Shown here: positions 1 to 64,000 of the stretch, in pieces | How positions within the stretch are numbered: position 1 is the first letter of the stretch | Layout of the letters: each line of letters begins with the position of its first letter | Origin: Romanomermis culicivorax | Lineage: Eukaryota; Nematoda; Enoplea; Mermithida; Mermithidae | Assembly (NCBI GenBank): GCA_963922205.1 | Contig: CAWUHX010000244.1 | Span: 186,001-250,000, forward strand | DNA length: 64,000 nucleotides | Reading direction: 5' to 3' | Position numbers and translations under genes: made by a program | Notes under the pieces: generated by a model | The model's database searches: none | Seen by the model: the letters and a program-made list of their open reading frames with translations, nothing else | Told to the model about the DNA's origin: nothing

Positions 1-3000
1 GCCGTCAAGAACAAAAAGATGTGTTCTCGGGCATTTTAAGAAAGTCACAATCATTAGATTTTACAGTACTGCTAATTTGAATTTGGCCCGAGCGTGGCTC
101 TCAGGGAGTCAAATACTGTTTCTCAATCACGAACACGATCACAATCAATTATAATCACTAATCATTGATATTCAATGTTAGTTTTTGATTCTAATTTTTC
201 TGAAGATTTTATTCTTATTTTTTTCTCGCTTGATGATTGTCAAAGTAAGACAATTTGAAAAAAAAATTTTTATCATCAGTGATAGCATCAAAGAAATATT
301 TTAGAAGCTTAGTTTTCATAAAATTTAAAAGCAGTGAAGCACAAGTGGATTTTGTCACATATATATGACCAGATATCCGAATATCCGAGCTCGCCGAAAA
401 CCCGGATATCTGGATGTCAAAAAATATCCGAGGAACATAACTACTTCTGATACTGCAACCTGCGATAACTTTGTTGTTCCTTTTTCTTCTGGTTTCCCTT
501 CTTTTTGGCAGGAGCCACTTGTACAGCTGATGAAATGAAAAATTTGTATCCTCTGTCGAAATTACTGCTTTTTGGGTGAAAAACAACCATTTTCGATATT
601 TTTCTGAGAAATCGTGGAAAATGAAATTTTCAAGAAAAAACAACATGACCACCCGATTACCCAACGTAGAATAACATTTCCCTTTCTCAAACCCTTCTGT
701 AAAAATCTATTAAAAAACCGTAATACAACTTGTGTCCGATTTCACAAGTGATTCAACAGTGACAGCTGTAGTGAATATCATAGATGTGGTTCATTATTAG
801 TTGATTAATATACTCAAACATATATTAATATTTCTTGCATAACTTAAGATGAGCTAATAAAGTATTAATATTTTTAGGCATACAAAAGATGATTTACTTA
901 TATAATAGTTATTTTTATTATATGTGATCGTGATACACATACAAACCCAGAAATATATGGGCACACCCCATAAGATGGTGATACTGACATCTAAATAGAG
1001 GCACATATAGGGACTAGGCTGGGTGTGGTGTTCTGTAGTCACATTGTCACCAATGCAACTGCAGATCAAACATAAAATTCATCACTCAATGTGCTCAATC
1101 CTGATTGGCTGACGGTTTTGATTTTTTTAAATCTTGATTTATTTTAAATCTTGATTGAAATCTTGATTTAAAAAAGTATTCAAGATAAAAATTATCAGGA
1201 GGATTACTTTTTTTAATCAAGCTGTAACTTGATTACTTATTTGTGATCAAAATGTCACATGGTTACTTTTTTGAAATGGAGATCTTCAGAACTTCATTGG
1301 GAACTACTGGCACTTTTTTCAAGTATTGCACTCATTATTCAAATCACGATAAAAAATCAAGTGGCCCTCCTGGTATTCTTTAAGGTCTATGTAAAAGCGT
1401 TTTTATGTAGACTTCAACTTGAAACAATGATATGGGAATCTTTTAACTACTGTAGATTTACTGTTTATTATTTTATCATTCTAGTTATAAATGGCGACAA
1501 CTGGAGAAGGTTCAACGAGGCTCGCAAAATCAGTTTGCTGGCAAAATTTTGATACCTTGCTGAGGTGGAATTACCTACCTGGATTCTACAAAGTTCAATG
1601 AAATTGCACTGGCAAAAAAAATTTTTTCCAACAAAATTTTCGTCGAAATCTCGGTTCTAAAAAGTTCACCGATGAAATTTAGTTTTCAAGTCGCCAGAAA
1701 AATAAATCGTAGACAGGTCAAACCTATCGAAATTCAAGTTTGCTGGCAGAACTTGCCATAAAACAGCAGGCATGTAGCGAAGCACCAAGGTCTGCGATGA
1801 GAGGCAGAAGACTTTTTTATGGCTTGTTCAATTGTCTAAAATGATTTGTGGAGGCTCGCAAAAATTTAATTTCAAACTTCGAAAATGGTTCAAAAATCAA
1901 TAATTATTGTCCAAGACACCGCGAAAGCTGAATTTATTGTGCAACCAAAAACAAAGGAGTGGAATCATTGACTATTTTGTGTTCAGAAATTACCATCTTC
2001 TATGAAAAAATGGGTAGTCTTCAGTTTTATGGTCCAAAATGATGAGCTTCTTATGGAGCCCTGAGTTGGCCATATGATTAGCAAAAATTTTAGTGAACAT
2101 CATATGGCTATCCATATAGCCAACGATTTCTGCTGGGGTTCTTATGACACCCCCTCACTTGCATGTATTTTTTACACTATATTTTCATTCGGGATGGCCG
2201 TTCTAGTCGCTGATTAAATCCAAGATAATCTTAATCATGGGCGGTAACTGAAGTTAATGAAAGCTCAGATTAGGCAGTGTTGCACTGTGATGTTTATTGG
2301 AGTCGGCTTCCCATAGGATTGTAAAATATTTTTGATCAACGAGATAACAAAATGGTTTTTTACGTTTTCGAATCTTACTTTGCTTCAAATTTAACTAACC
2401 TGCAGGGCACATTTTAACCACTTTTGGTTTTAAATGGGGGAGTCATTTTCCTGAATTAATTATCTTAGAGATGCTATTTTTTACCCGTTAATTTCAGTGA
2501 ATGAATCCGTTTTCAAAAATATTTTTGATTAGTCAAACACTGGCCAAATTTAAACTGCGTTTGAATAAGCTGGAAATTGACAAACCTGCCCTGGCATAAG
2601 CCTAGTAGAACAGCTAGTGTAAAAAATTTTCTATGCTAGTTTGCTCAACCACTTGGCTGCTACAGTAAGTCAAAGTGAGAATTTCCATCCACCAAGTTGG
2701 AGCTCATAGTTCCAATTTGTGTCAAATGATGGTTTGCCCTATGCCATGGCCTACAGTAGGATTCTACGAAAAACACTCACGCTCTTATGTGCAGACAGAG
2801 ATAATCAACTACAGTATGATTGCTCATTCTTACTATTCACCCTAGAAGAATGTTTGTAATTTTCATATCCGATTTCTAAGACAGCTTGACATTTTTTTAT
2901 TTCTGTGTATGTAACAACATCCGTCGGATTGCTCAGTGTTGTACTAAGTGATTAAGAAACTCGATTTGTATGTAATCCGCAATGTATAAAGAATTTCTTT

Positions 3001-3342
3001 AAATTCTAGTGTATCCCAAACCCATGTGATCTGAGAGCCGATATATCATGTTTTCTTTTAATACTTTTTGATAGAGAACTTTGCATCAAAAATTGAAGAC
3101 ATAGCCTGTTTGAAATGATGATGACTTGTAAAATTTCCGAGCTAATTCACGTCGATCTGCGGGCTGAAATTTTTCGGGAACTGAAATCACCAATTTTTAT
3201 CAATCATGGCGATAAATGATGATCCATATGCATTGTGTCAGTAGCATTTCACAGTATCAACAATACTCTACCTTTGAATGGGTGTCAAATTCGTTTTTGA
3301 ATAATAAATTGTGTGAATAAAATTACAAAACAAATCACCAAC
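1..3342. other. Left-edge non-coding, repeat-bearing DNA
   Basis: No convincing exon was found here. If the protease gene to the right continues leftwards, this would be its next intron. There are A/T-rich inverted short repeats of AAATCTTGATT type at 1115-1260. Near 2070-2135 is a GGCCATATG/CATATGGC inverted pair that resembles sequences near 44090-44165 and 61640-61690, so it is probably a small dispersed repeat. I looked for codons of a serine-protease GDSGGP motif on the minus strand and saw none. Confidence 0.5.
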
Positions 3343-6300
3343 CTGTTTTGTTTAAGGTAAATGCAATGGGCAGCCGTTAGCACAATATCCGACGAAGTGT
3401 CCTCATTCCCTTGAGTCACGTTGAATAAGCGACTGATGAGAAATGAACCACAGGAAACACGCTTCCTACGTAGAAGACCCATCCACGGAGCAGAATGTGG
3501 TACAGCCTCTTTGCCGTTATACACTCTTCTCACACGAAAACTATCACGGCCTTCAAGCGTTTCAGTTGCCTATATACAAACAAAGAACACAATCAGCATT
3601 GATCTCGATCAATCAATTTTCAGTTTTTCGATTTTTCTACCCGTGGGGTGGAAAATGATCAAATTCGGTTTGGTACAGGGTATACAAATATACTGAACCA
3701 GTGGTTTAACCTTTACACTATAACTTGATTTAAACTTTATGATTTCCTGGTAGACTGGACTGAAAATTTGTGAGCATACTCAGATGACTTGTAGAGATTT
3801 TATGGGTGAAAATGTTATAATAAAAGCTTCATGATTTTGACAACGGCATGAGTTTTTACCATTTCTCAGCTCACAAAAATTTTATAAAGAGCAGGTTATA
3901 CACAGGAAAGTTTGAGATAACATCTTAATTTTCATGTGCTACAACGGGATTACCGTGTTGTGATAAAATTTACTTACAGCATCAGCATCGGCGATGCATT
4001 TTCGGTGTCTAACAAACACATTCCTGGTATTTTTTAGTGTGATCTAAGCTCGCAAAAGTATTTTAACATTGAACTATATTTTTATTGTATTGTTTTGTGT
4101 ACACAGGAGAAAGTATTTTTAAGATAAGGTTATTGGAGGCTCGAGTAGATACCCCTTTACTGCCGGTTATGGTGTACTTAGGTAGCTCCCAGTTTAAGTC
4201 TATCTGACTTTGATTGGAGCATAATCAGCTTTTTTGTTGTTAGGTGTTTTTGTTAAGAACTGTTGCATTTTCCATTGTATAAAACTTAAGGGTCATATAC
4301 TAGTTCTTAGTACCGCGCATCTGCTTTTCAAAGTGCTGCCACATATCAGTCATTGCTACCACAGCGTGATAAGTGACCCCTTGAGTGTGCAGCAATGGCC
4401 ACTTTGCATTCATACAAAATCACAATGTTCGATTCCGTTTAAATAGCGAAATCGACCTGCAGATGCCAATGGCGGATTGTGTGCAAACTGTAGATGCAAA
4501 TAGTAGCGGCGGAATCTACCATTTTTTCTAAAAGGCGAATTGTGGGTAGTAAAATCTGCCTTCTTTTACGGATTTATTGTAGGTTTCCTAAGCCTGAGAC
4601 TAGGTCCAAGCCTAAATTTTAGCCTAAACCGACACATAGCTTGGGGGGCCAAAGCTCGCCTACGAGACAACAAAATTCACTAAAAATCGTGAGCGGACAT
4701 TAGAGCATGGGACAATAGAGCGCGGACATTAGATCGCAGAACAATAGAGCGCAGGGACATTAGAGTACAGGACAATAGAGCACAGGGACATTAGAGCGCA
4801 GGAAAATATAGCGCAAGGGACATCAGAGCGCAGAACAATAGAGCGCAGGAACATTAGAGTACAGGACAATAGAGCGCAGGAAAATATAGCGCAGGGACAT
4901 TAGAGCGCAGAACAATAGAGCGCAGGGACATTAGAGCGCGGACATTACAGTGCAGGGACACTAGAGCTAGGACGCAGGACAATAGAGTGCAAGAACATTA
5001 GAGCTATTGATTCGAAAAAATTTTCACCAACGTTCCATGATCTGCAATGAATGCGAATTTTTAATTGTTTTTGGTACAAAGCAAGCAGTTTTATTTTAAA
5101 AGCTGACAAAGTTTTCAAAAGCTGACAAAAAACTGCGTGTGTAATTCTGAATGCGAGTTTGAAATTCAAGATGAATTCGAAAATAACAAAATGAAACAAT
5201 TTTATTCAGAGGTTCAAAGGTCAAATATTCGCAATTTTTTGTGACTTTCGCAACTTTTGACAAAATACTCCATGGAGGAAAAATGCCTTGAGCTGAACTT
5301 CTTCAGAGAGACGAAAAAATTTGAAGAAAGCATTTTTGAACTGAAATGTAGTTATTTTTCACATAATTTCATTTTCGACTTTTTTATTTTGCTCTGATCT
5401 AATTTTTCTGCTTTTCATTGTCCTGATCTCTAATGTCTTTGTGCTCTATCGTCCATGCTCCATCGTCCTGCCCTCTAATGTCCTTGCGCTCTATTGCGAC
5501 TATCCGTTATTGTTCTGCGCTCTATTGTTTCAGTGGCCGACGCAGAAGTTTTTTCGAGGTAGGGGCAGAGATTTTTTATTTACAATCTATATATTTTTGT
5601 TAAATTATTTGCTCCGATATGGAAGGGATTTTTTTCATTTTCCGTATTTTTCTTTTTTTCATATTTTTTTCTGAAAAAACAAGACGAAAAAAAGAAAGAA
5701 ACAATGGGGCAACCGGCAAGACAATAGAGGGTAGATGAAAGAAGAAAAAATTCGAAAAAAGGAATTTTGGCTACGGTATTTAATTGCGTTTTGTAGATTT
5801 CTGATAATTTGTGTTTAACCATTATCTTGATAATTTTTATTTTCAGATCATGAGATTCAGCCGCCTGCATTCGCTACTGTATTGTCTATAATGTCCAGGA
5901 TCTAATGTCCGTGCACTCTAATGTGCTTACGCTCTATTGTGCTGCACTCTAATTTCCCTGCGCCCTATTGTCCTGCGCTCTAATGTCCGCGCTCTATTGT
6001 CCCATACTCTAATGTCTCGATACCAGTAAAAGTGTGTTTATCATTATTTGCCACGAAAGTGTAAGTGTAAGTTCTTTGCTCTATATTGAAATTAAAATAG
6101 GGATTTAAAATATAGAATTTTGCACAAAAATTTGCAATCTTTTGATTTGATCATTTATTGTGCCTGAATAAAATGCAATGTTCTTGAGAAATTCACGTGA
6201 AAGTGATTCCAACTATTCATTTCATTGGTACAGCAAGGATTGGACACTGGTGAGGTCGGAAAATTTTCGAGTATCCACGTTTTCAACCGTTTTGGAAAGT

Positions 6301-7068
6301 GATAGATGTGCTTGAGATCTGAAATCAAGTCTCAACATATTCGCAGAAAAGTGGGACGTGAAACAGAGTATCTCAACGCATTTTCCACAATTGCATCTGT
6401 GTATTGCATCAGTACAGTCGTCTTTTTAACAAAACATTCTTGCATATGATACTCTTCTAGTGGCATATTCACCACTGCTACTTTATGTCCTGATATTGTG
6501 TTTACTAGAAAGTTTACTATTCAAAATTCTTAAAGCGTCATATCCCCAGTGTAAATCATGTGATCGTGACGCTAGAATCCTCTTAAAAAGTTCTTTCTGA
6601 GAATGTCATAAAAAACGCTTGTGAAATAAAATTATAGCAAAAACCCCCCACTCGGAAAATTTTCGAATGCTGGCAATAGTTGGGTGAGAAAGGCACGACT
6701 TAAGGGTTCAAACTAATTTATGTCATCTCACGGGAGAGGAATTCAATCATGAACTCACACTCCACTCTAAGATCAGATGTAACTTTTCAAGAACAAATTT
6801 TTAGTGAGACTCATATTAGGATGCTTGAAGAAATCTTGATGAAATAAAAATATGATACTCCTAAAGGGATTAAAAAATGGAATTCGATACTTGCAAGTTA
6901 TTTTGTCTGGCATAGGCTTCGCTATAGATCAGCTTCGCAACCTCTAGCTCGGTATGAACTTTTAATAAATTTGTACGAACCTTGTCAATAGAAGCAAAAG
7001 TCGCTTACCATATATTGCAGGAATAGAAGTAGAAAAGCCAGCAGCAGTTTGGAAAGCGTACAGATCAT
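3343..7068 (-). CDS. Trypsin-like (S1) serine protease, partial: signal exon and His-loop exon
   Basis: Two exons join in frame. Exon 1 (7068-7009, 20 codons, phase 0) begins MICTLSKLLLAFLLLFL, a clear signal peptide, and ends at a GTAAGC donor. Exon 2 (3569-3343) follows a TATATAG acceptor. It reads RRVYNGKEAVPHSAPW, then SCGSFLIS and VLTAAHC, and ends at CAG|GTTGGTG. These match the S1 family activation site (R|VYNG, usually R|IVGG), the first disulfide Cys and the catalytic His motif TAAHC. The product would be a secreted zymogen. About 13 extra residues (NVTQGNEDTSSD region) lie between SFLIS and VLTAAHC, where trypsins normally have one or two. Exons for the catalytic Asp and Ser were not found before the window edge, so the gene is either cut by the window or broken. 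The exon pairing across a 3.4-kb intron is inferred from matching phase. Confidence 0.6.
3570..7008. other. Large intron of the protease gene with repeats
   Basis: This is the inferred intron between the signal-peptide exon and the His-loop exon. It holds the foldback-like element at 4696-6016 and, at 3755-3910, a stretch that resembles part of the TA-flanked MITE at 37823-38075 (shared AAATTTGTGAGCAT block and GATTTTGACRAC block). No further exon was recognised. Confidence 0.45.
4696..6016. mobile_element. Foldback-like element 1 with sub-repeated inverted ends
   Basis: The left arm (about 4696-5005) is a run of degenerate 15-17 bp units alternating GGACATTAGAGCGCA and GGACAATAGAGCGCA. The right arm (about 5880-6016) is the same array in reverse complement. 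The two outer ends match almost base for base: GACATTAGAGCATGGGACAA on the left and GACATTAGAGTATGGGACAA read inward from the right. A third, inverted array lies at about 5410-5530. Long inverted termini made of short direct repeats are the hallmark of foldback (FB/Galileo-like) transposons. No transposase ORF is present and no target duplication is clear. Confidence 0.65.
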
Positions 7069-7563
7069 GCTGATCGAAAATTAATGGCGAACTTCAGCTA
7101 GAAAAATTATTTTCCAAAAATTATTACTACAGTGATCGTGAAATCTTTCATAGTTTTAATATAAAATAGGCCTAATGTCGAACAAATAGCCGAACAAAGA
7201 GCACCCATCTTTGTTCAGGCGCGCTTCTGAGCTTTACTTGTGTAAACATAACATTAATCAGTTATTCTGTAATAATCACGTGTTTCTGAATTGAGTGCTA
7301 GCTAATGCACAAATGCTATATAGTGAACAAAGGACCCTTTGTGTGCAAATACTACATGGTGCGAAAAAAATTAAAGCATTCATAGTCTGTTTTTGCAAAT
7401 GCTACGTTTCTGAGAAAACTTGAAAGCCAGCATTATAGCAGATTGCCCCTTCATGCTCTACTCGCCCACATATTGGGGTTGTCATCAGCAAAATTGATCA
7501 ATCAGATTCGAGCAGTCCTGATTCATGGCGGTGCGAAGTGACATACCCCAGCGGCGCTACGCC

Positions 7564-8372
7564 GTTAAGACGCAAAGACATTAGGACGCAGGACATTAGG
7601 ACGCAAGGACATTAAGACGCAGGACATTAGGACGCAAGAACATTAGGACGCAAAAACACTAGGACGCAGAACTTTTAACATCCGAGGACGTTAAAACATA
7701 TAATCGTGTCACAAAAAATCGAATTTATTGCTGCATGGAAATTTTTCCCAGCATTAATTTTATTATATGAAAGATATTTGTTAATAATGTACTATTTCGT
7801 GTTCATGATTTCATTTTTTCTAATGAGAGAAAGTGATACTCAAGAAAAATCAAACCCTTGTCATTTCGAGATCCAGTGACACACCTGATCCATTTGCATG
7901 TCCAAACGCTAGCATGAGAGAAACAAATATTAATGAATTTTTACAATTCTAGCACCTTCTGTTATTTTTTGGCTCCCACTAAAATTTTATGGTTCCCTAT
8001 TATTTTGCAAAACAAACTGCTCGTAAGACTATTTCCATAAGACTCCAGGATGTGGCGTTTTGGGACTTTTCCAATATCACTTAAACTACAATTTTGATTT
8101 TTAGCTGAATTGTACTTATGGCTTTAAAAAATAGATAGATATTCTATCGTTGTACCATGTCTGAAGTGACACTGCTTTTCAAACTCATTCGAAAACAGAA
8201 AAAGTTGCAATGTGGGAGGCATTCGAGACTCTTCAGTTTCTTTGAACCCACTTCTAAGTGAGCCTCCAGAACAGTGAATAATACCCTTCAGATTGACTTT
8301 CACAAATTCTGGGGTTAAATTTCTGCGTCCCAATGTCCTTGCGTCCTAATGTCCTGCGTTCTTGAAGTACCT
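7564..8372. mobile_element. Foldback-like element 2, related to element 1
   Basis: The left array (7564-7672) repeats GGACATTAGGACGCA about seven times. The right array (8322-8372) is the reverse complement with about three units (GCGTCCTAATGTCCTGCG). The unit differs from element 1 mainly as TTAGGACGC versus TTAGAGCGC, so the two are diverged members of one family. The core of about 650 bp holds no recognisable gene. The outer boundary on the right abuts the dispersed repeat that runs from about 8370. Confidence 0.6.
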
Positions 8373-8790
8373 GAGGTGTGTACTTCGCTCGCACGACTTT
8401 GGCTAGAGTAAAAAGGTTGGAAAACAAAACATTAAAGAAGTGTGAAGCACTTGCAAATCAAAATTATGGTCTCGTGTGGAATACAGAAGCCCAGCCAGAG
8501 GACTTGTTTACTTCAACTGTAGATTTAAAAAATTAAAAAGTGATCATCACCTCAAGTTCCAACACTAGCCAGAGATGCAGACGCCTGCAGGGTTTGCTTG
8601 ACCTAGTCCACAGGTATACCCGTTTATACACGCAATTATTCAGTTTACTGTGATGCCGCAGATCCAACAAATATAAACAAAGTATACCAGCCGTGGCTTT
8701 TTTTACACTGAATCTTTGCATGTGGCCTAGTATACCTCGACTGCCAGACAGAGCGGAGATTTTTCAGTGTCAGGAAGAACATAATAATTA
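8370..8790 (-). repeat. Dispersed repeat R, copy 1 (uninterrupted)
   Basis: Read on the minus strand this matches the plus-strand sequence at about 34225-34800. Shared blocks include AATCTCCGCTCTGTCTGGCA, ATGCAAAGATTCAG, CGGCTGGTATACT, GATGATCACTTTTTAATTTT, TTTTTTAAATCTACAGTTGA and TTTTCCAACCTTTTTACT. The second copy is split by a MITE at 34256-34485, whereas this copy is intact, so it serves as the empty-site reference. The repeat's own nature is unknown; no reading frame is shared by both copies. Confidence 0.6.
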
Positions 8791-8996
8791 CTGTATATTA
8801 CATTTATTTTTAATCATTATGTATCATCATATTTTACTCCAAACCAGAAAACCAACACCACAAAACAAACAAGCATATAAGCTTGGAAACAGAAACCACA
8901 CTTCTAACAGAACAGGATCCAACTTTTTCCAAACTCTGAATTATCCATCAAAATAAAAACCATTCATTAACCGTCTGTTTGATTTCTGTTTCACAT

Positions 8997-9934
8997 CGGG
9001 GGCCGGTTTCTCAGAGCTGACGAATTTGATTCGGCAGTGAATCTAATGATTCGTCAACAAAATTTTTGACCTTCGCTGTCGAATTATTTTTTTTTGGTTT
9101 CACAAAGAAAGATTCGTTGCCGAGGTTTCGCTGCTGAACCTTTCGATTCGTTGACCAAACTTTTCTAATTCTTTGACGAAAAGTGGTGTGGAGTTTCACA
9201 AAGCTTTCTAGATATTTTTCTGTTTAAATTTTCAGTCCGATGACCAGAAAAAAGCTCGGCAGGTTCGAACCTCTCTAATAGCTGCCGAATCTTCACTTTT
9301 ACTGTGTAAAGTAGAAGAAAACGAAAATCAATATTTATTTAGGTTCACTTTAGTGTTATATTTTCCTAACTTTTATGATTTTGTATTTAGAATAGCAGCA
9401 CGTGTTGTGCAGGAAATTTTAGAAAATTGTTGTTTTAATTCATAACACACCTAAATTTGATCAATTTAGTCAAGGAAACTACAGAAAAATGGGCTCAATC
9501 CAGTCAGTAATTCTCTTCTCACCTCATTCGAGGCATTGAGACTGTGCTTGTTAGAGTCGGCTTTTTGGTCAGTACCAAACAAAATGGTGTATAATTAGCC
9601 TCAATTAATTGTATGAGAAGATCGTCTTCCGCCATCGAAAAGTTGGGTTGTTTTTTGTTCACTCCTTTGAAGTTTAACTGCACGAAACTTAGAGCTTGTT
9701 TCGGTAGGGTAAACACGTAGACAGACTTGTAAAATCTTATGAATACAGTTTACTGCATATCATAATTTATCAATTTGCCGACAATACCAATTCATTGATG
9801 AATTACTTGCTGAGGTTTCGTCAACAAATTGAAAACGGCTTAAAAGCTTTGTGAAACCCAAAAAACGAGGTCGCCGAAACCCCGACCACATTTGACAAGG
9901 AATTATTCCGTCAGCTTTGAGAATCCAGCCCCTG
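8997..9934. mobile_element. MITE-like element with GGGGCYGG terminal inverted repeats
   Basis: The left end reads CGGGGGCCGGTTTCTCAGAG and continues CTGACGAA. The right end, read inward, is CAGGGGCTGGATTCTCAAAG and continues CTGACGGAA. Deeper in, both arms share GGTTTCACAAAG(A/C)TT-type blocks and several TTCGTTGAC/GTCAACAAA motifs, so the arms are long and degenerate. A CAGGGG end suggests the hAT superfamily, but no 8-bp duplication is visible. No transposase was seen. Confidence 0.5.
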
Positions 9935-11858
9935 AGAAAAAATAGTCTTCCTTTTTTCGTCTTCATTTTCTAGGTGGAGAGTTTTTTTTTCTTCGTACGC
10001 TCGCTTATTTTCATTCTTGTCGTATTAGCGTTTTTGGAGTTTTACGTAGATCGTTGAATTTTATATTTTTAATATTAAAAAGATGCCATCGGCGATCCCC
10101 AAACTTAGGTTAGAGGTTTTGTTTTTATAAGGATAAATTTCTTTTTTCTACCTGACATCAGAATTGCTGCCGAGAAGTATCCATAGGCCTTAAGCGTGAA
10201 CTGTGAGTTCCCGATCCGCAGCACGAACCACTCCACAGGATAGATAATCCAGCATCAGATTACTGTAGCATTTTAAATATCCCTGCAGATGAAAAACACA
10301 CAGTTTTGACTCCCCAAGTTTTTGGCTTTGAATTTGGCCATATTACGGTACAAGTAGTAAGTTTATGTACCTCGTCAATTCGAAAAAACTGACGAATCCG
10401 AATATGGCGCCGGAAATAGTCATAAATTGCTAGATATTACATGATGCAGGTAGAAAATAGAAAAACCCATGTTCCCACAAAATTCGCAGCACTTGAAGTC
10501 TACATTTGTGGTTGACTACCGCAAACTGGTTCAATACTCGACCTTTCTGCTCTATAAAAAATACCCAATATAAAAAGACTCTCTATACATGAGATTTAAG
10601 GGGAGGTTAAATTGTTATTGATTACGTGCTTTGAGCAACATGACTACACTGGTAACTGCTATTATGTTGATGTTTATATTAGGGAGTTTTACAATAGCTG
10701 CATCTGCAGAATGATTTCTCTTTTTCCTCTAAATTTTTTATAATTACAATAGATTAGTTCTCAAGGAAATCAACACAAACGTCTGATTTGAGCATCATGT
10801 ATGGTCATAAGTTCGGTGAGTGCATTCAAGGCAATGATAAATCAAAACATCATAAAAATAATGTAAAATTTGAGGGAATAAAAACACAGTAGGGAATCTT
10901 CGAACAAAATATATGAGGCTTTTTAAGAGTGAACATAAAAAACAAGTCTTTCGTAGGAAACTGGGCTATTGTATGGGCGGCCACAGCGCGGCCCAGCCCA
11001 TCCTGCCTATGAGAGGGCTGGGCCAGGTTTCGGCTGGAGGAAAAATCAATAGGCTGGGCTGGACCTGGGGATCCAGGCCCTTAAAAGCCTATAAAATAAA
11101 AGTGAGTTGATGCATAAAAAATTCATTTCCAGTCAGATAAGTATTTACTGTATGTTATGTCACTCGCTCAGAATTTGACTCGCCCTGCATTACGCCCATC
11201 ATAAAACACTCAACAGATGCTCCCAATCTAATTTGCAATTCCATTTCAATCTTTCTCCTAAACTGGTTACACTTTCGCTATCAAGGCGAGACTGTTTTCG
11301 TCGGTTTGGTATCTACATGAAATTATCAGACATTACCATTGATTTTTCTCAAATTTGAAATTTGATGTGTTATTCTCTTTTATGTCTTTTTTAAACACAG
11401 AAGTTTTTATTGTGTGACTACCGAATAGCTCGATTTAATGATTTTTTCCACTTGCGTGTATTTTTCAACCGCATATTTTTCAAGTGCTGAAAGTTAGATG
11501 TCTTGTTTTTAGGTGTCGTGCAACTTTTTGCACCATTTCCTCTTTTTCTTCGATGATAGTGCTTCGAATGATAAAAAACCAACATTTCGAAATTACAGGT
11601 CATCATCGAAATCAGTTGAAAAAAATCTGGAGCATCATCTGCATGTTATTGACAGCAATTTGCTACTAGAGCAAAAAACGCCATTATCGCCTTCAATTCT
11701 ATTATGTTTTCGTTCAATGATCGGCAGTAGTAGTGGCTAGCATGAGTAAACTAACCAGTTTGTTTGATATCTTATTAGCAAAACTGCTGTTAAAAGCTCA
11801 CATGTTAAAAAAGTACCCTACAAACTATGTAAATATTCCCTGCCTGTTATAAATTCGA
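9935..11858. other. Intergenic DNA left of LTR element A
   Basis: No gene is supported here. There is a TATAAAAA box at about 10553 followed by a 24-codon ORF (10640-10714, MTTLVTAIMLMFILG..., hydrophobic) that looks like a lone signal peptide ending in TGA. A GGGCTGGGCC-rich stretch at 10975-11085 resembles others at 32265-32330 and 32770-32800. Otherwise the stretch is low-complexity AT-rich sequence. Confidence 0.4.
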
Positions 11859-12033
11859 AATTGACAATACTGTAATGAAAAGCGAATTCCATTATAATAT
11901 TTTCGAAAGTTGTTAAGTATAAACATGTGCTGTCATTAATCAAATGTTAGCTTAGATATTTTGTTCATAAAAATTAGTGTGTTGCAAAAATAAAGAAAAA
12001 TAAAGTCGTTTGACTATGCCCATGTTTATTACA
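11859..12033 (+). repeat. 5' LTR of element A
   Basis: This copy matches 31949-32123, with differences only at GTTGTT/GTTTTT, TTAGTG/TTAATG, AAATAAAG/AAAGAAAG and CCCATG/CCCGTG. It contains an AATAAAG poly(A)-type signal near its 3' end. It is followed after two bases by TGGGGGGCAATCGAAATA, the expected place for a primer-binding site starting TGG; the tRNA was not identified. The first 12 bases (AATTGACAATAC) may be flank rather than LTR. Confidence 0.7.
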
Positions 12034-12225
12034 AATGGGGGGCAATCGAAATATATAGTGGAAAAATTTGGTGGACATAGAATTTGATGAAATTTTTATT
12101 TTTGTGGATTTTTTTTTGAATATTTCCGAATTTTACATTTATTTGGGGTCTATTTGACCAATAATACGTTTTGTGGATATTAGCTGTTACGCCAACAATT
12201 TGTGAACGTTTTTCGTTTATTATTG

Positions 12226-13392
12226 ATGGTACTTACGAGAAGCAGTACACGTAGACAAGGAAACATGGATGATTTACGAAATGAAATTGAACGTCAAAGA
12301 ACTGAACTGGAGCAATTACGAATTTCTGCCACCCAACCACAAAATCGTTCGGATTTTGACGTCTTTTACGGTAGGCCGGGGGAGAACTTTGAATTATGGG
12401 TCGATCATTTCAACAGGCATGCACAGGCAAACAATTGGAACGATGACCATAAGCGACTGGTCATGCCTTCACTATTCCGTGAAGCAGCAGAGACAGTTTA
12501 TCGTGCCATTCCTTTGGCACAAAAACAAACATTAACGTTCCAAGGGCTAATTGACAAGATGAAGACACGATTTCTGCCAGCCCAAGCATCCGAATTAAAG
12601 AGCGCCGAATTACAAACCAGGTGTCAGCGTCCAGGAGAAACAGTGGCGGAATTTGCCATTGCTATCCAACAGCTAGCAACCAAAGCTTATCCAGAGCTGG
12701 CTGATGATTCACGAGATCAAATCATGCGCCGATTTTTTATCAACGGCCTTAATGAAACTTTATGGCAATGTGTTTTCAATCGGGGAGCAAAAACGTTCGC
12801 TGAGGCAGAAATGGCTGCCAGGGATGCAGAGGTGCAGTCCGTTTTACCTAAAAAGAACAGGACACGTGTCCAAGCAATGGAACAACAGCCCCAACAGAGT
12901 CGTCCAGTGGTACAGCGTCATACAACAACATCCAATTATAGAAGACCATCTGCAAGACCTACGGATCAGACAATCGATGGACGCCCCATCTGCTTCTTTT
13001 GCCAACGACCGGGTCATGTGCAACAACAGGTGTGCAAAAAGCGTCTTGCACTACAGCGTCCATACAACAATAATAATAATGGTCATGCTCGCACAAATTT
13101 CTCGAATTGGAACCATGGTCAGACATCTTCAGATGCACAACAACAACAATATCGCCAATACCAGCCGAGAGGAGTTTATTCCATGGATATGAATACGAAC
13201 CAAACAGCAGTGGAAGAAGATCTAGCATCTGAACTCGAAAAGGAACGGGAGTCCTCCAGGCAATTAGCAAGCCAGTGTGCCGCTTTACGACATCAAGTGG
13301 ATCGTATGGTTTTGGAAAGTGTAAGCAACAATTCAAATGCACATATCAATTTCTCAGAAAAGTTCGAATATTGTGTTTGTCAAAAATTCTGA
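12226..13392 (+). CDS. gag: Gag-like protein of element A
   Basis: The frame is open from GTG at 12202, but the first ATG (12226) is the better start and gives 388 residues. The N-terminal part holds a short basic segment and a coiled coil (MDDLRNEIERQRTELEQLR). It is followed by a Ty3-type retrotransposon Gag domain: FDVFYGRPGENFELWVDHF, then TFQGLIDKMKTRFLP, RCQRPGETVAEFA and RRFFINGLNETLW. A zinc knuckle lies near residue 255, CFFCQRPGHVQQQVC. Its spacing is CX2CX4HX5C, one residue longer than the canonical CX2CX4HX4C. The C-terminus is a second coiled coil (EDLASELEKERESSRQLASQ). Gag forms the particle shell and binds element RNA. The last 19 codons overlap the start of the env-like frame in another frame. 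Confidence 0.8.
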   Translation: MVLTRSSTRRQGNMDDLRNEIERQRTELEQLRISATQPQNRSDFDVFYGRPGENFELWVDHFNRHAQANNWNDDHKRLVMPSLFREAAETVYRAIPLAQKQTLTFQGLIDKMKTRFLPAQASELKSAELQTRCQRPGETVAEFAIAIQQLATKAYPELADDSRDQIMRRFFINGLNETLWQCVFNRGAKTFAEAEMAARDAEVQSVLPKKNRTRVQAMEQQPQQSRPVVQRHTTTSNYRRPSARPTDQTIDGRPICFFCQRPGHVQQQVCKKRLALQRPYNNNNNGHARTNFSNWNHGQTSSDAQQQQYRQYQPRGVYSMDMNTNQTAVEEDLASELEKERESSRQLASQCAALRHQVDRMVLESVSNNSNAHINFSEKFEYCVCQKF

Positions 13393-15321
13393 AAATGTTT
13401 CTTGTAGTGCAAATTTAAAAAATTGTGTTAAGGAGTCAATTGGTGCAAGTGTAAAAAGTACTTTTCACGTGAATTCGACGTATTTTTCGAGAGCAGTTTC
13501 AGTAATTCGCAACATAAGCATGCCAGTAGGAAACAAATTTTTACATTTCAAAATGGGTCCACAAGTCAAGTCATGCATAAATGGTGTTAAGTCACACAAA
13601 ATATGGTCAAAATTTGGTGCATGCAGTAATTTTTCTAATTTGCTTTTGTTAACCCTTTTATTTGCGAATTTATTAATTTTTGCATGTGGTGAAACTCATA
13701 CTTTTTATCGCTGTGGGTCCGGAAAAGGTGGGCAGTTATTTGCAGTACCCCCCGATATTACGTGTTTGCTACCACCGTTGAATTCCCCAAAAGAAGTTAG
13801 TGTCAAATTATTTCTGCCCAGTCACGAGTTGAATTCAGTGCATGCATGGAAATGCCGGATCAGAAAACGAAAAGTTTGCACATATGTGGGCATTGTTGGG
13901 TCCAAAGGTCTAATTTCAGACACAGTCGTCGAAAATTCAGTTTCTCATGCCGAATGTAAAGCTACTGTCATGACCAAACAGTGGCATGGTCAAAATTTGG
14001 TATCGTTCAATGATGATACTTTGGTTACAAATAACAGTTTAATAGTTCAGTTTAAGTACTGTTGTGCAGAACATTGCACAGATGTAGAAAATTTTATCGT
14101 TGAAAAAGGGCAAGTGGCCACCCTCGATGGTCACCTAATCACCAGTGACCTAGGCAATGTTGTGTCATGCTTAGCCCAAAGTGGTTACTGCAACATGCCT
14201 GACGGTGTAATTTTTTGGGATAAAAGTAAGTTGTGACCTGCCTGCCATTTTGTAGAGTCATCTCGACCATATTTAGCACGGAAGAATGGTAATTTTTACA
14301 TCATAGATGACATACAGGGTGCTTTTTCTTTGCTAAATATCAGTGTCAGTAGCATGACAGGTAGACACTGCCTTCCATCCAATGCCTTTCTTACACATCA
14401 AGGCCCTGCGTTACAAATTCTGTCTATCAACGGTAGCAGTCCCAAAATTTCACGTAAAAATCGTGCTGCCAAGACCTCTACTGCAGCTAAAACTACAAAA
14501 GAGCGAAAAGTAGCTGATACTATCGGGTTCAAGATTTTGAATGATGAAAAAGATCCAATTAATTCCAAATTAGAATATTTAGAAATGTCCATAGAAATGT
14601 TCCATCAAAGCCATTTCCGGGAAATCTGGATGTATTTGTGTGAAATCTCCAGATGTCAGTTAAGCCTTATGAAGGTTCTACTACAGATTGATCCATCCTT
14701 GGGTGCCCAAGTCTTACTGCAAAAAGAAAACTTGCACGCTCAAATCATGGGAGAAGCCATTTCTATTTCAGAGTGTGATCCTGTCCACCCTGATACCATA
14801 TTTTGGGATTATAAAGTCATTGATGTTTGCTTTGCTTATCTTCTAATCCAGGTAAACAACACGATATACTTTGTTTTACCAGGAAGCTTGAAAGTTGTTT
14901 CAGAAGCACCTACAGTCGATTGTAACCACCACATTTTTGGCATGTTCCATGATGGCCATGGTGGTTGGAGGTCAAATACAGGACAAATCCACATCAGTGA
15001 AATATCTGCCGACATGATCTGGAAAAGTGAATCAATTCCAGTTATTTTCGACAAGCCAGCCATTTTTCACATTGAATTACCTGGCACGGCAACATCCATC
15101 AGTATGCTTTCAAATTACATCCATAAAATGAACATAATGCAAAGTAAGCTCAATCAGTTACTAAATTATTCAGCACCAATGTCATTGGATCCCGAGACCT
15201 TCAAAAATACCATGGATTTGATTGAGAGAAACAGTGTTTCAGCTTTCAAAACTTCAAAACAAAATGTAGAATCTGTTTTTCATTACTAATCGGACCACTT
15301 CAATTTATTTTAAATAGTTTC
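13337..15321 (+). pseudogene. Env-like glycoprotein gene of element A, frame-broken
   Basis: Three plus-strand frames follow one another. The first is 13337-14236, with a strongly hydrophobic signal-like segment at about 13628-13690 and then a Cys-rich ectodomain starting THTFYRCGSG. The second is open from 14237 to 15289 and has spaced cysteines, a conserved-looking FWDYKVIDVC segment and FVLPGS. The third is open from 15283 and begins with a hydrophobic membrane segment (FMVTAITFLTCYLIFKLW). The breaks at about 14230-14237 and 15283-15289 each look like single frame changes. Signal, Cys-rich ectodomain and one membrane anchor in this order fit a retroviral-type envelope protein. I cannot assign it to a named glycoprotein family. 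It lies between gag and protease rather than after pol. It should not make a full-length product as it stands. Confidence 0.5.
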
Positions 15322-16401
15322 ATGGTCACAGCCATCACATTTTTAACATGCTATCTTATTTTCAAGTTGTGGAAACCATGCATCCTACCTTTTTGGTTGC
15401 AGACTTTTCTTTGCTTGTACAAATGCTTTTCGAACTTACCCCGTCCTCTACCTCCTACCGCACACTTTTCAACTGAGGCACAGTCGATAAGTCTATCTAT
15501 GCACCCACAAACAAAAACGGTCTACAGTTTGGACGACGATAATAGCTGTATTCTCATATGGACCCAAATACAAGGACATGGTGCATTGGCATTAGTAGAC
15601 ACGGGAGCAAGTATCTCATTGATGCATTCATCATTTTTCGAAATGCTTAAAAGTAAGTCTAAACTCGAACTAAGACCATCACCAGTGAAAGTAAGTTCAG
15701 TCTCAGGTCATACACTCGAAATAGATGGTTTCGTAATGGTCACTATAAGTATAGACAGTGAAAGCATATATACCATGTTTCATGCGACCAAATGCTGTCC
15801 AAACCAAGCCATTTTGGGAAGAAGTCTACTTAAAGACTTTGGGGGCAAGCTAATTATTGATTTTGACAAAGAATGGCTCTATCTTGGGTCACACGAAGCC
15901 ACTCCAATAATAACAGTACCAGTAGTGCCGTTTATACAAGAAAATTCAAATTTTTTCCTACAGGCTTGTGAAAATCAGCACTGCAGCATTTCTCTGACAA
16001 GTCATCAAGAAGCTGTAAAAATTCTTGATGCCACCACAGTGCTTCCAAGAACATCCGTTTCATTGGAAGTAGGAACTGACAAATCACTCCATGGTTTATG
16101 CTTATTTGTGCCATCTAAAAAGTTTTCTACAAAAACTGGCCTTATTTTAACCCCATTTTTAACATTTTTTGTGGGTTTTAAATTTTTTCTCACGTTTACA
16201 AACGTAACTATGGCACCAATTCAATTGTTCCCCAACATGACATGTGGCCACTTCTGGTCATGTAATTTGGAAACCACAAATATTTCGGCCGTTAACTTGG
16301 TTGAAAATCAGAAAAAAGAATCATTTTATTTTCAGCAAAACTTTACGGATCTGACGTGTGATCAATCAGGAAGCAGACTAATTTTGCTGTGCATAGATTA
16401 A
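15322..16401 (+). CDS. Membrane segment plus retroviral-type aspartic protease of element A
   Basis: The frame is open from 15283; the ATG at 15322 gives 359 residues. Residues 1-25 continue the env membrane anchor. After a Pro-rich linker comes the protease: ALALVDTGASISLM (active site DTGA at about residue 93), a flap-like VSSVSGHTLEIDGF segment, and NQAILGRSLLKDFGGKLIIDF (ILG motif plus hydrophobic strand). The sequence after about residue 210 resembles the spacer between protease and RT in Ty3 elements, but the ORF ends at 16401 and no RT follows. In Ty3 elements this enzyme cuts the Gag-Pol polyprotein. Fusion of a membrane anchor directly to the protease in one frame is unusual and may reflect an internal rearrangement. 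Confidence 0.65.
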   Translation: MVTAITFLTCYLIFKLWKPCILPFWLQTFLCLYKCFSNLPRPLPPTAHFSTEAQSISLSMHPQTKTVYSLDDDNSCILIWTQIQGHGALALVDTGASISLMHSSFFEMLKSKSKLELRPSPVKVSSVSGHTLEIDGFVMVTISIDSESIYTMFHATKCCPNQAILGRSLLKDFGGKLIIDFDKEWLYLGSHEATPIITVPVVPFIQENSNFFLQACENQHCSISLTSHQEAVKILDATTVLPRTSVSLEVGTDKSLHGLCLFVPSKKFSTKTGLILTPFLTFFVGFKFFLTFTNVTMAPIQLFPNMTCGHFWSCNLETTNISAVNLVENQKKESFYFQQNFTDLTCDQSGSRLILLCID

Positions 16402-16519
16402 TTACTACTTTTTCAATACTAAAACAAAACTAAAAACTAACACACACACACACCACATGTATACAACATTTACGTAATCTACAGTGTAAATTATGACCCA
16501 AATCTTTCTTTCTTTCTAA
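16402..16519. other. Residual 3' part of element A before the TIR insertion
   Basis: There is a short AT-rich stretch with a (CA)n run at 16440-16454 and TTTCTTTCTTTC just before the insertion site TAA (16517-16519). Nothing coding was seen. Confidence 0.5.
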
Positions 16520-16720
16520 AGCCGTAGGCATACTTGACCGTTTTTTTTGCGGCCGCAAATTTTGCGACCCGCAATTGCGGGTCGGTTGCGGCTCTCACAA
16601 TGGCATACTTTCCCGCGGTTCCGCAAAAATGCGGAACCGGAAAACCGCAATTGTAAGCATAGTTAACCGCAATTTCGAACCGGAAATTACTTAAGAGATG
16701 CAAGGTTGTAGGTTTCCGAA

Positions 16721-17312
16721 TGTTATATCTTGCTTTGCGGTCGGGGTGATGCGGTGTGATGCAGGATTGGGATTCCAAGGTTGCGGCCTTAATGTACGTG
16801 CGTCCCACGCCCACGTTTACCCGATTACTTAATTACTAGTACTTAAACCCCGACAACAATTATCCCCAACAATTAAAGAAAACCTAGTTTCTTTAATTGT
16901 CTCCCTTCTTTTCTCACTTACTAAAAATAAAAGGGTTCTCCTACCTATTTATTATTATACAATAACGTACGAAAAACTTACGTGACCAAAACGTTACCGG
17001 CGAGACGAAAAATAAATGACAATAAAATTCTACTCCCACGCACGGGCGAGCAAAGACGAGAAATGCGTGGTGGGAGGCGGCTAATGCGTACTAGTGGTGG
17101 CCGGCGGGGCGCACAACTAGTAAAGAAAAATAAAATTACACGTAAAGTATACGTAAAGAATAATGCACAGAGAGAGACCAGCGCACGCGTACCGACGTGC
17201 GCTACAGTAAGATGGCCACTGGTGGTCCGCGTTGCTCTCTCCACTTGCCACCTGTGGGCCTGTGACGCGTTTTGACAAATAATAAAAAATCGGCGGAAAA
17301 CACACTACAACA
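16721..17312 (-). repeat. 3' LTR of element B
   Basis: 592 bp, TGTTATATCTTGC...CTACAACA on the plus strand. It matches 30279-30870 over its full length with no difference that I could see. The polypurine tract lies against its inner edge. Confidence 0.93.
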
Positions 17313-17325
17313 CCCCTCCCCCCTT
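17313..17325 (-). other. Polypurine tract of element B
   Basis: On the minus strand the sequence is AAGGGGGGAGGGG, directly followed by the LTR start TGTTGTAG. This is the expected site and form of the plus-strand DNA primer. It fixes the element's orientation. Confidence 0.9.
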
Positions 17326-17729
17326 GCAGTAGATCGCCCTAAGCGATCGTCAAGAAATACCGAAGAGAACGTGCAAGGGGAAGGGCTCCGCCACTACAGG
17401 CCGTCGCCGGGGTTGCCGAAGAGTCTTCGGCGTCACACAGCGGGGCCGGCGGAGTTGTTGGGGTAGTTTGAGCCGATTTTTGGGGCTGCGACCATAAGCC
17501 CGGCGGCGAAGTGTACGAACAAAGACGGGGCAAGTGGGGGCGTGTAGCGGGTCACCGGCGGTCAACTTACTGTGTGTTTGCAGCGTCGGCTGCACGTGCG
17601 CTGGGATCACTAGTACAAAATAATAAAGCACGAACGAGATTAGAAAATAAACAACCGGTGTGAAAATGAGGTTAAAAGAAAACGACAAAAACGAAAAAGA
17701 AGTAAAAGTTACTGTACAAAAGCTCGTGA
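17326..17729 (-). other. Non-coding tail between ORF2 and the polypurine tract
   Basis: About 400 bp of GC-rich sequence after the ORF2 stop. Small frames exist on both strands, but none has domain-like content. It may carry 3' untranslated and RNA-processing signals. Confidence 0.5.
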
Positions 17730-20700
17730 TCAGTGGCGGCGGCGATAGCGAGTGTCGGACGCTGAACGGTGGTTTCGTGGCGGATCGCGGCGGTCTCGTT
17801 CTCGTTCTCTTTCTCTTTCTCGTTGGCGTTCGATGTGGTAGCCGTGGGGATCGTATGGATCTTCGTGGCCGTCAAAGCGGTAGCTACGAGGATAGCGGGG
17901 TCGACCGTAGTCAGAGGTATCCCGGCGGCGAGACGACGAAGTTGACGTTTGAGGCGGGAGCGGCGATAGCGGGTTAACGCCTGGCGTTGGTAACTGAGTC
18001 GCGATTAGCGACGGTTTGTCGGACGGCGTCCCTGTTGGCGGCAACGGTCGCGGTGGTAAAAGATTCCACCGGGCAGAGAAATCGTGCCGACGCAGCACGG
18101 GCGCGGGGCGATCCGTCTCGCTATGGTATTGTAAATAAAGTTTTCGGACGTCGGCGAGTTCGGGCGGCTGTGGAAACGGTGCGTAGTCTGGGTAAGCCAT
18201 CCAGCTGTCGATGAGTCCGACAGCGGTGTTGTAGGCTTGGAGAAGGCACGAAGGATTGTCCAGGCCGCGAGCTTCGTAGAGAAAAAGCGTCAAATGGGCG
18301 GTGTGAACGGCGTCAACGACGCCGAGCTCCTCGGCCCAAAGACTGGCGACCCATTTCAATATTACCGTGGCAACGGCGTGCGAGATCGGTGGTTGCTGTT
18401 CTACGTACGAGGGGCGGTAGTGGTCGCGGAAATATTGGTACAACGCCAGTGAAGCGTTCGTGGCGCGTATGTGCACCGGCATAATGATGTGAATGCGGAG
18501 GCGCCCGAAAAAATTGATCAGCACCATCTCGTGCATCGTGCGCGGCGAGAAAAACTCAACGGCCGGGTCAATATGTGGCGGATAGCCCGGCGTGGCAATC
18601 GTAACAGCGTGCGGCTTATCGGTAGTACGGAAACGCGTATAGTTCGGCAAGCGCTTAGCCTCGCTAGGCAACCGGGGTTTGATTGCTGGCGCGGAACTTG
18701 GTGGCAACGGAACTCCAAGGACCGGTTTGGTGGTGATGATCATATGCGGCTGTTGGACCGCAGTAACCGGAGCCGACGTCGGGGCCGTAGGCGGCAGCGA
18801 CGTGGTGTGGGTTACCGTGGTCGATATGGCGGTTGTCGGAGCCGTGGGCGGCTGCGACGTTACCGTAGGCGTAGTCGAGGGTTTTGCGGGCTCCACGTCC
18901 ATAGGAGGTGGCGGGAGCGGAGTTTTAAATTCATCTTTCGGCGGATTCTTTAGAGCTTCCAGGCGGCGCTGGATTTCGGCGTCTCGGTGCAATGGGCTAA
19001 TATAGTCGGTCAATTTCGTGGGTGAGCGGCGGAAACCATGGCGATAGTGTTCTTCGTAAAAACCCGTTGTGTGCACCTTACGGGTTTGTTCGCTCTGAGT
19101 ACGATGCGGCGGTGCGTCATCGCGGCGTTCGTGTTGGCGGCTATCCCTGCCGGTTGCTGGGGTATGTTTCGTTTCTTTTCGGTGACGGTCGTCACGAGAA
19201 TGAGACTCGTGGTGTGTTTTGGAAGAATCGCGTTTGGGTTTCGGCGTTGACGTAGCGTGCGAAGAGCGTTCGGCTTCTTCGCGGGTTCTTTGCTTATCGC
19301 GTTGTTCACGGCGTCGAGTGGTGCGCTCACTGGGCGTTCGGCCGCGCTCAGCACGCGAAGTGCTGGGTGGCGGCGTACGCCGTGTACTCGGTTCGTCCGA
19401 TGTTTTCGTCTTGTGAGATTTGCGGTACGCCGATTCGTCCTGAAGCTGTTGTTTTCTTTTTATTGAATGTTCATACCGCCCGGGTCTTCGGATGGGATTA
19501 CCATAGCGATCTAAAGCCGGCACGGACGTGCTGGGTGCCTGTGGGGTTTGGGCATCCACAGGCGCCGTCGGCGGCGGTAGAATCGCTGGTTGCTGCGGTT
19601 GCGAGATCGCTTGCGGTTGCGATATGACCGGCGGCGGTAACGGAGCCGGCAATTGCGTGACGGGTTGCGCCATCGCGGGAGCCATTTGAGCTACTTGCGG
19701 GGCCGGAGCGATCAACGTCGGTTGCGGCAACAAAATTTGTTGTATTTGTTCTTTCAGCGCTTCAGGGTAGTCTTTCCAATGGTGTTCGGGAAACAACATA
19801 CCGGGCGGCGGTGGCGGAAAATGATACGCGGCCAGTGCTGCGGCCAAAGCGTCCCATTGCGGAGCTGAAATAAACTGTTGCGAAAAACGTACAGGAGCAC
19901 TATACCTGGCTGCGGCAACAGTAGCGATAAGCGGAGGTCCCGGCAAAGCGGCCGGCGTCGCCAAATATATTCGTGGATCCACAGCGGGTGCCGTGGTGAT
20001 AGGCGCAGCGGCTGGTTCCATGGAGGCGACGTCCATAGACGTGGATTGGTCCACCATACTCTCTTCGGGTATGTCAGTTAACATTTGCTCTGACGTCATT
20101 GTTTCGGAGTCAATCGCGGCGGGTTGGACGGGTGTGGACTCGTCCATCGGGGCCGGAGCGATGTTGGAAATTTCGTCTAGCGTCAATTTCAGGAAATCGT
20201 TGATTTGCGTGGCAGTTGCGGTAATATCGGAAGGCGCGGGTACCATAGGAAGGGCCGACACGTCGGTTGACGGCGGCAGCTTCGCTATGTTGAGATCGAA
20301 AATTGGCGTTTCAAGTAGTTCATCGTCGGCGGGTTCAACTTCAACGTCGATGGGGCGGTCGAGAAGTTCCTCGGCGGTGAGCGTGTGCACCGAAGCCGTA
20401 GTCGGCATGGGGTACGCATACACCGGCGCGGGGAACGAAAGGCGGTTTTGATGGTCGATGAGCGCGATGAACGTCGAATAAAAATGGAAACGGCTATGTG
20501 GATTGGCCGTGTAATCGTTTTCATCGATTTCGACTTCTTCGACCGACGTTTCCATGTGGAAGTTTTCGTCGAACACGATCGGGCGTAACGCGAAACGGTT
20601 GCATATGTACGTGCTCGAGTCGGCCGAAAAACTGGGCTCGCGTTCCGGAATGCGGTTCATCCAGGTCGTGAGGAGCGAATTGGGGTTGCCGTCGCTGCGG

Positions 20701-22688
20701 TACCACATGCACTCGTAGAACACGGCACGTGTATCTGGCGTCATTGATTGCGCGTGGCGGAGGAGGACGTCATTGACCCAGGCGTATTCCGCGGCGGAGC
20801 ATGGTGAAGCTAGAAGCGCTGCTAACGGCATAAAAGTCGTTAGCTTCCGGAACCATTCTCCATCAATCTGTAAAAAATTAAGGATGGTTGAGGGGTGATA
20901 ACGATAATGGGTACCGTTATAAGTGCGCTCGCGTAGGGGTTGGTCGGCGGCTACGCGTTCGGTCCAAAGATCGTCGACTTCGTGGGGAAGCGGCGGCAAG
21001 TTGGGATCGTTGTAAGGCATACGATCGCGGACGGCCAACTTGTATATCGGTGACAGCGGGAAGTTGAGCAACTCGATGATGCGGTGGGTGAGATTGCTTT
21101 TCATTGCCGACGTAACGGCTGCTTGAAGACGTTTAGGATCATCGAACACTGATTGCGGTTTTAGAGCCGGGTCTTCGTCGTCGGAGACGTCTGGTGACTT
21201 GTTCCATTCGTCTTTCTGTTTCTTTTTCTTCTTTTTCGGCACTTTCGGAACGGGAAGAAGCTTCGGGTGAGTTGTCCGCGTCAAGGATTTGACGTCTTTG
21301 AAACCGTTGGGAACCGTTCCTAAACAGAAAGACCGACCGTGGTCGGACGATGTGCAATCATACATAAAAAATTTGTATGCGGAAAGAACTTCATCTCGCA
21401 TAATCGCGGGCAAGGCCACTTGTGACGTAGTCGGGTAGATCCGGTTGGCGTAGTCGGGAGGCAAGACATCCGACAGCGCGACGTTGTGAAAAGTGGCGAT
21501 GACGTACTCGGCGAGGTGGTCGATTTCGGCGGCGTCCAACGAGTCGTGGGGGAACAACGCGGGCGCGTTGTAGACCTCGGGGATGAAGCCGTAACGACCG
21601 AATGCCAGGAACAATAACAGCGGATAGTAGGCGTCGAGGGCCGCGTAGGCCAAAACGTCGGATTGTAGAAACGACGTTGCTGGATTGTTGAAAAAGCATA
21701 GAGCGTGAGGAAAGCGCAAGGTGAGCTTTGAGACGTCTAGCGCCCACATTGCGGAGACTGTGGCTTTGAGCGTGCGTTTTTCCGGAAAGAAACCGATTCG
21801 GCGGGCCAATTCGTACAGTGACGGCGATATGTCGATATTGCGGATGACGCGGTACGCGTCGAAGTGGATTGCTTTCACGACGGGATCTTTGTTTTTCTTT
21901 TGCCGGTCGGTGCGAAATTGAGTGCCCAGAAGCGCGTAGATTCCCGCCCAGTCGTCGGCTCCATCGAAAGAGACTACGATGGTGTGGTCGCCGTCGACTA
22001 GGGCGAAAAGCGCGGTCCAATCTTCTGGGGTGGCGGTGAACGTTTCGAAGACGAACATTGTGCCATTCGGAAACGCGAGTTGAACGTAGCGGGGGTAACT
22101 AGACGCCGTGAGGTCGGCTGGCATTTGAACGGTGCATTGAAATTGTTTGAAATCGGCGGCCGAGATGGATTCGGTGTCAAAGCCGACCAGCGTGTAGCCA
22201 CGGAAGTTTGGTGTGGGTTGGACGGCCAAGGCCTGTCCCAAACTTCCGGGTGAAAGGAAGATCGGCGGCGGCAAGACGTTCGGGGGTCGCGCGTACATGG
22301 AAATGTACCACGACTCTAAATCGGCGACGCGGGTTAGGCGTTTGACGTTGTTTTCTAAACAAGAGCGAATGTGATACTCATCAGTGACACATGGGACTCC
22401 ACGTCGAATAAACGACATGGGGTTTGAAGGATGATGTAAACGTGAACCAGGAGGGAGGCGTTGTGGTGTTGCCAATTCGTTAGAAGGACACATGCTTTGA
22501 GGCGGCGTTGGCTTGGGCGGCGATGTCACCTTGATGGGCGCACGTGGACAACTGGATCGGGCTATGATAGCGAGATAACGAGAGTTGTGGTATGCGGAAA
22601 TCAAGGCAGCGGCCGGTTGTGGACTGAGAAGGCCACAACTTGACGATGACGGGATCGCGGCGGCTGACCATGGAACTCTGACCCAAGA
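17730..22688 (-). CDS. ORF2 of element B: large protein with RNase D/WRN-type 3'-5' exonuclease domain
   Basis: The frame is open from 22688 (just after an in-frame TAG) to 17730, over 1,650 codons. A first ATG is at 22493. Numbering from the TTG codon at 22604, a DEDDy exonuclease domain spans about residues 135-340. Exo I is LVGFDTES (D143, E145), Exo II is [18 protein letters not shown] (D218), and Exo III is [18 protein letters not shown] (Y320, D324). The order and the YAALDA signature are those of RNase D, WRN and Rrp6 nucleases, which remove nucleotides from RNA or DNA 3' ends. Then follow a Lys-rich stretch (about 460, nuclear-signal-like), Pro/Gln-rich linkers (about 975-1015), a very basic Arg/Ser/Lys region (about 1045-1175), a folded-looking block (about 1340-1500) and an [10 protein letters not shown] tail. 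A spliced start is likely: see the donor at gag codon 3. The exonuclease fold is well supported; its role in the element is unknown. Confidence 0.85.
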
Positions 22689-23413
22689 CTACAGAGGGGG
22701 AGATACTCATGGGGTCCCAAGCAAAAACATGCAAGTATAAGCAGCAAAAGCATAAAATGAGAAAATACCGTCGCAGGCGAAACTTAAATCGTTTTGGTGG
22801 GGCTGCCGTTCGGCCCAGCGGACGTAACGTTCGTTTACGTTTATCGATTCGCGATACGGCGGAGGGTCGTTGGCCGTAGAGGATGATGCGGTCGACGGCG
22901 TCGCCATATTGAAAAAATAAAATTTTTGAGAGCGGCTGGAAAATGCGACTATTGCTGATGGAAGCGAAAGATGGAAATGAAATAGTAAAAAGAATAAGCC
23001 GCTGAAAGGTGAAAAAGTGTAAAGTAGGAAAATGCAAACACTATCATTACGAAAAGCAACACAAACACCACTATGTTAATGGAGAGTAAAATCAACCTTT
23101 CCCAATTAGTCTTATGAGAGTGATAGCGGCCAGGGTCGGGCGGAAGTAAACCGAATGGCCTCGCGCCAAACAGAACCTAACATTATAGAAGAAACCCCCT
23201 CTTATTGTGTAAGTGTGGAAACCGAGACCGGGTGTAAAGTGACATTGTAAAGTCGGTCGAGGGCAAAAACGATGGGTTGCGTGGAAACGTTGGAACTGCC
23301 GTGCATCGTTGCTCGTTATCGAGGTCGCCATGATCTAAATTAAACAAACACAAAGACTATGTACAACGCGGCGTGATGAGCGCCGTATCACAAAAAGGAA
23401 ATTTCAAAGCGAA
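22689..23413 (-). other. Spacer between gag-pol and ORF2 of element B
   Basis: It contains two short minus-strand ORFs that start with ATG: 23331-23092 (79 codons, MATSITSNDARQF) and 22907-22707 (66 codons, MATPSTASSSTAND). Both start MAT and neither is recognised. At its end is the pyrimidine-rich acceptor CTCCCCCTCTGTAG (AG at 22690-22689), whose downstream frame is exactly ORF2. The small ORFs may be accessory genes, retained leader exons or chance. Confidence 0.45.
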
Positions 23414-26400
23414 CTATTGCCGGCGGGAAGTGTGGGGCGTGCGGGGTCCGCCTTCTTCGTTGTCAAAAGTATTCTTTGCCGGTCGTGGGATGAACGGTTT
23501 TAGACGCGTTGTGGAGACGGTTTGCGGGCGGCCGGGCGCGTCGAGTGCGTCAATGGTAACAACGTTTTCGGCTGCGCGGGAAGCGTCCGTGATGAGGAAA
23601 GGCCCGATGAAGTCGGGTTGAATTTTGTTGGCTTTTCGCGTGTTGGTCAAAAGAACTAAGTCGTTGACGGCGAAGTCGCGTCTTCGAGCTTTGCGGTCAA
23701 AATATTCTTTGCTGGCGGCGGCTGCGGCATCGAGGTTAGCTTTGATCTTTTCGTGCATCTTAAGTTGGGCTTGCGTTAGAATATGTTGATAAGCGTCGTA
23801 ATTCAAGGGCAAGGTGAGACGGCGGGCGCAATCGTAGTCGAAAGTGATGCGCGGTTCATATCCTCGTAATAAACTAAACGGCGAATGTCGTGTGGCTGTA
23901 TGCGGCGTGGCGTTGTAAGCGAACACGGCGTAGGGCAGGTATCGTTCCCAGTTGTCTGGATCGTCAGCGGTATACTTTTTGAGTTGGGCGATCAATGTTT
24001 GATTGAAACGTTCGACCATTCCGTTGCACTGGGGGTGGTACGCCGTTGTCTTGACTTTTCGAATTTTGAGAAGTTCACAAATATCTTGCATGAGTTTTGA
24101 CGTAAAGCATCCACCTTGATCGGAAAGGAGTACAAGTGGGCTACCGTGCGTAAGGACGACGTTGTTGATAAAACATTCCACTATTGTTGAGGCTTTCTGA
24201 TCCGGAATCGGGTGCGCGGATACGAATTTCGTAAAGTAATCCTGAAAAACAATAACGTAGGGACGCTTCTCACCTACTGGCGAAATGTTGACGATGTCGG
24301 TTGCCACGATTTCGAATGGGTGTTTGGGTTGAATTGGCAACAACGGCGGAGGCGGTGACGTGCGCGGTGTTGTTAGTTGACAAATTTTACAGGTTTTGAT
24401 CCAATATCGAACGTCCTCTTCCATGCGGGGCCACCAAAAGTGAGCTTTAATGGCGGCTAGGGTACGATTGGTTCCTTGGTGATTCAAAATTTTTGCGCCG
24501 TGGAATTGATGAAGAGTTTGGTCGACCAATGAGGCGGGTACGACTAATTGCTTGACATCTTTGATATGCCGGTACAAAAGTTGATCTTCGAGGAAGAAAA
24601 TCGGCGGGTGTTTGGCGGCGTTATCCGTCTTGAGAGAGGCAATGATTTTCGTTATGGCTGGATCTGCGGCCTGGGCTTTTAAAACACGTTCGTGAGCGGC
24701 AATCGTAATGGCTTCGGCCGGAGGCGGTTCGTGGTCGGCATCCTTAGGCATTGAATTAGAGAGTGTGGGTGAACTGATGGTCTTTCTTGTCATCGCACGG
24801 GTGATGGCGTTGATTTCGGCGTCGACTTCCGTGAATAGTGGAGCCACTGCTGGGCGTGTTTCCGGTACCGTTAAGTCGGTTTCCGTAGTTGCACCAGCAG
24901 GGTGAAAATTTTCACGGAAGATCTTGGCGGTCAAGTTTTCAGCGTTTTGGATCGGGCATTTGTCGCGGTCATCTTTCCTAGATAAAAAATCAGCGCAAGC
25001 GTTATCCTTACCTTTAACATATTCCACTTTGTAATCGTAATCTTGTAAGCTGATCGCGAAGCGTTGTAGTCGTGAATTGCGGTGTTTCTCGTCTTTGAGC
25101 CATTCGAGCGGCTTGTGATCGGTGCGGACAATAACTTTCTGGCCGTACACATAGTGGCGGTACATCCGGAAGCCGTAGACAATGGCGAGGCATTCACGCT
25201 CAGTTGTACTGTAGCGGGTTTCGGCATCGGTGAGTACGCGACTATTGTAGGCGATGACCCATTGATCGTTTTCGTTTTCTTGATACAAAATTGCTCCGAT
25301 GGCGGTCGTACTAGCGTCGGTTTGAATAACGAATTGAGCTTTGCCATCGTAAACCGGGTAGCGGAGGAAGGGCGACGACGTAAGGGCTGTCTTGATACCT
25401 TTGAATGCGGCGTGATGTTCATCCGTAGCGAAATATTGGGCGTCTTTGCGTAGAAGTCCGTACAAAGGACTGGACAAGGTTGCCAAATTCGGGATGAAGC
25501 GTTTGCACCATTGAACTAGACCTAAAAAACTTTGCATACCTTTTTTGGTCTTCGGAAATTCGTATTCGGCGATCGCTTTGACTTTCTCGGGATCGGCGGC
25601 GATTCCGCGGGCGCTAAGAAGATGTCCCAAAAATTTGACTTGCGACGGCAGGAACTCGCATTTGTCGGGTCGAAGCGTAAGGTTGGCCGCGCGAAGGGCG
25701 TCAAAAACGATTTGAAGGTGTTCCAAATGCTCTTCAAACGAATCCGAAAAAATAATAATATCGTCTATGTAGACGAGGCAAATTTTCCAAATGTACGGGC
25801 GGAGAATTCTTTCCATTAAACGTTGAAACTCGGCGGGCGCGTTCTTTAAGCCGAACGGTAAAACTTTGAATCGAAACAAACCTTCTTGACAAATGAAGGT
25901 TGTTTTATCGCGGGAATCGACGTCGAGGGGTACTTGCCAATACCCGGCTTTGAGGTCGAGCGTGGTGAAGAATTTTGCGTGTCCCATTGCATCCAGGTAG
26001 TCGTCAATGCGCGGGATCGGAAATTTGTCGCTCGGCGTAACGTCGTTTATTCCACGGTAGTCGACAACGGGTCTCCAAGAGCCATCTTTTTTCTTTACTA
26101 AAAATAGCGGTGCGGCCCAGGGCGAGCGAGATGGTTCGATAAAATCGTTGTCAAGCATTTCTTGGATATGGCGGCGTACAATCGGTCTTTGTTCCATCGC
26201 GGCGCGGTAGTAATGGCGGGAAACTGGTTTTGCGGTGCCGGTATCGATGCTGACGGTCAATTCGCTGGTAATAGTTGGTTTATCGCCGGGGAGGCTGAAA
26301 ACATCGCGGTGCTGTCGGAGCATCTTGAGGGCCCTCTCTTTTTGCGCGGTAGAAACGTACGTCTTTTCCGTCATTTTGTTCAGGGCGTATTCCAGCTTTT

Positions 26401-29400
26401 GTTGCGCGGTGTTGCCAGGGAATGACTTGTCCAATGCGGCCGGCTCGTGGTCGGTTAAATCGCGGTCGGCGGCGGCGGTTGCTATCTGACAGTCGGCGTG
26501 GGTTTCGGAATACTCCAGCGTGTGCTTTGCCATCGCAATGAGTTGGTTTGGTCGTAGTTTTATACTGTTCGGCGTATTGTTGATGAAAAGGAGCGGACAA
26601 TGGCCGTTAGTGATGTTGACCACTGCGGTTTCGACTGGGAGCTCTGCGGCAACGTTATCCGTGGCGAGTGGTTGTACAATCACGTCGGGCACTGTCGCCG
26701 ATGTTGTGGGAAAAACGCTACTTTTGACCCATTGTTGGCAGTGCGGTGAAATCGAAATGGACACTTGGGCGACGAGAAAAATTGGTTCGGCAAGCTCTGT
26801 AACCTCCAACCGCCTAGGGGGCGGTTGGTGTGGACCAGGTTGAGCCTGCCGAATCGGTTGTTCGACTTCGATTTCTTCGGGTTGACTAAAAATATCAGAT
26901 TTATCATCATAACAACTTACTCGTTCGTCTTCTGGTATCTCTTCTAAAACGTTGTCGTTAGCGGCGTTGAGAAATAATTCCGTTTGCGGGCGGATCGAGG
27001 CGATTACTTTGAGCGGCAGTTTAACGTCTTGAATTTCGATATAATTGTCTTTGAAATTTAAAATGGCGTGGATATCGGGGTGCGCGAGGAAATCGGTTCC
27101 GATGATGAATTGATCGTTTCCGTCGTCGTCAAGGATTACGCATTTGATCATGTGCTCTCCGAAGGCGGATTCCATTGTGACAACTACCGGGCCGTGAGCG
27201 TTGACTACGGCGCCGTCGGCTACTTTAATTTTTCCACATATCGGGAGTTGAAGCGATTGCTTGTCGAAAGCGCGTTTGACCAAACCTGATGATAGTACGG
27301 AACATTGGGCACCTGTGTCGATGAGCGCGTGTGCTTTGACGGCTCCGATTTTGATTGGGATTTGAAAGGCTCTTGTAGAAGCGTATTTGCGGACAAACGA
27401 TTTGGAAGATGGCGTTAGATTATCAATTTGACAAACGGACGAACGAATATGACAGGGATCTTGAAAAGCGCGGCCTGTTGCGTTCCAACGGACGATGCCG
27501 GGGCTGACAATGGGCGCGGCGGAAGCGATTTCTTTAGATGGAACAACCATATTGGCCGCGGACGTTGAATGATTGTTGACGCGTGTTTCGAGCGTCGGTA
27601 CGGACGCGGTGTTTGGTGCCGGAAGGGCGGGTAGGGTAATTTGCATTTCTGAAGATTGAGAACTGGCGCGTGATGAATCCGTTGGCGTTGTGACGTATGG
27701 AGCCGGTACCGCGTTGTAATGAATATGTTGTTCCCACGGCGCCGGAAACTGATGGTTCGGGTAGACGGCGTAGGTGTTTTGAACAAAATCATTTGGGCGT
27801 TGCATAGGATTACCTTCATAGAAATGGTTTCGCGCGCCGCGGGCGTAGTTCGCTCCACGTTGGGGCGGTCCTCCGCGGCGGGGTCGCCAATCGCGTTGTC
27901 CACGGACGTCGTTTGAATTATTTCGGAAGTCAACTTGCCGTGGTTGGGCGGCATAATTTGAGCGATTTGGTTCAATTCGGGCTTGTTGTTGAGCGTTTTG
28001 CCGTTTGAGCCAGACGCAATCTTCTGTGTTGTGAGTGCGGGATTTGTGAGCGTCGCACCACAGACCTGTGAGTTGCGCCGGGCGTGCGCGGTCTCTGCTG
28101 GCGGATCTGTCGAAGCGGTTTGCGTACGGCTCTCTGTTTTGAGATTGATGGCGCGGACTTTGTTGCCTATTGTTGGGTACCGTTTCTTCAGGGCGTTGTC
28201 GAGATTTTCTTTCTTCATAGTCGCGGTCGTATCGTTGAATCAATTGTTCCAGGAGCATCTCCGTGCGCGGTGGTTGCGGCGGCGGTGGTTCAATTGCCTG
28301 TGGTTGGAAAGAGACGAATTTATTGGGCTGCATCGCCGTGTTTTGCGTCCTGCGGTCCATTGAGGGAGAGCGCTCGCGGTAGCGGTTTTGAGGACGGTCC
28401 GTGCTGCGGCGGCGTTCAAAACGGCGATCAAACGGTTGCGGCGACTTCGGAGGCGGTGGGTCTTGATCAGCTTGATTTACCAGAATGGGTCGTTCCGCAG
28501 TTCCGATTTCGGCTTTAGTTGCGTTGAGGACACTACGGGCTTTGGCTACGGCGTCGGCCAGTTGTTGAACATTTGTGAAACCCTTTGCTTGTTCGCCAAT
28601 TGTGAGTTGATAGAAAACAGGCATTTTTGTCAAAAAGGTATCAATTACTTGTTTATGCCGGAAAGTTTGATCTTCATGCTGATACAATAGTTGTACATAA
28701 GTCATTACCTTACTCAAGAATGCGGCGGGTTCCTCTCCAGCTTCTGGTGTGATTGACGCAAGTTCACGTTTAAGAGTCATCGGATTGCAATCGGGCGCCA
28801 ACTGGAACATAAGCAAATGTTTGGCGTCTTCGTACCGCGTCATATCTTGGATCATGTCGCTCGGCGTATCGCGGGTGAGTCGGCGGAGGGCACTCATCTT
28901 TACGTGATTGGAGGCGTCGTAGCCGAACTCATTTTCCAGTCGTATGAAGAAGCGTAACAGGCGTTTATTTGTTGCGGCGCCGTCAATTATCAACGGATGC
29001 ATATTGTCGACGATTGTTTTGATGCGGCTATCTTCTTCACGATGAGACGTGCGCGGCATGTCGTACCGAGGATGCGGGTGTTCATAATAATCGTCGGGTG
29101 GATAATCTGAAAAGCCAAATTGGTTTGCCGCGGGCGGTGGGCGTCTTTGAAGCGCGGAGCGGTGTAAATCGTCATCGGCGCGCGTACTGCGGGCGAATTC
29201 GTTATTATACAAGGTATCCGTCGACGGTGCTTTGGGTTTGACCTGGTTTGGTAGCCTGCCAAAGACTGGAGCCGGTTCAGTTTCACGGAGAGTTTCGTTA
29301 GGGATATAAACATCTCTTGTCTCCTCGCCGTGAAACCGTGAGGACACCGGCGGCGGTCTTGGTGTAGGCGGATTACGCGCGTGCGTCGCGGCGGCTGTTG

Positions 29401-30142
29401 TGGAAATCAATTGTTGCATTTGCTCGGCGAGCGCGGCGAAACGCGCGTTAGTGGCTTTTGTTTGTTCTTGAATTTCGCGTTGGACGCGTAATTGTTGGGC
29501 TTGGAATTGATCGGAGACGGCGCCGATAATTTGATCAATGGTCTGTACCGTGGGGACATTGTTAGTTATACGCGCGGCGGCGGTGTTTAGTTGTTCCAGC
29601 GCGTCGCGTGCTTCTATTCGAAAATTTTGGACTTCGTTGGCGTTTGCGATAGCGAGACTGCTGCGGTGATCATTTGTTGAAGCACGGGTGGCGGCTGGGG
29701 CTTGCGGCGGTTCAATATTGACAAAGGATTCGGAAGAGTCGGTTCTGGCGACAATTTGGTCATCATTACTTCGAGCCGGCGCGGGCGGTGGCGGCATTTG
29801 CGATGCGGGCGGCGCGTTGAGACGATTTTCGGCGGTGGCATGAGTATTTTGGTTTCCAAACCGCGGAGTTTGGGAATGGTTGGTCGCCGCGGTTGCGGGA
29901 ATGAGCGGTGCTTGCGGCTGTGCCGTCCCGTCCAGCGCGGGAGTGCTGAAATTAGACAAGGGCGGATTATGGGGCGGGAGACTTACCGCGGGGACCGCTG
30001 CCGATTGCGTAATATTTGACGGTCGCGGCAACATCATCTGATCAAAACTTAAGGCGCGGCGTGCGGCTGTGGCGGCGTTGGGAGAACTGGAACGCGACGG
30101 AAATCGAGTGAAGTCCGGCGGTGTGTGGCTTACCGTTGGCAT
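23414..30142 (-). CDS. gag-pol: Gag-Pol polyprotein of element B (Ty3/gypsy)
   Basis: This is one uninterrupted frame with no gag/pol frameshift. The frame is open from 30262, but the first ATG is at 30142 ([11 protein letters not shown]), about 2,242 residues. Numbered from 30262: Gag, with a CHHC-type knuckle [14 protein letters not shown] near 737; aspartic protease [13 protein letters not shown] near 980; reverse transcriptase with [13 protein letters not shown] and YIDD near 1,500; RNase H with QTDAS near 1,650 and TDHKPLEWL; integrase zinc module ([13 protein letters not shown] His pair, then CKIC) near 1,930; and catalytic core with ATDIV, SDQGG near 2,048 and [10 protein letters not shown] near 2,080. 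All catalytic motifs are present. Together these copy element RNA and insert the DNA. The donor GTAAGC at codon 3-4 (30133) could splice the start codon to ORF2. Confidence 0.95.
30128..30142 (-). promoter_or_regulatory. Start codon and candidate splice donor of element B
   Basis: On the minus strand the sequence is ATG CCA ACG|GTAAGC. The donor falls after codon 3 (phase 0, intron from 30133). An acceptor at 22690-22689 (CCCTCTGTAG|TCTTGG) leads into ORF2, also phase 0. Splicing would give a subgenomic mRNA that uses the gag start, as some retroviral env mRNAs do. This is inferred from sequence only. Confidence 0.5.
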
Positions 30143-30259
30143 CTTTTTTCTCAAGGTATAATAACCTCGTTTGTACCCTTTGGCGCAGTTACGGCGGGGT
30201 CGAATTTTGAATACTTTAATTTCTTCGGATGCAACGCAACAGCGGGGAGCGGCAACGTA

Positions 30260-30277
30260 CAATCCAAACGGTCACCA
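30260..30277 (-). other. Primer-binding site of element B
   Basis: TGGTGACCGTTTGGATTG lies one base inside the 5' LTR on the minus strand. The TGG start complements a tRNA CCA end. The tRNA itself was not identified from memory. Confidence 0.65.
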
Positions 30278-30278
30278 G

Positions 30279-30870
30279 TGTTATATCTTGCTTTGCGGTC
30301 GGGGTGATGCGGTGTGATGCAGGATTGGGATTCCAAGGTTGCGGCCTTAATGTACGTGCGTCCCACGCCCACGTTTACCCGATTACTTAATTACTAGTAC
30401 TTAAACCCCGACAACAATTATCCCCAACAATTAAAGAAAACCTAGTTTCTTTAATTGTCTCCCTTCTTTTCTCACTTACTAAAAATAAAAGGGTTCTCCT
30501 ACCTATTTATTATTATACAATAACGTACGAAAAACTTACGTGACCAAAACGTTACCGGCGAGACGAAAAATAAATGACAATAAAATTCTACTCCCACGCA
30601 CGGGCGAGCAAAGACGAGAAATGCGTGGTGGGAGGCGGCTAATGCGTACTAGTGGTGGCCGGCGGGGCGCACAACTAGTAAAGAAAAATAAAATTACACG
30701 TAAAGTATACGTAAAGAATAATGCACAGAGAGAGACCAGCGCACGCGTACCGACGTGCGCTACAGTAAGATGGCCACTGGTGGTCCGCGTTGCTCTCTCC
30801 ACTTGCCACCTGTGGGCCTGTGACGCGTTTTGACAAATAATAAAAAATCGGCGGAAAACACACTACAACA
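30279..30870 (-). repeat. 5' LTR of element B
   Basis: 592 bp, identical by eye to 16721-17312. It supplies promoter and poly(A) functions for the element. Its outer edge is followed by CGAA (target duplication). Confidence 0.93.
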
Positions 30871-31951
30871 CGAATCCAAAAGCGTCAAAATGCTTGGGTA
30901 TGCTCCTAATTGCATGGAAAAGCATCCGTAGGTAGGCACGTTTTTAAAAATGGGGAAAATTTTTATAAAATGAGGAAAAAAATTTTGGGTCCGGTTCTCA
31001 TGTGGAAAAAATCAACCGCTCTAAAAACATCATGTTTTAAAAGCTTAAAAACACTAAAATAAACCGTCTATGAGCATTTTTAAGCGAAAAAAGACTTTAG
31101 AAAATTGGGAAAAAATTTTTTACCCCTATCGCCATTTGACGAAAAAGCCGGCGGGAAAAACAGTGTTCACCAAAATACATCTTTTCAGTTTCCGATTCCC
31201 GAAAATTTTTTCGACAATGAGAACCTTGCATAAATTTTATTCTTTGTTCCCGAATTTTTCTTCTCAAAAGATTCCTTTGCAGAAAAAAAAGCACAGGACA
31301 AAGCAAATTCTGGAAATAATTGAGTTTTCTAGTTGATAAAGATCAGGTATTCAGTGTTATTCAGCGCGAAACGGCATATACTGTATCAAGTGCGGCTGCC
31401 AGAACCGCAAAAAGTACTCCACTCGAGAACTCTTTGCGGGTCGATAAACCGCACTAAACCGCAATGCGGTTGCGGGTTGCCAACCACAACCGCATTGCGG
31501 TTTTGCGGGTGACTTGCGGGTCGCAATTTTTGAAAACCGCAAAAAAGTGTGCGAGCCGCAGACTTTTTCGCCCGTTGCGGCCAAGTATGCCTACGGCTTA
31601 ATCAAAATTTTCTTACTGGAAATTTCAGGCGCGAAAATTTTCTCTTTTTCACGTGATTTTGATGAAAGCTGAAGTGTATTTTTTTATATTAGCTAGAAAT
31701 ATTTACCACATATGTTGCGCATTAGAATTTTTCCGTTTTTCTAAATTTTATAGTAAATTTATGACTTTGAAATTTGAACTTTGAAAATTAATTATTTTTT
31801 TTTATAAAAATTAATTGCCACAATTGTTTTCATTTTAGAAATTTTTAGAAATTTTGTGTTTCTAAATATTATTCATTTTTAAAATTAGTTTGACCTTTTG
31901 CTGGTAATTCATCATTTTTTTATATTTTGAAATTGACAATATATTTTGAAT
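30871..31951. other. Right half of the TIR element and residual element A sequence
   Basis: 30871-31597 is the right arm of the split TIR element. It includes, at about 30890-31010, a block also found at 54860-54962 (GGGTATGCTCCTAA, GCATCCGTAG, AATTTTGGGTCCGGTTCTCA). 31601-31948 is AT-rich sequence before the right LTR of element A. No RT or integrase remnant is visible, and there is no polypurine tract. Confidence 0.5.
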
Positions 31952-32123
31952 TGACAATACTGTAATGAAAAGCGAATTCCATTATAATATTTTCGAAAGT
32001 TTTTAAGTATAAACATGTGCTGTCATTAATCAAATGTTAGCTTAGATATTTTGTTCATAAAAATTAATGTGTTGCAAAAATAAAGAAAAAGAAAGTCGTT
32101 TGACTATGCCCGTGTTTATTACA
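31949..32123 (+). repeat. 3' LTR of element A
   Basis: Direct repeat of 11859-12033 with about four substitutions. It is followed by ATAC (32124-32127). The bases just before it are AT-rich and not a polypurine tract, so the LTR's inner edge may be damaged. Confidence 0.7.
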
Positions 32124-33739
32124 ATACTTCGGGTTGGTGGAAAGGGAATCTGCTGGAAAACTCGACCGTTTGATTTTTCTATGAAGTAATTTTGACCGGC
32201 TCCTATAATATGTTTATTTCATTTTTTAGATTTTGAATCATGGCGGTACTTTAGGTTTTGGGAATTGAACCTTTACGGGCTGGGCCCAGTTTTTTTCTTG
32301 GCCCATTTATGGGCCGGGCGGGGAACGAGCATACAGCCACGTGGGGGGTTGGGGGGTTTTGACCCCCAGCAGATTCTTGCTGACCCCCTGCAGATTGGAC
32401 TCCCCTAGCAATGATTGACAAGTTGACGAAGGAAAATGATCAAGAGAGAAGAGAAAGTCGTCATGAAAATGGAAATGATGCTGTGGTTCAGCAATTTTTC
32501 TAAAGAAAGCTTCATTCATCTTTTGGAATCAATTCATACTTGATTCCAAAAGAGTAACATTAAAACTTTAAAAAGTGCTCTCTAAGCAAATTATTTAACA
32601 TATCTGACTAATATATTTGTAAGAATATGCTGTTTGGATGTTAGAAAACCTTTCTAAGACCTTTCTTTTCATTATCAAGAATGAAAAAAAAATTTTGTAT
32701 TCCATCCCCCGTCCTGGCTGACCCCCAGCAGAATTTGCATGCTGTGCATGTATGGGTACGAGTCGAAGGATTGGTCTGGCTAGGCCAGGCTGGGCCGCAC
32801 TTCTCGGGACGAATACATGTCCATAATGGAAATTTTATAAACTTACAGCCTCATACGTCCTCGTACGTAATTTTTAACGATTTAGGTATGCCCTTTCGTA
32901 ACCTTCCGATACCCTGGCTATTTGTTACAATTTTTCAAGCGCTAGCCGAAAAGCTTTTCCCAAATGACGACGGCTGATTAAAGTTTTGTAAATTCCAAAT
33001 GGAATGATGCTGATGGGTTTTTGGCGATGGAAAGCCAATTTTCATATTTTGTCTTTTCTATAAGCTTTTCCACATTATGCTCAATATGTAATGAATTCGA
33101 AAATGTGAGCCGCTCCGAAGCAAATTTAAACACGATAAACCTTTGAAAATTTAGCTATAATGACCAAGTCGAAAATAACCATATGATGAATATGTAGTCT
33201 CATGGAAGAAGATGAATGGTGAATTCATGCATGTTCCAAAGCTTCGACTGATATATGTTCAAATCGACTTTCACATCCAATATAGCGCAGCTTGAAGAAG
33301 CAGGCTTTTTATTTGATCTGAGATGTTTTGGGAACTAGATCTAGGGTCGGTTGCTGCATTTTATGAGATACGCTGTTTTAAATTATGTTTTTGAATAAAT
33401 CTAAACGAGATCAATCAATTGATATCTAATTTATCGGCATTTGAACCGAAAAAATCCTCACTCGCCTAAAAATACCTTATTAGAGCTGGGTTGAGGGCTT
33501 AGTGACTAGACTTAACTTAGGATTGGGGCTATGGTTTGAGCTTGACCTTAGCCAGGGCTGAGTCCGAGGCTTGCTTAGATTTAGATATAGGGCTCAGCTC
33601 GGATGAAAAAACAGTTCACCCCAATTTTCGCAGGGCAATCTGAGTCATTTAGCGCTGACTTAATGTATGTTGCATAGGTCATTCTTCATCTGAAAAGCAT
33701 TATCGCGTTCTATAAACAAAAATTTGAAACAATAATAAT
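32124..33739. other. Intergenic DNA right of element A
   Basis: No gene is supported. Low-order repeats of GGGCTGGGCC type lie near 32275-32330 and 32770-32800. GGGGTTTTGACCCCCAGCAG and GCTGACCCCCAGCAGAATTT-like blocks (32350-32400 and 32710-32730) form a short dispersed pair. The 33480-33610 stretch is rich in GGCTTAG/GGGCTNAG motifs. A 98-codon plus frame at 32681-32977 shows no domain and is not called. Confidence 0.4.
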
Positions 33740-36126
33740 ATGACCAAGGTTTCATTGTTCGTCATCGCAGCCCTCGGTAAGTCAAGTTTTTATATTTTTT
33801 TGACGACATGCGACATAAAACTCGTTTTTTATTATCCTGGTGGAAAATCCAAATTCGTATAGCTACGGTAATCCGTGACTTGAGCATTTTCAACGTTTAT
33901 ATCTGTGAAAAGCTCAGGGAATGCTCAAGTCTATGTTCAACGCAGTAAAAATGGTTCTTTCGAATCTTGAATTTTATATTCGTTAAAAAATTTTGTTCCA
34001 AGAGAAAAAGAAATCGTGGAAACTCGATCGAGGCCCATGAATATTTCTTCATTTCAGTAGTATATACGTGCGCGTAACCTTCGAGAGTTGCAGGTGCTTT
34101 GATCTACAGTAATCCAAAACAGAAATGTTGTCAAGGTGGCGCTGAGTCCCGTAAATGATTGTAATCAATGAGAATTCATTACGAATGCTAAACGGGTTAT
34201 TCTGGGCCTATGTATACTCGGTGGCGATTTTGAAAAATCTCCGCTCTGTCTGGCACTATAGTCTGTATTTCATAAAATGCTTCTAAAATGAAAACTCACA
34301 CAGTAATTTGAAAATCTTCTACGTGAATTTTGTTGTGTAGAATTTTTTACTCAAAGAATTCTGAGTGTTGTCTCAAGTTTCCGGTTCAATAGGACGTGCG
34401 GCTTGACAGAAAATGCTGAAAATATAAAATAGTACTTACTTTCCGGATTCATTATATGGAAGCATTTCTAGAAAAACAGACTATAGGCCGCATGCAAAGA
34501 TTCAGCGTAAAAAACAAGCTGCGGCTGGTATACTCCGTTCATATTTGTTGAATAGCAGAGCCTATATATGTGGACTATAGGCAAATCAAATCCCGCCGAC
34601 GCCCGCATCCCTGGCTGGTGCTGGACGTAAGATGATGATCACTTTTTAATTTTTTAAATCTACAGTTGAAGCAAACATGTCCTCGGGCTCAGCTGCCGTA
34701 TTCCACACGACACCATAATTTTGGTTCCCAGGTGCTTCCAATGTTTTCCAACCTTTTTACTGTAGCTGAAGTCGTGCGGAATCTTCGCAAAGTACCCTCT
34801 CGTGTACTTCAAAAGTCCGCGAAATCGCGCAAAGATGGAATTATTGATCTATACGGAGATTGAAATTAACCTGGGTAATGTTGGCGATCCTCGAAGTATA
34901 CATAGGCCTTAAAACTAGTTCACTATTGCAGTATGTAGTTTGTGCTTCAATCAAAAATTGATACACAATTAACAATCCTCATATCCACCATTTCAGACAC
35001 GCTGTTTCATAGTCAAGCTTTCTCCAAAAGTTGACGAAAATTTTGCAATGTATGATTATGATTATGCAGTGCATAGTCCTCAGTAAATGATGCCCACTTC
35101 GAGTAAAAAGCATGGGATCTGTCCACAAACTAAAAAAAATCGATGCGTTAAAAATTTCAAAACTTAGGCTTTACGATGCGGTAAAAATTACGCAGCTAAC
35201 TACACGTGATAATTTTCGACTACTAATAAACAGGTTGAACTATTCAGAATCAAACTCAAAATTTGAATAGTGGAACATTCAAATTTTTTAAAATGAGTTT
35301 TTTAGCTGAAACCAGCAATCCAAAATTTTCAAAATCGCCTCTGAAAAAATACCCAATGCGACTGAAAAACAGGCGCTTATATTTCTGAAAAAGTTATTGC
35401 AAAACTTTTTTAACAATTGGGAAAATTAAAAACATATTAGAATCACTTCAAGGCTTCAAAAAATTAATTTGCAAAAATTAAGAATTTAATGGTAGAAAAT
35501 TAACATAAGTTGATTTGATTAAATTTTTTAAACGACTAAAAACTACTTCAAAAAAACCAAAAATTACTTCTCATAGCTTATTCGGAAACCGAAAATATAA
35601 GCGTCATTTCGGGAAAAACTGATTTCAACTAAAGGCTGAGAAGCGCGATGGGTCGAAAAAGAAATTTACTTCGATTTTTGATGTAACGAAAAAGAAATTC
35701 GCCGAAATTTGTTTAGAGTGAATGAACACTCCTGAACATTTCATTGAACAAACCACAAAACTCAAAAACATCAATGCTCTCAAAGTGACACAATTTTGAA
35801 ATTGGAATATTCCACATCTAAAGGTTAGAAAACTTCAGGTTTTTTTGTTCAATGCGGAAGGTTTAGTTCATTATAAAAAAGCATAGCTTCATCTTGCAGT
35901 TACGGTCGGTGCTCGAGCAGCGCCCGTGTGGAACCACCAAGCTTGGAACAATTTGAATCAGATGATACAGAACATGCAACAAAATATGGGTATCGGCGGA
36001 TGGCCAAATTTCCAAGATCATTCCGACGTCGAAAATCGTTTCGGTGGTGGTGAGGAGAACTCCAACTATGTTTCTGTTAGTTGTGACAGCCGGACCGGCG
36101 GCTGCCACAAACAGACAGGTGGCTAA
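33740..36126 (+). CDS. Small secreted peptide (87 aa), two exons
   Basis: Exon 1 (33740-33776) is ATG plus 12 codons and one base, MTKVSLFVIAAL, ending at G|GTAAG. Exon 2 (35900-36126) follows a CTTGCAG acceptor in matching phase. The join gives a signal peptide with likely cleavage after GARA, then a mature peptide of about 67 residues starting APVWNHQAW. It is rich in Asn, Gln, Gly and Trp (NNLNQMIQNMQQNMG; GIGGWPNFQ) and ends VSVSCDSRTGGCHKQTGG with two cysteines. AATAAA follows at 36318. No family is recognised. The intron is 2.1 kb and contains a MITE and a copy of repeat R. A secreted role is inferred from the signal peptide only. Confidence 0.65.
34225..34800 (+). repeat. Dispersed repeat R, copy 2 (split by a MITE)
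   Basis: Matches the minus strand of about 8370-8790 on both sides of the MITE at 34256-34485. A 65-codon ORF at 34666-34863 overlaps this repeat and is not conserved in copy 1, so it is not called as a gene. Confidence 0.6.
34256..34485. mobile_element. TA-flanked MITE, copy 1
   Basis: The ends are CTATAGTCTGTATTTCATAA on the left and, read inward from the right, CTATAGTCTGTTTTTCTAGA. AAATGCTTC follows in both arms. The ends are best read as TA|TAGTCTG...CAGACTA|TA, a Tc1/mariner-type TA duplication. The element sits in repeat R, whose other copy lacks it. About 230 bp, non-coding. Confidence 0.65.
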
Positions 36127-36934
36127 GACGAAGATGCACTTTTTTTTAATTTTCATGTTTTTTCAACGTTTAACTCAAAAATATATTTCTATATTTCTAT
36201 GTCAAAGTCATCTTTTTTGGCCCCTTTTCAAGTTCTTTCGCAGTAATTCTATTCTGGAGATATTTTCCATGACATTTTTAGAAAGCGATTTCGGAATTTT
36301 CGTCGTGTTGTGATTACAATAAAGATAAATGAATATGCAAATTAGGTGTAAATGTACGTCCTCAGGACCGGCGTTGTCGTAACAGTGAGGAATGCAATGT
36401 GGCCAAAACAAAACTCTTCTGATGCAATAAATCAGGCACAACTATCAAATGTGTTTCACCCGTTCCACGCCTCATTTTCCAGGAAATATTTTGAAATCAA
36501 AAGATCGTGAATGCTTAATTTGTTCAGGAATTTGAGACCAACAAGAATTCTCCCACAGCTAATCAGATTATTAAACTTCAATAGAATTCAGAAGCTTGAT
36601 CAAGAAGTAACATGATACGCACAAAATTTTTCCAGTGCGATGCAACCCTTCGACGCATGACATCGAAAAAAAACATTTGAAACTCTTTTTTCATTTTTTT
36701 AGCTTTACATAGGAAATGCGTCATCGTTTTGTAAATTTCGATTATGCTGATTTCAGCATAAAGTATTTCAAAGTTTCTTTTGGCTTTATAAAAAACAGAC
36801 CAAGTGCATATGTTGTATGAAAAACAGGCTTGCGGAACTTTCTTGTGTTCTTTTGGTCGCCTACCCCCCTACCCCTCAGATAATAAGTTCAAGGACCCTC
36901 CCCAATGGAAAATTCTTGCCGTCGATATCTGCGG

Positions 36935-38220
36935 CTAAGGTGTTAAGGGTGAGGGAGAAATCATGGGCTATTTTCGGACTAAATCAGGGGGAAACCTCAG
37001 GTGTCGGGGCTAAAGTCACGATGAAATTGCGGGCTAACACGCGGAGCGAAATTAGGGCTGACTGGCAGGCTAGGGCAAAATGCCGGACAAACCGGGGCTA
37101 AATGACGGGCTAAACAAAGGACAGCCAGCTGTCATATGGCGAAAGGTGGAGGCTACGCTAAATTGTGCCATTTTTTGCGAAAGTCTACCACGAAAAATAG
37201 ACTGCATGGTGGTGGGCTGATATAAAAAAATATTCTTTCCAGAACACTAATGGATTTAATGAAATACATATATTTTCTAGAGAAGGTGGTAGATGAGGAT
37301 TGCGGAAAAAACAAGTATAGACCTTTAACTATATAAATCGAAAAGATCGTTCCAAATACGACAATATTGGTTTCAAATTATGAATGCATATGAAAACAGC
37401 TGCTTCCCTATTGACTAGCACACTGTACCAACAGAAATAATGCCCTAAACAATGCAAGCTACAGTATTTGAGTTCTGATCGTCACCAAGTTAATCTGCTG
37501 TATTTTCCTATTTCATTGTTACACTATACAACCAACTGTCTCTAAGCTGCACTTGTTTATAGTGGATGCTCATTGGCGTCGATTTTGCATATCTAAAAAT
37601 TATATGGTATCTGGGACGATTAATGTCGACATCTTACTGCATAAATGCTTTACAGTTAATAACTGTTTATTCCCGACAGTAATCCCAAGTTGGGTAATGT
37701 ATTCCACAAGAAAAGGAGCTAATTACAGATGAATACGCACACCCACTTTATTCACACCATGTGAATTCTGCCTAAACTGTGAAAAAACTTGAACCCAGCA
37801 TATGAATTCATATTTTGCTTGACTATAGTCTGTTTTTCTTGAAATGCTTCCATATAATGAAAGCGGAAAGAAAGTAGTATTGCAGATTTTTGCGATTTTC
37901 TGATAAACAATACATCATAAAGGACTGGAAATTTGTGAGCATTCTGACCTAACACCTTTACCAATTTTTCGAGTGAAAAATTTTACACTAAGAACTTTAT
38001 GTAAACGATTTTGACGACAGTTCAGATTTGTGTCACTTTTCTATTTGGAAGCATTTTATAAAAAACAGACTATAGCTAACTCTATCCTGCCCCACTTTCC
38101 GTCATACTATGATAAGGCGATTCGCGGGGCTAAAAAGTGGGCCACTGCTGGGCTAAATGACGGGATAAGTCGAGGGGCAAATGCCCGGTGAACTCACGAG
38201 ACAGATCGAAGGCTGAACTT
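36935..38220. repeat. Two patches of degenerate GGGCTAA-rich repeat
   Basis: At 36935-37110 and 38105-38220 the phrases GGGCTAA, CGGGCTAA, GGGGCTAAA and TGGGCTAAATGACGGG recur irregularly. They may be decayed minisatellites or arms of an old element. The sequence between them is ordinary AT-rich DNA plus the MITE. Confidence 0.4.
37823..38075. mobile_element. TA-flanked MITE, copy 2
   Basis: The left end is CTATAGTCTGTTTTTCTTGA, then AATGCTTCCATATAATG. The right end, read inward, is CTATAGTCTGTTTTTTATAA, then AATGCTTCCA. Same family as 34256-34485. Confidence 0.65.
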
Positions 38221-38533
38221 TTGGGCACATATAGAGGATTCTAATATAGCAATCCAAATTAGAAAAGTTTCATGTATTTGAAAGCAAATGAGCATCGGGT
38301 GTCTTTTTCGGACTCACCCCATACATCAAAGGTTTGCCGACTTTGTCCCAGGTTGGTCATGAACTCGTGCATCCAATATATTCACAGTAGGCATGATGCA
38401 ACGGCATTCAATACCAGCGCTCATATCTAATTTTTTATTAAATCTCTGTATGCATCACCACTAGTGCAGCAAAAGAATTTAAAAATTGCTCATTCGATAA
38501 TTGCTCCTTCAAATTATAAAAGAAGCGAAACAT

Positions 38534-40183
38534 TCAAGCTTTTGGCACTGGAACGGGATTCTTCACAGAAATTCCGGGAACGGTTGACGAGCATAGGTCG
38601 ATGCAAATGGATTTGGCACTGGCTGAACATCGATCGATGCAAGCTTGATTGCACGCATCGATCCGTCCGCGGGTTTTACAAACGTCCGGGCAAATGGCAC
38701 TTGCGCAACATTTGCTTTGGTTGGTGATGCATTTTGGAACACATTCTTGGGCCGCTACAAAAAAACTGCATATGATCACAATATAATATGTCGTAATGAT
38801 TATCGTACACTGGATATTAGCAGTGACCGCAACAGAGCCTATCAGTGAAATTCAGGTCTGGGTCGATAACATGGATATGAAATATCAAATCTAGGTATTT
38901 CAGATGAAAATTCACTTTACCACTCTTTGTCATTGGAGCAGTTTGTTGTATAGTGGACGTTTTGGATCAGATGTCCTATATCACCTGACAATTTTCGAAA
39001 TGTTGTTTGTGATTAGTTATAATGAATATTCATTGTCAGCTATTATCGGCCTTACAATTGCATAAATGTGAAACACGTTTATTAGTATAACACAATATAA
39101 CGCACAATAATACAGTGGTGACTGGTGAGTGACGTTTCAGAAGTGTACCTACTACCTTCTTTAGGCTATGACAAATGGAATAATACTCAATAAATTCTTG
39201 CTTGCATTTGACCTCTGAACTTTGAGATTGTGAGTCGAGAGCTGTAATCACTCGGCCATTGGGCAAATATTTGCATGGTTAGATTTTCGATTTAAGCTGC
39301 TGGACCGTTGCATCCCCGAAGGAACTTCCTCAGGAAGGTTCTGTTCTATTTCAATCTTTTTTGTTCCTACATTGCTGTAGCCTGCTACTTACATTTCCAT
39401 CGTCTTCCTAATTTTTATCTTGAAGGTGTTGCTTTTAAGGGCCAGTATAGTGGTACCTCAGACATAGGATGGAAGAGATAAGCAGGAACGTCAAGGAGTA
39501 GTGTATTCCATCCCCATGGAACCATGTGGAAAAGTCTACATAGGAGAAACAGGTAAAACATTCAAGATTAGAGACTCAGAGCATAGAAATGCATTGAAGA
39601 ACCCGATAGAAGAAAGAAGTGGAGTGGTAGAACATTGTACAAAGTGGGTGTAGCCCAAGCTTTGATAACACCAGTATACTGGCCCATGGAAGTAACACCT
39701 TCAAGAGAAAATTTAGGGAGACAATGGAAATGGAAGTAGCGGGTTCCAGTAAAGTAGGAACAAAAAGCATCGAAATAGGCCACACATGGAATAGAACCTT
39801 CCCGAGGAAGTTCCTTGGGCCATGCAATGGTCCACCAGAAGGTCTAACCAGGCACTCACCACTGTATTATTGTGCTATTCTAATAAAGGTATTTCACAAC
39901 TCAAGTTTCCTCCGATCAAGTTTAGCAACCTACAGTCAAGACGATTGGATTTTCTAAACATCTTTATGAAGCAAAAAAATATCCAACACTAGATTTTTAT
40001 CAAGTCGACTAAAGTATCTTGCTGATGCTTCCCAAGATTCTACAGTTGTACACCCTGCAGCCTATTATTTGAAACTGACAATTTAACAAGAACTATCCTA
40101 TATTATTTCATATGTTTACCTTGACAATGGACCTGATTGATAAATATCGCAATAGAAATTAAAGTTAAAATAAGGTGCTTCAT
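38534..40183 (-). CDS. Cys-rich secreted peptide (94 aa), two exons
   Basis: Exon 1 (40183-40120) encodes MKHLILTLISIAIFINQVHC, a clear signal peptide, and ends G|GTAAAC. Exon 2 (38754-38534) follows a TTTTTTTGTAG acceptor in matching phase. The mature part, from about AAQECVPKC, has eleven cysteines in some 50 residues: CX3C, CC, CX3C, CX3C(X2)C and CX3C spacings. It then has a Cys-free tail (STVPGISVKNPVPVPKA). This resembles small disulfide-rich secreted nematode proteins in general, but I do not recognise the family. The 1.4-kb intron carries a Penelope-like relic. The pairing of the two exons rests on phase and proximity. Confidence 0.6.
39060..39960 (+). mobile_element. Penelope-like element relic with GIY-YIG endonuclease fragment and inverted arms
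   Basis: 39498-39655 reads in one plus frame as GVVYSIPMEPCGKVYIGETG, then KTFKIRDSEHRNALKNP and SGVVEHC. This is the GIY-YIG endonuclease of Penelope-like retroelements (usually GVVYSIPC...CGKVYVGETGRTL...H...SAVAEHC). A TAG follows, so the gene is dead. The downstream sequence (39655-39905) is repeated in inverted orientation at 39060-39465 (shared CCTTCCCGAGGAAGTTCCTT-like, AACACCTTCAAGA and CACCACTGTATTATTGTGC blocks). This fits the terminal inverted or pseudo-LTR copies known in this class. RT is absent. Confidence 0.7.
39190..39266 (-). other. tRNA-like sequence inside one Penelope arm
   Basis: On the minus strand: TGGCCGAGTGATTACAGCTC (A-box-like), then CTCGACTCACAATCTC and GAGGTCAAATGC (weak B box). 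The other arm of the Penelope relic lacks this block, so it is an insertion, probably a tRNA-derived SINE head or a pseudo-tRNA. It cannot be folded into a good tRNA. Confidence 0.35.
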
Positions 40184-40393
40184 TTTCAAGATGCGCAACT
40201 TAGTATAGGTATTTCGAAACGACAGATGCAGCAGTCGAGGTTCAGGCAAATGCAGTCCTAATGAAGATTAGGAAATCCAATTTTGCTGGTTGTATATGGC
40301 ATGATCATTCGAGAAATTTGCACCATTAAGAAAGTTGAATTTTGACTGCTACCCTGCTGCATCCATCGTTTTCCAAATAAGTGGATTAGTTCG

Positions 40394-40840
40394 ATGCGAA
40401 TAGGACAACAATTAGTGGACAAAAAAAACAGAGTCGATGACCTGAAAAGGTCCAATTTTTTCATCTTTAGAAACCACATTCTAATCCATCATCATGTTGG
40501 TGCATTTTTTCGTCACTACGTTGAGATTTTCTGGATAATACGGACCTCTATTGAAGAACTGAAACAGTGTAAGATTTCATCCCTGAAAAGTGCTGCAAAT
40601 GACCGAGAAAAGATCGAAACATTTGTAATAAATTTAATTTTTTCGAAATTTTCTTTCATCGAACAAAATAAAAATATATCGGCCGTTTCCATAAACGCTC
40701 GTAAACTGAAAAATGACGTGTTACAACGCCATATTGAAAACTTTTGTATAAACCTTCGTTTTAGAATAAAAAATTCAATCAATTATCCTCAAAAATGTGA
40801 CTCAATACTGATACAAATTTTATTAGCGATTTTCAAATAA
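40394..40840 (+). CDS. Unrecognised 148-codon ORF, doubtful
   Basis: An ATG-started frame lies between the Cys-rich peptide gene and the end of the sphingosine kinase gene, tail to tail with the latter. It is rich in Lys, Ile, Phe and Asn (KLKNDVLQRHIENFCINLRF). No domain, signal peptide or splice partner was recognised. Its length is somewhat more than expected by chance in such AT-rich DNA, but it may still be noise. Confidence 0.2.
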   Translation: MRIGQQLVDKKNRVDDLKRSNFFIFRNHILIHHHVGAFFRHYVEIFWIIRTSIEELKQCKISSLKSAANDREKIETFVINLIFSKFSFIEQNKNISAVSINARKLKNDVLQRHIENFCINLRFRIKNSINYPQKCDSILIQILLAIFK

Positions 40841-40961
40841 CGTAAAAATCACTTTTCTACATTATCAACAATTATATAAATATCGTAGGGTCCCGACCTG
40901 CCCGCGAAGAAAATTGATCAAACAAAAAATTACAAAAAAATTTAAAAAAGATACAAAAAGG

Positions 40962-43900
40962 CTATGCAGAGCACTGCTCTGAAGTCATAACGTTAGCTTT
41001 CAAGTGACTAAGGCACGCTTGTACAGGACCAACGCATTTGATATGTTCGCCGTCAACAGTAAGGATATTGCCTTCATCGGCGCGTTCCATTCTGAAGGCC
41101 ACAATGGGATAGACCTGAAAAACTGCAATTTCTGTTTATCATTCATTTTCGACAGATATCAAAAAGGGAAGAACCAAGATTTTCGAAAAAACTCGCTAAT
41201 TTTACACAATTTTAAATTTTTTTGGGACGACGATTTTCAAAATTTGGTTCCGTTAAAATCCATCAATTTTGAGCATATTTCGATTTTTGTGATCAGCATA
41301 CCAAATTCCATCACAATTGACTGAAAGCTTTAGAAAAAAATCATTTCACCTCGACGCCCGGAACATCCAAGTGACTGCCGTTGCTCATATTGGTCAAAAA
41401 TCTCAGTAAATCTAATCGGCCGGCCGACTGGGTCCTAATCACAGTTAAATACATCAAATCGTCGTCCAGACGACTATCAGACATAAAAGGGCAAGAAGAA
41501 CCCAAATGATTTAAATATATTAAATAAACGGAATAAAAATCGCCTTCGATTTGCGTCCAATCGTCGGGAACTGGCTGATCTAAAGCTGGCATTTTCAATT
41601 TATCGAATTGCGAAAGATGGGCCGATAATTTAGAATTGCTTATCGATTGAACAATTTTCTTTTTCCGGTAAAAATTTGCATTCGAATCGTTGATCTTTAA
41701 AAATTGAACAAATTCAGTGATTGTTCGATTTTTTTCCGTTAAATTTACCTTTAAATGATGAGTTAAATCTACTTCATCGTCGATCACACCCATTTTATTG
41801 CGAAAATTGGCGTCGAAATATCTGAAAAATGGTAAATTTAGCCATCGAAAAGGCCTTTAAAAACGTGTTTGATGAAGTTCATTGAAAATTGCACACGATA
41901 GATCAAGTTTTGTATCACCATATATGCCATGTCAAAATCAAGCTACAATCGCACATGCGATTTCAAGATTTAACACAAAAGAAATCAGGTTGCATTTTGA
42001 ATTCAAGGTAAAAAAAGCGAGGTAGCCGACCAATCAAAATCAAGCACGTTTAGCGATGGTCCGCCTACTATAAGAGATGAAAATTCTCGAAACTATACAT
42101 TCCGGGCGGAACTTTTGGAAGTGGATTTCCGACGTCAAGGCTTGCTGGAGGAATGCGCCAATGGTTTTCACGGGAGGGGGTGCGCAAGAAACAAGGGAGT
42201 TTATCGGTTTTTCACAAAAAATCTTTTATTCTTTGAGATAACTCGGGAAAATTCCCACAAAATGCATCAATTTCGAAAGATAACCCAAATTTTACAATTT
42301 CTATTTTATCTACTTTACAATTTCCGAATTCTGCTAAGGAACCCGACAAAAAATGAAAATTCAGATTATTTACTAGAATTACTGCATTTTGGGTTCAAAA
42401 CATGCCCGTAATTGGAGGAAGTTGGGTTTCTAGTACCCAGATTTTGGGACCCTTTCCCCAACTCGAAAAATAGGGCAAATTTTTTTTGGCTTTGCTGAAA
42501 TTTTTTTGAAATTTGCTGCTTTTTTCGACATTGTTGAAAACCCCTATCAAGAATTTTGCGAAAATGGGTGAAAGGCAAGCATTTTTGACGTAATTTCTGA
42601 GAAATTAAATTTTTTTTCAGAAACAAACAATCCCGCGCAAAATAACCTCCCCTTTGTAACAGCCCCCCTAAAAACCAACGGCATGCTCGGACTACAAAAA
42701 TATACTTTGAAGAATTGTATGTATAAACATGGGAGGAGGAGCAAATATTTCAAACATTTTCATGACCAAAAGTAGACGGAGCATAATGTCGGTCGTTAAA
42801 CCCGTGACCCTCCTCGGATTCCGATTTCAAAGAAATCAATAAATACCCCTGAAATTCCCGTGCAAAGCAGCGTTAAAATAGAGAAATGACAGCTCAGATT
42901 CATAGATACAAAGTTCAATTTGAATACGAAAAAAGGAAAAAGTTCTCGAATCGAATTTTTTAAAAGAATTCAGTTGTAATTCAATTTTCACATTTATGCC
43001 CAAGAAAACTCGATAAATTTTCAATTTCTAATTTTTTCATAATTTATGTAGACGAATACTTACTCCGCCTCTTGTGCTACTTCGTGTTCAAGCTCGGCAT
43101 TATGATGGATCGCCGTTCCATTTTCGTTGTTATTATTTTTATCGCATCGAAAATTCGGGCAAGATTCACTATACATTTTCGAAGCGCTCAATTTTCGACG
43201 GGACGAATAATCGCCGGCGTTGGGCGCCAATTTAAAGCCCAAACGTCCGGAATAGGCGCGTAAATTGGCGAAACGTACGACGCCGCTGGCGAAAAATCGG
43301 CTGCCGCCTAATAAACGACGAAATTTCTCGCTTTCGATATCTTGAAAGAAATACGGAGAAAGTGCTATAAATTACAGTAACCAGAGCAAACATCAGTTCT
43401 TCATTTCTCCCATTTCATGTGAAAATTGCCATCGTACAATAAATCATGGAAAAATTTCATTAAAAATTGTAAATAATTCTATTACTACGACATCATGAGT
43501 CGAAATTTCATAATTGATTAAAAATCATAGTTTGTTTGGTGTAGATAAGTCAATTAATGGGACATGATAACTCGAAATTTATTATAATTCATTAATAATC
43601 TCAAATTAGCTGTTTCTTGTAAATCCTTGAGCTTTAGGGGGTTGGGTGAGCAAAAAAACAAAAAAAAGTTCTGAAAGCTTGTTTTTCGTACAAAATATGC
43701 ACAAAAATCATCAAAAAAGCTGTCTTGGAGAACGTTCAGGAGGGCTGTTTGACGATTACTTTTAGTCCAGGGGGTGCCAAGACTCTCAGGTAAGGGGGTT
43801 TACCCCTCCTACCCCATTATGTGCATGTATGGGTGTAAATAACTCAATTAATCATAGTGTTTGGTTTAAATGAATCGATCACTATAACATCATGGCTCTA

Positions 43901-46900
43901 AATTCAATTGATAATCAAACATCATAGAATGTTTGGTGTAAATAACTCAAGTAATCATACACTGTCTATGTAAATGGATCAATTACTGTAACATTATGAG
44001 TCGAAATTTCATTAATGATCCAAAATCATAGACTGTTTAGCGCATACATGTAATTGGGGGAGAAGTGCTATAGGAAACCCCACCCCAGAAATCGTCGGCC
44101 ATATGGCTAGCCGTTAGGCGATTCCACCCCCATGATTTTCCAATCCTAAGGCTAGCCATACGGTAGTCATAGGGACACCCATACTTTTGGTTGGAAAAAT
44201 ATTGAAAAATGCCAATTTTTTGATAAAAATGTCAATTTTCCCGGCGCTCCGCACCACGTATACATATTTACAGTTTTGTAGATAAAAATTACTATTTTCT
44301 GGAACGTTTCTCGAACTTTTTTGGTGAAAAAAATCAATTCTTTTTCTTCAGACATCCATCCCCACAAAAATCTTGGAAATCAGTAACCTACGGCCCCGAA
44401 AAAGCCGCCTGACCCCTCAGACCTCAAGGCCCCGTTAGATGTATGGTTTGGCGTAAATAACTTGACTAATATGAGACTTTTTGGTAATTTAATTAATCAT
44501 AGACTGCATGGTTCAGATATCTCAATTGCTGTAATACTATGCTTCAAAATTTCATTAACGATCGAAAATGGTAGACTATTTGGTCTGAATAACTAACGTC
44601 ATGAGCCGAAATTTCACCAATAATCAAAACTAGTGAACTTTTTATTGTAAATTACTATATTTTTTATATTTTCAACGGTTTATTTTTAAAAGATTGCACA
44701 AAATTCTAAAGATTCATGAGAAAAACCGCTGTAGAGCCAAGTATTTCAAAAAATTTTTAACTCAAGAAAATGAAAATCCTACGAATTAGAGCCTATTTTA
44801 GGAAAAATTTTCGCAAGATGGGAACTATTTCTAGAGGTTTTTCGTATAGGTTTGCAAAAATCAACAATCGCTTACCAATGTCGGCTAAAATTCCCCAACC
44901 TAGCCCCATAAACGACATGAAATCTTGCTTTTTCGAATGAATATGTATTAATTTAAGCGGTTTAAGAATCGGACGCGCTATGGCGAAAGCAGCATCAAGA
45001 GCGTAATCGAATTGCACAGAAGATCTACGTATATAGAAAGAAATATAAAATTTGTAACTTTAAAAAAGCAAGCAATCAAAAAACCTGGCGTCGAAATAAC
45101 ACGAAACGGCCAAAGCGTTGCCGGAACCGCCGGGCACTACGCCCAAAGGGATTGTCAAAGCCGCCGGGGCGTCCTTGCGAGCAGCCAAGCCATTTAGTAT
45201 CTGGAAAAAATCTAGCTAATTATTTAGACACCGCACATGTTGAATTTTAGAGAAAAAAGAATTTGAAAAATACCTGCCAATTTGATTCTTAAAAATACAA
45301 AATAACCACTGCTTGAATCAACTTTTCCAAAATTTGTTCAACTTGAAAATAGAATAAATATAAATTTCAAAAAACTAAAAATTTGAAATGCAAAATGTCC
45401 GAAGTGTCACGAGAATTACCAAATACGAGAATGAACACTTGGTGGAAACACTCAACTTTTGAGCAGCATTGATGGAAAGATAGCAAATTTTTCCTTGATT
45501 GGCTAGAATTTTTAATCACGTTGCCATTAGTTCAAAAGCAGAAGTAGGCGAACCGAGTGTTTCTTGTCCCAACGGAACGGCCTGATGAGTGCAGAGAATT
45601 ATTCTATGGCGATATAGTTACCGTGCTTGTACTTTTTGGCGTAGAGATGCGATTTAGTCTTCATACAATTTCGATCACTGACTACTGTGTTATTTCAGCC
45701 ACTATGTTGTTTGAAGAAAAATAGCGATAATTAGGTGGAAAACAGCTATTCTTGAAGAAAAATGGTCATAAAAATCTTTTTTCGTCGTTTTGAAGCGACG
45801 AAAAAAAATAATTCCCCTTATTCAATTCTTTTTTCTTGAAATAATTAATTTTTTATTGAATTAACTTGCATTTTCTAAAAGCTGAGAATGGGCATTTTGC
45901 TTGAAATAGCACGGTGACTAATACGGAATTCCGTGCAAAAGGACGGCGGCTGAAATGACGCAGCAAAAGAAATAATATGCTGGTTAAATCGATACCCTTT
46001 GTTCGTAGTTGAATCGACTCCGGTTGAAATGGTGCAGTGGCTGATAAGGCACAGTGATTCAGACTACGTGGAGATTATATCAACATATACGATTCCCTAT
46101 ACGAAACACGCTTTATAAACCGAAATCTCCGTAAAGGCAATAAACCAATCGGGAAAACTCAGATACGTCTACTTCTCGTTTCGAACCAATCGTAACGTCA
46201 GCGAAAATTTCAACCAATCAGAACTTTTCTCTGAAGAAATGTAACTTTGCCCTGAAACAGACTACCCCATAGGGAGGGCCATGAGGGGGATATTACCCCT
46301 GCCTAAAGTCCTAAAAATTGATCACTAGTTGCCTAATTTTTGAGACAAAATGACGTGTTTAATGGACAGCTACACTACCCCCGCAAACCTTACCCCAACC
46401 CAGTGTTTTTTTCTGCACCGGGCTTTCTGCATAGTGCAGAAAAGCAAAAAAAAGTTTCTGCACAACGGTTTTCTCCTGTTACCACTGTCTTTCCCTCCCG
46501 GGCCTTTTCCCCAAATGGGGGAAGGGGTCAAAGTTTGTTTGTTCGAAAGTCGTAATTTCTAGAATTTTATATTTGAAAAATTTTAAAACCAGTAATTTAT
46601 TCGCAAACTCTCATGAACTCGGCCGAAAAGGTATGTGTAAGAAGAGTACAAATTTCCGAAAACTATTTCCATAAAGCTTTTGGATTGATTTTACGTCAAG
46701 AAAGGAATAGTCGTCTCAAAAAGTTTACAAACTTGACCTTCTCAAAAAATGTGCCAAGGAAAAAATGTGAATCCTCATTAAATATCAAGATTACCATTTA
46801 AAACACGAGATAATACGTTTAAGATGATGAAAACTATTAAAGATTAAATGATAAGTGAAGGTGCTAGAAGCCGCGCCTGGGCTAGGAAATAAATAATAAT

Positions 46901-48656
46901 GCTTATCAAAGTCATAACCGGCGCGAAGCGCTGGAAAATTTTGAGATTACGACCTAAAATGCACCAAAATGCATCTTTTCTGTATCCGACGTGATCGAAC
47001 ACATAGCTCAAAAATTTCTGCACCAGTGCAGAAATCAACAAAAAAAATTCTACACGAAGCCTAAGAAGTCTGCACCAGTGAAAAAAAACACTATCCCAAC
47101 CTGAAAAATCTGACGTTGGGGACCTCTGCCTGAAAATTTTTTTCAAAATTACTCAAAAATTGAGTTTTTCTTTTCATGACGGTTTTGGTATTCCGCAAAA
47201 GGTTGATTTTTGCCGGTTTTTATAGGTAAAAAATTTTTCCTTGAAAATTCGACCAAAACTATATTTGATTCGTACATTCATTGAGGCACTCCTAATTTTT
47301 TCATGTAATTAGTTCAAATGTGTCAATATGTTGATTATAAACGAAAATCGATCAAATAAAAACAGTTAACAGCCGTAATCGATTGTTTTTAGTTGTTGAA
47401 CAAACATCTGCAGAACAAAGCACGGTTTTACGAATGTTTTGGTCGGCAAAATACACTTTTAAAATTATTTTCGTCAAAAATCTCCAGCAATTCGTAACGT
47501 TTTTTGTTTTTGATTGGTTCTATTTTAAAATTAAAATATTTAAGATCATTGTAGAGTGACAGGTTACTTTGTTGATCTACATATCCCAACAAAAACCCGA
47601 AAATGGTGAAAAATGCCAAAACATGGTTGATAAACTAAATATGCTGCATAACACATTAAATCGATAGTTTAAATTTTTGTGAACTTGGCCTACTTTATGA
47701 TTGAATTTCATAGCAGAAAATCGCCTCTTTTCATTGATTTTCATCTCATTCATCAAATTGATATACATGTTTCGAGTGTTTCCTTACCTCAAAAACGAGT
47801 CCATCACCAGAAACAACAACCAGGCCGTCCCATTCGTCTAGACGCATCGTCCGGGCCCATTTCTGAGCTTGTTGGGCTTTTTCTGAGACGATATTGATTG
47901 CAAAATGATGTAAAAAACGAAAATGATCTTATTTTCGAACAAATGATCAAAAAATGTTCACTTTTCGTTTTTTTTTTGTAAAATATTCTCTTACCCGTAA
48001 CAATAACTCGACAAGAGACGCCGGCGTCCGAAAATACAGGTGAAACTTTCTTTTCGAATATTTGTAAAGCTCTGCCTGGTCCAGAAAACGGGTTAACAAA
48101 AGCCAATAATTTTTTGTTCGTGCGACTAATGGACGCAAAAAAGCCGACTAAAATTGTTGTAAAATAAAAATCAGAAAAAAGCATCTAAAAAAGTATGCTA
48201 ACATTCAGCGAGACAATGTTCATAAATTTGATCCCGCCAAAATTCCAATTTTATCGGATCGTTGGCTTTAAGATATAAAACTCGTCGACGGCGTTTTTTC
48301 ACCATACAAATATCGTTAGTTACTTCCGATTGAGGATAATATACAATGACCAAAGCTTTAGAATGGTCTTTCACTAAGAAGAAAAAGTGGCAATTTTCCA
48401 TCATTTTGAAATTTAAATAAAATCATTACATACTTTCAGTGACCAGTAAACAGCGTAGAATATCGCCAAATTTTAAAATTATCAGTTCGACTTTTGATAA
48501 AGGTGTCGCCGTATAACATACCGTATTTCGAAGATAATCGCGATGCTGAGCGTAACATTTGATCACTAAAGTTTCGGAAACAAATTCGAATTCCAGATCA
48601 ATAATTAGTTTTGCTTTCTGCGTTTTGTTCAATGGTGTACTCTTTGGTTCGTCCAT
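40962..48656 (-). CDS. sphk-1: Sphingosine kinase, nine exons
   Basis: Exons: 48656-48434, 48373-48203, 48147-47995, 47882-47788, 45200-45085, 45024-44876, 43340-43064, 41821-41350, 41114-40962. They total 1,809 nt (602 aa) with all phases matching. The enzyme phosphorylates sphingosine to sphingosine-1-phosphate using ATP. Motifs in order: KKLLAFVNPFSGPGRALQIF (about 143-162, diacylglycerol-kinase-type fold), DGLVVVSGDGLVFE (201-214, with catalytic Asp209), GVVPGGSGNALAVS (ATP site, 234 on), WGILADIDIESEKFRRL, RAYSGRLGFKL, QPVPDDWTQIEGDF, LLRFLTNMSNGSH and the C-terminal VYPIVAFRMER. The usual SGDGLMHEV His is Phe here. The Asn-rich loop coded by exon 7 is variable in the family. A CTTAG acceptor lies 6 bases before the ATG, suiting trans-splicing. 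One donor is GTTAGC. The function is well supported. Confidence 0.92.
41822..43063. other. Sphingosine kinase intron 7
   Basis: 1.2 kb. Several frames exist, but none looks like an exon. It contains a G/C-richer patch (42160-42190) and long A/T runs. No transposon boundary was identified. Confidence 0.5.
43470..44660. repeat. Degenerate minisatellite in sphingosine kinase intron 6
   Basis: A unit of roughly 90-110 bp recurs. Its typical phrases are AATCATAGACTGTTTGGTGT, AAATAACTCAATTAATC, GATCAATTACTGTAACATCA and GAGTCGAAATTTCATTAATG. Copies are seen at 43470-43600, 43835-44045 and 44440-44640. Between them, 44080-44165 has the GGCCATATGGCTAGCC inverted motif shared with other parts of the window. 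Confidence 0.55.
45201..47787. other. Sphingosine kinase intron 4 (2.6 kb)
   Basis: Holds the hAT-like MITE at 46401-47093. A block at 46265-46345 (GATCACTAGTTGCCTAATTT and flanks) is repeated in reverse at 61540-61632. The rest is AT-rich without exons. Confidence 0.5.
46401..47093. mobile_element. hAT-like MITE with palindrome-bearing core
   Basis: The left end is CAGTGTTTTTTTCTGCACCG and the right end, read inward, is TAGTGTTTTTTTTCACTGGT, followed by GCAGAC. The flanking 8-mers are CCCCAACC (46393-46400) and TCCCAACC (47094-47101), seven of eight identical. The core (46550-46990) recurs at 56130-56610 (plus) and 58310-58760 (minus). 693 bp, no transposase. Confidence 0.6.
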
Positions 48657-51600
48657 TCGCTGCTAAGATAAAAAAATCTGCATAAAAGCAAGGATGATCG
48701 AAACCAGAATCAGTTTTGACAGGAGAAAATTTTATAACTGGAACCGATATTCTAAAAAAAACTTTTTCCAAAAGACAAGGATTTTTTGATTGGAAAATAA
48801 TTTCGAAATACTTAAAAGCAAAACTAGATCTTTCAAAGACATCAAAACTGGTCCGTAAACATTTAAAAAACCTGTTCTACAAATTTTGTCAGATACAACG
48901 CAATTGCTCTAGTTCAAATTTCTCGATGACGAGACACGTTGACGTATTTCAACGCAAAAAAAGCATTTTCATTATATGTCATGATGATATCTTATCCTGA
49001 AAAATCAACCGTCTAAACCAATAGAAATGGAATTTTTGATTTTTGGCATTTTTTTGCAAAAAAACTCGTAAAATCAGGGAAATTGATCCCTAAACGCAGC
49101 ATAAAACATTCAAATTTTCTATGCGCCAAGAGTCGTGTTTTGTAGGTTTTCGCTCCTCTTTTTCCTTTGTTTTTATCATTTCAAAATATTACCCTCATTT
49201 TACAAAAATTGTCCACGACTTTACTATTGTGCCGACAAGTAACTTGGGTAAATCAAGAGGATGAGGAGCACAATCGGTGTGACAGAACGGTAGAAAACAT
49301 ATTTATGTTTCAGCTCCTACTGATATTTTTGTGATCAGAATTACATATAAATTTTAATTCATTTGCGTTTGCGATTCCAGATTTTTGTAAATTCTAAAGA
49401 TTCTAAAACGTCTTCTCCCTTAAAAAACCATTCGAGGATAAAAGGTGGACGTCTCACGTGATGATGATGATGATTTTATTCACAACAGCATTAAACAATG
49501 TTAAGAGGATATAATAAAAATGAACAAATAAGTTAATTAAATGCGGGATAAATATGCGGTATATCAACGAATATGTTCTGGTTGATCAAAAAGGCATTAG
49601 CTCTTACAGTTGACCAAAATTGAATTTATCACATTTAGAGCGAAAAATTTTACTATTTCTAGATGTGATTATCCATTCAGCAAGTTTATTCCAGATAGGA
49701 GTAACTCAATTCGTGCAGAAGCATTTTTTAATATCAGTCTTTTCCTTGGAATATCTGTTTTTAACTTCCAATTGTGGCTGGATCGCGTCTGAGAATGTGT
49801 AATGGTGCAGAAATCACTCAATTTTATGTCTACTTCACGCTTTATTATCTACCAAATCCTTCAAACGTCTTCTACTTTCAAGTGTCTCTAACTTTAATAT
49901 ACTCAAACAATCATTTTAAGAAACCTCGGGCAAGTTGAGAACCCTTTTTGTGGAGTATTTCTGTACTTTTTCAACGGCTCTGATGTTCTTAGTTGAGTGG
50001 GGTGACCAGATGGTAGTTGCATGTTCCAGAATAGGTCTGACGTACGTTCTGTATGCATTAGTCAGTAAGAATTTATCTTTGCTCACGAATCGACCGAATA
50101 TAAGATATAATCTGTAGTAAGCATTCTTTATAATATGGCCTATATGTTCATCAAATTTAAAGTTTTTGGTTAAAAAAATACCAAGATCTTTAACATAATT
50201 ATCAGTATCCTCAATTTTTTACTTCTTCCTTTCGTTATTAAATCCAAACCTTACTTTTAGAAGTAGAGTTAGTTGAGATCTTTCAGACCATCTGACAATA
50301 GATACTAGAAAATTTTGAAGGTCCCCACTGTTTTCAGTACGGCTATAAATATTAATATCATCATCGAACAAAAACATGCTTACTTCAAGTGATCATGGTA
50401 GGTTATCTATATCATTGACACATAAAAGGAATAATAAAGGATCCAAAACACTGCCCTGTGGGGCGCCACTTGTTACATTTTGAGAAGTGCACAGGCCTTC
50501 CTTAACTTAACTCTCTGTTGTCTATTATGAAGAAAATAAGTAACCAGGACAATAAATTCCCCATGAGGGGTCCCACAAATCCCAAAAAAGTCGAAAAAAT
50601 TTCGAAAATTTTCCCGAAATGAACCAAAAAACTTATGTACTTTGTATAAGCAGTTTTTTTGCACAAAGCAACCAAATTTCGAGCTGTGCAACCAAATTTT
50701 TTCTGTCAAGTCGCACAGTGCAACTTGAAGCCTGACTGCCCTTTTGATCTGGTTGTAGGGTTTCCTGTCCGGAGATGCATTTTTATGCGTTCTAAATTGG
50801 GAAAAAGTGAAAATTTTCTGGCTCTTCGCGCCCCGTTTTTATTCATTTATAATTTTTTATGTTATTCTAGTGCGCGGTTAGAAGATGTCATTCTAGCTAA
50901 AGCTTTAGGTTCCAATTATCAACATATGGGTAAATTTTTGATCCTGTATCTTGACGAATTTGATTAAAAATAAAATTTTCTCCGTCATTTTCCCAAAATT
51001 TTTCTGCGATCTGTATAAAAATTTTGACTATCATGTGATAAAAAGATTTCGAGTGTAAGACGATGCCAGATATTCTTGGCGGTTGAAAGATCCAAATTCC
51101 TAGTCGCTTCCCTAGTTTTTGAATTTTAGTTTGTCCGGCTGAAAATTCATTAAATTCCCTGAGAAATCAAGCCTACTGTCTGGGAAATAAAAGCTGAAAA
51201 ATTCATTTTCTAGCGTTCTAGAATATTGAAATTTAGAAAAAATTTTCGACGCTCCGCGCCGAACAAATTACTCTAGTCTAGTCATACTAATCTTTTCATT
51301 TTCTCTCCAAAACTCGGATAATTGGGTTTTAAAAGCCTAAAACCGACGCGCATCGAATGAAATACAAGAAAACTAGCTTGCGATGGTTTTTCCGATAAAA
51401 TTAAGCATATTTATCGATTTTAGAGTGTGCAACCACGAATTTTCCAGAAGTTGCACATTGCAACCTGGCCTGTGCAAAAAAACGCTCCATTGGACAACAA
51501 TTTTTTTGCATTTTTAAGGAGTCAAGAACATTTTAAAGCCATTGGTCTTGCATCTAAAGGGTTTTTCGCTCCTGCTTAGGTATATATTTTAGATGATATT

Positions 51601-52789
51601 CGTATTAATTGATGCTTTTGCAGTTTTTAGCCAATTTGCGTATTGTTTTGCGTTTTTTTTTTGCTTTTTTGATTCAAGCAGGAAACAATGTCTGATGTCA
51701 AAAGAGCTTATAAGACTTATAGTTTGATGAAAATAAACGAATTCGTTCGAAAAACACGTAATAAAAGTTCGAAAAATACGTTAGTCTGTAATTGTTGTTT
51801 ACCTTAAAATTTCGATGAATCCAGTGTTTTTATACGCTCTGTACTATAATCGACACTTGAGTTTATATTTACATGAATAAGAGAATGAGTAAATGAATAA
51901 TGAAAAACCTATTGCTGTGAATAAAAAACTCAAAAATTACGTGCTTTATTATTATTGTTTCATTATAAAATTTCTTGTTTTTTGCATTATGCTATTAATA
52001 TAGATTTTTGTTATCGTTATTGTGTTATTTAAAGTCGCTTGTATCGTCTTTAAAGCGTTTAAGTCGACTTTTTTTAAACAATTACTGCTGTCCAATGTTA
52101 GGTAGGAGTCCGCCGAAACATCGGGCACGTATGTAAGAAGATTTTTAAAAAAACCCACATCACCATGGAAAAATAGGAAAAAGTAGCTGTTGAATAAAAT
52201 TTTGCCATTTCATAGTGGAATGCTGTGTCTAATACTCCTAAAAAATTATATATTGCTTTGTTTTTCACGTCTCTAGGCCATCGAAGGTCAAAGAGCGTCC
52301 AATGTAACGTGTTTTACCCTATATGTAGGATCTGTAGTCGAAAATTGAATCAATTTGAACTTCCTGAACAATTCTAGAGTTATTTAAATTTTCTCAGCAT
52401 TTCATTTGTTTTCGTCTCGTCGTGGACCACTTGCACAGTTTTTTCTTATCTCACTGACATGGTTAGCTGAAAAATAGGTTGAGCAGGATTTTTACAAAAA
52501 AAATTAATGCGTTAAACGTTAATTTTCTATCCACATTTTGGCCTAAAACCTTTACGCAGTTTTCAGTATGTTTCTAGTAGAAAAATTTTTTTGTGCCATT
52601 GGCACAAATTTTGGAATTTTTTTACAAGTCGGTTCCCTTCCCAATTATGGTCCAAATTGGCATTTTCGGACTCCTCAAGATGCCAGCTATCCAGATCAGC
52701 TCGAAAATCCAGGGCTCATCATTGCATTCAGGAACTCATTCGCATAAAATCTGCACACATTTCACATATTCCTTGTCACTACAGAAAAA
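48657..52789. other. Intergenic DNA with LINE relic
   Basis: Upstream of sphingosine kinase. Holds the decayed LINE at 49460-50485. A 94-codon plus frame at 48716-49000 has no recognisable content. Hairpin motifs of GCGC-TTCG-GCGC type are at 50821-50834 and 51248-51262. From about 50990 to 52590 the sequence is AT-rich and I see nothing in it. Confidence 0.45.
49460..50485 (-). mobile_element. Decayed non-LTR retrotransposon (CR1/Jockey-like), 3' part
   Basis: Minus-strand reading gives VTSGAPQGSVLDPLLFLLCV then NDIDNL, and FLFDDDINIYS (the YADD-type catalytic motif, here FDDD). After stops it gives LLTNAYRTYVRPILEHATTI, WSPH and IRAVEKVQKYSTKRV. These are the RT palm and the conserved AYxTYVRPILEYA...WSP...EKVQ tail of CR1/Jockey-type LINEs. 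It has stops and frame changes. The 3' end is a (CAT)n run at 49460-49475, a usual tail for such elements. The 5' part is missing. Confidence 0.75.
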
Positions 52790-52868
52790 TCTTACCTACT
52801 TTAAAAATCGAACCTGGTCCCTAGCCTATGGACTTCATGCCTTTACCACTACACAATTTCACCAGAAA
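52790..52868 (-). other. tRNA-derived SINE-like sequence
   Basis: On the minus strand: GTGTAGTGGTAAAGGCATGA (A-box-like) and 26 bases later GACCAGGTTCGATTTTT (good B box GGTTCGATT). This is the layout of an RNA polymerase III promoter in a tRNA-derived SINE. It does not form a proper tRNA. It abuts the hAT element at 52879. Confidence 0.4.
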
Positions 52869-52878
52869 GTATAAACAC

Positions 52879-53628
52879 TAGGGTTGTCCCGGGGCAGACA
52901 TTTTAGCCGGGGCCGGGGCAGACATATAACGTACTAACATTACGTCACGAGTGGTACCATACTTCATGTATCATTCATGGAAAATTTTTTAAGGCTGTTC
53001 TTTTTCTTTTCATTTCATGTCACCTATGATAATGCATTGATTGATAGGTTAGAAAGAGTTTGAGTATTTTAGACAAAAAAATTTAATTTTTAAGATAACT
53101 GTCATTACTAAGTACGAAGAAGCTCAATCTTTTCCCAAAGAAACTACGTTGCACACATGCCTAGACACTTCTATCGATTCATCTGCAGGGTTTTTAGCAC
53201 AGTGCTAATGAAACCATGCTAATGGAAATTTTTGGACGTTAGCACGCATGCTAATGACTGGAAGTGAAAAATTTTTGAAAAAAGTTTGAGAAGAAAGTTT
53301 AAGATATCACAAAAATTAAACAATTGTAGGTTTTCTGAAAAAAAATCAAGAACCTGTATTGAAGTTAAAGTGCAGTTCCAGATACAATGAAAATATGTAA
53401 ACTTTTATCCAAACAGAACGTGACTTTCGCGATTCCTAAAAGTATTACTGTCAAACTGACTACTGAACATTTACTTGTCATATTCTAAACTTAAGTTCTA
53501 CTGTAAATCGAGCCTGTTTTCCTATCGAAACTACTAGTTTTATGTAGTCTTGTCCCGAACCGGGGAAATCCTAGTCCCGGCCCTGGACCGGGGCAGCCGC
53601 TCCGGCGCCGGGCCCTAGGACAACCCTA
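52879..53628. mobile_element. hAT-type MITE, 750 bp, exact 8-bp duplication
   Basis: The ends are TAGGGTTGTCCCGGGGC on the left and, read inward, TAGGGTTGTCCTAGGGCCC on the right. ATAAACAC flanks both sides (52871-52878 and 53629-53636). The terminal 60-100 bp are G/C-rich (GGGGCCGGGGCAG) around an AT-rich core. No transposase. Confidence 0.85.
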
Positions 53629-55164
53629 ATAAACACTATATTCCTTTAAGACTCTTGATACTATTTCTACTAACAACTTCATTTGGAAGAGTAATTAGGC
53701 TGAAGGCCGGGAACCCACTTATAAAATTTAGCCCAAATTTTTTTGAACTCTTGTGCCAATTGACACAAATATCCGTCCGTGCACAAAAAAAGCTGCCTGT
53801 CACCGTTTTTCTTCTCCTCAAATATGTCTTTTGAGGAAAAAATTTTCAAAATGAGGAAAAAAATTTTGGGTATGGTTCTCATTGTGGAAAAAATTTTGTG
53901 GAATTCAAAACCGAAAAGATGCGTTTTGGTGGACTTAAACGGGTCAAAATCTCACAAATTTTCGGCGCTTCGCGCCGGTCATGGGCATAATCTTAACTAT
54001 TTGCTGTCAGGCGCGGTCATTAGCATATCTACTTCGACTTACTAATTAATGCTCAACATTTTCTATCAATCAAGTTAGCTCGTTTCATTTTCTAATCGTT
54101 AACGGTCAATTATATCGCCCAAAATTGAGATTTTTCATCAATTCTCTCAATTTTTTCTCTCGATACTTGGAATTTTTTAAACGTTTGCAACCTGAACTTT
54201 TGCGTTTATTGAAGATGGAAATTGAAGACATCATTCTAGACTGCGATTTTAGAACTTCTGTTCATGAATATCTGTTGAACAGATTTATTTTTCAACGTTT
54301 CAGAACATAGAAACCCGAAAATTTTTCCGGCGCTTCGTGCCCGAATTTGAAACAAATTACACTTCATTAGTTTGATTTTTAGGGTAAAATTCATTATGGG
54401 CGCGAAGCGCGGAAAGAAAAAATAACGAAATTTGAACGACCGGTTCAAATTCTGCAGGGTATTTTGCCATAAGATTCACATATAACTATTTTCAGACTTT
54501 TATATATATTATGCAAATTTTCAGACAATATTGGAAATATTACCCTTTATTGTCGAAAGTCAACGAATTTGGAAATCTGATTTGAGTTTAGTATTTTAAT
54601 AATTTCGATTTTTATCGATTTCTGATTAGTGAGTAGACATTTATTTTTCCTTTAAAATTTTCCTTAGGCTTAGGGTACAGCAGCTGCGCCCGAAGCGGAT
54701 AAATTCACGAGAACTTTTTCGTTAACATGCTTTACCCGCTACTGTAGAACACCAATATATTCTTCATGAGCTCATTTCGATTAAACATAACCAGAATTTT
54801 CTCAATTTTTTTCCTCATTTTTGCAGGTTTCTGATGGCTCCATAAATACAACAAAATTTGGGTATGCTCCTAAAATGCATAAAAAAGCATCCGTAGCCAT
54901 ATTATAAACGTTTTTAAAAATGAGGAAAAAAATTTTGGGTCCGGTTCTCATGTGGAAAAAATCTTCGAGCAAAAAAAACGGTGCTGCCTGTTTATCAACT
55001 TTTTACGCAGTGAGAACTGAAGCAACCAAACTTAATCGACCCTTTGCAGGCACACTTCAACCGAGCTGCTCGTGCAAAAAGTCTCCACTGCCCATGCCAT
55101 CGAAAACGTAGAAAAATGTTTTGGATCAAAATAAACGGTGGTTGATTTGATGATGAATAAACGA
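53629..55164. other. Repeat-rich spacer between hAT elements
   Basis: Contains two copies of the block GAGGAAAAAAATTTTGGGT (53850-53895 and 54919-54962), also found at 30970-31012. Palindromes of CGGCGCTTCGCGCCG type lie at 53962-53978, 54331-54347 and 54399-54413. A 61-codon plus ORF (54125-54310) is not supported by any domain. Confidence 0.45.
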
Positions 55165-55506
55165 CAGTGTTGCCAAGTAGTCGCCTTCAAAAACCCCAAT
55201 TTTTCGGCCAAAAAACCTCAAAAAACCTTAATCGTTCCAAAAAAACCCTAGAAAACCTCAAAAATTTTTGAAAACCCCTAGAAAAACCCCAATTTTTGAA
55301 AAGAGAATAAATTCAATTCATAGATGAAAAAATACATCAAGCATAAGTTTAAGAATCAACAACTTTATTCAGCTGCTAGCTGCAGAATTTCATCTTCATC
55401 ATCACATTCAGCCGATTGCTGCACCAAACATGCCCCACGTGAATTTTTTCAACACAGGTTTTGTTACAGTAAAAGAGTTACAACTTTCATTCCTTAAAGC
55501 CAAGCC

Positions 55507-55653
55507 CAGGGCCGTGCGCAAGATTTTTTCATGGAGGGGCAGACTAAATTTTTTTACTGAATAGCCCCAGAAAATGTTGATTTTACGCGATACACTCTTT
55601 GTATGCTGCCTCGATGGGGGGACGTCCCCCGCCCGCCTTTGTGCACGGCCCTG
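55507..55653. mobile_element. 147-bp hAT-type MITE nested in the 4.4-kb element
   Basis: CAGGGCCGTGCGCAAGATTT at the left; read inward from the right, CAGGGCCGTGCACAAAGGCG. The exact duplication GCCAAGCC lies on both sides (55499-55506 and 55654-55661). Confidence 0.9.
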
Positions 55654-56025
55654 GCCAAGCCATATTGCATACATAGAATACTATCCAACAATACAGTCAG
55701 AAAATCGCGGGTTTCAAACTTCAAAGATCAAACTAGATTAAACATGTATGTTTTAACTTTGAAAAGATTCACAAATTTAGTTAGAAGCTTCTTGAATGAA
55801 GCATAAGCTTCAGCTTGCAGTGCTTGCACAAATACAACATAAAATCTCTATCTTATAAGCCTTCTGCATCCAGCAAAATTTTTTCGCTTAAAAATGCTTA
55901 TAGATTCCTTATTTATGTGTTTTTGAACTTTTTCAAACCTTCTGGTGTTTTTAGAGCCGTTAACTTATCAAAATTGAGGGGAAAATTGAAATTTTCGAGT
56001 TTGATCGAGGTCTAATCTAAAAAAA

Positions 56026-56610
56026 TTTTCCGGCGCTAGGCGCCGGAAAATTTTTTTGTGCATTGACATTCTGCGACGCTGGAAAATCAATTTCCCGAAA
56101 ATTTATTTCAAGAATTAGATTTGAATTTTGTGTTCAAAGGTTGTCATTTCTAGAATTTTATTATTTGAAAAATTTCAAAACCAGTAATTTATTCGTAAGC
56201 TCTCATGAACTTGATCGAAAAGAAATGAGTAAGAAGAGTAGAAATTTCGAAAACTAATTCCATGGAGCTTTTGAATTTATTTCACGTTAAGAAAAGCATA
56301 GTCGCTTCAAAACGTTCAGAGACTTGACATATTGATCTTTCTCAAAAAATGTGTCAAGGAAAAAATGCGAATCTTCATTAAATATCAGGATAAAATATTG
56401 AAGATTATCAATTGAAACAAACATAAGATAATACGTTTAAGATGATGAAAACTATTGTATACATTAAGTGATAAGTGAAAGTAGACATGAAAGTCGCGCC
56501 TGAGCTAATTAATACATGATAATTATTATTAAAGTTATAACCGGCGCGAAGCACCGGAAAATTTTGAGATTATGACCTTCTAAAAGGCACCAAAATGCAT
56601 CTTTTCTGTA
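56026..56610 (+). repeat. Palindrome-bounded repeat, copy B
   Basis: Bounded by CCGGCGCTAGGCGCCGG (about 56031-56047) and CCGGCGCGAAGCACCGG (about 56541-56557). The body shares TCTCATGAACT, TTTAAGATGATGAAAACTAT and CACCAAAATGCATCTTTTCT with 46550-46990 and with the minus strand of 58310-58870. Nothing coding. Confidence 0.6.
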
Positions 56611-58197
56611 TCAGATCCCCAAGATTTTCTTCCCCAAATGGGAAAAGAGCCGAAAATTTTTTTCCTTTTCTGAATTTGTTTCCAAAAAAGAACGATTTTG
56701 GGGAAAAACAGTGCCCGCTCCAATAGAATAATAGTGAACATAGTAAAAATGCAAATTAAATGTGTAATTCAATGTTAAATTTGAACGAATTTATAGTTTT
56801 TTACAATACATTTTAAAATCTTAAAATAAGAAAAATAATTGATTTTAAAGGTTCAGAATCAATGACTGACACATTATAGAAAAATATATGCGATCAAAGA
56901 CAGGACTCAAAAAATTCTGCACCAGTGCAGTAATCACCGAAAAAGATTTTGCACGAAGCCTAAAAAGTCTGCACTGTGCAAAAAAAACACTGTCCATACT
57001 TATAATAAGCCTGCTCAGTTGAAAGCTAAAAGGTAGACTTCAATCCCAACGTGAGTTCTCCGCTGAGTTTGATGATAATGATCAAGAGTAAGAGGGTCAG
57101 GGTTGAAAAAGATAGCTTTTGAGTTTCTTGGATTTTAATCACCAAATTTTGGATTTTTTGGTTTACGTTTACAAAAACAAAAAAGGAAAAGAAAAAGAAG
57201 AAAAAAGTTTACAAATTTTTTTTATTCATTTTGTTATAAACTTGGATTATAAAACTTTTAAATGATTTATTATACTTAAGAGCGTACATATTAGGCCATT
57301 TCAAACTTGTTTCTGCTCAAAAAGTTGCACTTTTTGAAAACTAAATTCTTAGTGGCTCATCGGCAGAAATAGTCATAAGTTTTTCGTGTTATTTTAAAAG
57401 AATTTTAAGTGCATTCGATTAAATTTCATGTATCTAATCATGTTTCAAATAATTCCTATGGCGCTTACAAAGTTTAGTCCTGGAACTTATATACACTATA
57501 TAGAATATACACAGGTAAATTGTGCCTAAACCAAAGCCTAAGCCTAAGCCCAATGGTAAGCCAAATTCTGATTGCCCAAGCAACGATCAGTTGAATGAAG
57601 GTCTCACTAGTCGATAAGTAGAAGTTGTGACTACCTGGCCTGGCACTAAAGTTTATTGTTGCCATCCCTACTAGTGTCTTGAAATGAGTACAAAATAAAA
57701 CTCACATCACATTAAACTAAAAGACCCACAATAAACCCAAGAGATCCCAGCAAAAAGCCCACAAAATCCGAAAGTCCAAATTTTGAAAAACTGTTTATTC
57801 TATCTCTAAAAGAATATGCAGTGTGCACACCGCACCAAACATGCCAACGGAGTATTTTTACACCAAACCAGCATGTTTTTCCCCAGAACGTTTATTTTGG
57901 GAAAAAATTTTGGAAAAAAAGGAAAAAATTTTAGCACTATTAGCCAAATGGGGAAAAAGTTTTTATCTAAATTCCCCTAGATTAGCATTTTAAACTTGAA
58001 TGTACTTTAATGGGGTAAAATAAATACTTTCGGCCGCTTCCCGGCATTATATAAAATACCAATTAATTAGCACATATTCTTATGCACTTACTACTCAGCC
58101 GCCATTCATCAAATTTTAATGTTTTTCAGTGCTTCTATACACTAAATTCATACAGTTTTATTATTACTTTGGCAAAACGTTTTTAGAGTCTTTCTTC

Positions 58198-59231
58198 CAT
58201 TGTTTTTTTTCCACATTTGCACTATAATGTGGAAAAAAAATCTAGAATGTGGAAAAAATTTTTGAGGTCTTTCCACAAATGTGGAAGAAAAATTTGGGGT
58301 TTTCATATTGAAAAGATGCATTTTGGTGCATTTTAGGAGGTCCAAATCTCGAAATTTTCCGGCGCTTCGCGCCGGTTATAACCTTAATAATCATCATTAT
58401 TAATTGAGTAGCTCAGGCGTGGCTTTTATCATGTCTACCTTCATTTATCATTTAATCTATAATAGTTTTCATCATCTTAAACGTAGTTATCTCATGTTTT
58501 AATTGATAATCTTCAACATTTTATCATAATATTTAATGAAGATTCACATTTTTTCCTTTTGAGAAAAATCAATACGCTAAGTCTCTATGCTTTATGATGC
58601 GATTATTTCTTTGCTAACAAAAAATCAATTCAAAAGCTTCATGGAAATATCTTTCGGAAATTTATACTCTTCTTATTCATATATTTTCGACCAAGTTCAT
58701 GAGAGTTTACAAATAAATATTTTAAAAATTTTCAATTAAAATTCTAGAAATTACGACTCTTGAACACATTATTGGAATTTAATTCTTGAAATAAATGTTC
58801 GGAAAATTGATTTTCCAGCACCCCAGAATGTCAATATACCCAAAAAATTTTCCGGCGCTTCGCGCCGGAAGGATTACCATTCTTTTTGGGCTTTCGCTTG
58901 TCATCATAGTGGACTTTTGACCATTGATTTCTTGTGTAATTCAAGTCAATTATGCTCTTGGATAGTTTGCTAGAAAATTTGTTCAATAATGCTTGTAGGT
59001 TAGGCTTTTAAGTCGAATATTTCAATTTTGTCTTCAATTTTAATGAATTAACTTCTCTAACAACACCGGAAGCTTGAAAAAGCTCAAAAACAGTGCGATG
59101 AAGCGTCTGTGAGCATTTTGTAGCCAAAAAACGAGGATTTTAAGACGAAAAAAAATTTTTTCCACATGTGGAAAAAAAATTTGACCCCTTTCCACATTTG
59201 TGGAAAAAAGTTCGTGGAAAAAAAAACAGTG
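58198..59231. mobile_element. hAT-type MITE, 1,034 bp, nested, with palindrome-bounded core
   Basis: The left end is CATTGTTTTTTTTCCACATT and the right end, read inward, is CACTGTTTTTTTTTCCACGA. The exact duplication CTTTCTTC flanks it (58190-58197 and 59232-59239). The core at 58310-58870 is the palindrome-bounded repeat in minus orientation, with CCGGCGCTTCGCGCCGG at both ends (58357 and 58852). Confidence 0.85.
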
Positions 59232-59777
59232 CTTTCTTCCCCACTTAGGGAAAAATTTTTTGGAAAAAAACACGCTGCACCAAGTCAAAATTTGGTAATT
59301 AAGCCAAAAATATGCTAATTTAATTGTAAAATACACAAACTGGACACACTATTCAATCAATATCCATTTCAATTTTCATTTTTTCAATTTCATCACGCTT
59401 CTTTCTTATTTTATACAGTAATTCTCCATCAAGCACACAACATTCAAGCAAGCGAATTCGTTGAAAAACCCCCAAAATCTCAAAAAGAAAATAAAAAACC
59501 CCTAGAAAAACCTCAACGCCCTCGAAAAACCCCTAGACTTGGGGAAAAACAAAACCCCTAACTTGGCAACACTGATAAACGATGATTATTTTGATTGACC
59601 TATGACAAATAACTGGTATTGGTACAGTACATAAATCGATGAGCTTGAAATTTATGCATAGTGGTGTCCTTGATTTTTTACTAATGAATTCATGAAAAAC
59701 ATCACTAGACGCATTAGGAAGCCCTGCTCCTTTTTATATTCTCCAAAGTTATACTGACAGCAAGAAAAAAAACCATG

Positions 59778-62700
59778 TCAGTTTTTATTTTTCTTCATTT
59801 TCTTGTAATCAGCTTCTTGGCCCATCAACGACGACATTAGGCGTTTGGTTTTTTCCGCTCTTTCAGTATCCTTAGCTATACTATCGTTTAATTTTTTCCT
59901 GGCTAAAAATTCGTTATCCCTACGCAATTCCCTAACGGCGCCTTTATATTCGTTTTTGTATTGACGTTTCAATTTGGCCCGTTCGGCTTTCGGACCTTTG
60001 GTAAATTGGAATTTTTTCCTGTCCGGATTGAAATTTGTTTCCAATCTTGGTTCGTGAAATTCGAATTTTAGCTTATTTTCGTCGACATTCGTCTTAAATT
60101 GTAGCTTTTTACGATCGAACGTAGACAAATGTTGCGTGAAATCATTTTTCAACCCGTCAATTTGATGTTGCAAGCTTTGATGAATAACCATATTCGAAAA
60201 ATTATCAATTTGGGCGAACATGGCGTCGAAAATTTCTGGAAAACTAGCTTTTTCGACGTATATTACCATCAATCGTCTTATCAATTTCAAAATACAGGAC
60301 AATATCGATGAAGACTTAATTTTAATATCTACCGTCTGTCCATTCAATAACATCGATAAAGAAAGGTCGTCGACCGTCAACGATAGCTCTTTTTCGTCGA
60401 AACATTTCCTATTCAAAATCCTAATTAGAAAATGTATCAAATCGGGAGCGTATTTTTTCGACTCTTTTATATATTCCGTTAAAATCGTCAATAAAATTAA
60501 ACTTTTACCAATATCGTTCGAACTTTTCGGTTTTAAATTGGATAAAATTTCCGTCAAGAATAAAAAAGAAGGCGTCGTTATCGGATGATAAACGTCCGAC
60601 GTTGGAAATAGATGCGGTAAAAGTCGAAAAAAGCAAATTATATTCGACGGGATTGACCGTAATTTTTTCAATTTCCAACCATTTTTTGTCGACAAAGTTT
60701 GATAATGTTTCTTGATTAAAGCCCGAAAACTTTTGGCCGCGTATTCATGTCCGTAATCTTTCAATTTGAAAAGAAACGAGGTAATTTTGTCGAGGAGTTT
60801 GAAATCTGGAATGTAAATAAAATATTCAGAAAAAAATTCGCCAAAACCTAAAAATAAAAAGCAAGTGATCTCACCAATAACAGTTTCGGAACTTTTTTCG
60901 TCAAAATAGCGTAATAAATATAGAAATAATTTCCGTAAAAGATCTTTATTTCCGGGTTTTAAACTCGGATTGAACGACGAATGCAATCGGTCGAAAATTT
61001 GTTCAATTTCGTTCGACTTTTCCAACAACTTTTTCAAGTTTGGATAAGATTCGAGAACATCGCAGGAAATCATATCACCGGGAGTAAATTTCTGATCCGA
61101 ATTTCCGATTGCAACTTTTCTCGCAAAAGCTTTCGATCGTTTAACGCTCTGGAATTCTTGATCGAAATCTTCCTTATCTTCAGACTGCAATTCTTGATCT
61201 TTTTCTTCTATTTTAAAACAAAAAATTTGTGATTCCGAAGTCTGGAGGAGTAGAGCGACTTTTCTATAGGCGGGGTATTAGCTAAAATTCTAGGGCGGTG
61301 TCATTGACGAAGAAACATTTTGGCTTTTCGCCTCCAAAACGTTCCAAAATGATGATTTTTGTCTTAAAACAAGGAAATATAAAAATTCACGTTAAGATCT
61401 CGTGACCACTTTACAAGAAATGGCATTTTTCAGTCCTTCGACCAAAATGATGGGGTTGGCCCAGACGTTCCCAAGCTCAGATTTACAGGTAAGGGTAAAT
61501 TTAAAAAATTGCGGGGTAGTGTGGCAAAATGTCCACTAAACACGTAATTTTTTCCAAAATCAGGCAACTAGTGATCAATTTTTGGGTCTTAAGGTGAGGG
61601 TAATACCCACCTCATAAGTGTCCCTGTGGGGTAATCTGGGTTAGCCATATGATTGGGAAACCTGAAGTAGGGATAATCATGTGGCCAATGATTTGTGCTG
61701 TTATAATGACACTTACTTCAAGTCGAACGAATGTTTTTTACTCTCAATCGAGTCCCAAAATAATAACACTCAAAAAATCGAAAAGATGAAGTTTTCAAGA
61801 GAAGTAAACATTTTTGGCCACGTTTGTTTACAAAAAAAAAATATTGCCACAAAAAATTTACTTTTCTGATCATTTATAATTCCAAAATGCCTATTTTCTA
61901 CTATAACTCTTTAAGCTATTTCTATAGTTCCAAGATGACCATTCTTTAGCCAAAATGGTAATTTTTTGGTGAAAACGACCATTTTCTGGGCTAAAAATTG
62001 AAGTCCTCGACAATGCATGTTTCTTAAATGGCCATTTTCTACGAAACATTAACCGTAAATGACTTTTCTTGGCTCAAAAACGTTTTCTACTAAAAAAATT
62101 GACGCCGTTGTCTCTGGTTCCAAAATCACTTTTTTCTGCCTAGCAATTGACATTCTTGATAAACTTTTGCTCAAAAATGACTATTTTCTAGTTATTTTTA
62201 GGAAAGGGTCATCGATTGCCCGAATCTTTAACGGGGTGAGGTCGCTGACGGACAAAAATTTTGAATTTTTCGCCAAAAAAAAGTTCTAAAATAGTAATTT
62301 CGGCCCAAGAAATGTGGAAACCGACATTTTTAACCACTTTATTTTTAAAAATCACCATTTTCGACCAAAAAATCTACATTTTTCAGTTTTGAGCACCAAG
62401 TCGGAAAAATGAACTTACCGTCGTCACTCTGATCCGCTTTCCGCCCAATAGAATCGAAACGACAATTAGAATCAATATCATCGGGATTAAAGTGCGTTAC
62501 GGGCGTAGCGAAATTTTCCTCCTCCAAAACCATTCGTTTCCGTTTTTCTCTTTCCAAACTTTCTATCCTAGATTTCTCTTGTTCGGCGATTTCTTTTTCG
62601 CTTTTTTTGGCGTCTTGCGCCGGCGCCGTTCGCCTTTCGAACGTCAATTCTCGTACTAAAGAATCGAAATCGCTACTTTTTTCCACGTTGTTTTTTTGTT

Positions 62701-63680
62701 CTTGATCTTTATTTTTCGGGAAACTGATCAAATTCGCTTGCAAAAGTTGACGCCATTGATCGTCCAATTGCTCCGTTAAAGCGTGTTGTTCTTCTTTTAA
62801 AGATTGTTTTTCGTGTTTCAATAGTTTACTTTTGGAGATCATTTCTTCGATGACTTGTTTTCGTGATTTAACATTATTTTCGTCGCCTTGAAATGTAAAA
62901 AAATGCTATGTAAATTCAAATTTGGTAATAAAAATACGCAAATTTAGTTTAAATTAGATTTTCCTTTTTTTTAATAACCAAAAATCAATTTTTTCCAAAA
63001 CCTACCTCCTCCAAAATTCAAATTTGCGTTCATTTTTTCATCTTCATCGTCCGAAGCTTGCCCGTCGACGCCTCGTAATTCAAATTTTTCTATATCGGCC
63101 AAATTTTGACCATAATGCGTCAATTGTTCGCTAGCTAAACCGTCGCCGTAGTCGTCGTTTTCGTCGTTCAAATTAAATTTTTCTTTAGCGTAACGTTTGC
63201 GACGTTCGGCGGCTAGACGTTTGAAAATTTTTTCTTCTTTGCTAATTTGCGACGAATTTTCGCCTAAACGGCGATCGACGAAACTATTGGCTTTGAAAAA
63301 CGTCCGACTTTCGCCGCCTAACGTTTTTTTTGCGATTTTCGAACGCGCGAGTTTTAGTTTCGATGGGTTTTCCGGAAGAACTTTTGGATTTTTTGCGGCC
63401 CATAACCTAAAATTTAGGGAAGAGTATAGAATTCTCGGGGAAGGACACTGATAAAAACGCAAATTTTCGTGAAAATCAAGCATTTCTTTTTCTATCCATA
63501 TATACTCAAATAGCGTATCTCAATTTTGATCGAATTATAAACGATTAAAGCTTTCTTTCGACTTACATGATGCTTCTCTTTCGTAAATTTTTGCTCAAAT
63601 TTGCTCACTATCGACGGCTGTCGAATTTTGCGCAATTTCGAAGCGGCTAATTTTTCGGATAAATTCTTCTTTTTGACCAT
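59778..63680 (-). CDS. NOP14: NOP14, nucleolar 40S ribosome-assembly factor, five exons
   Basis: Exons: 63680-63567, about 63447-63006 (start uncertain, could be 63411), 62886-62419, 61207-60875, 60805-59778. Phases match from exon 2 on. About 790 aa, near the usual size. NOP14 acts in the nucleolus in the small-subunit processome for 18S rRNA maturation. Family signs: a basic N-terminus MVKKKNLSEKLAASKLRKI; NSFVDRRLGENSSQISKEEK (family DRRxGE...ExK); FNLNDENDD...LTHYGQNL; RKQVIEEMISKSKLLKHEKQ; TPAQ/RRTAP...LEREKRKRM; and the conserved end VRELRRDNEFLARKKLN...LMGQEADYKKMKKNKN. The intron 60874-60806 is 69 bp and in frame, so it could also be read through. TTTCAG lies 9 bases before the ATG, a likely trans-splice site. 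Confidence 0.92.
61208..62418. other. NOP14 intron 3 (1.2 kb)
   Basis: Contains a reverse copy (61540-61632) of the GATCACTAGTTGCCT block of 46265-46345, the AGCCATATGATTGGG motif at 61644, and a decayed series of ATGACCATTTTCT/GGCCATTTTCTAC phrases (61930-62340). No exon. Confidence 0.5.
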
Positions 63681-63854
63681 TTCTTTGATCTGAAACAGGA
63701 AAACATTTCAATGTATAAGCGATGGAGACCTTTTTGGTAAAAAATAGACGACAAGGAATACAAATCATGATAATTAAGAGAATCGAATCAAAAAGATTTA
63801 TTTTAAGCTTAAAATAAAATAAATAAAGCAAACAATATCATTAATGTACATGTT
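63681..63854 (-). promoter_or_regulatory. Short intercistronic gap, operon-like
   Basis: 174 bp separate the dynactin stop from the NOP14 start on the same strand. Reading the minus strand, AATAAA (about 63797) would end the first mRNA, and TTTTCCTGTTTCAG (AG at 63691-63690) would accept a spliced leader 9 bases before the NOP14 ATG. This matches the geometry of nematode operons. Confidence 0.5.
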
Positions 63855-63975
63855 TCACGGATTTTTACTCTTTTCCAACTTCGATAGGACATGATCCCAA
63901 ACTATAAACTGTTTGTTGATCAACCTGATCATTTCGTTGTACTTAAGAACTAGATCGTTTATTTCTTCGACACTT
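63855..63975 (-). CDS. DCTN3: Dynactin subunit 3 (p24), last exon only
   Basis: After a TTTTAG acceptor the exon reads SVEEINDLVLKYNEMIRLIN, KQFIVWDHVLSKLEK, then stops at 63855. This resembles the C-terminal end of dynactin p24/DCTN3 (EEYNK...LSKQFVQWDELLCQLE in vertebrates). Dynactin p24 is in the shoulder complex that links dynein to cargo. Only 39 codons are in the window; the remaining exons lie to the right of 64000. The identity rests on this short match. Confidence 0.65.
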
Positions 63976-64000
63976 CTAAAATAGTACTTTAAACAATATT

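What the first reader, a model, noticed from the sequence alone, without database searches (positions are those of the whole stretch)
17730..22688. A Ty3/gypsy retrotransposon carrying a DEDDy 3'-5' exonuclease ORF in the env position
Sequence shows, downstream of a complete pol, a >1,650-codon frame with all five DEDDy catalytic positions (FDTES D143/E145, ADDW D218, YAALD Y320/D324; numbered from 22604). Established: this signature belongs to the RNase D/WRN/Rrp6 nuclease family, acting on RNA or DNA 3' ends. Such a domain is not a standard part of Ty3 elements to my knowledge. Inference: it could trim cDNA or tRNA-primer ends, degrade host small or antisense RNAs, or process element RNA. 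The intact frame beside identical LTRs suggests it is under selection for the element.
Basis: partly seen in the sequence, partly recalled or inferred. Interest (0 to 1): 0.88.

Follow-up and report, generated by a model that had tools for sequence, protein, structure and literature searches.

The report
Nematode retrotransposon carrying an exonuclease gene
A young, high-copy jumping gene in a mosquito-killing nematode carries, where related viruses keep their envelope gene, a well-preserved gene that looks like an enzyme chewing nucleic acids from the 3' end, an arrangement described before in tiny rotifers.

Summary
Window 16721-30870 (minus strand) is a complete 14.15-kb Ty3-type LTR element: identical 592-bp LTRs, 4-bp target duplication, gag-pol frame, then a long second ORF. 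The host is the mermithid nematode Romanomermis culicivorax. Direct Pfam, PDB and protein-database searches found no exonuclease, and AlphaFold failed. Two routes nevertheless support the assignment: profile comparison with cellular DEDDy enzymes (P 3.5e-5; 0 of 80 shuffles reach it; all five residues in register) and a divergent sister element in the same genome (E 4e-23) that itself weakly matches Pfam's 3'-5' exonuclease. The ORF is not a one-off: in 58 copies the catalytic residues are kept (56-58 of 58), with exonuclease dN/dS about 0.06 against 0.11 for the adjacent pol tail. New here: the ORF is very probably spliced, a conserved first exon (22907-22769) with a PPPY motif joining an acceptor before 22354. 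The kind is known: DEDDy ORF3s were reported in bdelloid rotifer LTR elements in 2017. This is a very divergent nematode variant, with the only selection test of such an ORF that I found. The substrate is unknown; I favour RNA 3' ends.

The parts
30279..30870 (-). 5' LTR (592 bp, TG...CA)
   Evidence: identical to the other LTR; ends read
16721..17312 (-). 3' LTR (592 bp)
30871..30874 (.). target-site duplication CGAA, 5' side of the element
   Evidence: flanks
16717..16720 (.). target-site duplication CGAA, 3' side of the element
   Evidence: flanks
30260..30277 (-). putative primer binding site TGGTGACCGTTTG..., one base inside the 5' LTR; tRNA not identified
   Evidence: sequence; end coordinate approximate
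17313..17323 (-). polypurine tract GGGGGGAGGGG next to the 3' LTR
   Evidence: sequence
23414..30271 (-). gag-pol in one frame: protease, RVT_1, RNase H, H2C2, integrase, GPF module
   Evidence: Pfam; gag and GPF read by eye in the translation
23002..23014 (-). candidate 3' splice site TTTCACCTTTCAG for a leader exon
   Evidence: AG kept in 56 of 58 copies; its 5' donor was not looked for
22769..22907 (-). exon 1 of ORF2 (MATPST...SFACD), with PPPY motif
   Evidence: ATG 58 of 58, GT donor 58 of 58, dN/dS 0.14, in-frame stop in 3 of 58; PPPY in 54 of 58
22355..22768 (-). predicted intron of ORF2
   Evidence: in-frame stops in 30 of 58 copies; acceptor AG in 56 of 56 copies with sequence there; gene model P0007 joins SFCCD to ENDIK at the matching place
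17730..22354 (-). exon 2 of ORF2; exon 1 + exon 2 = 4764 nt, in frame, 1587 aa
   Evidence: arithmetic
21555..22223 (-). DEDDy exonuclease domain, residues 128-350 (numbered from 22604)

Best explanation
This is a recently inserted, high-copy Ty3-type LTR retrotransposon of R. culicivorax. Its gene in the env position, probably made from a spliced RNA, encodes a soluble protein of about 1,587 residues with an N-terminal PPPY motif, a DEDDy 3'-5' exonuclease domain, and a long proline-, serine/threonine- and arginine-rich tail. Shown: anatomy, copy number, conservation of the catalytic residues, purifying selection. Inferred: it is an active metal-dependent 3'-5' exonuclease that works inside the cell or particle and not as an envelope. 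Most likely mechanism: the basic tail brings it to RNA and the domain trims or destroys RNA 3' ends. Substrate odds (inference): antisense silencing small RNAs or their precursors 0.35; the element's own RNA or cDNA ends, including misincorporated ends (proofreading), 0.35; other host RNA 0.2; a non-catalytic RNA-binding use of the fold 0.1.
For: LTRs, TSD and pol. Host: every database relative listed is R. culicivorax (115 of 115, where the 7999 candidates sharing most words were scored), and the genome held has 359,112,060 bases in 595 contigs, as in the published assembly of 359.1 Mb and 595 scaffolds (PMC10879605, passages). Exonuclease: hhalign P 3.5e-5, score 37.6 against a maximum of 21.75 in 80 column shuffles; a permissive realignment places D143/E145/D218/Y320/D324 on RNase D D28/E30/D85/Y151/D155. 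Sister element L101 matches at E 4e-23 and itself matches PF01612 at E 0.001. Selection: exonuclease dN/dS median 0.06 against 0.109 for the pol tail. Catalytic residues in 58 copies: D143 58, E145 58, D218 56, Y320 57, D324 58. Pol tail upstream in 58 of 58, 1192-1261 bases away. Ten of ten other copies looked at have paired LTRs, 94.5-100% identical. No transmembrane stretch: top 19-residue hydropathy 1.72, inside the exonuclease.
Against: No direct hit to an exonuclease in Pfam, PDB or the protein database. Both structure models failed, and Foldseek on the first found nothing at E <= 0.001. The sister's PF01612 score (19.4 bits) is under Pfam's cut-off of 23.6. The PF01612 search of the genome did not list the window element. 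One small WRN/EXD2-based profile was weak (P 0.021, 1 of 150 shuffles above), as was A2 against A3 (P 0.05). Copies were picked by similarity to intact proteins, which lowers dN/dS; regions outside the query still give 0.08-0.12. Some copies carry stops: 4 of 58 in the exonuclease, up to 4 of 10 in one C-terminal piece. No expression, splicing or enzyme data.
Confidence: 0.83

Rival explanations
1. ORF2 is a diverged envelope or structural (matrix-like) protein and the DEDDy motif is coincidental or vestigial.
For: env position, probable splicing, and a PPPY motif like a viral late domain (the late-domain role of PPxY is recalled); no direct family hit.
Against: The catalytic residues are kept in 56-58 of 58 copies. 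The exonuclease and the 100 residues after it are the most constrained parts measured (0.06 each; 0.08-0.23 further on; 0.16 before it). No transmembrane stretch by hydropathy and no envelope family in the Pfam scan. The profile match keeps all five residues in register.
Confidence: 0.08
2. A recent one-off capture of a host exonuclease by one insertion, not part of the element's life cycle.
For: No relative outside R. culicivorax at E <= 10 among the candidates scored.
Against: 139 scored genomic places match it, 68 of 139 in frames of 1500 codons or more. Synonymous divergence of some copies from the window exceeds 1. A sister element only 24% identical in the exonuclease also has a Ty3 pol tail upstream.
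Confidence: 0.02
3. The fold is kept but used to bind RNA, not cut it, as reported for Maelstrom and EXD1.
For: PMC5408684 (passage) notes that these are catalytically inactive DEDD derivatives in piRNA biogenesis.
Against: The catalytic residues are kept here in 56-58 of 58 copies, which a binding-only protein would not need.
Confidence: 0.07

Closest known systems
DEDDy ORF3 of bdelloid rotifer LTR retrotransposons Juno and Vesta (PMC5408684)
   Same: LTR element with pol, then a DEDDy-type exonuclease ORF in the env position; no transmembrane domain; at least two separate acquisitions reported there.
   Different: Nematode host; no dUTPase Pfam hit in pol, whereas Juno and Vesta have one; a protein of about 1,587 residues with a probable extra exon and PPPY; no match to any non-Romanomermis protein at E <= 10 among the candidates scored; DEDD, where that paper reports a change to DEED. 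That paper's variation test covered env and GDSL ORFs only (section 3.6).
Terminon/Athena Penelope-like elements of bdelloids (PMC5408684, PMC6431247, passages)
   Same: Retroelements carrying DEDDy exonuclease ORFs.
   Different: Telomere-attached PLEs; the window element is a Ty3 LTR element.
Dada DNA transposons of Laccaria and Ectocarpus (PMC3706591, passages)
   Same: A mobile element with a DEDDy 3'-5' exonuclease domain; its authors suggest it processes 3' ends exposed during transposition.
   Different: DDE transposase with the domain inside it; not a retroelement.
PF01612 DNA_pol_A_exo1: RNase D, WRN, EXD2, Rrp6/EXOSC10, MUT-7
   Same: Three exonuclease blocks in order and register, Y-x3-D in Exo III.
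   Different: Too diverged for direct HMM detection; embedded in a long element-specific protein.
Gypsy/errantivirus env
   Same: Position after pol and probably spliced expression (expression of env by splicing is recalled).
   Different: No fusion glycoprotein family and no membrane segment by hydropathy.

Membership tests
Ty3/gypsy (Metaviridae) LTR retrotransposon | Paired LTRs with TG...CA ends and target-site duplication | tested here: met
   592 bp identical, CGAA duplication
Ty3/gypsy (Metaviridae) LTR retrotransposon | pol order protease-RT-RNase H-integrase | tested here: met
   Pfam order
Ty3/gypsy (Metaviridae) LTR retrotransposon | RT placed among Ty3 clades by a tree | not tested
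DEDDy 3'-5' exonuclease (PF01612 clan) | D-E, D, Y-x3-D at conserved spacing | tested here: met
DEDDy 3'-5' exonuclease (PF01612 clan) | score over the Pfam PF01612 cut-off | tested here: not met
   no hit for the window domain or in the genome search; sister L101 19.4 bits, under 23.6
DEDDy 3'-5' exonuclease (PF01612 clan) | homology by profile comparison above a shuffled null | tested here: met
   P 3.5e-5, 0 of 80 shuffles; 10-sequence profile P 0.0011, 0 of 150; 5-sequence profiles P 0.014, 0 of 120, and P 0.021, 1 of 150
DEDDy 3'-5' exonuclease (PF01612 clan) | RNase H-like (DnaQ) fold | tested here: inconclusive
   AlphaFold pLDDT 46.8 and 33.2; Foldseek nothing at E <= 0.001
DEDDy 3'-5' exonuclease (PF01612 clan) | metal-dependent 3'-5' activity | not testable with these tools
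   needs protein
Bdelloid-type DEDDy-ORF3 LTR element | DEDDy ORF downstream of pol in an LTR element | tested here: met
Bdelloid-type DEDDy-ORF3 LTR element | dUTPase between protease and RT (as in Juno and Vesta) | tested here: not met
   no dUTPase family in the Pfam scan at E <= 1; paper section 3.1
Bdelloid-type DEDDy-ORF3 LTR element | ORF3 clusters with the retroelement DEDDy pool in a tree | not tested
Envelope gene | transmembrane anchor or viral fusion-protein family | tested here: not met
   hydropathy and Pfam

The most novel reading that the evidence does not exclude
DEDDy exonucleases are a recurrent weapon or tool of animal retroelements, acquired separately in rotifers and in mermithid nematodes and kept under strong selection because they disarm small-RNA silencing or proofread and process the cDNA of unusually long elements. 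That would make this a retrotransposon lineage in which an exonuclease is required for transposition.
Probability: 0.25. Interest if true: 0.85.

Novelty: new variant of a known kind. Interest (0 to 1): 0.55.

Why it matters
The 2017 rotifer report left open whether DEDDy ORFs help the elements that carry them. Here a high-copy nematode family keeps the exonuclease at a dN/dS lower than that of the adjacent pol tail. A second family (24% identical) has the same order, and further multi-copy PF01612 frames occur in the genome. The trait is therefore not a rotifer oddity, and the question of what a retrotransposon gains from a 3'-5' exonuclease becomes testable with one purified domain and with RNA data from one worm.

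Tried and rejected
Direct searches: Pfam, NCBIfam and PHROGs scans, with only chance-level hits such as DUF4350 at E 0.008; PDB by sequence and profile, none; protein database (none, only R. culicivorax); viral contigs (none). AlphaFold twice and Foldseek once gave nothing usable. Profile A2 against A3 alone was weak (P 0.05), and a 5-row WRN/EXD2/RNase D/diDNase profile gave P 0.021 with 1 of 150 shuffles above it; only the larger profiles were clear. A first frame for exon 1 was wrong (dN/dS 1.5) and was corrected. The primer tRNA was not identified. Rejected: host-gene capture in one copy; assembly artefact (many copies, paired LTRs); envelope.

Dropped rows: L048 and L050 (same places as L030 and L028) before all counts of 58; family rows under 200 columns (12 of 26 kept); 10 of 13 RNase D-like loci used; pairs outside dS 0.05-1.0 in the dN/dS medians (0.05-1.5, 0.05-1.2). 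The 58 copies include the window's own (L002).

Full report
What is there. Window 16721-30870 on the minus strand is one LTR element. The two LTRs are identical over 592 bp and both outer flanks read CGAA. They begin TG and end CA, a TGG-starting primer site follows the 5' LTR by one base, and a G-rich polypurine tract precedes the 3' LTR. One frame of 2285 codons (23414-30271) holds protease, RT, RNase H, H2C2 and integrase in Ty3 order. The next frame is ORF2, 1652 codons stop to stop.

Host. Every database relative listed for the domain is from Romanomermis culicivorax: 50 of 50 (1780 candidates scored) and 115 of 115 (7999 candidates scored, the ones sharing most words), at E <= 10. The genome that holds the window has 359,112,060 bases in 595 contigs; the long-read assembly of that species is given as 359.1 Mb in 595 scaffolds (PMC10879605, passages read).

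Is it a DEDDy exonuclease? The five residues are present. Direct HMM searches fail and two AlphaFold runs were unusable. Profile comparison improved as the cellular profile grew: P 0.0077 and 0.014 with 5 sequences (0 of 120 shuffles), 0.0011 with 10 (0 of 150) and 3.5e-5 with 20 (score 37.6; 80 shuffles, mean 13.7, maximum 21.75). A permissive realignment over 163 columns sets D143, E145, D218, Y320 and D324 on RNase D D28, E30, D85, Y151 and D155. The RNase D letters are those of the E. coli gene fetched; its role as a DEDDy enzyme is established knowledge. Two comparisons were weak: a WRN, EXD2, RNase D and diDNase profile (P 0.021, 1 of 150 shuffles above), and A2 against A3 (P 0.05).

A bridge. 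A PF01612 search of the genome gave 119 matches; the same search rang in 7 of 14 control genomes. The window copy is not among the 119. A piece of one match with a 1396-codon frame (L101) is 24% identical to the window domain over 268 residues, E 4e-23, hhalign E 2.5e-12, and hits PF01612 at E 0.001, below the curated cut-off. About 1.3 kb upstream of that piece, on the same strand, lies a Ty3 pol tail with a GPF module (L102), 47% identical to the window's over 75 residues. So a second, diverged family has the same order. Of the 119 matches, 12 have frames of 608-610 codons; one of these (L100) scores over the cut-off at E 2.6e-11. Their context was not read.

Copies. Scored places: 103, 139 and 150 for the pol tail; first-look candidates were 3609, 2971 and 7234, so these are lower bounds. 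68 of 139 exonuclease places lie in frames of 1500 codons or more. Of 150 pol-tail places, 118 have a scored exonuclease place downstream; 5 of the remaining 32 were read and all 5 carry it, one with a frameshift; 27 were not read. In 58 of 58 copies compared, the pol tail lies upstream of the exonuclease at 1192-1261 bases. Ten of ten other copies looked at have paired LTRs, 94.5 to 100% identical; 4-bp duplications are readable in 7 of 10, and in the other 3 an LTR alignment stopped short.

Selection. Median pairwise dN/dS, pairs with dS 0.05-1.0, 58 copies: exonuclease 0.06, residues 63-127 0.16, residues 351-450 0.06, pol tail 0.109, residues 405-620 0.081, residues 620-880 0.12. In 10 copies plus the window, C-terminal parts give 0.11-0.23. 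So the exonuclease and the stretch just after it are the most constrained parts measured. Copies were ranked by protein similarity to the first 404 residues or to P0009, which favours low dN there; the parts outside those queries were not ranked on and are also low. Stops inside the aligned stretch: pol tail 5 of 58, exonuclease 4, residues 405-620 5, residues 620-880 6; C-terminal pieces 0 to 4 of 10. Catalytic positions: D143 58 of 58, E145 58, D218 56 (2 N), W219 58, Y320 57 (1 F), D324 58. Database gene models, many from decayed copies, are less clean: D143 15 of 19, E145 16 of 20, D218 25 of 35, Y320 31 of 36, D324 29 of 36, gaps counted as misses.

Splicing. Exon 1 (22907-22769) has ATG in 58 of 58 and GT in 58 of 58 copies, with dN/dS 0.14. 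An acceptor TTTAG at 22356-22355 keeps its AG in 56 of 56 copies with sequence there. The frame before it carries stops in 30 of 58 copies, 22 copies sharing one TAA at 22427; residues 85-450 carry them in 6 of 58. Gene model P0007 joins SFCCD to ENDIK, and P0049 joins a pol tail to NNVK, both at the matching acceptor; these are predictions, not transcripts. PPPY is kept in 54 of 58 copies. PPxY as a late-domain motif is recalled knowledge.

How it may work. No membrane stretch was found by hydropathy, so an envelope role is unlikely. Arginine-rich parts towards the C terminus suggest RNA binding (inference). In another nematode of the same large group, Trichinella spiralis, transposons are targeted by Dicer-type endo-siRNAs and LTR elements carry more CpG methylation; the methylation machinery is present in R. 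culicivorax (PMC4323106, passages). That makes silencing small RNAs one plausible target. Processing or proofreading of the element's own nucleic acid is equally open; for the exonuclease of Dada DNA transposons its authors suggest processing of 3' ends exposed during transposition (PMC3706591, passages).

Known ground. DEDDy ORF3s in LTR elements were reported in bdelloid rotifers (PMC5408684: abstract, sections 3.1-3.4 and 3.6 and passages read), in Terminons (PMC6431247, passages), and are cited from there in a review (PMC5718144, passages). Searches for the combination in nematodes or in Romanomermis showed nothing further in the library held (listings only, part of the list); subscription papers are mostly not in it. 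The rotifer paper's variation test covered env and GDSL ORFs, so I found no earlier selection test of a DEDDy ORF.

Noticed in passing
window 12184-16401 (+): A second, partial LTR-type element: gag (Retrotrans_gag E 1.8e-6), a frame matching a Monjiviricetes fusion glycoprotein (E 1.3e-16), and a weak aspartyl-protease match (E 4.7e-5, under the cut-off). The glycoprotein lies between gag and protease, an odd order; no direct repeat of 80 bases or more was found in 1-16720.
   Followed up: partly
G000 (119 places); L100 = C69:277500-278500: Many PF01612 exonuclease frames in the R. culicivorax genome, 12 of 119 with 608-610 codons, possibly ORFs of further mobile elements.
   Followed up: partly
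L101 and L102 (C298:393500-394400 and 395000-396000): A divergent sister element with a Ty3 pol tail and then a DEDDy ORF with a 1396-codon frame.
   Followed up: partly
window 22911-23180 (-): Non-coding stretch between pol and exon 1: 30-base means of 95.8-99.3% identity to the window across 58 copies, higher than the stretches next to it; may hold splice or promoter signals.
   Followed up: no
window 16721-30870: The element is 52.3% G+C while the window as a whole is 39.6%.
   Followed up: no
window 59778-63519 (-): Exons of a Nop14-like host gene.
   Followed up: no
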